Source: a virus. Taken from it: a stretch of DNA of 30,492 nucleotides. Below are positions 1 through 30,492 of the stretch, piece after piece (position 1 is the first letter of the stretch; every line of letters begins with the position of its first letter). The notes under the pieces are model-generated. The model was not told where the DNA came from, made no database searches, and saw nothing but the letters and a program-made list of their open reading frames with translations. The translations under genes and the position numbers were made by a program. The DNA lies in the IMG/VR virus record IMGVR_UViG_3300035698_003851, positions 1 to 30,492 of that record. One strand, given 5' to 3'.

Positions 1-2
1 AG

Positions 3-98
3 TATGACGAATATGACGCTATGAACAATAATCCACCACCAGAACAAGAAATGGAAAAGCTGATATTAAAATACGCAGAAGAAAAACTAACCCCCTAA
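3..98 (+). CDS. 3' end of a small hypothetical protein
   Basis: An open frame enters from the window edge and ends at TAA 96-98, inside a repeated leader. The 31 visible residues are acidic and proline/asparagine-rich at first, then helical and charged, ending in KLTP. There is no recognisable motif. It is followed after 5 nt by the next small gene, so it fits a row of tiny co-directional genes. An internal ATG at 21 could also be its start, which would make it complete at 25 residues. No function can be assigned. Confidence 0.4.
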   Translation, partial: YDEYDAMNNNPPPEQEMEKLILKYAEEKLTP

Positions 99-107
99 AC
101 TTTATGA
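87..107 (+). repeat. leader repeat A, copy 1
   Basis: First of three identical copies of TAACCCCCTAAACTTTATGA (other copies at 197-216 and 478-498); this copy and copy 3 are also preceded by C. The last bases are the start codon of the following small gene. It contains no Shine-Dalgarno sequence. Confidence 0.85.
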
Positions 108-199
108 ATAGATTAGAAGAAGAAGATATGTTAAATAAATCCCACTGGTTTGTTTTAATTATGTTTGGAGTAGCTCTAGTTCTTGGAATAATTTTTTAA
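104..199 (+). CDS. 31-residue single-pass membrane peptide
   Basis: Translated from the ATG inside leader repeat A, it gives a charged head (NRLEEEDMLNKS) followed by an uninterrupted hydrophobic segment from about residue 15 to the C-terminus, ending GIIF. This is one membrane helix with an N-terminal cytoplasmic tail. The stop codon forms the first bases of the second leader repeat, so the gene and leader behave as one cassette. The role is unknown. Small phage membrane peptides can be holins, superinfection-exclusion or anti-defence factors, but nothing here decides between these. Confidence 0.45.
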   Translation: MNRLEEEDMLNKSHWFVLIMFGVALVLGIIF

Positions 200-216
200 C
201 CCCCTAAACTTTATGA
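197..216 (+). repeat. leader repeat A, copy 2
   Basis: Identical 20-nt copy of leader A. Its first three bases are the stop codon of the upstream gene and it includes the ATG of the downstream gene at 213. Confidence 0.85.
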
Positions 217-338
217 GTATCAAGTATAAAATAGTTCCATTTTGGAAAGGAACTGAAGTGATGAGAGATGAATATGAATTTGTGTGTGTGATAAGATTTT
301 TTGGAAAAGATATTTTTTATATACATAAAATTAACTAA
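213..338 (+). CDS. 41-residue hypothetical protein
   Basis: Begins at the ATG of leader repeat A copy 2 and ends at TAA 336-338, which is also the start of leader repeat B copy 1. The sequence alternates aromatic and charged residues (KIVPFWKGTEV, YEFVCVIRFFGKDIFYIHK) and looks like a small beta-strand protein with no clear membrane helix. No family is recognised. The identical leader and the lack of spacing support it as a translated gene. Confidence 0.45.
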   Translation: MSIKYKIVPFWKGTEVMRDEYEFVCVIRFFGKDIFYIHKIN

Positions 339-353
339 CCCTTATGAACAAAG
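336..353 (+). repeat. leader repeat B, copy 1 (with a stub reading frame)
   Basis: TAACCCTTATGAACAAAG, identical to the copy at 649-666 and one mismatch from the copy at 1023-1040. Here the ATG at 344 opens a frame of only six codons (stop 362-364), so this copy looks like the remnant of a lost cassette. Confidence 0.75.
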
Positions 354-374
354 TAAATAATTAAAAATAAGTAT

Positions 375-476
375 ATGAAATCAATAATAAAAATAATTGT
401 ATATCCGATGGCTCTATTGTTTAGATTGATTGAAAAGATAGATGATGCAATAAATGAAATAAATAACAAAAGTTAA
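375..476 (+). CDS. 33-residue hydrophobic-head small protein
   Basis: ATG 375 to TAA 474-476. The first 20 residues are hydrophobic with two lysines (MKSIIKIIVYPMALLF) and could insert into the membrane or act as a short signal-anchor. The rest is a charged amphipathic helix (RLIEKIDDAINEINNKS). It has no leader repeat of its own and no Shine-Dalgarno site, but sits in phase with the close packing of this gene row. Function unknown. Confidence 0.4.
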   Translation: MKSIIKIIVYPMALLFRLIEKIDDAINEINNKS

Positions 477-477
477 A

Positions 478-498
478 CTAACCCCCTAAACTTTATGA
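478..498 (+). repeat. leader repeat A, copy 3
   Basis: Identical over 21 nt to copy 1. It lies immediately after the stop of the preceding gene and includes the ATG at 495. Confidence 0.85.
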
Positions 499-647
499 TT
501 ACAATAGAACCAATTAAAAGAGAGGGCGAAGAAACCTCATTTAAAATAGAAATAAGTTCAGCACACGGAAACTTGCACGAAAAAATAGGAGTTAGAAGAC
601 TTGAAGACCTAAGAGATGAAATAGAAGAAGTATTAGATAACGCGTAA
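495..647 (+). CDS. 50-residue acidic hypothetical protein
   Basis: The frame starts at the leader repeat A copy 3 ATG and ends at TAA 645-647. The product is strand-rich at first (MITIEPIKREGEETSFKIEI) and ends in an acidic helix (LEDLRDEIEEVLDNA), a compact alpha/beta pattern often seen in small phage regulatory or inhibitor proteins. No family was recognised. The leader sequence and the compositional pattern make this the coding strand, not the opposite frame. Confidence 0.55.
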   Translation: MITIEPIKREGEETSFKIEISSAHGNLHEKIGVRRLEDLRDEIEEVLDNA

Positions 648-648
648 A

Positions 649-666
649 TAACCCTTATGAACAAAG
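649..666 (+). repeat. leader repeat B, copy 2
   Basis: Identical 18-nt copy of leader B. It provides the ATG (657) and the first codons (MNKE) of the zinc-ribbon gene. Confidence 0.75.
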
Positions 667-863
667 AAAGGACTTTGTATCTATTTAATAAAAGATGTAA
701 ACTTGTCGGAAAATTTAATGTTCCAAAGAAGAAAATTAAAATGTGTTCTATGTGTAATTACTTTACCGATGAATATGAAATTTTAAGTCAATGCGTTATG
801 AAAGGAGAAGTTGTGAGCGAACATTATATTTGTAAGAACTGTTTAAATAAACAAGAAAAATAA
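657..863 (+). CDS. small zinc-ribbon-like protein
   Basis: This 68-residue basic protein contains two CxxC knuckles, CSMC (about residues 31-34) and CKNC (about 59-62), separated by about 24 residues, plus one further cysteine (SQCVM). This is the spacing of a small treble-clef or zinc-ribbon fold. Such proteins in phages usually bind nucleic acid or a host protein such as RNA polymerase, but the target cannot be read from the sequence. It starts at leader repeat B and is followed after 2 nt by a membrane peptide gene, so the two are probably co-translated. Confidence 0.7.
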   Translation: MNKERTLYLFNKRCKLVGKFNVPKKKIKMCSMCNYFTDEYEILSQCVMKGEVVSEHYICKNCLNKQEK

Positions 864-865
864 TT

Positions 866-1018
866 ATGAAAAAAATAATATATATTATAGGAGGAATTTG
901 TTGGCTTATGATAACATTAACATTTTTCCTTGGAATTGAAATTAGTCAAATAAGTGCAATGTTTAGTTCTTTATTTTTAGGACTTATACTAGTTGTAATA
1001 GGTTTATTTGAATCTTAA
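866..1018 (+). CDS. 50-residue two-helix membrane protein
   Basis: ATG 866 lies 2 nt after the previous stop. The product has a short basic start (MKK), a first hydrophobic helix (about residues 4-25), a short polar turn (IEISQIS), a second hydrophobic helix (about 31-48) and the C-terminus FES. This hairpin topology resembles small holins and superinfection-exclusion proteins. With no lysin in the window, calling it a holin would be a guess. Confidence 0.6.
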   Translation: MKKIIYIIGGICWLMITLTFFLGIEISQISAMFSSLFLGLILVVIGLFES

Positions 1019-1022
1019 TAAA

Positions 1023-1040
1023 TAAACCTTATGAACAAAG
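1023..1040 (+). repeat. leader repeat B, copy 3
   Basis: TAAACCTTATGAACAAAG, one mismatch from copies 1 and 2. It supplies the ATG at 1031 and the N-terminal MNKE shared with the gene at 657. Confidence 0.7.
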
Positions 1041-1393
1041 AAAACAACAAAGACTGGCAGGGAGAGATAATAAAAGATTTTGTAAAAGATAATGGAACTT
1101 GCCCACCAGAATTAGCTCTTTTAAGAGATGCACTAATTAAAAGATTTGAAGAAGTTTTGCGAGAAGAAAAGAAGAAGTGGGAGGAAGAACCTAGACACGA
1201 TGACCAATGTGATGCTCAACTAGGATACTTATGTGATTGCAATAAGGATGGAAAGCTAGACGAAAAATGTTACAAAAATGAATTGAAAAAAGATTTACTA
1301 GAAAAGATAGAGGAGGAATTTTCTCATCTTTGTGAGGCTGATATAATTGGTGATTTGGAAGAAAGATTAAAAGATATTATAAAAAAACAATGA
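1031..1393 (+). CDS. hypothetical acidic helical protein with cysteine cluster
   Basis: This 120-residue product is very rich in Glu, Lys and Asp. It has an N-terminal helical part (about 1-55), a cysteine-bearing stretch (DDQCDAQLGYLCDCNKDGK, about 57-75, with further Cys near 81 and 100) and a C-terminal coiled-coil-like helix. The cysteine stretch could bind a metal. The stop TGA overlaps the ATG of the next membrane peptide (ATGA), so the two are translationally coupled. No family is recognised. It is the longest gene of the left-hand row and the last substantial one before the terminator. Confidence 0.75.
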   Translation: MNKENNKDWQGEIIKDFVKDNGTCPPELALLRDALIKRFEEVLREEKKKWEEEPRHDDQCDAQLGYLCDCNKDGKLDEKCYKNELKKDLLEKIEEEFSHLCEADIIGDLEERLKDIIKKQ

Positions 1394-1461
1394 AAACAAT
1401 ATTATTCTTTATAACTATATGGATATTAGCTATGTTTTATATGTTTTTAGATACTAAATAA
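1390..1461 (+). CDS. 23-residue membrane peptide
   Basis: ATG 1390 overlaps the previous stop by four bases (ATGA). The peptide is one hydrophobic segment (about residues 4-20: ILFFITIWILAMFYMFL) with a polar end (DTK). The start overlap and the terminator placed directly after its stop codon support expression. This is a minimal single-pass peptide of unknown role. Confidence 0.45.
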   Translation: MKTILFFITIWILAMFYMFLDTK

Positions 1462-1485
1462 GACCTCTCAAACGGGGTCTTTTTT
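1461..1485 (+). terminator. rho-independent terminator of the left gene row
   Basis: A seven-base-pair stem (AGACCTC with GGGGTCT, one G-U pair) and a six-base loop are followed directly by a run of T. It begins at the last base of the 23-codon gene's stop and closes the plus-strand row of small genes. Confidence 0.85.
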
Positions 1486-1495
1486 AGTCTAAGTA

Positions 1496-1504
1496 TGCTA
1501 TACT
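1496..1504 (+). promoter_or_regulatory. candidate extended -10 promoter
   Basis: TGCTATACT gives an extended -10 element (TGn plus TATACT) about 10 nt after the terminator. The same TGCTATA core recurs at 4571-4579 (TGCTATAAT). It sits in an imperfect palindrome, AAGTAT-GCT-ATACTT (1491-1505). No good -35 is present, as is usual for extended -10 promoters. No gene of size follows on this strand, so it may drive a non-coding RNA. Confidence 0.4.
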
Positions 1505-1692
1505 TAAAGTCTGTTAAACACGAAAACAAAGCTCACCTACTTATATTAACAGTGTGCCTCTTTTAAACAAGAGGCTTTTGGGCTAGTTAAGATGCTCGTC
1601 TAGAAACATAGCATCTAATATATCTTGTTCCATAATCATACCCGATTGATACCCCTATTTAAAATACTAGGGTTAATCACAGGGTTTTTTTA
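1505..1692 (+). other. non-coding interval with several hairpins, candidate small RNA
   Basis: No plus-strand reading frame of note is present. Hairpins are visible at 1556-1575 (perfect GCCTCTT/AAGAGGC, then TTTT), about 1590-1616 (AGATGCT/AGCATCT) and about 1652-1680 (CCCTA/TAGGG). The interval ends in a seven-T run at 1685-1691 after a GGG. Downstream of a candidate promoter this could be one or two short structured RNAs. The minus strand holds an 18-codon frame at 1639-1583 (MIMEQDILDAMFLDEHLN), which is too short to call. Confidence 0.35.
1556..1579 (+). terminator. hairpin with short T tail
   Basis: A perfect seven-base-pair stem, GCCTCTT (1556-1562) with AAGAGGC (1569-1575), has a six-base loop and is followed by TTTT then GGG. 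The U tract is short, so termination may be partial. It may mark the 3' end of a short transcript starting near 1510. Confidence 0.45.
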
Positions 1693-1714
1693 TTAATTAA
1701 ATGGTCTATTAAAG

Positions 1715-1872
1715 TTAGCAAACATCGTATAAAGTGTCAAGTATTTCGTAGTGCCGTCTAGGTTTCTGACGAACTCGCCCTATTTTATCTTTTTCGTTTG
1801 TGCTTTCACTTTTGCTTTTTGCTTTCGTTGTCTGCCTGTTATTCTCGTATATTTACCTAGTGATTTTTGCAT
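1715..1872 (-). pseudogene. possible small basic protein gene with a -1 frameshift
   Basis: On the minus strand, ATG at 1872 opens a basic frame (MQKSLGKYTRITGRQRKQ...) that stops at TAG 1782-1780. Just before that stop, an A5G run (minus GAAAAAG) would allow a -1 shift into a frame reading DKIGRVRQKPRRHYEILDTL and ending at TAA 1717-1715. The joined product would be 52 residues. The second half looks like ordinary protein sequence, whereas the unshifted continuation is cut by TAG. It could be a decayed gene, a homopolymer error in the assembly, true frameshifting or chance. It lies just past the minus-strand terminator, which weakens the case. Confidence 0.3.
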
Positions 1873-1874
1873 AC

Positions 1875-1910
1875 AAAAAAAGCCATAACTGCGTTGCTTA
1901 GTTATAGCCT
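1875..1910 (-). terminator. terminator of the minus-strand accessory operon
   Basis: Read on the minus strand, GCTATAACT and AGTTATGGC form a nine-base-pair stem (one G-U pair) with a nine-base loop, followed by seven T. It lies ten bases past the stop of the last operon gene. Confidence 0.85.
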
Positions 1911-1920
1911 TATTGTTTGC

Positions 1921-2127
1921 CTATTGTCCGAAAATTCTAGTCTTACCTAAATCTTTCATAGATATTTCTTGAATAGGGTTTTCTAAGGTGTTTTGGTATT
2001 CTCTAATCGCCTTGGCTTCAATATCGCCAAGATTTCGCAAATTCTTTTGCATAAATTCAGGGGATAGAGTAGCTTTAAACTTATAAAACGATTGAAGGGA
2101 TTTCCATGCTTTTTTTTGCTTTTCCAT
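1921..2127 (-). CDS. hypothetical 68-residue basic helical protein
   Basis: Last gene of the minus-strand operon. The open frame extends upstream to an ATG at 2166, but that start would overlap the preceding gene by 34 nt. The internal ATG at 2127 lies 5 nt after the upstream stop and has the CTTATG context common in this genome, so it is preferred. The product (MEKQKKAWKSLQSFYKF...) is basic and mostly helical, with a C-terminal MKDLGKTRIFGQ. No family is recognised. The terminator follows directly. Confidence 0.6.
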   Translation of the reverse strand: MEKQKKAWKSLQSFYKFKATLSPEFMQKNLRNLGDIEAKAIREYQNTLENPIQEISMKDLGKTRIFGQ

Positions 2128-2132
2128 AAGAT

Positions 2133-2564
2133 TTAGTTTATTTTGTTTAAATCTACATAATCCCACCCAGTTCCAAAATGATAAACGGGTAAAATGTAAA
2201 TCCCCAAAGTGTCGCTGAAAAAGATGTCCATTCCATAATTATTATTAAGAAATTTAACATCATACTCCCCGACTGCTATGGAATACCATTGCATTGGTTC
2301 GCATTGACACTCTGGATATTTTCCGTAGTCATCAATCAAGCCTTTTCTTTTTCTAACATCTTTTACATCTTCGCTTCCCTCTAGCTCTTCGATTTCATGC
2401 CTTGCCTGTTCATATTCACAATTCTCAAGATGTTTTTCTTGCCATTCCATGATAACTCCCTCAAAAAATGAAGTGTTATTTTGATTGACTAAATTTACAC
2501 ATTCGTTAAATAATACTAAATCATATTTTTTGGCAAAATCTGCCCATGTTTTAAATTCATTCAT
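2133..2564 (-). CDS. hypothetical phage accessory protein, 143 residues
   Basis: The N-terminal half is helical and acidic. The C-terminal half contains CQCEPMQWYSIA (about residues 87-98) and ends in YILPVYHFGTGWDYVDL. A C-terminal 'QWY...' then 'HFGTxWDYV' layout resembles small accessory proteins of unknown function I know from phages and plasmids of gut and environmental bacteria. I recall that pattern only from general knowledge and give no family name. It is separated by 83 nt from the upstream 48-codon gene, with an intercistronic hairpin (2614-2637) in between. No catalytic motif is seen. Confidence 0.65.
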   Translation of the reverse strand: MNEFKTWADFAKKYDLVLFNECVNLVNQNNTSFFEGVIMEWQEKHLENCEYEQARHEIEELEGSEDVKDVRKRKGLIDDYGKYPECQCEPMQWYSIAVGEYDVKFLNNNYGMDIFFSDTLGIYILPVYHFGTGWDYVDLNKIN

Positions 2565-2613
2565 ATTTAATTGTTAAGATACGCAACGCGAGGGCATGTT
2601 AATTTAGCCCATA

Positions 2614-2637
2614 GAATACCCCAAGAATGAGATATTC
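2614..2637 (-). other. intercistronic hairpin in the minus-strand operon
   Basis: GAATATC and GGTATTC (minus strand) can pair over seven positions with one G-U, in the 83-nt gap between two operon genes. There is no T tract, so it is more likely an mRNA processing or stability element than a terminator. Confidence 0.35.
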
Positions 2638-2647
2638 AAGGGATAAA

Positions 2648-2794
2648 CTATATTTTACAAGCTTCTTGACTTCCATTCATTTCAGCACTTTCATCCCCTT
2701 GACCTTCGTTTACTAATTCTATTGCTTCACTTTCGCTTGCAGCTTCAACAATTGAAGTGTGTCGCTCATCCCAACATACTTGATATTTATTCAT
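2648..2794 (-). CDS. small DpnD/PcfM-like protein, 48 residues
   Basis: ATG 2794 to TAG 2650-2648 on the minus strand. The product begins MNKYQVCWDERHTSIVEAAS and continues with ESEAIELVNEGQGDESAE. The arrangement is a short beta-strand, then a VEA-S-ESEAIE helix, then a small C-terminal tail. It resembles the short DpnD/PcfM-type proteins found on plasmids and phages, whose function is unknown. The similarity is by eye and over few residues. It is 4 nt from the preceding operon gene, consistent with co-translation. Confidence 0.55.
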   Translation of the reverse strand: MNKYQVCWDERHTSIVEAASESEAIELVNEGQGDESAEMNGSQEACKI

Positions 2795-2798
2795 ATTA

Positions 2799-2954
2799 TT
2801 AAATTAAATTGATTAAATGACCACTACATAGCAAAATACTCATGCCTATAATAAACCAAAGCCAGTCTAAATTCCTTTCTTTATATCTTCTATATGGGTA
2901 TTGGTTTAAGTATTTGTGCCTTTTATATAGTTTAATTCCGTAAGTGTGTTTCAT
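2799..2954 (-). CDS. 51-residue protein with one C-terminal membrane helix
   Basis: Reading the minus strand from ATG 2954, the first 30 residues are strongly basic and aromatic (HTYGIKLYKRHKYLNQYPYRRYKER). They are followed by a hydrophobic segment, about residues 31-46 (DWLWFIIGMSILLCSG). This is a membrane peptide with a basic cytoplasmic head. It starts 9 nt after the preceding stop and ends 4 nt before the next start, so it fits the operon. Function unknown. Confidence 0.5.
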   Translation of the reverse strand: MKHTYGIKLYKRHKYLNQYPYRRYKERNLDWLWFIIGMSILLCSGHLINLI

Positions 2955-2963
2955 AATTTTAAT

Positions 2964-3467
2964 TTAATTATTAAACATTTCTCCACTCTTCAAAAAGGTA
3001 TACTCATTAGCGTCAAACATATCTTTTAAATTCTCTTCACTTTCAGCTTGTTCTATAACATCATAGCCATATTTTTCTAACTCTTTACATATAGAAACAT
3101 ATAACTCGTCAAATTTTTCATATACTTCATCGCTAAAATTTTCTCCCTCTTCATTTTCAATAGTTATGTCTTTACTATTATAATGATAATAATGCCCCGA
3201 TTGACTAATACTAATTCGATATTTTTTCCAATTAAATTCCCCCTCAAACATAGCCCCGTCTCCTTGTGAATAGCCTAAAGAATAGGATATCTTAGCTTTT
3301 CCGTCAATCTTAGCTTTTTTTAATAGTTCTTCTAACTTCCAATTCATATCATCACTCAACCACTCATACTCTTCATTTTCATTCCAATTCTGCATTGCTT
3401 TTTCCCTTGCTTCTTGTGATAACTCCTCAAATTTATATACTTTATATTCTCTTTTAATTGTTTTCAT
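2964..3467 (-). CDS. phage protein of the 'SQGDGA' type, unknown function
   Basis: This 167-residue protein starts with a YKVYKFEELSQEAREKAMQNW stretch of helix. It then carries SLGYSQGDGAMFEGEF (about residues 63-78) and a SGHYYHYN block (about 90-97). The combination of an N-terminal 'EELSxEAxEKA' and a central 'S-GYSQGDGAxF' is typical of a phage and plasmid family whose function is not established. Some members carry unproven antitoxin labels in databases. The conserved SQGDGA block suggests a structured site, not a disordered linker. It is the most readily recognised gene of the minus-strand operon. Confidence 0.75.
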   Translation of the reverse strand: MKTIKREYKVYKFEELSQEAREKAMQNWNENEEYEWLSDDMNWKLEELLKKAKIDGKAKISYSLGYSQGDGAMFEGEFNWKKYRISISQSGHYYHYNSKDITIENEEGENFSDEVYEKFDELYVSICKELEKYGYDVIEQAESEENLKDMFDANEYTFLKSGEMFNN

Positions 3468-3476
3468 AGTTTTATT

Positions 3477-3665
3477 TTAATAGTTAAATTTTAAGCCAGT
3501 GTGTCCTTCTACTGGTTCGATTCCCCTTTCTGCTAACTCATTTATACAAGCACTAAGCCTAAGCATATCACTTCTGCCATAACATTCGGCTTCATAAATC
3601 ATATAATCAAGCCCTTTCGCTTCTTTTATTAAATCTTCAATGGACATTATTTGATATTCATTCAT
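3477..3665 (-). CDS. hypothetical protein, 62 residues
   Basis: ATG 3665 to TAA 3479-3477, minus strand. The product (MNEYQIMSIEDLIKEAKGLD...) is predominantly helical and mildly acidic, with C-terminal GIEPVEGHTGLKFNY. No motif or family is recognised. It is spaced 9 nt from the next gene and 16 nt from the previous one, with the AATTAAA-type leader shared across the operon. Confidence 0.6.
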   Translation of the reverse strand: MNEYQIMSIEDLIKEAKGLDYMIYEAECYGRSDMLRLSACINELAERGIEPVEGHTGLKFNY

Positions 3666-3681
3666 AGTTTTAATTTAATTA

Positions 3682-3834
3682 TTATATTTCTGTTAATTCC
3701 TCTTTCATTTCGTCAATAGATTTATATGCTTCTTGCAAGTTTTTATCAAGTTCTTCGTTTTTATCTTGCAATTCTAAAATATAATCTATTAGCTCATTAG
3801 TCCCCCAAATTCTTAGTTTTTCCCTTGTTTTCAT
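3682..3834 (-). CDS. 50-residue coiled-coil protein
   Basis: Minus-strand ATG 3834 to TAA 3684-3682. After MKTREKLRIWGTNELIDY the product is a continuous heptad-like helix (ILELQDKNEELDKNLQEAYK and onward to ELTEI), a short parallel or antiparallel coiled coil. The upstream gene ends 4 nt before this start. Small coiled-coil proteins like this often act by binding a partner, but no target is visible. Confidence 0.5.
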   Translation of the reverse strand: MKTREKLRIWGTNELIDYILELQDKNEELDKNLQEAYKSIDEMKEELTEI

Positions 3835-3838
3835 AATT

Positions 3839-3985
3839 TTATTTTATACCTTTAATATAATAACCCGAATTATAAACATCAAAGAAACGCTTTGTAGCAC
3901 TCCCTAAGCTCTTAGCCTTGATTTTAAAGGTAAATGTCCATAATGGGAACAAAAACGCCTTAAAACTGATTTTGTATGCTTTCAT
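3839..3985 (-). CDS. 48-residue basic hydrophobic protein
   Basis: Minus-strand ATG 3985 to TAA 3841-3839. The N-terminal part (MKAYKISFKAFLFPLWTFTF) is aromatic and hydrophobic and may associate with the membrane. The rest is basic (KIKAKSLGSATKRFFDVYNS...). There is no clear start signal beyond an A/T-rich leader. It is retained because its stop lies 4 nt before the next gene start, and because stops in the other frames argue against a longer alternative. Confidence 0.45.
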   Translation of the reverse strand: MKAYKISFKAFLFPLWTFTFKIKAKSLGSATKRFFDVYNSGYYIKGIK

Positions 3986-4087
3986 GGTATTGTATTAGTT
4001 AATTAAATTGTAGAGGGAATATTCACTAAAGCCTTTTATATATTAAATGCCTGTTGATACTCCCTCATTGTTTTTAATTAGCTAACG

Positions 4088-4117
4088 GCTTACCTCTCCT
4101 AGTGTATAGAGATAAGC
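4088..4117 (-). other. intercistronic hairpin after the first operon gene
   Basis: GCTTACCTCT (4088-4097) pairs with AGAGATAAGC (4108-4117) over ten positions, with one non-Watson-Crick position and a ten-base loop. It has no T tract. Lying in the 143-nt gap below the first gene, it may act in mRNA processing, attenuation or differential expression of the rest of the operon. Confidence 0.4.
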
Positions 4118-4128
4118 ACACCAGATAA

Positions 4129-4353
4129 CTACTTAACCCTTCTTTCTAAACCAAATCTTTTAAGTATTTCATCGCCCTTTATAATTAAATTATCTGTTAA
4201 ATCTTCAATTTCCCTATCTACTGCTAGCCCCATATCATAAAGTTTTTTGCTTTCTTTATATTTAGCATTGATAATATCACTAATTGCTTGAAACTCTATA
4301 TTGGTTTTAACTTCTGCGTCCCAACATTTCATTGTGTTAGTGTATCTTTTCAT
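4129..4353 (-). CDS. first gene of the minus-strand operon, 74-residue helical protein
   Basis: The product (MKRYTNTMKCWDAEVKTNIE...) is charged and almost fully helical, with a single Cys and a basic C-terminus (LKRFGLERRVK). It is not a recognisable repressor: no helix-turn-helix is clear. It is the only gene in the window with a near-perfect Shine-Dalgarno site, and it sits 45 nt below a consensus promoter, so it should be made in quantity and early. No family assigned. Confidence 0.7.
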   Translation of the reverse strand: MKRYTNTMKCWDAEVKTNIEFQAISDIINAKYKESKKLYDMGLAVDREIEDLTDNLIIKGDEILKRFGLERRVK

Positions 4354-4357
4354 ATTC

Positions 4358-4367
4358 TCACCACCTT
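4358..4367 (-). promoter_or_regulatory. strong Shine-Dalgarno site
   Basis: The minus strand reads AAGGTGGTGA, one mismatch from AAGGAGGTGA, ending seven or fewer bases before the ATG at 4353. Almost every other gene here lacks such a site. Confidence 0.8.
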
Positions 4368-4398
4368 TCTATTTATTATTTATCCTTTAATATCTCCC

Positions 4399-4426
4399 AT
4401 TATACGCTTCTGACAGGTTTTGTCAA
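4399..4426 (-). promoter_or_regulatory. consensus sigma70 promoter for the accessory operon
   Basis: The minus strand reads TTGACA (4426-4421), a 16-bp spacer, then TATAAT (4404-4399), with both hexamers perfect. Transcription would start near 4392 and run through the accessory operon. Confidence 0.85.
4411..4425. promoter_or_regulatory. operator-like palindrome overlapping the -35
   Basis: TGACA-GGTTT-TGTCA is a perfect five-base inverted repeat covering five bases of the -35 hexamer and the adjacent spacer. This is where a dimeric repressor would block the promoter. No repressor gene is recognised in the window. Confidence 0.55.
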
Positions 4427-4570
4427 GGCCCTATTTATCCACTCCACTAAAGCCTATTAAAACAGGGTTAAAGCACTGTTGAAAAGGGAGTCTATTTTTA
4501 AGTTATAATAATACTACAACGAAAACAAAAAGATATTTCACTAATAACGGGGTATTATCCCCTAAAAGTG

Positions 4571-4579
4571 TGCTATAAT
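4571..4579 (+). promoter_or_regulatory. candidate extended -10 promoter for the late genes
   Basis: TGCTATAAT has a perfect -10 hexamer with the TGn extension and no clear -35. The first gene downstream is the small terminase subunit, about 170 nt away. A second TATAAT at 4504-4509 may be an alternative start. A GC-only hairpin (4549-4562) lies just upstream and could be a regulator site. Confidence 0.5.
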
Positions 4580-4609
4580 TATATAGTAAGGTATCAAAGA
4601 ATAATTTAG

Positions 4610-4690
4610 ATGGGCTTAAATCGAATCACAAAGAGCCATAAATCACTGAAACACCTTAAAAGCATACAGAGCAATAACTTAAAGAGATAA
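4610..4690 (+). CDS. possible 26-residue basic leader peptide
   Basis: ATG 4610 to TAA 4688-4690 encodes a lysine- and histidine-rich peptide (MGLNRITKSHKSLKHLKSIQ...). It lies in the 5' leader between the candidate promoter and the terminase small subunit. There is no Shine-Dalgarno site. It may be translated as a leader or be chance. Listed because it is the only frame of any length in this leader. Confidence 0.2.
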   Translation: MGLNRITKSHKSLKHLKSIQSNNLKR

Positions 4691-4751
4691 TAAAAGACCA
4701 GTAAATCACAGTATTACTTTAAATGTATATAGGAGAATAAAGAACAAATAA

Positions 4752-5123
4752 ATGGCAACAATTAAACAGACTAAAGCTTTAAATAACCTAGTAGAGAATA
4801 AAGGCAACCTAGGAAAAGCTATGAGGGAAGCAGGCTATAGTAAATCAGTAAGTAATAACCCAAAGAACCTAACTAATAGCAAGGGCTACAGGGCTTTAGC
4901 TGATGAGTTAGGACTAACAGATACTTTCATCACTGATTGTCTTTTAGAGGATATAAAGGCTAAGCCCCAAAATCGCAAGGGGGAGCTAGAACTAGCCTCG
5001 AAGATTAAAGGGCTACAAACAGACAGACATGAAATAGAGATAACAGAGGTCAAGCCAATCTTAATGGGCATCACTCAACCGTTAATAACCCCTAAGAGCA
5101 TAGAGGACACCACAGACGCTTAG
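4752..5123 (+). CDS. terS: terminase small subunit
   Basis: This 123-residue protein recognises packaging-site DNA and feeds it to the large terminase. The N-terminus (MATIKQTKALNNLVENKGNL) followed by GKAMREAGYSKSVSNNPKNLTNSKGY is the helix-turn-helix start of phage TerS proteins. The later IKAKPQNRKGELELASKIKGL block is the oligomerisation region. The C-terminus is a polar tail. An in-frame stop precedes the ATG, so the start is firm. AGGAG at 4731-4735 is 16 nt upstream, too far for a normal ribosome site. It is followed by an unusual purine tract and a Cys-rich gene before terL. Confidence 0.88.
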   Translation: MATIKQTKALNNLVENKGNLGKAMREAGYSKSVSNNPKNLTNSKGYRALADELGLTDTFITDCLLEDIKAKPQNRKGELELASKIKGLQTDRHEIEITEVKPILMGITQPLITPKSIEDTTDA

Positions 5124-5162
5124 AGAGCCTCACAGCACCCCCATAGCTTAGAGGTAGAGAGT

Positions 5163-5186
5163 AGAAGAGGGGGGAGGGGGAAGAAG
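5163..5186 (+). other. G-rich polypurine tract between terS and terL
   Basis: Twenty-four consecutive purines contain GGGGGG then A then GGGGG, in an otherwise AT-rich genome. Purine richness continues to about 5201 with few pyrimidines. No gene occupies 5124-5293. The position between the terminase genes makes it a candidate packaging-site (pac or cos) element. G-rich DNA here could also fold or stall polymerases. Confidence 0.5.
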
Positions 5187-5293
5187 TCAAAGAGAGAAAA
5201 AATAAATATATAGTTCCTAACTCATCCATTATTCTCATTTTGAAACGATAAACCCATAATTCACTTTTCAAATTTTATTTTTATAATTTTCAA

Positions 5294-5443
5294 ATGAGAA
5301 AAATGGAACAATGTAAATACTATGATTTCTGTAGTGCTCCTATCTGTCCTAGAGACCCAGAAAAGGACTCAAGGATTCGTGAGACAGGTGATGAAAAGTG
5401 TAGAATAAGAAAGCCCATGAATAAAGGGGATAAAAGAAAATAG
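5294..5443 (+). CDS. small four-cysteine protein between the terminase genes
   Basis: ATG 5294 to TAG 5441-5443, 49 residues. The motif CKYYDFCSAPICPRDP places cysteines at 7, 13 and 18, with a fourth at 36 (EKCRIRK), and the C-terminus is basic. The spacing C-x5-C-x4-C then a distant C suggests a small zinc-binding fold. Small proteins with a 'CSAPxCPxD' core are known to me from uncultivated phages and related contigs, with unknown function. Its place beside terS and terL suggests, but does not show, a role in packaging or DNA-end processing. Confidence 0.65.
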   Translation: MRKMEQCKYYDFCSAPICPRDPEKDSRIRETGDEKCRIRKPMNKGDKRK

Positions 5444-5573
5444 TCGTTTTGAGAGAATTTCAGAGTACCTATACCTATATGAGGGTATTTTACCCCCAAA
5501 TAACAGCTTATCTAAGCCATCAAATATACCAGTTTTTACACCTTTAGCACTAATCAAATATAGATTTCAAAAA

Positions 5574-6743
5574 ATGTATAAATCGACTACTGCTACTACT
5601 AAAATCTGTAAGATGAAAGCTCGTTTGAGATGTATTCCTGGAGGAACATCTGCAAGTAAGACAATTTCAGTACTCCTGTACCTGATGGACAGAGCCCAGA
5701 GCGACAAGAAAAGCACCTTAACATCTATTGTTTCGGAGTCTTTGCCACATCTAAAGCGTGGTGCCATGAGAGATTTCCTTAACATATTGAAAGACCATGG
5801 CTATTATGTAGACAACCGATGGAATCGTTCTGATTTTATCTATACATTTGAGTCAGGTTCAATGATAGAGTTCTTTAGTGCTGACCAACACGATAAGTTG
5901 AGAGGTGGTCGTAGAGACCGTTTATTCATCAATGAAGCCAATAATGTTCAATTCATGGCATTTGAGGAAATGGAAGTGCGTACTCGTGAATGGGTGTTCT
6001 TAGATTGGAACCCTACTAATGAGTTCTGGTATTATACTGAAATTAAGCCTAATCGTACTGATTGGGAAGAATTAGTCCTTACCTACAAAGACAATGAAGC
6101 TTTAGAAGAAAATACCGTTAAATCAATCGAACAACGTAAAAATCGTAAAGGTTGGTGGAAGGTTTATGGATTAGGTCAATTAGGAGAGGTTGACGGTAAG
6201 ATTTACAAGGATTGGAGCATAGGTTTAGAAGAAATCCCCCACGAGGCTAAATTAGTCAGGTATGGGTTGGATTTTGGTTATACTAATGACCCAACAGCAG
6301 GAGTAGCAATTTATTCCTACAATGGAGGATTCATACTAGACGAGATGGTTTATCAGAAAGGTTTATCTAATCGTCAAATAGCAGATATATTTTTAGCTCT
6401 GCCTACTGCACCTTTAATGTGTGATAGTGCTGAACCTAAGAGTGTAGATGAGATTAAAGAATACGGAATACCAGCTTTCGGAGCAATGAAAGGGAGAGGT
6501 TCGGTAAACACAATGATACAGTTCGTTCAAGACCAACGTATCACAGTTACTAAACGTAGTATCAACATCATTAAAGAGTATAGAAATTATCTTTATAAGG
6601 TTGACCGTAACGGAGTAATGACAAACGTACCTGAACATCAGTTTAAACATTCAATGGATGCAATCGCTTATGGATTAAGTGAGTTCAGACCAAAGGCAGA
6701 GATGCCAATACTTTTAATAAGAAAACCAGTTAAATATAAATAA
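5574..6743 (+). CDS. terL: terminase large subunit
   Basis: The DNA-packaging motor and headful or cos nuclease, 389 residues. The ATPase part has Walker A GGTSASKT (residues 23-30), the SESLPHLKRGAMRDF motif typical of PBSX-like terminases (54-68), Walker B-like LFINEAN (117-123) and LDWNPTNEF (143-151). The nuclease part has GLDFGYTNDP (231-240), CDSAEPKS (283-290) and KHSMDAIAYG (358-367), giving acidic residues D233, D284 and D362. Only 22 residues precede Walker A. The frame stays open upstream to 5421 without ATG, GTG or TTG, so the true start may be non-standard. Followed after 1 nt by a small gene. Confidence 0.95.
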   Translation: MYKSTTATTKICKMKARLRCIPGGTSASKTISVLLYLMDRAQSDKKSTLTSIVSESLPHLKRGAMRDFLNILKDHGYYVDNRWNRSDFIYTFESGSMIEFFSADQHDKLRGGRRDRLFINEANNVQFMAFEEMEVRTREWVFLDWNPTNEFWYYTEIKPNRTDWEELVLTYKDNEALEENTVKSIEQRKNRKGWWKVYGLGQLGEVDGKIYKDWSIGLEEIPHEAKLVRYGLDFGYTNDPTAGVAIYSYNGGFILDEMVYQKGLSNRQIADIFLALPTAPLMCDSAEPKSVDEIKEYGIPAFGAMKGRGSVNTMIQFVQDQRITVTKRSINIIKEYRNYLYKVDRNGVMTNVPEHQFKHSMDAIAYGLSEFRPKAEMPILLIRKPVKYK

Positions 6744-6744
6744 T

Positions 6745-6996
6745 ATGTCTAACGAGGAAATATTAAAGAAGGCAATAGTAAAAGCTATTAAGAATGGTTA
6801 TGACAAGTCTTTACTACCATGGTGTCAAGAGTGTGGAGAAGACTGGATTAGAATGATATTCTCCCACGACTTCGCTAAAGCATTCTGGGGAGTAGAGGTA
6901 ACAGGAACGAGAGGATGGAGAGCTTGGGCTTATCATTTAAGAGAAATGGTAATTGAAGAAGAACCTATAAAATACTTAGAGAAATTTTTAAAATAA
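6745..6996 (+). CDS. small conserved phage protein of unknown function
   Basis: This 83-residue protein has the core IFSHDFAKAFWG, then GTRGWRAWAYHLREMVIEEE and a C-terminal YLEKFLK. The 'SHDFAKAFWG ... YHL-MV-EE-P-YLEKFL' layout recurs, as I recall, in small proteins beside phage terminases, always without assigned function. Two Cys (CQEC) are present. It starts 1 nt after terL and ends 3 nt before the portal gene, so it belongs to the packaging operon. Confidence 0.75.
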   Translation: MSNEEILKKAIVKAIKNGYDKSLLPWCQECGEDWIRMIFSHDFAKAFWGVEVTGTRGWRAWAYHLREMVIEEEPIKYLEKFLK

Positions 6997-6999
6997 AAT

Positions 7000-8829
7000 A
7001 TGAAAGACATAAACAAATTTATATCCGAGTATAAGGATATGGATGTACAGGTTAGTCCTGACGTTCACTATTCACTTCGTGATGTAATCAATGAGTCTCA
7101 CAGACTTTATAATTCAAAGTATCAAAACCAAGTAGATTCGTCTAATTTGGAAAAGATATTTTACAACATTATATGGGTAGTTTATCGAACCATTATAATG
7201 GCTTCAGACATCGACATGAAGGATATGCAAATGCGTTCCTTAAATGGGAAAATGTTAGCAGCAGTTAATATGCTTAAAATGGGCTTAAGAACTTTTCTTA
7301 ATAAGACTAACTTCGGTGAATACATAGACCAAGTAATGAATCAAATGGTTTGGTTTGGAACTTCACTTTCTAAAAGGTGTAATGGAAGCATAGAAATTGT
7401 AGACTTCAGGAACTATTTAACTGAACCACATATTAAAGACCCACAACAACGTGCTCATGCAGAGGATGTTTTTTATACTTACGACCAAATGATGGCTAAC
7501 AAAAAAGACTTTGCTAAGGTTTGGGATGACGTAGAAGAAACTTGGGAAGCTATGCAAAAACGAGATGAGAATCTTTTTAAGGTTATCGAATACTGGACTT
7601 GGGATACAATAGAAGGAAAAACTCACAAGGTATGTATTAAGTACTTAGATAGAAGCGACCTTGACCCTAAAGACTTTAGAGATGTAGATGACTGGTCTCC
7701 TAGAATAGAACTTGATAAATTCATTACTCCTTTTAAGAAGAAACGAACATCTATAAAATTACGAAAAGAACTAGGGAAGTATGAAGAGATGTTTCCTTAT
7801 GAACAGATTGATTTCTTTGACTGTCCTGGAAGATGGTTAGGAATGGGTTGTGCAGAAATTTTAGCTGGAATCCAAGAACATTACAATGAACAATTTAACC
7901 TTAAGCGTAAAAAAGATATTTTAGACTTACGAGGTATTTTCGTTCACAAATATACAACTACTTCAAATTCACTTACTCAAGAGTTTTTAGATAACCTTGA
8001 AACTGGAGATGTACTCTCAATGGATATGCAAGAAGACTTGCAACGTCTAATTGTAGATACTAAGACTGGTGAATTTATTACAACTGTTGATAAACTATAT
8101 GAAATCGCAAGACTATTAATGGGAATCCAAGCTACATCAGCTGGAGAAGACCTCCCATCACAAACTGCTACTGCAGCTGTTATCAATAAACAAGCTCAAC
8201 AAACTACTTATGACTTTGTTCGAGAACGGATGCACCACTACTTAGTAGGATTATTTCAGAACGGATATTTTGAAGACATCTTAGAAGAACTCACAGAAGA
8301 AGACATGATGAATATTGTTGGAGACCCTAAAGAACTTCAAGAGTTTGATAAAATCTTAGTAGACGAAGCTGTAAATAAATCAGCAGAAAAGATTAAGAAA
8401 GAAACTGGTCGTTATCCTTCACAAGAAATTTATGACCAAACGAAAGAAGGACTCATGAACAACATGAAAGAGCTTGGAGATTCAAGATTCCCAGAAATGA
8501 AGAAATCATTAGTTGATAATATGGAATTTTTCTTAGAATTTTTTGTTACTAACGAGAAGTTTGATAATGGTACTAGAATACAGAACTTAATTGCAATGAA
8601 GAATGACCCTAACTACACTGGCTCAAGAGAGGCAGTAGACGCAGAGATAGCTTCCTTAAATGATATGGTACCAGCTCAATATGCTAAATCAGATGAGGAA
8701 CGACAGAGAGAAGTAGAAGCAATGAAACAGAAAGCTATGGCAGAGAATGAAGGTGTTCCAGGAGCACCATCACCTATGGAAACAGAACAACCAATATCAG
8801 TTAGAGGGGTTTCACCATTAAATCAATAA
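7000..8829 (+). CDS. portal protein
   Basis: This 609-residue protein forms the dodecameric vertex through which DNA passes. The long N-terminal helical part (about 1-130) and the central beta-rich clip region (FDCPGRWLGMGCAEILAGIQEHYNEQ, about 275-300) are characteristic. So is the ATSAGEDLPSQTATAAVINKQAQQT helix (about 383-407), a hallmark of large podovirus portals. The C-terminus (about 540-609) is a charged, low-complexity tail (SDEERQREVEAMKQKAMAEN) suited to a barrel or crown. The size fits T7/P22-type portals. It lies directly downstream of terL and upstream of the scaffold, as expected. Confidence 0.9.
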   Translation: MKDINKFISEYKDMDVQVSPDVHYSLRDVINESHRLYNSKYQNQVDSSNLEKIFYNIIWVVYRTIIMASDIDMKDMQMRSLNGKMLAAVNMLKMGLRTFLNKTNFGEYIDQVMNQMVWFGTSLSKRCNGSIEIVDFRNYLTEPHIKDPQQRAHAEDVFYTYDQMMANKKDFAKVWDDVEETWEAMQKRDENLFKVIEYWTWDTIEGKTHKVCIKYLDRSDLDPKDFRDVDDWSPRIELDKFITPFKKKRTSIKLRKELGKYEEMFPYEQIDFFDCPGRWLGMGCAEILAGIQEHYNEQFNLKRKKDILDLRGIFVHKYTTTSNSLTQEFLDNLETGDVLSMDMQEDLQRLIVDTKTGEFITTVDKLYEIARLLMGIQATSAGEDLPSQTATAAVINKQAQQTTYDFVRERMHHYLVGLFQNGYFEDILEELTEEDMMNIVGDPKELQEFDKILVDEAVNKSAEKIKKETGRYPSQEIYDQTKEGLMNNMKELGDSRFPEMKKSLVDNMEFFLEFFVTNEKFDNGTRIQNLIAMKNDPNYTGSREAVDAEIASLNDMVPAQYAKSDEERQREVEAMKQKAMAENEGVPGAPSPMETEQPISVRGVSPLNQ

Positions 8830-8831
8830 TT

Positions 8832-9122
8832 ATGAAAATAGTTAAACGTGACGCAGAACTAAGAGAAAAAGAAAAAGAGGAAAAGGAAATCAAATCTAAG
8901 AAAGACCAAGCTAGAGAAGATTATCTAGAACAGTTAAAGAAAAACAAAAAGTTTCAAGAAGTTGTAGTCAATGGAATCATAAGGAAGCATATAGATTCCC
9001 TAACGGATATGAGACAACTTCAAAATGCTAACTTTGAAAACTTAGAAGAAGTTGGAAAGTTAGTGCTACAGTCAAAGATGTCGAGATTAGTCCTTGAAAA
9101 AATACTAGCAGAATTAATTTAA
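8832..9122 (+). CDS. charged coiled-coil protein between portal and scaffold
   Basis: Ninety-six residues, nearly half of them Lys, Glu, Asp or Arg. Residues 5-40 are almost entirely charged helix (RDAELREKEKEEKEIKSKKD and onward), followed by a less charged amphipathic helix (VNGIIRKHIDSLTDMRQLQN...). It begins 2 nt after the portal stop. In this position T7-like phages can carry a small assembly factor, but no family is recognised. Possible roles are a scaffold accessory protein or an internal structural protein. Confidence 0.65.
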   Translation: MKIVKRDAELREKEKEEKEIKSKKDQAREDYLEQLKKNKKFQEVVVNGIIRKHIDSLTDMRQLQNANFENLEEVGKLVLQSKMSRLVLEKILAELI

Positions 9123-9130
9123 GGTTCTGC

Positions 9131-9171
9131 ATCTGCTAATTCATAATCTCATTAAGGGATTGTTAGTAGAT
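9131..9171 (+). other. strong stem-loop in the scaffold/coat leader
   Basis: ATCTGCTAAT (9131-9140) pairs with GTTAGTAGAT (9162-9171) over ten positions including two G-U. Inside, AATCTC (9145-9150) pairs with GGGATT (9156-9161), with an ATTAA loop and a four-base bulge on one side. There is no T tail. It is placed 17 nt before the scaffold ATG, which suits mRNA processing or stabilisation. Confidence 0.6.
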
Positions 9172-9188
9172 ATTAAACCTTAATAAAA

Positions 9189-9791
9189 ATGACCGAAGAA
9201 GAAACTACACTCGAGGAAAATGTGGATGAAACCACTACCCAAATCGAGAATGAAGATTCAGAGGACTCGGAAGACTTGGACAATCTTTTTGAAGATTCGG
9301 AAGATTCACAAGAAGAAGTCGTTACTCGTGAAGAGTACGAAAACTTAAAGAAGGGAGCTCAAAAACTGGCAACAGAATTAGGCAACCTTAAGAAAGAAAA
9401 AGTCGAGACTAAGCCGAAGGAAGAAGTCAAAGAAGTAAAAGTTAAAGAAGCACCAGCTAATAGCTCGGTGATTAAAAATCTTTATTTCAAAGCTAATCCT
9501 GAAGCTACTGAAATCTGGGAGGAAGTTGAGTCAGAAGCCAAGAAACTTGGTAAAGACCCATTCGACCTTTATGAAGGCTCAACCTATTTAAAGGGTGAAG
9601 CCAAAGCCAGAGCCGAGCAAAAAAAAGTTGAGGCAGAATCAAAATCTAAAGTAAACAAACCTTCTGCCGATGTTGATTTTTCTAAAAAAGTATCTTCCAT
9701 AAAAGAAGAGAACATAGCCGACTTAACTCCTGCCCAAAAAGTGGAATGGATTAAAGCGATGGCTAAGAAAGAACAAAGCAAAATCGAGTAG
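9189..9791 (+). CDS. scaffold protein
   Basis: This 200-residue, strongly acidic then basic, low-complexity protein lies directly before the coat gene. Residues 1-45 are very acidic (EDSEDSEDLDNLFEDSEDSQ). About 50-95 form a Lys/Glu coiled coil (KVETKPKEEVKEVKVKE) and the C-terminus is a basic helix ending MAKKEQSKIE. This charge layout, lack of cysteine and position match internal scaffolds that guide coat assembly through a basic C-terminal helix. The stop is TAG and the coat gene is in the same frame four codons later. Confidence 0.85.
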   Translation: MTEEETTLEENVDETTTQIENEDSEDSEDLDNLFEDSEDSQEEVVTREEYENLKKGAQKLATELGNLKKEKVETKPKEEVKEVKVKEAPANSSVIKNLYFKANPEATEIWEEVESEAKKLGKDPFDLYEGSTYLKGEAKARAEQKKVEAESKSKVNKPSADVDFSKKVSSIKEENIADLTPAQKVEWIKAMAKKEQSKIE

Positions 9792-9803
9792 GGGAACAAA
9801 AAT

Positions 9804-10679
9804 ATGGCATCGTATTCAAATACGTTATCCAATTTTACACCTGAATTGTGGGCTGATTTTATCCAAGAGAATCTTTATAAGACTCTTGTTGGAATGGAAA
9901 TCGCAAACACTAAATTGAAGAAATATCTTTCAGTTGGTGACACAGTTCATGTACCAATCTTGGGTCAATTATCCGTTACAGCTTACGTAAAAGGAGCTGA
10001 CGTAAGTGTACAAGCACTTGCTACTACTGACGAATACTTAACAGTAGACCAGCAATATGAATCATCTATCTATCTAGATACGATTGATAAAAAACAAAAT
10101 AAGTATGCTACACAAATGGAAGCTATGACAGAACAGATGTATGCTATCAAGAATCAAGTTGATGGAGATATCTTAGCTGAAACTATCTTAGCAACAGATA
10201 CTGTAGACGCAGGAGACCTAACAGGTGGTGGAGCTAATGGAGCTGCTGTCACACTTACAACTACTAATGTTATTGAATTATTCTCAACTGCTAGAGCTAA
10301 GTTAGCTTCTGCAAACGTAGAGGACAATGGAGATTTCATCGCTGTTGTAACACCAACAATCGCATCTATAATTGAACAAAAAGCTACAGGAGTAGGTCTT
10401 GACCTAGCTCAAGCAGCTTTCAAGAATGGATACGCTGGAGACTTCATTGGATTTAAAATTTATGTTTCAAACAACTTGGACATAACTACAAATTCAAGAA
10501 CTCATGTTTATATTGGTCGTTCTAAAATGATTGACATTGCAATGCAAATTGCACCAACTGTTCAATCTGATAGAGACCCACTTAAATTTGGTGATATCGT
10601 TAAAGTATTGAGTGTATGGGGAATTAAAACTTTCTACAAGAATCGACAACGATTTTTGGACATGCACATCAGCAACTAA
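9804..10679 (+). CDS. major capsid (coat) protein
   Basis: The 291-residue shell protein of the HK97-fold class. The N-terminus MASYSNTLSNFTPELWADFI followed by KTLVGMEIANTKLKKYLSVGDTVHVPIL is the N-arm and E-loop strand typical of podovirus and related coat proteins. The central AVVTPTIASIIEQ (about 179-191) is the spine/P-domain strand, and the C-terminal IVKVLSVWGIKTFYKNRQRF is a characteristic A-domain end. The codon for M follows a weak GGGG-type site. It is flanked by hairpins, and this codon-rich gene is probably the most expressed. In T7-like order the adaptor gene would follow, but here a glycan cassette intervenes. Confidence 0.92.
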   Translation: MASYSNTLSNFTPELWADFIQENLYKTLVGMEIANTKLKKYLSVGDTVHVPILGQLSVTAYVKGADVSVQALATTDEYLTVDQQYESSIYLDTIDKKQNKYATQMEAMTEQMYAIKNQVDGDILAETILATDTVDAGDLTGGGANGAAVTLTTTNVIELFSTARAKLASANVEDNGDFIAVVTPTIASIIEQKATGVGLDLAQAAFKNGYAGDFIGFKIYVSNNLDITTNSRTHVYIGRSKMIDIAMQIAPTVQSDRDPLKFGDIVKVLSVWGIKTFYKNRQRFLDMHISN

Positions 10680-10694
10680 CAATTAAGTTTGTTT

Positions 10695-10726
10695 CTGGGA
10701 GGGTATCTGAAAACCCCTCTCAGTTT
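10695..10726 (+). terminator. hairpin after the coat gene, possible weak terminator
   Basis: CTGGGAGGG (10695-10703) pairs with CCCTCTCAG (10715-10723) over nine positions with one G-U and an 11-base loop, followed by only TTT. The T tract is short, so it may partly terminate or protect the coat mRNA 3' end while allowing some read-through into the glycan cassette. Confidence 0.55.
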
Positions 10727-10738
10727 CAGAAGAAGCAA

Positions 10739-11737
10739 ATGAAAATATTAGGAATCATTCCGAAGAAAAGTGCTGTAACAACGTATAGAGTTATTAGACC
10801 ACTTGAAAAAATCGGAGGTAAAATAAGGTATTCACTGCTTAGAAAGAATGAAGAGATTAAGACAGAAGACCTAGCTGAACGACTAAAGAAACAAGGAGAT
10901 ATTTGGGTTGTCAAATATATTGAAGACCTAAAAACAGCCAACTTAATTGTCTGGATGAGAGACAAGGTTAAGTCTAAACTCGTTGTAGATATAGATGATA
11001 ATATTTGGCAGATACCTGATGATAGTATAGTTCTCAAAGACATGGAGGCTCACGCTAAACGTGGGATATATACGATTGAAATGATTCAGGTAGCAGACGC
11101 AGTAACAGTCTCGACAGAGCCAATGAAAGAATTGTTGAAGAAATTTAACAACACAATAGCAGTTATTCCAAACCTTATAGACCCAAAGGATTGGAAATTT
11201 AAACAGAAGAAGCATGATAAGGTTAGAATAGGATGGGTTTATTCACACACTCATTACCCTGATGTAAAGGTGATTAAAGATGCACTTAACAAGATACACG
11301 AAAAATACAAAGATAAAATAGAGATAGTTATCTTTGGTTCAGACTTACAAGTGTTTGATTTTAAACCAGAACATCACTGGGGAGTAAAGTTCGCAGAATA
11401 CCCAGAAAGACTTACAGAGTTATCATTTGATATTTCTATTTGTCCACTAGAAGATAATGCCTTTAATAGGTGTAAATCTAATATTAAGTGGATGGAGAGT
11501 TCAATGTCAGGTGCAGCAGTCGTAGCTAGTAAAGTCTACCCGTATGAATACTCAATAAAACAAGGAGAGACAGGATATATAGCAAGTACCACAGGACAGT
11601 GGGTTAAGCACCTTTCAAATCTAATAGAAAACGAAGACAAGAGAAAAGACCTTGTTGAAAACGCAAGAAAAGAAATCTTAGAAAAATACAACATAGATAA
11701 GAGTTATAATTGGGAAAAATTTTATAAATGCTTATGA
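10739..11737 (+). CDS. glycosyltransferase, GT-B fold (GT4-like)
   Basis: First gene of the glycan cassette, 332 residues. The N-terminal domain has MKILGIIPKKSAVTTYRVIR and the DIDDNIW block (84-90). The linker carries AVIPNLIDP (141-149). The C-terminal domain holds RIGWVYSHTHYPDV (about 163-176) and the donor-binding stretch NRCKSNIKWMESSMSGAAVV (about 243-262). These are the Rossmann-type halves of a GT4-like enzyme that moves a sugar from a nucleotide donor. It overlaps the following gene by 4 nt if the ATG at 11734 is used. The sugar and acceptor are unknown. Confidence 0.85.
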   Translation: MKILGIIPKKSAVTTYRVIRPLEKIGGKIRYSLLRKNEEIKTEDLAERLKKQGDIWVVKYIEDLKTANLIVWMRDKVKSKLVVDIDDNIWQIPDDSIVLKDMEAHAKRGIYTIEMIQVADAVTVSTEPMKELLKKFNNTIAVIPNLIDPKDWKFKQKKHDKVRIGWVYSHTHYPDVKVIKDALNKIHEKYKDKIEIVIFGSDLQVFDFKPEHHWGVKFAEYPERLTELSFDISICPLEDNAFNRCKSNIKWMESSMSGAAVVASKVYPYEYSIKQGETGYIASTTGQWVKHLSNLIENEDKRKDLVENARKEILEKYNIDKSYNWEKFYKCL

Positions 11738-12552
11738 ACGAAATCATATTAGTAACTGGGGGAACAGGATTCTTAGCAGAAGCCTTACTTCCGAAACTAA
11801 AAGGTAAGATTAGAGTTGTAGCAAGAAATGAGGGGAAACTCGTAAAACTAAAACAACAATATCCAGATATTGAAATTATAACTGGAGATATTGCTGACGA
11901 ATTTGTAGCCAAGAAGGTTATGAAAGGAGTGAAAGAAGTTTATCATTTAGCTGCAATGAAATCAGTTGATATAGCAGAGAACCAACCTTACGAATGTATA
12001 AAAACCAATATAACAGGAACACTCAACTTATTAGTTGAATCACTTAACGAAAGACCTAGTTTATTTATTCTTGTTTCTACAGACAAAGCAGCTCAAGTTA
12101 GTGGAGTGTATGGAGCTACTAAGTTCCTAGCAGAGAGACTAATGGGAGAGGTAGAGAAAATGAATGGAGAAACAGCCTACAGAGTAGTGAGATATGGAAA
12201 TGTTCTATATTCAACTGGTTCAGTATTACAAGTTTGGAAAGACAATATAGAAAAAAAGAAACCAGTTAAAATTACAGAACCTGAAATGACTAGATTCTTC
12301 TGGACAAAAGAACAAGCAGTAGACCTTATATTTGAATGTATTGAAAATGCTAAAAACTCAATGCCCTATATACCTGAAATGAAATCAATGCGAATGGGAG
12401 ACCTATTAGACGCTATGCTCAATAAGTATGGAACAGTTCCAATAGAGGTTATGGGAAACCGAGGTGGAGAGAATTTACATGAAACAATGGGAACAGTATT
12501 CTCAAACGAATGTGAACAATTTACGATAAAAGAAATACAAAAATTAATATGA
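11734..12552 (+). CDS. PseB/CapD-like UDP-sugar 4,6-dehydratase (SDR)
   Basis: This short-chain dehydrogenase/reductase would open a sugar-nucleotide pathway by oxidising and dehydrating a UDP-HexNAc. Seen are the NAD-binding VTGGTGF near the N-terminus, HLAAMKSVD (about 71-79), the catalytic STDKA-x5-VYGATK block (Y126, K130 counting from this start) and TRFFW (about 186-190). These are all marks of the FlaA1/PseB/CapD group. The ATG at 11728 gives two extra residues; 11734 is preferred because it makes a standard ATGA overlap. At 272 residues it is shorter than typical PseB (about 330), mainly at the C-terminus. The product could be a modified HexNAc used by the neighbouring transferases. 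Confidence 0.82.
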   Translation: MNEIILVTGGTGFLAEALLPKLKGKIRVVARNEGKLVKLKQQYPDIEIITGDIADEFVAKKVMKGVKEVYHLAAMKSVDIAENQPYECIKTNITGTLNLLVESLNERPSLFILVSTDKAAQVSGVYGATKFLAERLMGEVEKMNGETAYRVVRYGNVLYSTGSVLQVWKDNIEKKKPVKITEPEMTRFFWTKEQAVDLIFECIENAKNSMPYIPEMKSMRMGDLLDAMLNKYGTVPIEVMGNRGGENLHETMGTVFSNECEQFTIKEIQKLI

Positions 12553-13430
12553 AATTCTACGCCTACTGTATAAGAAAAGACATGCTTGATAGAAATGGAG
12601 GCTCAATAGTATTATGGCACCATGGACACGCACTAGAAGAACTAGGACACGAGTTTGGAGGAATGTTAGACCTTGAAGATACACCACCTAAAGATGCAGA
12701 CTTCTTAATGTTTCAATCAGAATGGTGGAGAGCTTTAAAGCTACATAAGAGACACACAAATGCTAAGTGGATTTGTTGGTTAGGGCACGTTAAGCCACAT
12801 AAAAAATACCAAATGCCACCAATACAGGAGATAGAAGCTGATTACTTTCATACTCAATGGCAAGGAAAACTATTCGGTTATGCTAGAGAAATGTTAGATA
12901 GGAAGGGAAAGGAATTATTTTATATGCCACACGGAGGTTGCAGTAAATGCAACACAGAGGGAACTAAAATAGATTGTACAAAGACCGTATTTATAGGAGC
13001 AGATTACCCAGAGAGAGCACAGGATTGGTTAGATTATTCAAAAGTTAATAAAATAACCTGTCCAGTAGAAGATGCTAAGAACTACTATAAGTCAGCATTG
13101 GTCTCACCAAATCTACACGGAGACTTCCAGAAAGATATGGTCACAGATTATACACAGATTCCAGGGAGAATGATTAATGATAGAATATTCAACGTAATAT
13201 TAAGTGGAGGATTTACAATTTCAGATAACGCACCAATAGTAAAAGAGTTCTTTGCACCAGATGAAATACCTTACGCAGAGACAAGAGCAGATTACCGTTC
13301 TATGATTAAGAAATTCACAGACTACCCAGATGAGAGACTTACTTATATGAAGAAAGCTAAAGCAAGAATCTTAAAAGAATATATGTACACTAATTATTGG
13401 AAAGAGTTTTTAAAAACAATATGCGACTAA
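12549..13430 (+). CDS. glycosyltransferase of CgeB-like type
   Basis: This 293-residue protein has the C-terminal pattern of CgeB/Glyco_trans_1_2 transferases: DYTQIPGRMINDRIFNVILSGG, then APIVKEFFAPDEIPYAE and YRSMIKKFTDYPDERLTYMK, ending in YTNYWKEFL. The N-terminal half carries WHHGHALEELGHEF and a small cysteine cluster, CSKCNTEGTKIDC (about 130-143). It overlaps the dehydratase gene by 4 nt and the next gene by 10 nt. It likely adds a sugar to the glycan built by this cassette. Donor and acceptor are unknown. Confidence 0.8.
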   Translation: MKFYAYCIRKDMLDRNGGSIVLWHHGHALEELGHEFGGMLDLEDTPPKDADFLMFQSEWWRALKLHKRHTNAKWICWLGHVKPHKKYQMPPIQEIEADYFHTQWQGKLFGYAREMLDRKGKELFYMPHGGCSKCNTEGTKIDCTKTVFIGADYPERAQDWLDYSKVNKITCPVEDAKNYYKSALVSPNLHGDFQKDMVTDYTQIPGRMINDRIFNVILSGGFTISDNAPIVKEFFAPDEIPYAETRADYRSMIKKFTDYPDERLTYMKKAKARILKEYMYTNYWKEFLKTICD

Positions 13431-13858
13431 TATTAGGAGAAGGACCAGGTAGCCAACCAGAGGGAGATAAAATAAGAATAGATGTAGTTCCAGCTTGGGC
13501 TGACATTATAGCAGATATTAATGAAGGACTACCGAAATTAGAAGGACAATTTGATTACATAGAAGCTCACCATATATTTGAACACATAGAGAGTGGGAGA
13601 GTTTTAAAAGGAATACTAAATGACTTATATGACTTACTAACAGTTGGAGGAAAGTTTGATATAACAGTTCCTTATTGGCACAGCGAATCAGCAGTTGAAT
13701 GTATAGAGCACTGTAGATTCTTTAATGAAAGTTCGTTCATGAACTTCTACGAGAATCCTTATGGAAAAGAAATGGGAATGAAACAGTTTAATTTAGTTTC
13801 AAACACAATAGAGGAAGTAGGACAACATAAACAAGTTCACGTTATATTAACTAAATGA
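13421..13858 (+). CDS. small SAM-dependent methyltransferase
   Basis: A 145-residue class I Rossmann protein. LILGEGPGSQPEGDKIRID (about 3-21) is motif I with the acidic ribose-binding residue. FDYIEAHHIFEHIE (about 44-57) is the motif II/IV region, and LLTVGGKFDITVPY (about 73-86) is the post-motif strand. No DNA-methylase signature is seen, so a small-molecule or sugar O- or N-methyltransferase is more likely, which fits the cassette. An upstream ATG at 13397 gives eight more residues, but the conserved motif starts right after 13421, which yields a 10-nt overlap with the previous gene. Confidence 0.75.
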   Translation: MRLILGEGPGSQPEGDKIRIDVVPAWADIIADINEGLPKLEGQFDYIEAHHIFEHIESGRVLKGILNDLYDLLTVGGKFDITVPYWHSESAVECIEHCRFFNESSFMNFYENPYGKEMGMKQFNLVSNTIEEVGQHKQVHVILTK

Positions 13859-14148
13859 TTTGGTTGTTAGTTGCTCACCATATAGCAGACGTAGCATTTC
13901 AGCCTAGTTGGTTGATAAAGAATAAATCTAAGTATTGGTGGAGTGTGTATGAACATAGTTTTATTTGGGCTGGTTGTATAAGTTTAGTTCTTTTAATTCA
14001 AGACAAATATAGTTTAGAAAAATTTGTATTCTTACTGGTAGGACATTTCATAATTGATTTCGTTAAGTATAGATATCTCAAGAATTGGAATTGGATATAT
14101 TTAGACCAATCATTACATTATCTACAAATATTATGCGTATTGTATTAA
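13855..14148 (+). CDS. DUF3307-like small membrane protein
   Basis: Ninety-seven residues with hydrophobic segments at about 1-15, 34-50 and 56-74. The AHHIADVAFQPSWLIKNK start and the GHFIIDFVKYR then DQSLH blocks match the DUF3307 layout (a histidine/aspartate pair in the first helix, then 'H-IID' and 'DQ-H'). The function of that family is not established. It is the first member of a three-gene set (membrane protein, CTP-transferase, LicD protein) that occurs twice in this cassette. It overlaps its neighbours by 4 nt and 16 nt. Confidence 0.65.
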   Translation: MIWLLVAHHIADVAFQPSWLIKNKSKYWWSVYEHSFIWAGCISLVLLIQDKYSLEKFVFLLVGHFIIDFVKYRYLKNWNWIYLDQSLHYLQILCVLY

Positions 14149-14540
14149 CAGCATCAGTGATGGATTTATTCCATGAAGGGCATATAAATCTTCTAAAGGA
14201 AATGAGAAAGAATGGAGACTTGGTGTTAGTAGTATTGCACGATGGGTTCACTACATTTGATAATAAAAAGAAGCTACCGATAGAAAACTTAGAAAAGAGA
14301 ACAAGAAACTTAATTGATTCAGGGCTAGTAGATATTATCCGATATACATTTGAAAAAGAACCGATACAAGCTTTCAAAAAGATAATAGAAGACTACCATA
14401 ACTTTGACTTATTATTTATTAGAGCAAATGACTGGGAAGATTTCCCTGGAAAGAGAATTATAATAGAAAATAATATACCAATAAAATATATAGATTACAC
14501 AAAAAACATATCAAGTTCTAAATTAAGAAATGAAATATAA
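14133..14540 (+). CDS. CTP-transferase, TagD-like, copy 1
   Basis: A 135-residue nucleotidyltransferase of the HxGH superfamily. It has TASVMDLFHEGHINLL with HEGH at residues 14-17 and a C-terminal NISSSKLRNEI, equivalent to the 'ISTT-I' CTP-binding motif. Relatives (TagD, glycerol-3-phosphate cytidylyltransferase) make CDP-alcohols that donate a phospho-group. The 14085 ATG in the same frame would add 16 residues but overlaps the membrane gene further, so 14133 is preferred. It ends sharing one base with the LicD start (TAATG). The alcohol or phosphate substrate is unknown. Confidence 0.8.
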   Translation: MRIVLTASVMDLFHEGHINLLKEMRKNGDLVLVVLHDGFTTFDNKKKLPIENLEKRTRNLIDSGLVDIIRYTFEKEPIQAFKKIIEDYHNFDLLFIRANDWEDFPGKRIIIENNIPIKYIDYTKNISSSKLRNEI

Positions 14541-15085
14541 TGTTAAACTCAGAAATACATAACAATCCAAAAGTAAAAAACTTCAGAAAGAAAGCACACT
14601 TAGATATAAGAGATATAGACGAAATTTTAAAGAATAACGGAGTAGAGTATTTCCTTTCTGCTGGAACAATGCTCGGTGCAGTAAGAGATGGAGATTTTAT
14701 AGAATACGATTTTGATATAGATTTATGCTCAATGGAGTATCCGACAAATGAAATTAGGTTAAAATTAGTTAGTGATTTCAGAGTAGCTGGGTTTGAGACA
14801 GAACCACAGGACTCAAAAGAATCAGGAAGAATTAAAATAAAAAGAAATGTCGAAACTGATATACATTTTTTTCAGAAAGAAGGAAGACTAGCAATGTGTA
14901 AAGTTTGGGAGAAGCCATTATTTTCAATACCGTTAGAATATATACAGTTAAATAAAGCTAAATTAGGAAACTTTGAGTATAATGTGATTAGTGAAGAATA
15001 CCTAAAAAGTGTTTATAAAGACTGGAGAACTCCAATGAATAAAGAATATTTCAATGATGATTATTATTATTTTGAAACACAATAA
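14540..15085 (+). CDS. LicD-family phosphotransferase, copy 1
   Basis: This 181-residue protein moves a phospho-group, such as phosphocholine or a related unit, from a CDP donor to a glycan. It shows the family signature YFLSAGTMLGAVRDGDFI (about 37-54) with the metal-binding acidic cluster YDFDIDL (D57, D59, D61). Near the C-terminus it has EEYLKSVYKDWRTPMNKEY, the usual LicD end. It is paired directly with the preceding CTP-transferase, which would make its donor. The stop and next start share TAATG. Confidence 0.85.
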   Translation: MLNSEIHNNPKVKNFRKKAHLDIRDIDEILKNNGVEYFLSAGTMLGAVRDGDFIEYDFDIDLCSMEYPTNEIRLKLVSDFRVAGFETEPQDSKESGRIKIKRNVETDIHFFQKEGRLAMCKVWEKPLFSIPLEYIQLNKAKLGNFEYNVISEEYLKSVYKDWRTPMNKEYFNDDYYYFETQ

Positions 15086-15471
15086 TGGATTCACATAAAA
15101 GGTCAATATTAAAAAGTGTTATTTGGAGAATACTAGGAGTAATAATTCTAGCTTCAATAACCTACGCATTTACAAGAAGTTTAATCACAACAAGTATAGT
15201 AACGTTTATACACCACGCAACTTTTTTATTAGTATTTTACCTACACGAAAGATTTTGGTTAAAGATTAAATTAGAAGGAAGACGAAGAAAGGTCATAAAA
15301 GCCCTTGTTTACGAGGTTATACTGGGTATGGGAATAGGAGGATTTATAGTTCTAATGGTAACTGGAAGCTGGTCAAGAGTATCAGAGATTACACTAACCT
15401 ACACAGCAGTTAAATTAATAACATATTATATTTACGAAACATTATGGACAAGAAAATCTACGCTTATGTAG
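15085..15471 (+). CDS. tandem DUF2061-like membrane protein
   Basis: This 128-residue integral membrane protein is built from two copies of the DUF2061 layout. The first reads KSVIWRILGVIILASITYAF and ends FYLHERFW (about 10-60). The second reads KALVYEVILGMGIGGFIVLM and ends YYIYETLW (about 71-121). DUF2061 is a membrane domain of unknown function. Two copies in one chain form an internal duplication of four helices. It sits between the first LicD gene and the second CTP-transferase, as the membrane partner of the second three-gene set. Confidence 0.75.
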   Translation: MDSHKRSILKSVIWRILGVIILASITYAFTRSLITTSIVTFIHHATFLLVFYLHERFWLKIKLEGRRRKVIKALVYEVILGMGIGGFIVLMVTGSWSRVSEITLTYTAVKLITYYIYETLWTRKSTLM

Positions 15472-15890
15472 TTGCTGACATTTTTCATATAGGACACTTA
15501 AGATTTTTAGAGAAAGCATCTAAACTTGGCACTCTAACAGTTGGAGTGCTAACTGACGAAGCAACGATGGAAAAAAAGCCGAAGCCAATAATACCATTTG
15601 AGGAAAGACTAAAAATTATAAAAGCACTGAAGTTTGTTAATAGAGCAGTACCACAGCATACATATAGTCCAAATAAGAATGTTAATAAATATAAACCAGA
15701 TATTTTAATAGAGAGCACGAGTCACATAGAGGTGGGGAGCAATCCATTTGGAAAAGTAAAAATACTAAAATATTATGATAACCAAAGCTCAACAAGAATC
15801 AAAAATAAAGTGGCTAGAAGATTTAAAAAAAGTGCAGGAACCAATTTGGTTACTTGGTGGAACACTTTTAGGAGCCATACGGGATGGTGA
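15444..15890 (+). CDS. CTP-transferase, HIGH-motif, copy 2
   Basis: A 148-residue nucleotidyltransferase. YVVADIFHIGHLRFLEKA carries HIGH at residues 15-18. It is followed by VGVLTDEATMEKKPKPIIPF (about 33-52) and FEERLKIIKALKFVNR, then SSTRIKNK near 115-122 as the CTP-binding end. This pattern resembles CTP-transferases linked to phosphonate or choline activation more than TagD, so copies 1 and 2 may use different substrates. The final 38 codons overlap the next gene, and the conserved fold appears to end before that stretch. It overlaps the DUF2061 gene by 28 nt. Confidence 0.8.
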   Translation: MDKKIYAYVVADIFHIGHLRFLEKASKLGTLTVGVLTDEATMEKKPKPIIPFEERLKIIKALKFVNRAVPQHTYSPNKNVNKYKPDILIESTSHIEVGSNPFGKVKILKYYDNQSSTRIKNKVARRFKKSAGTNLVTWWNTFRSHTGW

Positions 15891-16266
15891 ATTTATAGCA
15901 AATGATACAGATATAGACTTGGGAATGTTTTATGATGAAGGAGATTATGATTTACATTATGGTTCACATCCATCAACACCAGACCAAGCAAGAATAAATA
16001 TACAAAAGTTTATAAAAATAGGAGATAGGTGGTGGCACCCACACAACTTGCACGGAGATTGTTGGGCACTACAGACACCTTTGAGTGGAGAATTTACAAT
16101 AGCAAGGTTACACGGAATAGAGTTTAAGGTTCCATTAGAATATGAGGAATTATTAGATGATTGGTATGGTGATTGGAAAACACCAATGCCACAATCACAA
16201 AAGTTTAGAGAGGTTAAATTAAATAATTACACTTATTCAAATGATATCAGCATTAGTAACAGCTAA
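15775..16266 (+). CDS. LicD-family phosphotransferase, copy 2
   Basis: A 163-residue protein whose signature IWLLGGTLLGAIRDGEFI (about 24-41) is followed by NDTDIDLGMF with acidic residues D44, D46 and D48. It is shorter than copy 1 and ends in LDDWYGDWKTPMPQSQKF, the expected C-terminal motif. The ATG at 15775 gives a 116-nt overlap with the preceding CTP-transferase. A start inside 15891 would remove the GGT motif, so the overlap must be real or the sequence holds an error. It pairs with the second CTP-transferase. Confidence 0.8.
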   Translation: MITKAQQESKIKWLEDLKKVQEPIWLLGGTLLGAIRDGEFIANDTDIDLGMFYDEGDYDLHYGSHPSTPDQARINIQKFIKIGDRWWHPHNLHGDCWALQTPLSGEFTIARLHGIEFKVPLEYEELLDDWYGDWKTPMPQSQKFREVKLNNYTYSNDISISNS

Positions 16267-17692
16267 AAATGAAGAACTATTTATTAAAGGATGTATAGAA
16301 AGGGTTTTGCCTTATGTAGAAGAAGTTATTTTTGTAGATAATGGCTCAACAGATAAGACAAGAGAAATAGTAGAGAGTTTAAAAAATGACAAGATAAAAA
16401 TATTTAATTATCCTGAAACAGACAATCAAGGTGAATTAAGACAATTTAGTTTAGACCAAGCCACACAAGAGTGGATATGGCAAATAGATGCAGATGAGTG
16501 GTACCCAGAAGATGCCTGTCTAAAGATAGTTGATAAAATAAAAAATCCAGGAGAGGCTCTTAGCTTTAGAGTAGCTTATCACCAACTTAGTTGGAGAGAT
16601 GGGTTTAAACAAGCTGACTTTGAACATTACCCAGACAGACTTTATAAGCGAGAGGTAATTGATAGATATGATGGCATGTTACCAAACGACATGACTAAGG
16701 TTAAGCCAGAATTTTATAAACATAGACCATTTTTAGAATACGATAACAGAAATGATGAAACACACGAGAACGGAAAGCAACCAATATTAAGAACTGTATT
16801 TTACTATCACCTAGCAAGAACTAGGGGATATAATTATGAGTTTAATAAGTGGTTTAGATACAATCAAATCATGCACCCTAATTGGGGTGAGGATATGATA
16901 GCTGACACAGCAAGACAAAATGGATGGGTAAGTGGATTATATAGTTTAGATAAAATAGAAGTACCGTTTGAAATACCAAAGGCACCTGCAAAGGTTTCAG
17001 TTGTTATTCCAAATTTTCAATATAGAGATTATGTCGGTAAAGCAATAGAAAGCTGTCAGAATCAAACAGTACCACCCCACGAAATTATAGTAGTAGATGA
17101 TGGAAGTCACGATGACTCAAGAGCAGTTATTTCACAGTATGATGTTAAATTAATATGCACACCTAATTATGGAGTAGCCTGTGCAAGAAACGAAGGAGGT
17201 AAGAACGCTAATGGAGATTATGTAATCTTCTTAGATGCTGATGACGAATTAGAACCTGACTTTATAGAAAAGACCACTAAGGAAATGAAAGGAGATATAC
17301 AAGTAGTTTATACAGATTACAAGACGATAGGAGACCAAGAAGTACTCGTAGCAGAGCCAGACTTTAGTTCAGAAGAACTTAAGAAAGGACAGATTATCCC
17401 ATCAACAATGGCTTTAATTGATAGACACATTTGGGAGTTAAATGGAGGATTCGACAATATGGAACACTACGAAGATTGGGGATTCTGGTTAAGAACAGAT
17501 AAGAATGGATTTAACTTTAAACACATTAAAGAACCACTAGCGAGATACAGGATTCATGGGGTTAGTAGAATAGCATTATTGGATTCAAATATGATAGAAG
17601 GGTATAAACAGCTTAAAGAAAGGTATAATATTACTAGAGAAGTTGATATTAATAGATTAAATGAAGCAACAAGAATATGGGAAGGAAAATAG
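16241..17692 (+). CDS. two-domain family 2 glycosyltransferase
   Basis: A 483-residue protein with two GT-A domains. Domain 1 starts MISALVTAKNEELFIKGCIE and has FVDNGSTDKT (about 31-40) and the DxD-like QIDADEW (about 80-86). Domain 2 starts near residue 247 with KVSVVIPNFQYRDYVGKAIE and has VVDDGSHDDS and the DxD-like FLDADDE (about 329-335). The last part (about 395-440) has HYEDWGFWLR and LARYRIHG, typical of GT2 chain ends. Such doubled GT2 proteins build glycan chains with two linkages. It overlaps its neighbours by 26 nt and 16 nt. Confidence 0.88.
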   Translation: MISALVTAKNEELFIKGCIERVLPYVEEVIFVDNGSTDKTREIVESLKNDKIKIFNYPETDNQGELRQFSLDQATQEWIWQIDADEWYPEDACLKIVDKIKNPGEALSFRVAYHQLSWRDGFKQADFEHYPDRLYKREVIDRYDGMLPNDMTKVKPEFYKHRPFLEYDNRNDETHENGKQPILRTVFYYHLARTRGYNYEFNKWFRYNQIMHPNWGEDMIADTARQNGWVSGLYSLDKIEVPFEIPKAPAKVSVVIPNFQYRDYVGKAIESCQNQTVPPHEIIVVDDGSHDDSRAVISQYDVKLICTPNYGVACARNEGGKNANGDYVIFLDADDELEPDFIEKTTKEMKGDIQVVYTDYKTIGDQEVLVAEPDFSSEELKKGQIIPSTMALIDRHIWELNGGFDNMEHYEDWGFWLRTDKNGFNFKHIKEPLARYRIHGVSRIALLDSNMIEGYKQLKERYNITREVDINRLNEATRIWEGK

Positions 17693-18597
17693 CTTATGTA
17701 ATGGATTTAGTAATAGTATGTGGTGGAGTTCTAATAGCATTTGAACACTGCCAAAGACTAAGAGAGAAAGGTATAGATGCCTTTGTCATAGGTAATGGTG
17801 CACCACTAGGAGAGTATGACGTACCAGTATATAAAATGAGTAAGCTAGAAGAATTTACAGATGACGACATTATAGTTTCAGTTTGGTACCCACAGGTCTC
17901 GTTTCTAGAACAATTTAAGGGAAGAAAGATTCAGTTCTCACAGGACTGCATAGAAGAATGTGGAGTAGGAGCTCAAGCCGTAGAAGATTGTAGAGTAGCA
18001 AGAAGAGCTAAGGGATGGGAGATAATGGCTGTATCAGATTACGCAGGTCAATGGACAGGTTGTGATTATACAGTAATCCCCAACGCAATAAGCGAAAGAT
18101 TTTTTATAAAAACTAACGTAAAAAGAGATTTAGATATTTTAATAGAAGGAACACCAGAAGGAAATAAGGGAACCCTAGATGCACTTGAGATAGCACAGTC
18201 AATTCCTAAACTAAAGATAGGATGGTTGGGTAGAGAAACTCTTAAGGGAGACTGGGAGCTATTCACAAACGCACCAAGAGAGATTATACCAGAAATTTAC
18301 CAAAGAGCTAAAGTTGTTATTAAGTGTTCTAAGTCAGAAGGATTTGGATTACCACACTTGGAAGCAATGGCTAGTGGATGTATACTCTTAACCTATGACA
18401 GTGGAGGAAATGACTTCTGTATAGATGAAGTAAATTGCTATAAAGGAGACAAGGAATACTTAACGAAACGACTAGCAGACGTGATAGTAGGTGGTTATGG
18501 AAAAGAGTTAATAACAAATGGATATAAAACAGCCGAGAAGTATCGGCAGAATATAGATAAATTAATAAAATATTATGAACGTAGCATCACTGCTTAG
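17677..18597 (+). CDS. glycosyltransferase, GT4-like
   Basis: Last enzyme of the cassette, 306 residues with a GT-B fold. The N-terminus MGRKIAYVMDLVIVCGGVLI and the CQRLREKG helix form the acceptor half. The C-terminal half carries KVVIKCSKSEGFGLPHLEAM (about 210-229) and ASGCILLTYDSGGNDFCIDE, with the E-x7-E type donor-binding glutamates of GT4 enzymes. The C-terminal helix is basic. It overlaps the adaptor gene by 23 nt, so the cassette runs directly into the structural genes. The sugar is unknown. Confidence 0.85.
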   Translation: MGRKIAYVMDLVIVCGGVLIAFEHCQRLREKGIDAFVIGNGAPLGEYDVPVYKMSKLEEFTDDDIIVSVWYPQVSFLEQFKGRKIQFSQDCIEECGVGAQAVEDCRVARRAKGWEIMAVSDYAGQWTGCDYTVIPNAISERFFIKTNVKRDLDILIEGTPEGNKGTLDALEIAQSIPKLKIGWLGRETLKGDWELFTNAPREIIPEIYQRAKVVIKCSKSEGFGLPHLEAMASGCILLTYDSGGNDFCIDEVNCYKGDKEYLTKRLADVIVGGYGKELITNGYKTAEKYRQNIDKLIKYYERSITA

Positions 18598-19285
18598 TAA
18601 AGCATATCGCATAACAAACACTTCGGCAACCACAATGTTGGATGGAAATTCAACAAATGTACTGGCTGATTTAAACACGTCTTATGGGCATAGAACCCTA
18701 AAGATTCTAGGAGTCCGACAAGACATTAATCACGCTATTGAGGAGTCTTATACTGACCTAATAGACACAACTAGCTTAGTAGCTGGAGATAATGGTTACA
18801 ACGGAGAGTATGCTTTTCCAACAGACCTTATGCGACCAGTTAGAGCAGAGGTATCTTTTGACGGATTGACTTGGAGACCTTGTGAAATTTATGACATAAA
18901 TGATAATCGTAAATCAGAATTTGATGATGTTAATAACAACTTCACAACTGATAGACCTTATGTAAGATTTTCAAGAAATTCTTATTTTGTTAGACCTTTA
19001 CTTGAAAGTGGTTCAGACGTTACTGGTGGTATTCATATTTGGTATGAGAAACGACAAGACGACATGACTACTGGAAGCCCTGATATGGAAGCTAACCTAC
19101 ATGATGTATTAGCTTATGACTTAGCTGAACTAGAAGTATTAATGCACTCAGACAGATACGACCAAGGATGGAAGTCAGCTTTCTACAAAAAGAAGAATGA
19201 CGTAGATAGGATTTTCGATGAGTTTTACAAAAACCGTTTTAAGAGAACTATGACACTTAGGTCTCAAAAAGAAAATTATAAGTAA
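18575..19285 (+). CDS. head-tail adaptor (T7 gp11-like position)
   Basis: A 236-residue protein that probably joins the portal ring to the tail nozzle. The start MNVASLLSKAYRITNT, the central YAFPTDLMRPVRAEVSFDG (about 75-93) and the C-terminal HDVLAYDLAELEVLMHSDRY helix followed by FDEFYKNRF are usual in adaptor proteins of short-tailed phages. Support also comes from order: it precedes the tail proteins and follows the portal-scaffold-coat set. The start codon lies inside the glycosyltransferase gene. Family assignment is by layout, not a motif match. Confidence 0.65.
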   Translation: MNVASLLSKAYRITNTSATTMLDGNSTNVLADLNTSYGHRTLKILGVRQDINHAIEESYTDLIDTTSLVAGDNGYNGEYAFPTDLMRPVRAEVSFDGLTWRPCEIYDINDNRKSEFDDVNNNFTTDRPYVRFSRNSYFVRPLLESGSDVTGGIHIWYEKRQDDMTTGSPDMEANLHDVLAYDLAELEVLMHSDRYDQGWKSAFYKKKNDVDRIFDEFYKNRFKRTMTLRSQKENYK

Positions 19286-19299
19286 ATTAAATAAATAAT

Positions 19300-19713
19300 A
19301 TGGCTATATCATTTAGCAAAGTAAATAGTTTCGTCGAAAATCTAGCTGAAAAGCAAATCGACCTTAGTGGAGCAGCATTAACTATTGCTCTAACAAACAC
19401 AGCTCACACCGCAACGTGGGATGAACTAGCAGACCTTACAGAGATTAGTTATACAAATTTATCTGCAAGAGTTCTAACAGTAACTACTTCAAGTCAAACA
19501 ACTGGAACTTATAAATTAGTTCTAGCTGACAAGACTCTAACAGCATCAGGAGGTGCAGTAGCAGAGTTTAGATACATCTATATTTATGATGACGACTCAA
19601 CAGGAGATAAATTGATTGGATATTATGACTATGGTTCAGCAGTAACAATGGAAGACGGAGATACATTCATTCTCGACTTTGACGCAAGTGCAGGAGTAAT
19701 TACTTTAGCATAA
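19300..19713 (+). CDS. small beta-rich virion protein
   Basis: A 137-residue, strand-rich, Thr/Ser/Asp-heavy protein with conserved-looking blocks: LTIALTNTAHTATWDELADL, TEISYTNLSARVLTVTTSSQ, TLTASGGAVAEFRYIYIYDD and LIGYYDYGSAVTMEDGDTF. I know similar sequences in many uncultivated and cultured phages as structural proteins without a firm name. They may be decoration or tail components. It is a monomer-like jelly-roll candidate between the adaptor and the LamG protein. No enzymatic motif. Confidence 0.65.
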   Translation: MAISFSKVNSFVENLAEKQIDLSGAALTIALTNTAHTATWDELADLTEISYTNLSARVLTVTTSSQTTGTYKLVLADKTLTASGGAVAEFRYIYIYDDDSTGDKLIGYYDYGSAVTMEDGDTFILDFDASAGVITLA

Positions 19714-19716
19714 AAA

Positions 19717-21366
19717 ATGTCAGCAGAAATATTTAACACAGAATTATATACTAAAAGAGAGTCTAACGAGCTTTATACTCTTGACCTTTTTGATGATGCA
19801 AACTTACAAGGATATTGGAGGATGGAAAGTAATGTAGAGGATTCTAGCGATAATAGTTATGACTTAACTACTTCTGGTTCTCCAGCCTACGCTACTGGTA
19901 AATTTGGAAATGGGATTGACTTAGAAAATGGTTCTTCACAATTCGCCTATATTATCAATGGTAGTTCTGCAAATTTAAACACAACTGGAAGCAGGTCAGT
20001 ATCTTGTTGGATTAAACTAGAATCTTATATAGATGGAGCTTATATAATTGGTAAAGACGGAGCAACTACTGGATGGTTTTTATACTTAGGTAGTGGTGGA
20101 GATAACCCAGGATTTTATATTAGAGGATTGACTGTATCGGGAACTGAATCAACTCCATCAGTGCCATTAGGTAAATGGACTCACATTGTTGGAGTTTACG
20201 ATGCTAGTGCTAGTAAAATAAAAGTTTTTGTAAATAATACTAAAGTTGAAGTCGATACAGTTGGAGGTTCAAGTGCTAATAATACTTTAGATACTACGAT
20301 TGGAGCTAAAGCAGGAACAGGCGGAGCTGGAACATCACTTTGGTTAGATGGAATGATAGATGACTTAGCTTTCTTCGACAGAGCTTTAACAGACGCTGAA
20401 GTAGAATCAATATATGGTTCAGGATTACAGGCTTATTGGAGATTTGAGAGTGGAGCAGACACTACCGATTCATCAAGCAATTCTAATACTCTTACTCACG
20501 TAAACACTCCAACTAATGAATCTGGAAAGTTTGGTAATTGTATGCATTATGACCCAGGTAGCACAGAATATTCTTATACTGCTGATAGTGCCTCGTTATC
20601 TTTAACAGGACAATTTACTATTTCTTGTTGGGTAAATATGGATTCTTTACCAGCATCAGACGACAGTTATATGCAGGTTGTTGATAAATATCATTATGAT
20701 GGTGGAACTGGTGCAACTTCTGGATATTTTATTGATTTCAATAGAGAAGCTGGTGGAAATCAAAGAATTAGAGCTGTTTTTGCCTATAATCCAGGAATAC
20801 ACACTGTTGCTGCTTCTTATAGCACAACTCTATCAACTGGAGCTTGGCATCATTTAGTAGCAAGGCATAATGGAACTTTAATGGAATTATGGCTTGATGG
20901 GGTATCTGTTGCAAACACAAGTTCTTCTGGTTTAAACCCTAGTGATAATTCAGAGAACTTAGCGATAGGAAGACTTCAAGGTTCTGCCGGTAGATATTTA
21001 GATGGAAAAGTAGATGACGTCGATATATTTGATAGAGCTTTAACAGATGCAGAGGTAGGATATCTTTACGCTAACGATGCTTATAAACCTGAATTATCAG
21101 TAGGAGCATTTATACTTACAGGAATAGACATTTTAATAACTCGTTCAATAATGGCAGCTTTAGCTGTAGGTGCTTTCACGCTAACTGGTATAGATATTCT
21201 ATTTCACAGAGGTAAAGCATTAGCAGCAGGAGTAGGAAGCTTTGCCCTAACAGGGATAGATATTATAGCTAAGTTTAGTGGTATCTCATGGTTCAAAATA
21301 AAAAAACCAACAACAACTTATAATAAAGTAGATAAACCAACTACAATCTGGACAGATGTAGATTAA
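19717..21366 (+). CDS. LamG-domain tail or surface adhesin
   Basis: This 549-residue protein has two concanavalin/LamG-type domains, about 30-235 and 238-455. Each begins with YWRMES or YWRFES and ends with a matching block, FFDRALTDAEVESIYG or IFDRALTDAEVGYLYA, so they arose by duplication. A short tail follows with three copies of a G-x-F-x-LTGID unit (about 460-520), then WFKIKKPTTTYNKVDKPTTI as a terminal Thr/Lys stretch. LamG domains bind sugars, so this is a likely receptor-binding or decoration protein. It is followed 4 nt later by the propeller protein. Confidence 0.85.
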   Translation: MSAEIFNTELYTKRESNELYTLDLFDDANLQGYWRMESNVEDSSDNSYDLTTSGSPAYATGKFGNGIDLENGSSQFAYIINGSSANLNTTGSRSVSCWIKLESYIDGAYIIGKDGATTGWFLYLGSGGDNPGFYIRGLTVSGTESTPSVPLGKWTHIVGVYDASASKIKVFVNNTKVEVDTVGGSSANNTLDTTIGAKAGTGGAGTSLWLDGMIDDLAFFDRALTDAEVESIYGSGLQAYWRFESGADTTDSSSNSNTLTHVNTPTNESGKFGNCMHYDPGSTEYSYTADSASLSLTGQFTISCWVNMDSLPASDDSYMQVVDKYHYDGGTGATSGYFIDFNREAGGNQRIRAVFAYNPGIHTVAASYSTTLSTGAWHHLVARHNGTLMELWLDGVSVANTSSSGLNPSDNSENLAIGRLQGSAGRYLDGKVDDVDIFDRALTDAEVGYLYANDAYKPELSVGAFILTGIDILITRSIMAALAVGAFTLTGIDILFHRGKALAAGVGSFALTGIDIIAKFSGISWFKIKKPTTTYNKVDKPTTIWTDVD

Positions 21367-21370
21367 ATAT

Positions 21371-22666
21371 ATGATATATAATGATTTTTACAAAGGAATA
21401 GCAAAATCTAAGTTCGATGTCAATGGCTTCGATAACTTAGTTAATTGTGATGTCCATACGGAACTAGGTTCTATAAGACCTCAGTTAGCTTTGGCTAGTG
21501 AGTCTACAACACCTGATGAAGCCTGTATCGAACTAACAACCACAAATGGAACGGCTTTGTTTTTTTCAACAGAGTCTGGTAAGATATGGAAACGAACAAC
21601 TGCTGGAGTTTACTCATTAGTTCACACTAATGGAAATGGTGCTCATGCAGGTGCTAATATATATGACGGAATAGTTTACTATGCAACTACTACAAAACTT
21701 GGAAAACAAACTGAGGCCTTGGCTTTATCAGAAGCTTCTTGGAGTTCAGAAACAGATTCATTCGCTACTTTCACTAATGGTGGAACATATAAACCATCCT
21801 GTGTTGTCGGCTCTGGGCTTTATTGGGGTGATGACAATTTGGTTGCTGTGGTGGATGCTGCTGGTGATTTTACTGCTGATGTCCTCGACTTAGCTAAAGA
21901 ATATTCAATCTCAGCTCTTACAGGAGTTAGAAATGACCTTTTGATAGGAATACAGATTGGTGCTAATGTACCAACTTGCAGAGTCTTTTTATGGGATAGA
22001 GTATCTCCTGCTTTTAATTTGGAAGATATTATACCTGAAAATGGAGTCAACTGTTTTATAGATGGAGATAATATTACTTTTGCACAATGTGGTTCAAGTG
22101 GAAATGTTTATTACTGGGATGGTGGAAAGATGGGATTATTTAAAAAGATTAGAGGAGTTACAACAGAAGTAAACTCTTACGCCTCATCTGTGATAAATGG
22201 AAGACCATTATTTGGAACTGGCACTAAGGTATTTTCAATACATAGAAGTGATAAAGACACACCTTATTGCATAGTTCAAGAATATACAGTATCAACTGGA
22301 ACGATAGCTTCGCTAGGAAACTATGGTTCAACACTATTAGTTTCTAATGGAACTGGAGTAGATGCTACAGGAAGTGCTTATGCTACTGCTACTATAAATA
22401 CACCAGAGCTTCAAGATGGAGCTAATTCAGTTAAGGTAGCTTATGACCAATATCCAACAGGAATAGGTATCGCTACTAAGGTAGATGCTGCTTCAAGTTT
22501 TACAGCTCAGACACCTATAGTAGATGCAGTTAAAAAGTTAGTAGGATTTAATGGAGGATTAGGAAATACTAATACTGTTCAAACACAGATTACGCTTACA
22601 CCTGTATCAGTTGGTTCACCAGCAACTTTATACCCGCCAATAATTAAAGCTATAGAAAATAAATGA
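21371..22666 (+). CDS. beta-propeller tail protein (nozzle-like)
   Basis: A 431-residue strand-rich protein with repeating short blades (GTALFFSTESGKIWKRTTAG, YWGDDNLVAVVDAAGDFTAD, NVYYWDGGKMGLFKKIRG), typical of a propeller platform. The N-terminus MIYNDFYKGIAKSKFDVNGF resembles nozzle proteins of T7-like phages that start with a membrane- or portal-docking tail. In T7 this place is held by gp12 (tubular B). The stop overlaps the next start by 4 nt (ATGA). The identity rests on fold pattern and position. Confidence 0.65.
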   Translation: MIYNDFYKGIAKSKFDVNGFDNLVNCDVHTELGSIRPQLALASESTTPDEACIELTTTNGTALFFSTESGKIWKRTTAGVYSLVHTNGNGAHAGANIYDGIVYYATTTKLGKQTEALALSEASWSSETDSFATFTNGGTYKPSCVVGSGLYWGDDNLVAVVDAAGDFTADVLDLAKEYSISALTGVRNDLLIGIQIGANVPTCRVFLWDRVSPAFNLEDIIPENGVNCFIDGDNITFAQCGSSGNVYYWDGGKMGLFKKIRGVTTEVNSYASSVINGRPLFGTGTKVFSIHRSDKDTPYCIVQEYTVSTGTIASLGNYGSTLLVSNGTGVDATGSAYATATINTPELQDGANSVKVAYDQYPTGIGIATKVDAASSFTAQTPIVDAVKKLVGFNGGLGNTNTVQTQITLTPVSVGSPATLYPPIIKAIENK

Positions 22667-23877
22667 TAGATTTAGAATCACAACCAATGATAACGTCAGT
22701 ACCAGAGAATGATATTCAAAGACTGTCAAATCTTAGGTATTTAAGAGTGGGAATGGGAGAAGAAGTTTTTGCTATCGATATAAATCAAGGAATGTTTTTA
22801 GGAGCTTCTAACTACGCTGACGCACCATTCAAGGTAGACTTCGATGGAAAGCTAACAGCTTCAACTGGTACTTTTTCTGGAGATGTAAAGGTAGGAAAAA
22901 CAAGTTATGCTTCAACTACTGCTGGATTCTGGCTAGGAACTGACTCTGGGTCTGGTAAATTTCATATAGGTTCTTCTGCAACAAAGTATATAAAATACGA
23001 TGGAACAGATTTAACAATGGTTGGTGGAACAATAACTGGTTCAACAATACAAACAATTTTACCTGCTTCTGGAACTAAGAGTTCTGTAGTTATAGAGGGA
23101 GGAAGCGACGAAATTATTCAATTTTATTATGATGCAACTTTAAGAGGATATATTAGAGGATATACAACTGAGGGTTCTGAAGTAACTTACATTGAAATTG
23201 AAGCTGAATCTGGTAGAAGTATTAAACTTAAAAATAGTTTTGTTGAGATTAATGGAGATTTATTACCTAAGGATGATAATGATAAAACATGTGGAGCTTA
23301 TAATCTTAGATGGAGTGATGGAAGATTTGAAGATATAACAGTAGATGATTTAACTGTAAATACAGGTTGCTCTGGTTGTGGATATAAAGAACTTAATTTA
23401 TTATCAGAAAATCAAAAGAATTTTTTATTGACTGGAGCTGATAGAGAAATCCCTAAGAAAGAGATTGATGATAGAGCAAAAAAAGACAAAATACTAGATG
23501 GAGATGCTAAAATAAAGATAAGAAATGAAGATAAACAAAATCATAAAAAGACTAATATAACAGGATTCCTCATTGGGGATGTATTGGCTTGGGGAGAGAA
23601 TGGATTGCAAAAATGCGACATAGATGCTTGTCACTGCGTTGTCGGAGTAGCCGACAAAAGAGGTGTACCAACTGTGTTGGGAGCTGAACCAGTTAAAGTA
23701 ATTGGAAAAGTATTAAGAAATCAATTTTTAGTTGGAAGTACAACAGCAGGTTGTGCTAGAGCTTGGGATATTTCAATAGAAGGACAGCCCAAGGTAGGGT
23801 CAATTATCGCAATGGCAATGGAAGATAAGAATAGTAATTCAATAGGAAGTATAAAAGCTATGATACAAAAATGTTAA
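22663..23877 (+). CDS. tail fibre-type protein with Cys-rich C-terminus
   Basis: A 404-residue protein. The N-terminus (MIDLESQPMITSVPENDIQR) is followed by a fibre-like region with repeated short strands (ASTGTFSGDVKVGKTSY, TMVGGTITGSTI). A helical charged stretch (about 262-295) precedes a C-terminal domain of FLIGDVLAWGENGLQKCDID and then CHCVVGVADKRGVPTVLG, PVKVIGKVLRNQFLVGS and GSIIAMAMEDKNSNSIGSIK. This C-terminal order is like the autoproteolytic or chaperone ends of phage fibres (peptidase G2-like), but no catalytic residue can be named. Several cysteines (GCSGCG, KCDIDACHC, GCAR) are unusual for a fibre. Confidence 0.7.
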   Translation: MIDLESQPMITSVPENDIQRLSNLRYLRVGMGEEVFAIDINQGMFLGASNYADAPFKVDFDGKLTASTGTFSGDVKVGKTSYASTTAGFWLGTDSGSGKFHIGSSATKYIKYDGTDLTMVGGTITGSTIQTILPASGTKSSVVIEGGSDEIIQFYYDATLRGYIRGYTTEGSEVTYIEIEAESGRSIKLKNSFVEINGDLLPKDDNDKTCGAYNLRWSDGRFEDITVDDLTVNTGCSGCGYKELNLLSENQKNFLLTGADREIPKKEIDDRAKKDKILDGDAKIKIRNEDKQNHKKTNITGFLIGDVLAWGENGLQKCDIDACHCVVGVADKRGVPTVLGAEPVKVIGKVLRNQFLVGSTTAGCARAWDISIEGQPKVGSIIAMAMEDKNSNSIGSIKAMIQKC

Positions 23878-24104
23878 AAAAATATATAAGAAACATTTTA
23901 ATAAGTATAGACCAACTGGCAAATACCTTCCTAGGTGGAGACCCAGATGAAACAATATCAGCAAGACTAGGAAGAAATTGGAAAGGAACATGGATGCAAA
24001 AAACAGTAGACTGGATATTTAGAAAGCAAGATAACCCTGATGGACACTGTGCTAACGCTCACTGGTGGGAAAGAGATGAGGGCAAAGACCAAATAATAAA
24101 ATAA
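23871..24104 (+). CDS. small phage protein, unknown function
   Basis: Seventy-seven residues starting MLKKYIRNILISIDQLANTF followed by LGGDPDETISARLGRNWKG and C-terminal HCANAHWWERDEGK. The 'DQL-NT-LGGDPDETISAR' block is one I recognise from small phage proteins near fibre or lysis genes. They carry no proven function, and some entries are mislabelled. The first 20 residues are an amphipathic or weakly hydrophobic helix. It starts 7 nt before the fibre gene's end and is followed 14 nt later by the next gene. Confidence 0.7.
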   Translation: MLKKYIRNILISIDQLANTFLGGDPDETISARLGRNWKGTWMQKTVDWIFRKQDNPDGHCANAHWWERDEGKDQIIK

Positions 24105-24118
24105 ATTAACTTAAACAA

Positions 24119-25159
24119 ATGGCAATAAATGAAACCACAGGAGAATATGTAGCTCCACAACCAATAGAGGCTCCCTTAACTGGAGGGGAGACTTTACCAG
24201 TGGATGCACCTGTTGATGGTGCCATCCCTGTAACAACTCCAGAACCAACATCAGTGCTAAACTTAGGAGGCGAACAACCAATCGCTTCAGCAGCAGATGT
24301 ATACTCTGCTCCAAATATAGAGTCAGCAACCACAGCACCAACAGGAACACCTGATTTATCAGACCCTTTTGGTATGCATGATTTCTACATGGGTAGTGAT
24401 GAGATTGTAGCTGCTGAAGGTGATGTATCTGAAATTCAAGCATTAATTAACGAAGCTAAGGCTATCGCAGCTGAACAACAAGACGCCATCGAGAACCAAC
24501 CTAGGGAAGGTATGAGTTGGATTGGAACTGCTCAACAAAGAGCTGGTCAACTTTCTAATCGTACACTTTCCGCTTATTCAGATACTTTAATGGCTAAGAT
24601 GTCTTATCTAGATACTCTTAAAGAGAAGGCTAGAGAGAAATATAATATCGCCTTACAAGAAAGAAGTAAACTTCAAGACCTTATCGCACAGACTGGTGGA
24701 GAAGCTGGAATATCTTATACTGATTCTTATGAAGATGCAGTAAAGAAAGCTACTAAGTGGGCTGATAAGAACGCAGAGGAAGCAGAAAAGAAAGCTAGTA
24801 GAAGTGCACTGGAAGATGCTCTTACAAGTATAGGAATCTCTTATAAAGGATTATCTAAGGGAGAAATGAGAAAACTATTACAGAAACACAACTTTGATAT
24901 GACTCAACTAAACATAGCTGCTAAGAAGAACTCACTTAATAGTGGTGGAGGTACTGAAATGGTAGACGAGTTTGTATATGATGTAACTACTGGAGACCAA
25001 ATAAGCACAGGTAATCAAGTTAAGGCTGGAACTCCTACTAAGTTTATTACAACTAAAGCACCTGAAGAAGACATAAGCTTTGGAGAAGATGATGAACAAG
25101 GTATTGCAGGAAAAGCCTGGGGTGGAGTAAAGAATTTCTTTGGTGGATTATTTAACTAA
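24119..25159 (+). CDS. internal virion or tail protein, unknown
   Basis: A 346-residue protein whose first 95 residues are Pro/Ala/Thr/Gly-rich and probably unstructured (PQPIEAPLTGGETLPVDAPV). The middle is helical and Ala/Lys-rich (about 105-235), and the C-terminus has QGIAGKAWGGVKNFFGGLFN, an amphipathic end that could interact with membrane. This layout and its place before the giant protein fit a T7 gp14/gp15-like ejection component. No motif confirms it. Confidence 0.6.
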   Translation: MAINETTGEYVAPQPIEAPLTGGETLPVDAPVDGAIPVTTPEPTSVLNLGGEQPIASAADVYSAPNIESATTAPTGTPDLSDPFGMHDFYMGSDEIVAAEGDVSEIQALINEAKAIAAEQQDAIENQPREGMSWIGTAQQRAGQLSNRTLSAYSDTLMAKMSYLDTLKEKAREKYNIALQERSKLQDLIAQTGGEAGISYTDSYEDAVKKATKWADKNAEEAEKKASRSALEDALTSIGISYKGLSKGEMRKLLQKHNFDMTQLNIAAKKNSLNSGGGTEMVDEFVYDVTTGDQISTGNQVKAGTPTKFITTKAPEEDISFGEDDEQGIAGKAWGGVKNFFGGLFN

Positions 25160-25165
25160 AAACTT

Positions 25166-28100
25166 ATGGCTTTTAAAGTAGTTGGTAATTTATATAACCA
25201 ACAACAACAATTTAATAACCCTGAAACTCCAGACAGACTAAGAAAAGCGTTGGAAGAAGCTGAAAGACTTAGGCAAGAAGCAAATCAATCTTCTAGTTTT
25301 TCTGGTATGCTAGGGAATACATTATCTGGTCTGTCTGGTGCAACCAAGAAGATTTTTAGAGCACCAGTTAAAGCTTACCGAAGAGAAAAGGAAGAAAAAA
25401 ATAAATCTTTTTTACAGGAGTATCTAGCAAGAAACCAACAAGAGGCACCGTCTCAATTAGAGATGCAAACTAATACAGTTTTACAAAGACCTACTAGACA
25501 ACCGTCAGTAATTCCGAAACTAACAGCCTCTAGCAATCCTATGAAGTTTAATCCTAGTGATAGAGCTAAGAGTCTAGTAGAAATGGATAGACCCTTTAGC
25601 AAAGAAGAAGTTAAGGCAGCACCTTGGACTGTGAATGATAGTCTAATGGCTCTTATGACATGGGCACCTGAACAAGTAGAATTAATTTCATTATTTCTTG
25701 AAGGTGGAAGTAACCCAGTTAGAGATGTTAAAGATAAAGATGGAAATATAGTAGTTTCAAAAGAAGATATGCTTCAAGCTAGAGAGCTGAAAGCAAAAAA
25801 TATGACAGCACAAAATCCATCTCAACAAAAGGTTATGGAAGCACTAGATTGGATAACAATGGCTCCTCAGGGGTTTATGGGTAGTATTGATAATATTGCT
25901 GTAAAGATAGATAACCTTGCAACTACAAAGAATATAGACACTATTATAAATCAACTTAAAAAATTTAAAATATCAGATGATATTATACAAGAGTTAGCTC
26001 CTATTATAGCAGACACTAAAAATAAAAAACAAATTGCTAACATAATTACCACCTCAGAGATAATGACTAAGGTTGAGAAGAAGGTTGGTAAAAAACTACC
26101 AGCTAGGTCTAGTGAGGTTATTAGCAATGCTATTGATGACTTTATTGCAGACCCAAGTAAACAGGCTAAGACAAATCTAGATGAACTAACAGAAGTCCTT
26201 GTAAAGGAAGCAAAAGATAAAACGCCAACAACTGGTCTTTCAAATAAAGAGAACTTAATGTTTAAGCTAGACGAGAGTTATGATGAGATGCAAAATATGG
26301 TTAATAAAGGAGAAATGAAAATAGATGACCTAGATGGTGTTAGTGATATTTCTAAAAAGATTGGAGCTCGAACAGATACGGCAGAAGATATAGTCAGAGC
26401 TAATAGGGTTTTGGAGAAACTTAAAGTTGCACGAAAAAAGATAGCTGATGATGGTGTAGCTATAATAAAGAATAAACAACTTGCTGATACTAAAGAACTA
26501 GCCGAAAAGAGTCAAAGAAAAGCTGATGTCGCTGACATTAAGCAATCAATGGTTGATACCGAAAAAACTAAAATTTTAGAGAAGACACTAAGCTCAAAGG
26601 GAAAAGCTATAAAGACTACTATAAACACTGTAAAGAAAAACCCAGAGTCACTTGGTGTTGTGGGTGGAGTAGAAATGGATGAAGAAGGAAACATTAAAAT
26701 TGACCCAAAGAAAGCTGCTGCTGGGCTTGCTTTAACAGTAGGTGCGACCAAAGGAAAGAAAATTATAAAGAGTAAACCTGCCAAGAAGATTACTTCAAAA
26801 ATGGACAGCATAGTGAAGCCAATTAAAACAAAAATACGAGAGGTTACTGGTCAAGTTAAAACCAAGGCTGGTAAGATACTTAGAAGCAATCTTAAAATAG
26901 AAGAAAAGGTTGCTAGGAGAACTAAGGTTGCTGTAAAAAAAGAAATCAAGGTAGAAGCTAAGAAGACTAGGTTTGTTAAGAAGCTTAAGAAAGATATTAC
27001 AACTGAGGTTAGTAAGGCAGCCAACAAAGAAAAGAACGCAATAAGAAAGAAGATAGGCTTTCAAAGGAAGACAAAAGAAATATCTAGAAAGGTCTACGGA
27101 GAATTAAGAAGAAGACTTGGTATTAAAGAAACTAAAAACGCTTCTAAGGTACAACTAGAAAGACTATTAGAATCAACTAAAAAACTTAAAAAGAATGATA
27201 AGTTCTTAACTCCAAAAGAAAGAGTTGGACTTAAAAGAATAATAGGAGATGATATTAACCTAACCAAGGCAGAGATAGGTGAGAAATATGGTATAGGAGA
27301 TGTACTTCAAGATGGTATCGCTAAGATTCCAGGTCTTGAATATGTTGCTCCAATAATAAGATTTAAAGAAAAAAATCCACTCATAAAAACGATTGTAGAT
27401 AATGTACAAGCAGAAGCTCAATTTAGTAGAATGAGAAAGAGACTCTTAGCAAATATGTTTAATAAAAAAGTAAAGGCAGCCTTTGGGTCTACTGGAATAT
27501 TTACTTCTAAAAAAAAGACTTGGGCTAAAGTTTTCGACTACTTATCTGGTAAAGAGACCAAAATGACTACAGAAGAACAAGCTCTTGGTAAGTTTGTAAA
27601 AGATTACCTTGCTGGAGCTAGGAAAAGTTTGATTGAGACTGGAGACATGGCTAAGGGTAGACAAAATTATGTACCACATATAGAGAAAGACTTGGCTGAG
27701 AAGATTAGTGAGTATGGAGTGTTAGAGGGAATTAAAAGATGGAAGAATTGGAAATTTAAAGTAGCAAAAGACGGAGATATACCTGCTGATGTTTGGGTTG
27801 CTTTAGATGATATTTTAGGCAATAAAAAGTTCTTTCAATATTCTCAAAAGAGAACAGGTGGAGTAGACCCTACTAAAAATATGGATAAGATTTTCAAGGA
27901 GTATATGCAACTATTTGAAACTAAGAAGTATTTAGATAATGTATTACCAGAGATTGAAGCAGCTACTAATGTATTAATGGATGGAAAAGGAGCAAGGTTT
28001 TTAAAAGACTACGGAAAAACACTTAAGGGTAGAGGGTTAGATTTTGCTCTTAAGCAGAGATTCTCTTTGGCTTCTAAGGTTGTTGATAGAATTGTAGATG

Positions 28101-29290
28101 TAGGTTACCTACTTAAGTTAGCTTTCTCGCCAGTGTCAGCAGCAAAGAACTTAATAGGTGGAGAGACTATGTCTTTTATAGCTCAACCAATGCACAGGTA
28201 CTTACTTGGCAAGGCTAGATTTATAAAGAACCCTGTAAAAGTTCATAAGGTAATGTCTAAATATGGTTTCTTAGATGGTGATTATGTAGAACTAGCAAAG
28301 ACTGGTTTTGGAGATAAAATAAACAAGTCAGGATTCATCTTTCAGAAAATGGCTGAGTATGAAATTAGAGCTTCCGAGATAGCTGGTATGTTAACAAGAA
28401 AAGAATTAAAAGCTGGAGCCCTAACAAAAGAGAGAATGTTAGAGATAATGGATGTTTTAGAAGACACCCAAGGAGTCTTTACTCAAGACAGGGCACCTCT
28501 AGCTGCTAAGACAGCCTTTGGTAGAGCAGCCTTACAATTTTCAAGATGGATTATAACTGATACATCCTATTTAAAGAAGCATGGAGTTCAAGCTATGAAA
28601 GACCTTAAAAAAGGTAAGGTACTTAGTAAGAGTGTTAGAAGTATGGCTAAGGCTCTATTAGCTTTCACAGCAGGTGGATATATGGCTAACGAATATGCAA
28701 AGAGTGGCGATAAAAATGCTCAGAAATATGCTGAAACATTACAAGAACCTATAAGGGTAGCTATTCAAACAATGACTGGTATCACTGGTTTAAAAATGGT
28801 TACTTCAAATCCGACAATACAATCGTTAGAAGAAATATTATATTCTACTGAACTGGTTGCTTATAAAATGGGTATTATGGATTTCCCACAACGAATAAGA
28901 ATTAGAAAGGGAGTTACAGAAACTTATATAGCTGGAGAGAGAGTTCTAGAACAAGCTGGTGTGGTAGAAGCAGAAACATCTTCTGGAAAGTATCAACAAT
29001 TAAAAAAAATGAAACCTTCTGAAGCTAACGCAGAACTAAAGAAAATCAAGGTTCAAGACCCACAAATGTATGGTAGAATTAAGAAGTTCATGAAGTGGGA
29101 TAAATTAAAACTATCACAAAAAGAAAGAGAATTTTCATATATGTATGTTAAGAATGGTGAGAGAGCTAAGGCTATATTAAAATATATAAAAAAACAAAGT
29201 AACAAGAACGCTACCTACAAGAAACTGAAGGAAGCTGGAATTATTACGAGTGAAATAGATAAGCAACTTAAATCTCTTACTAAAAAATAA
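25166..29290 (+). CDS. giant internal virion (ejection) protein
   Basis: A 1,374-residue protein, close in size to T7 gp16 (1,318). Order of parts: polar N-terminus (1-130); helical domain (about 140-460, TWAPEQVELISLFLEGGSNP near 167-186); strongly basic region (about 500-690, KAAAGLALTVGATKGKK, then KTRFVKKLKKDITTEVSK). A conserved-looking helical domain (about 720-1,100) contains ETGDMAKGRQNYVPHIEKDL, FSPVSAAKNLIGG and FGRAALQFSRWIITDTSY, and the C-terminus is charged. There is no clear lytic or polymerase motif, and the RQNYVPHI block is reminiscent of large phage ejection or DarB-like proteins. It most likely forms the channel or is delivered with the DNA. Confidence 0.75.
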   Translation: MAFKVVGNLYNQQQQFNNPETPDRLRKALEEAERLRQEANQSSSFSGMLGNTLSGLSGATKKIFRAPVKAYRREKEEKNKSFLQEYLARNQQEAPSQLEMQTNTVLQRPTRQPSVIPKLTASSNPMKFNPSDRAKSLVEMDRPFSKEEVKAAPWTVNDSLMALMTWAPEQVELISLFLEGGSNPVRDVKDKDGNIVVSKEDMLQARELKAKNMTAQNPSQQKVMEALDWITMAPQGFMGSIDNIAVKIDNLATTKNIDTIINQLKKFKISDDIIQELAPIIADTKNKKQIANIITTSEIMTKVEKKVGKKLPARSSEVISNAIDDFIADPSKQAKTNLDELTEVLVKEAKDKTPTTGLSNKENLMFKLDESYDEMQNMVNKGEMKIDDLDGVSDISKKIGARTDTAEDIVRANRVLEKLKVARKKIADDGVAIIKNKQLADTKELAEKSQRKADVADIKQSMVDTEKTKILEKTLSSKGKAIKTTINTVKKNPESLGVVGGVEMDEEGNIKIDPKKAAAGLALTVGATKGKKIIKSKPAKKITSKMDSIVKPIKTKIREVTGQVKTKAGKILRSNLKIEEKVARRTKVAVKKEIKVEAKKTRFVKKLKKDITTEVSKAANKEKNAIRKKIGFQRKTKEISRKVYGELRRRLGIKETKNASKVQLERLLESTKKLKKNDKFLTPKERVGLKRIIGDDINLTKAEIGEKYGIGDVLQDGIAKIPGLEYVAPIIRFKEKNPLIKTIVDNVQAEAQFSRMRKRLLANMFNKKVKAAFGSTGIFTSKKKTWAKVFDYLSGKETKMTTEEQALGKFVKDYLAGARKSLIETGDMAKGRQNYVPHIEKDLAEKISEYGVLEGIKRWKNWKFKVAKDGDIPADVWVALDDILGNKKFFQYSQKRTGGVDPTKNMDKIFKEYMQLFETKKYLDNVLPEIEAATNVLMDGKGARFLKDYGKTLKGRGLDFALKQRFSLASKVVDRIVDVGYLLKLAFSPVSAAKNLIGGETMSFIAQPMHRYLLGKARFIKNPVKVHKVMSKYGFLDGDYVELAKTGFGDKINKSGFIFQKMAEYEIRASEIAGMLTRKELKAGALTKERMLEIMDVLEDTQGVFTQDRAPLAAKTAFGRAALQFSRWIITDTSYLKKHGVQAMKDLKKGKVLSKSVRSMAKALLAFTAGGYMANEYAKSGDKNAQKYAETLQEPIRVAIQTMTGITGLKMVTSNPTIQSLEEILYSTELVAYKMGIMDFPQRIRIRKGVTETYIAGERVLEQAGVVEAETSSGKYQQLKKMKPSEANAELKKIKVQDPQMYGRIKKFMKWDKLKLSQKEREFSYMYVKNGERAKAILKYIKKQSNKNATYKKLKEAGIITSEIDKQLKSLTKK

Positions 29291-30198
29291 TGAAAGACAT
29301 AGCAAAACTATTTAACTACCTCAATCAGTTCTATAAAACAGCTAGGATAGACTTCGCAGCTGCCATAGATAAATCTACAAATAAAATTGTAAAGACTTTT
29401 CAGGGTAAAGAATACCCTAAGGAGACTAAGGTAAATAATGCTGATGATATCAGCTATCCTATAGTTGTATCTCAAAATGAAACAACTAAGGCTGTTAAAA
29501 ATATTAAGATACCAGAACCTATCCCAGTTGATTTAAGTGGCTTAGAAGCTAAAATAGAGGCTCTTAAAGTTTCCTTTGATAAAAAGGAGATGAAAGTCAA
29601 TGTAGGAAAGACTAAAGTAGATGTAGACACCAAATCAGTAGTAAAAGCTATTGAGAAACTCCCATCTTTACTGCCTAAAATGGAGAAACAAGAAATCGCA
29701 GACTATACCTTGATGTTGGATGAGATGATGAAAATAATGGAGAAACCTCATTATACTGTTGACTTACTTCAAATTAAACAAACTTTAGATAGACTATCAA
29801 CAACAGAAGATATTTCAGCTCTAGCAGAATATTTACAAGCTTTAATAGACAAACCACTACCAGAACCATTAGACCTACCTAGAGACGAACATGGTATTCC
29901 AATGTTCACTCCTACTAAAGTAGGTGGTGGAGGTGGAGGACTAACTTCTATAGAAACAGGATATTTAGAAGCGATAGCAGGTAATGTAGGGAATATAGAC
30001 GAAATTGAAACAAAGCTAGACACTATAATTGCTCAAAATCCTCCAGTTTATGATAATAAAACTATTTCTTATGTAGCTTCAGGAAATGGAGTAGGAGAAC
30101 CAGAAGTGATAACTTATATTTTAGATAGCAATACAGTGAGAGTAGAAACTTTAACTTACGATTCAAGTAACCGAGTAATTGATATAACAATAACTTAA
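29290..30198 (+). CDS. virion or tail accessory protein
   Basis: A 302-residue protein. N-terminal helix (MKDIAKLFNYLNQFYKTARI), a Lys/Ile/Val-rich middle with two coiled-coil-like stretches (about 80-130 and 140-200), then a Gly run GGGGGG at about 213-218 as a flexible hinge. The C-terminal domain has TGYLEAIAGNVGNIDEIETK and a beta-rich end. The stop shares a base with the next start (TAATG). It starts one base after the giant protein, so it may be an ejection partner or fibre adaptor. No family recognised. Confidence 0.6.
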   Translation: MKDIAKLFNYLNQFYKTARIDFAAAIDKSTNKIVKTFQGKEYPKETKVNNADDISYPIVVSQNETTKAVKNIKIPEPIPVDLSGLEAKIEALKVSFDKKEMKVNVGKTKVDVDTKSVVKAIEKLPSLLPKMEKQEIADYTLMLDEMMKIMEKPHYTVDLLQIKQTLDRLSTTEDISALAEYLQALIDKPLPEPLDLPRDEHGIPMFTPTKVGGGGGGLTSIETGYLEAIAGNVGNIDEIETKLDTIIAQNPPVYDNKTISYVASGNGVGEPEVITYILDSNTVRVETLTYDSSNRVIDITIT

Positions 30199-30492
30199 TG
30201 GCTTTTCCATATAATCCTTTTACGGGAAAATTAGATAAATACAATGACGCTTGGGTTAGAGATTTGACTAATGGTTATTTGTATCCAAAAACTTTAACTG
30301 ATAAAGTAGGTATAGGAACAGCTAGTCCAGCTTATGATTTAGATGTTAATGGAGATTCTTACATTGGAGATTTAACAGTAGGATTATTTCATACTCCTTA
30401 CACAAATACAATTACAGTATCACATACTAGTGGTGGAGATTATGCTACTATTCAAGCTGCTTTAAATGATAATGCAACAGCAAATACTTTAT
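30198..30492 (+). CDS. tail fibre or spike, 5' part (runs off the window)
   Basis: 98 codons are visible with no stop. The start MAFPYNPFTGKLDKYNDAWV is a typical fibre N-terminus ('NPFTGKLD'). KVGIGTASPAYDLDVNGDSY is the repeated trimer-type tile seen in phage fibres. TVSHTSGGDYATIQAALNDN matches the first strand of a right-handed beta-helix (pectate-lyase-like) domain, in which 'GDYATIQAA' is frequent. This suggests a receptor-binding or polysaccharide-degrading spike. The catalytic part lies outside the window. Confidence 0.75.
   Translation, partial: MAFPYNPFTGKLDKYNDAWVRDLTNGYLYPKTLTDKVGIGTASPAYDLDVNGDSYIGDLTVGLFHTPYTNTITVSHTSGGDYATIQAALNDNATANTL

Follow-up and report, generated by a model that had tools for sequence, protein, structure and literature searches.

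The window analysed here, a stretch of 30,492 nucleotides of phage DNA, holds two separately acquired gene sets, each made up of a membrane protein, a putative CDP-donor enzyme and a LicD-family protein. In our overall reading, to which we give a probability of roughly 60%, each module would act as a CDP-donor line for one phospho-substituent, with the membrane protein as the dedicated partner of the cytidylyltransferase. The six genes have the order and place that a sequence-only reading had assigned to them: all are + strand ORFs that follow one another closely or overlap, and all six pass curated Pfam cut-offs. They sit inside a glycan-biosynthesis island (10739-18597) flanked by a capsid gene and an SU10-type adaptor gene. 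According to Pfam, the left arm of the island (10739..13858, +) encodes a GT4-type glycosyltransferase, a PseB/FnlA-like UDP-GlcNAc dehydratase (PseB model, 1.3e-53, below the NCBIfam cut-off), a Glyco_trans_1_2 protein and a methyltransferase, and the right arm (16241..18597, +) a double GT2 glycosyltransferase and a GT4-type glycosyltransferase (PF00535, 9.5e-53; PF00534, 5.6e-11).

Module 1 opens with a small DUF3307 membrane protein of 97 aa (13855..14148, +; PF11750, 3.4e-11, 43.7 bits against a cut-off of 23) that also matches phrog_2470 at 3.1e-16. It is followed by CTP1, a cytidylyltransferase-like protein of 135 aa from the ATG at 14133 (14133..14540, +; PF01467, 4.8e-9, 37.0 bits, cut-off 21) with the motifs HEGH and SSSKLR, and by LicD1, a LicD-family phosphotransferase of 181 aa (14540..15085, +; PF04991, 1.5e-7, 32.2 bits, cut-off 22.6, a match that, like that of LicD2, spans only ~30 profile residues), which reads GTMLGAVRDG...DFDIDL with a third acid in TDIHF. 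Module 2 consists of a four-helix membrane protein of 128 aa with two stretches of DUF2061 (15085..15471, +; PF09834, 1e-14, 55.1 bits, cut-off 23.1), the 148-aa cytidylyltransferase CTP2 (15444..15890, +; PF01467, 5.5e-13, 49.7 bits, cut-off 21) with HIGH, ESTSH, YSPNKN and SSTRIK motifs, and the 163-aa LicD-family phosphotransferase LicD2 (15775..16266, +; PF04991, 8.9e-9, 36.2 bits, cut-off 22.6), which reads GTLLGAIRDG...DTDIDL; the end of CTP2 and the start of LicD2 overlap by 116 bp, out of frame. The catalytic motifs are kept in both enzyme classes, in support of their earlier assignment as CTP-transferases and LicD proteins, although LicD2 shows no clear third acid.

The arrangement had been described as one module occurring twice in tandem. 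Two three-gene modules are indeed present, but they are not copies of each other: DUF3307 and DUF2061 are unrelated families, CTP1 and CTP2 share ~25% identity and lie on separate tree branches, and LicD1 and LicD2 share ~31%, which agrees with the earlier view that the enzyme pairs are not recent copies. Moreover, each module stands alone in relatives, the DUF2061 module on contig L014 and the DUF3307 module on contig L061. Although the three functional classes are identical and in matching order, as a recent tandem duplication would leave them, these differences rule out such an origin, whose probability we consider negligible. The DUF3307 module is known from two loci, the window and L061, where a DUF3307 homologue (60% identical) adjoins homologues of CTP1 (51% identical) and LicD. 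Viral scans with the single-sequence CTP1 query returned no matches. A widespread pairing of DUF3307 with cytidylyltransferases was not borne out, the more distant DUF3307 proteins (L066-L070 and that of Enterococcus phage iF6) being located among other genes. The proposed association of the small membrane protein with the enzyme is strongly supported for DUF2061 by the fusions, adjacency and correlated divergence described below, while the DUF3307 set is repeated only in L061.

Double-DUF2061 viral loci were gathered by DUF2061 alone, and PF09834 was matched by 43 of 43 relatives at E up to 0.05. In every one of the 43 distinct loci, a CTP-transferase of one clade lies no more than 620 bp away; the two are immediate neighbours or fused in 37 of these, against 5.2 expected at random within loci. 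Fusion or a spacing of at most 60 bp was seen in 36 of 44 loci, and single-protein DUF2061-CTP fusions occur in seven. The distance matrices of the two families correlate (r 0.45), a value reached by none of 5000 permutations. At least three changes of the fused state are forced by well-supported branches—gene order and fusion shifted repeatedly and the DUF2061-CTP pair was kept, so that the set recurs among relatives in variable order. The reverse search, starting from the CTP family, placed DUF2061 with 48 of 60 cytidylyltransferases, a minority of the family having no membrane partner in reach; as adjacent pairs served as seeds for the searches in both directions, sampling is biased to their lineage. 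For the DUF2061 module, a genuine partnership of membrane protein and activating enzyme is well supported. Of 44 loci, 26 have a LicD gene at a distance of at most 1.5 kb, and in the other 18 none was detected in that range.

The AF2 model of the double-DUF2061 protein (pLDDT 91) shows four long helices, and its charged residues are placed in keeping with an N-in/C-in topology. A fold search against solved structures gave at best an unrelated helical protein (Z 6.9), with no Foldseek match under 0.6. Two candidate identities were discarded: the PACE efflux transporter model (NF033664) reached 17.1 bits against a cut-off of 80 and matched 3 of the 43 members (E up to 0.05), and the weak matches to PACE exporters or Kiwa KwaA vanished or remained below cut-off with deeper profiles.

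In two relatives, another membrane protein takes the place of DUF2061. In L106 and L175, an OPA-type transporter directly follows the CTP-transferase and DUF2061 is absent; among the records checked, none had DUF2061 together with an OPA transporter. These transporters match GlpT (1pw4) at 9.5e-15 and 1.3e-16, respectively; all structure-chain matches at E up to 1e-3 are GlpT or SLC37, and among NCBIfam models TIGR00881 ranks top, with glpT, UhpC and PgtP also leading, all under their equivalog cut-offs. The two transporters are 70% identical, and the CTP-transferases beside them fall in different parts of the tree, a common origin of the latter not being formally rejected (AU p 0.064); only these two loci are OPA-linked.

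A second line of evidence comes from cells. Single DUF2061 domains of bacteria are fused to APS kinase (E 8e-46, 1e-53 and 5e-38) or adjoin ATP-sulfurylase, APS kinase or PAPS-reductase-type genes, and in a Mesorhizobium nod cluster DUF2061 lies between a sulfotransferase and cysD/cysN; a few cellular DUF2061 genes are without a donor-making neighbour. These systems resemble the phage modules in that DUF2061 is joined to or beside an activated-donor enzyme, and the Mesorhizobium cluster also has a glycan sulfotransferase, but they differ in having a single DUF2061, PAPS as the donor and sulfate as the group moved. A pattern scan of cellular genomes returned four loci, none with a double of the CTP-linked type. 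The family occurs in both bacteria and archaea.

Taken together, DUF2061 is probably a membrane partner of nucleotide-activated-donor enzymes, acting as an importer of, or a docking site for, an anionic precursor. The sequence-only reading had proposed a flippase-like or anchoring partner; we move this role to the importer side, feeding or docking the CTP-transferase, and prefer it over a product flippase because a GlpT-like transporter fills the slot in two relatives and because cellular DUF2061 goes with sulfate activation. The membrane protein could instead be only an anchor that tethers the CTP-transferase, and LicD through it, where lipid-linked glycans are built, with no transport involved. 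The natural fusion of the enzyme to the C-terminal, cytosolic end of DUF2061, the company of a glycan sulfotransferase and donor enzymes in the nod cluster and the lack of a transporter fold match would all fit such a tether. It would have little need, however, for the 10 charged or His positions kept in at least 93% of 43 double-DUF2061 proteins—H43, H44 and K110 among them, within helices—nor would it account for the GlpT-like transporter in the same slot or for cellular copies adjoining PAPS_reduct-domain genes, whose products resemble soluble enzymes of assimilation; we therefore judge a bare anchor rather unlikely. Less probable still is a membrane enzyme that uses CDP-X to load a lipid, for example undecaprenyl phosphate, with X-P, or a flippase that carries the product across, with LicD acting later or optionally. 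The archaeal IPCT-DIPPS protein (4mnd) joins a cytidylyltransferase to a membrane CDP-user and offers a precedent; the persistence of the pairing in the 18 loci without detected LicD and a conserved cluster of charged residues that lies largely in the cytosolic half would also suit this arrangement. Against it, no link of DUF2061 to CDP-alcohol phosphotransferases or to any known flippase was detected (4mnd itself appeared in the fold search at E 4.2, which is noise), and its bacterial homologues serve sulfate activation, for which we know of no lipid step.

As regards the enzyme, HxGH and ESxxH are each present in 41 of 42 audited members of the CTP family. A relative of CTP2 fused to DUF2061 (L046; model pLDDT 93.5) has as its closest fold the cytidylyltransferase domain of Fom1 (5x3d; Z 20.0, rmsd 1.2 over 119), followed by TagD (Z 19.1). 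Fom1 makes CMP-phosphonate and TagD acts on glycerol-3-phosphate. Fom1 joins this domain to a PEP mutase domain, whereas no PEP mutase occurs among the phage genes scanned. The likeness to TagD/TarD extends to HxGH, a C-terminal S[ST]T.IK motif and, in L026, a TarB/TarL-like protein adjoining the DUF2061-CTP pair, yet CTP1 (47.2 bits) and CTP2 (42.3 bits) score below the 165.4 cut-off of the glycerol-3-phosphate cytidylyltransferase model TIGR01518, and to our knowledge TagD has no membrane partner. A different assignment would make both enzymes HldE/RfaE-like producers of ADP- or CDP-sugars for ordinary glycans, leaving LicD to an unrelated step. It draws on the facts that rfaE_dom_II (TIGR02199) is the best NCBIfam model for CTP2 (54.4 bits) and that many loci are general sugar islands, but CTP1 (43.8 bits) and CTP2 both remain far below its cut-off of 181.5, the HldC fold has a lower Z than Fom1 and TagD, albeit within 2 units, and LicD directly adjoins in many loci, so that we find this assignment improbable. 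A substrate clue sought in island gene content yielded, among the top families, only general sugar, methyl and radical-SAM genes.

As for the LicD proteins, all 29 of 29 neighbours, LicD1, LicD2 and the L061 protein among them, share an unvarying R and the NTase-type, metal-binding D..D.D. The profile of LicD1 matches FKRP (6kaj) at 1.8e-13 across 283-434, over the NTase-fold domain with D..D.D; FKRP is a ribitol-phosphate transferase, and the phage proteins differ from it and from LicD in being short (163-181 aa). LicD2 pairs with the L014 LicD in the tree (97% SH-aLRT), and their third-acid regions, KIGDRWW and RIGDYRY, are shifted or lost.

In the mechanism we propose, an anionic precursor would be imported or captured at the inner membrane by DUF2061, whose N and C termini would face the cytosol, and handed over to the CTP enzyme at that face—where some relatives hold it covalently. 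The precursor would arrive already phosphorylated, as the scan of the island genes revealed no kinase. The cytidylyltransferase, predicted to use CTP rather than ATP, would then couple this small phosphate or phosphonate (X-P) to CMP. From the resulting CDP-X, LicD, judging from its membership of PF04991, may move X-P onto the glycan built by the neighbouring glycosyltransferases. A wider and more tentative idea, which we hold at somewhat below even odds, is that DUF2061 represents a new family of minimal oxyanion importers, docked on the enzyme that activates what they bring in. In bacteria, sulfate would thereby be turned into PAPS; in phages, an organophosphate or phosphonate would become CDP-X. 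If so, the phage fusion would combine importer and activator in one chain, and such units would let phages obtain the precursor for glycan decoration by themselves.

The nearest known counterpart is lic1 (licB-licA-licC-licD) of Haemophilus and pneumococcus, in which choline reaches LicA and LicC through LicB, described as its transporter (PMC7368946). There, as proposed for the phage set, a membrane uptake protein, a cytidylyltransferase and LicD work together to attach a phospho-group to a surface glycan. Unlike lic1, the genes of 10739-23877 include no choline kinase or LicB-type permease, which the rest of the genome or the host may hold; the phage cytidylyltransferases match PF01467 with a TagD/Fom1/HldC fold, and relatives fuse the membrane partner to the enzyme. 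A literature search found no description of such a module, nor did we find a function given in open papers naming DUF2061. Among isolated phages, tblastn yielded no good double DUF2061 and only distant CTP relatives. The present reading gives a testable role to this function-unknown membrane family, and indicates that phages from the environment bring along complete gene sets for the phospho-modification of glycans, in which the membrane component is attached to the activating enzyme. Should the importer reading prove right, uptake and activation would be coupled in one small unit for sulfate and phospho-substituent chemistry alike. Finally, a 115-aa membrane partner in L161/L008 weakly resembles SemiSWEET (E 0.2-2), which we take as a hint only.

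The window, one complete virus record of 30,492 bases, carries a glycan island (10739-18597) downstream of the terminase, portal and capsid genes, with an SU10-type adaptor gene at its far end. Reading of the ORFs bore out the six-gene order that the sequence-only reading had proposed for the middle of this island: DUF3307 membrane protein (13855-14148), CTP_transf_like (CTP1, 14133-14540), LicD1 (14540-15085), double-DUF2061 membrane protein (15085-15471), CTP_transf_like (CTP2, 15444-15890) and LicD2 (15775-16266), all on the plus strand and each above its curated Pfam cut-off. CTP1 starts at ATG 14133, overlapping the DUF3307 gene. CTP2 and LicD2 overlap out of frame by 116 bp (15775-15890), and their counterparts in the viral relative L014 lie 220 bp apart; either the two genes share a long functional stretch, or a deletion that came late lengthened CTP2. 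A capsid gene precedes the island in the window and in the relatives L025 and L061, and the sole capsid match of the L014 record lies far from its island.

Scanning viral contigs with a DUF2061 alignment yielded 47 loci (44 distinct, including the window) and a reverse scan with a CTP-transferase alignment yielded 60 distinct loci, both favouring this lineage because they were seeded from adjacent pairs. A CTP-transferase lay within 620 bp at 43 of 43 double-DUF2061 loci, and none was found at the single-repeat locus, L060. Across the 44 loci, the two genes were fused (seven cases) or at most 60 bp apart in 36; besides the seven fusions, the CTP-transferase lay upstream at 26 loci and downstream at 10. 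The reverse scan found DUF2061 at 48 of 60 loci—six fused and 42 within 1 kb. Immediate neighbours numbered 37, against 5.2 expected for chance placement inside loci, the divergences of the two proteins were correlated (r 0.45, against a maximum of 0.16 over 5000 permutations), and several changes of gene order and fusion state are needed on the tree. This comparative evidence indicates, with a probability of about 0.9, that DUF2061 and the CTP-transferase form a unit. LicD lies within 1.5 kb of the pair at 26 of the 44 loci. Several variants were also observed. Two tandem LicD genes adjoin a single pair (L048:6347-7604); a TarB/TarL-like transferase part joined to a methyltransferase part adjoins a pair without LicD (L026:8347-9771); an in-frame NUMOD3-bearing stretch, possibly a homing-endonuclease remnant, precedes a CTP-transferase (L036:6867-7835); and CTP-transferases of the same family are fused to a methyltransferase domain (L044:8809-9798, L166:3929-5116, L170:3926-5125).

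In the model of a fused protein (L046; 74-row alignment, pLDDT 93.5, pTM 0.77), four long helices lead into a nucleotidyltransferase domain whose closest match is the Fom1 cytidylyltransferase domain (119 residues, Z 20.0, rmsd 1.2 Å), with TagD at Z 19.1. Fold comparison of the window DUF2061 alone (pLDDT 91.0) returned no informative match. Charge distribution orients the two termini and the middle loop towards the cytosol (family means of 3.1, 5.9 and 2.6 K/R, against ~1 on the opposite side). Across 43 proteins, ten charged or His positions are at least 93% conserved, seven of them in the cytosolic half, and H43 and H44 (helix 2) and K110 (helix 4) are intrahelical—a conservation that argues for a putative functional site rather than a bare anchor.

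Duplication of one module is ruled out by the different membrane-protein families (DUF3307 and DUF2061), the low identity of the enzymes (~25% for CTP1 and CTP2, ~31% for LicD1 and LicD2) and the CTP-transferase tree, which places all 42 DUF2061-paired enzymes on one side (98% SH-aLRT) and separates CTP1 from CTP2; the earlier view that these are not recent copies thus holds. L014 shares the window order (PolysSyn2, GT, methyltransferase, DUF2061, CTP2, LicD2, GT2, GT1) and lacks module 1, which in the window occupies precisely the interval separating the methyltransferase gene from that of DUF2061. L061 carries module 1 alone, as CTP1-DUF3307-LicD flanked by capsid and adaptor genes, so the modules are separable cassettes. 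LicDs may be exchanged between modules, since the LicD tree joins LicD1 to its counterpart from the DUF2061 locus L025 (88% support).

Family and motif evidence suggests that the cytidylyltransferase probably makes CDP-X and that LicD transfers X-P onto a glycan, which may belong to the host surface or to the virion; X-P may be glycerol-3-phosphate, another alditol phosphate, an amine phosphate or a phosphonate. The membrane protein would provide or dock the precursor. The lic1 locus likewise combines uptake protein, cytidylyltransferase and LicD (PMC7368946), but the present set does not qualify as a lic1 system: its membrane partner is of another family, and a scan of the genes at 10739-23877 detected neither a kinase nor LicB. 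By curated cut-offs the enzymes are equivalogs of neither TagD nor HldE. A literature search found no description of such a system, which we file as a new variant among CDP-activated phospho-substituent systems.

At two viral loci, L106 and L175, a transporter gene directly follows the CTP-transferase; GlpT and SLC37 sugar-phosphate exchangers are its sole solved relatives at E 1e-3, and organophosphate (OPA) transporter models top the NCBIfam search. The transporters are 70% identical and their CTP-transferases 41%, the latter falling in different tree parts (AU p 0.064 for keeping them together); the L106 enzyme is 58% identical to that of the window. Eleven records lacking DUF2061 near the CTP-transferase have none elsewhere in the available sequence, and 25 DUF2061 records have no OPA transporter, with the caveat that records may be fragments. 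Desulfobacterota carry DUF2061 as a single repeat, either fused to APS kinase (L077:1474-2193, L080:955-1698 and L085:937-1683 by Pfam; L092 by eye) or next to ATP-sulfurylase, APS kinase or PAPS_reduct-domain genes (among L074-L076 and L086), an arrangement that might take up or dock sulfate. On a Mesorhizobium huakuii plasmid, the DUF2061 gene of a nod cluster (L099:3983-4216), flanked by sulfotransferase and cysD/cysN genes and next to nodC and nodI, is a candidate part of Nod-factor sulfation. Phaeobacter and Halobellus DUF2061 loci showed no neighbour of this kind. Because an OPA transporter replaces DUF2061 and cellular DUF2061 is tied to sulfate, the membrane protein could import the precursor, at somewhat less than even odds; in module 1, a supply or docking role for DUF3307 is suggested by analogy and a single relative (L061). 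In phage L175, APS kinase, CTP-transferase and OPA transporter genes are consecutive (3513-5582), bridging the sulfate-activation and CTP-transferase settings. Another membrane protein, of 115 aa, fills the DUF2061 slot beside the CTP-transferase at L161:3648-3995 and L008:3030-3374; it has an invariant K-V-R-R..S.RDVS segment and a faint hint of SemiSWEET likeness.
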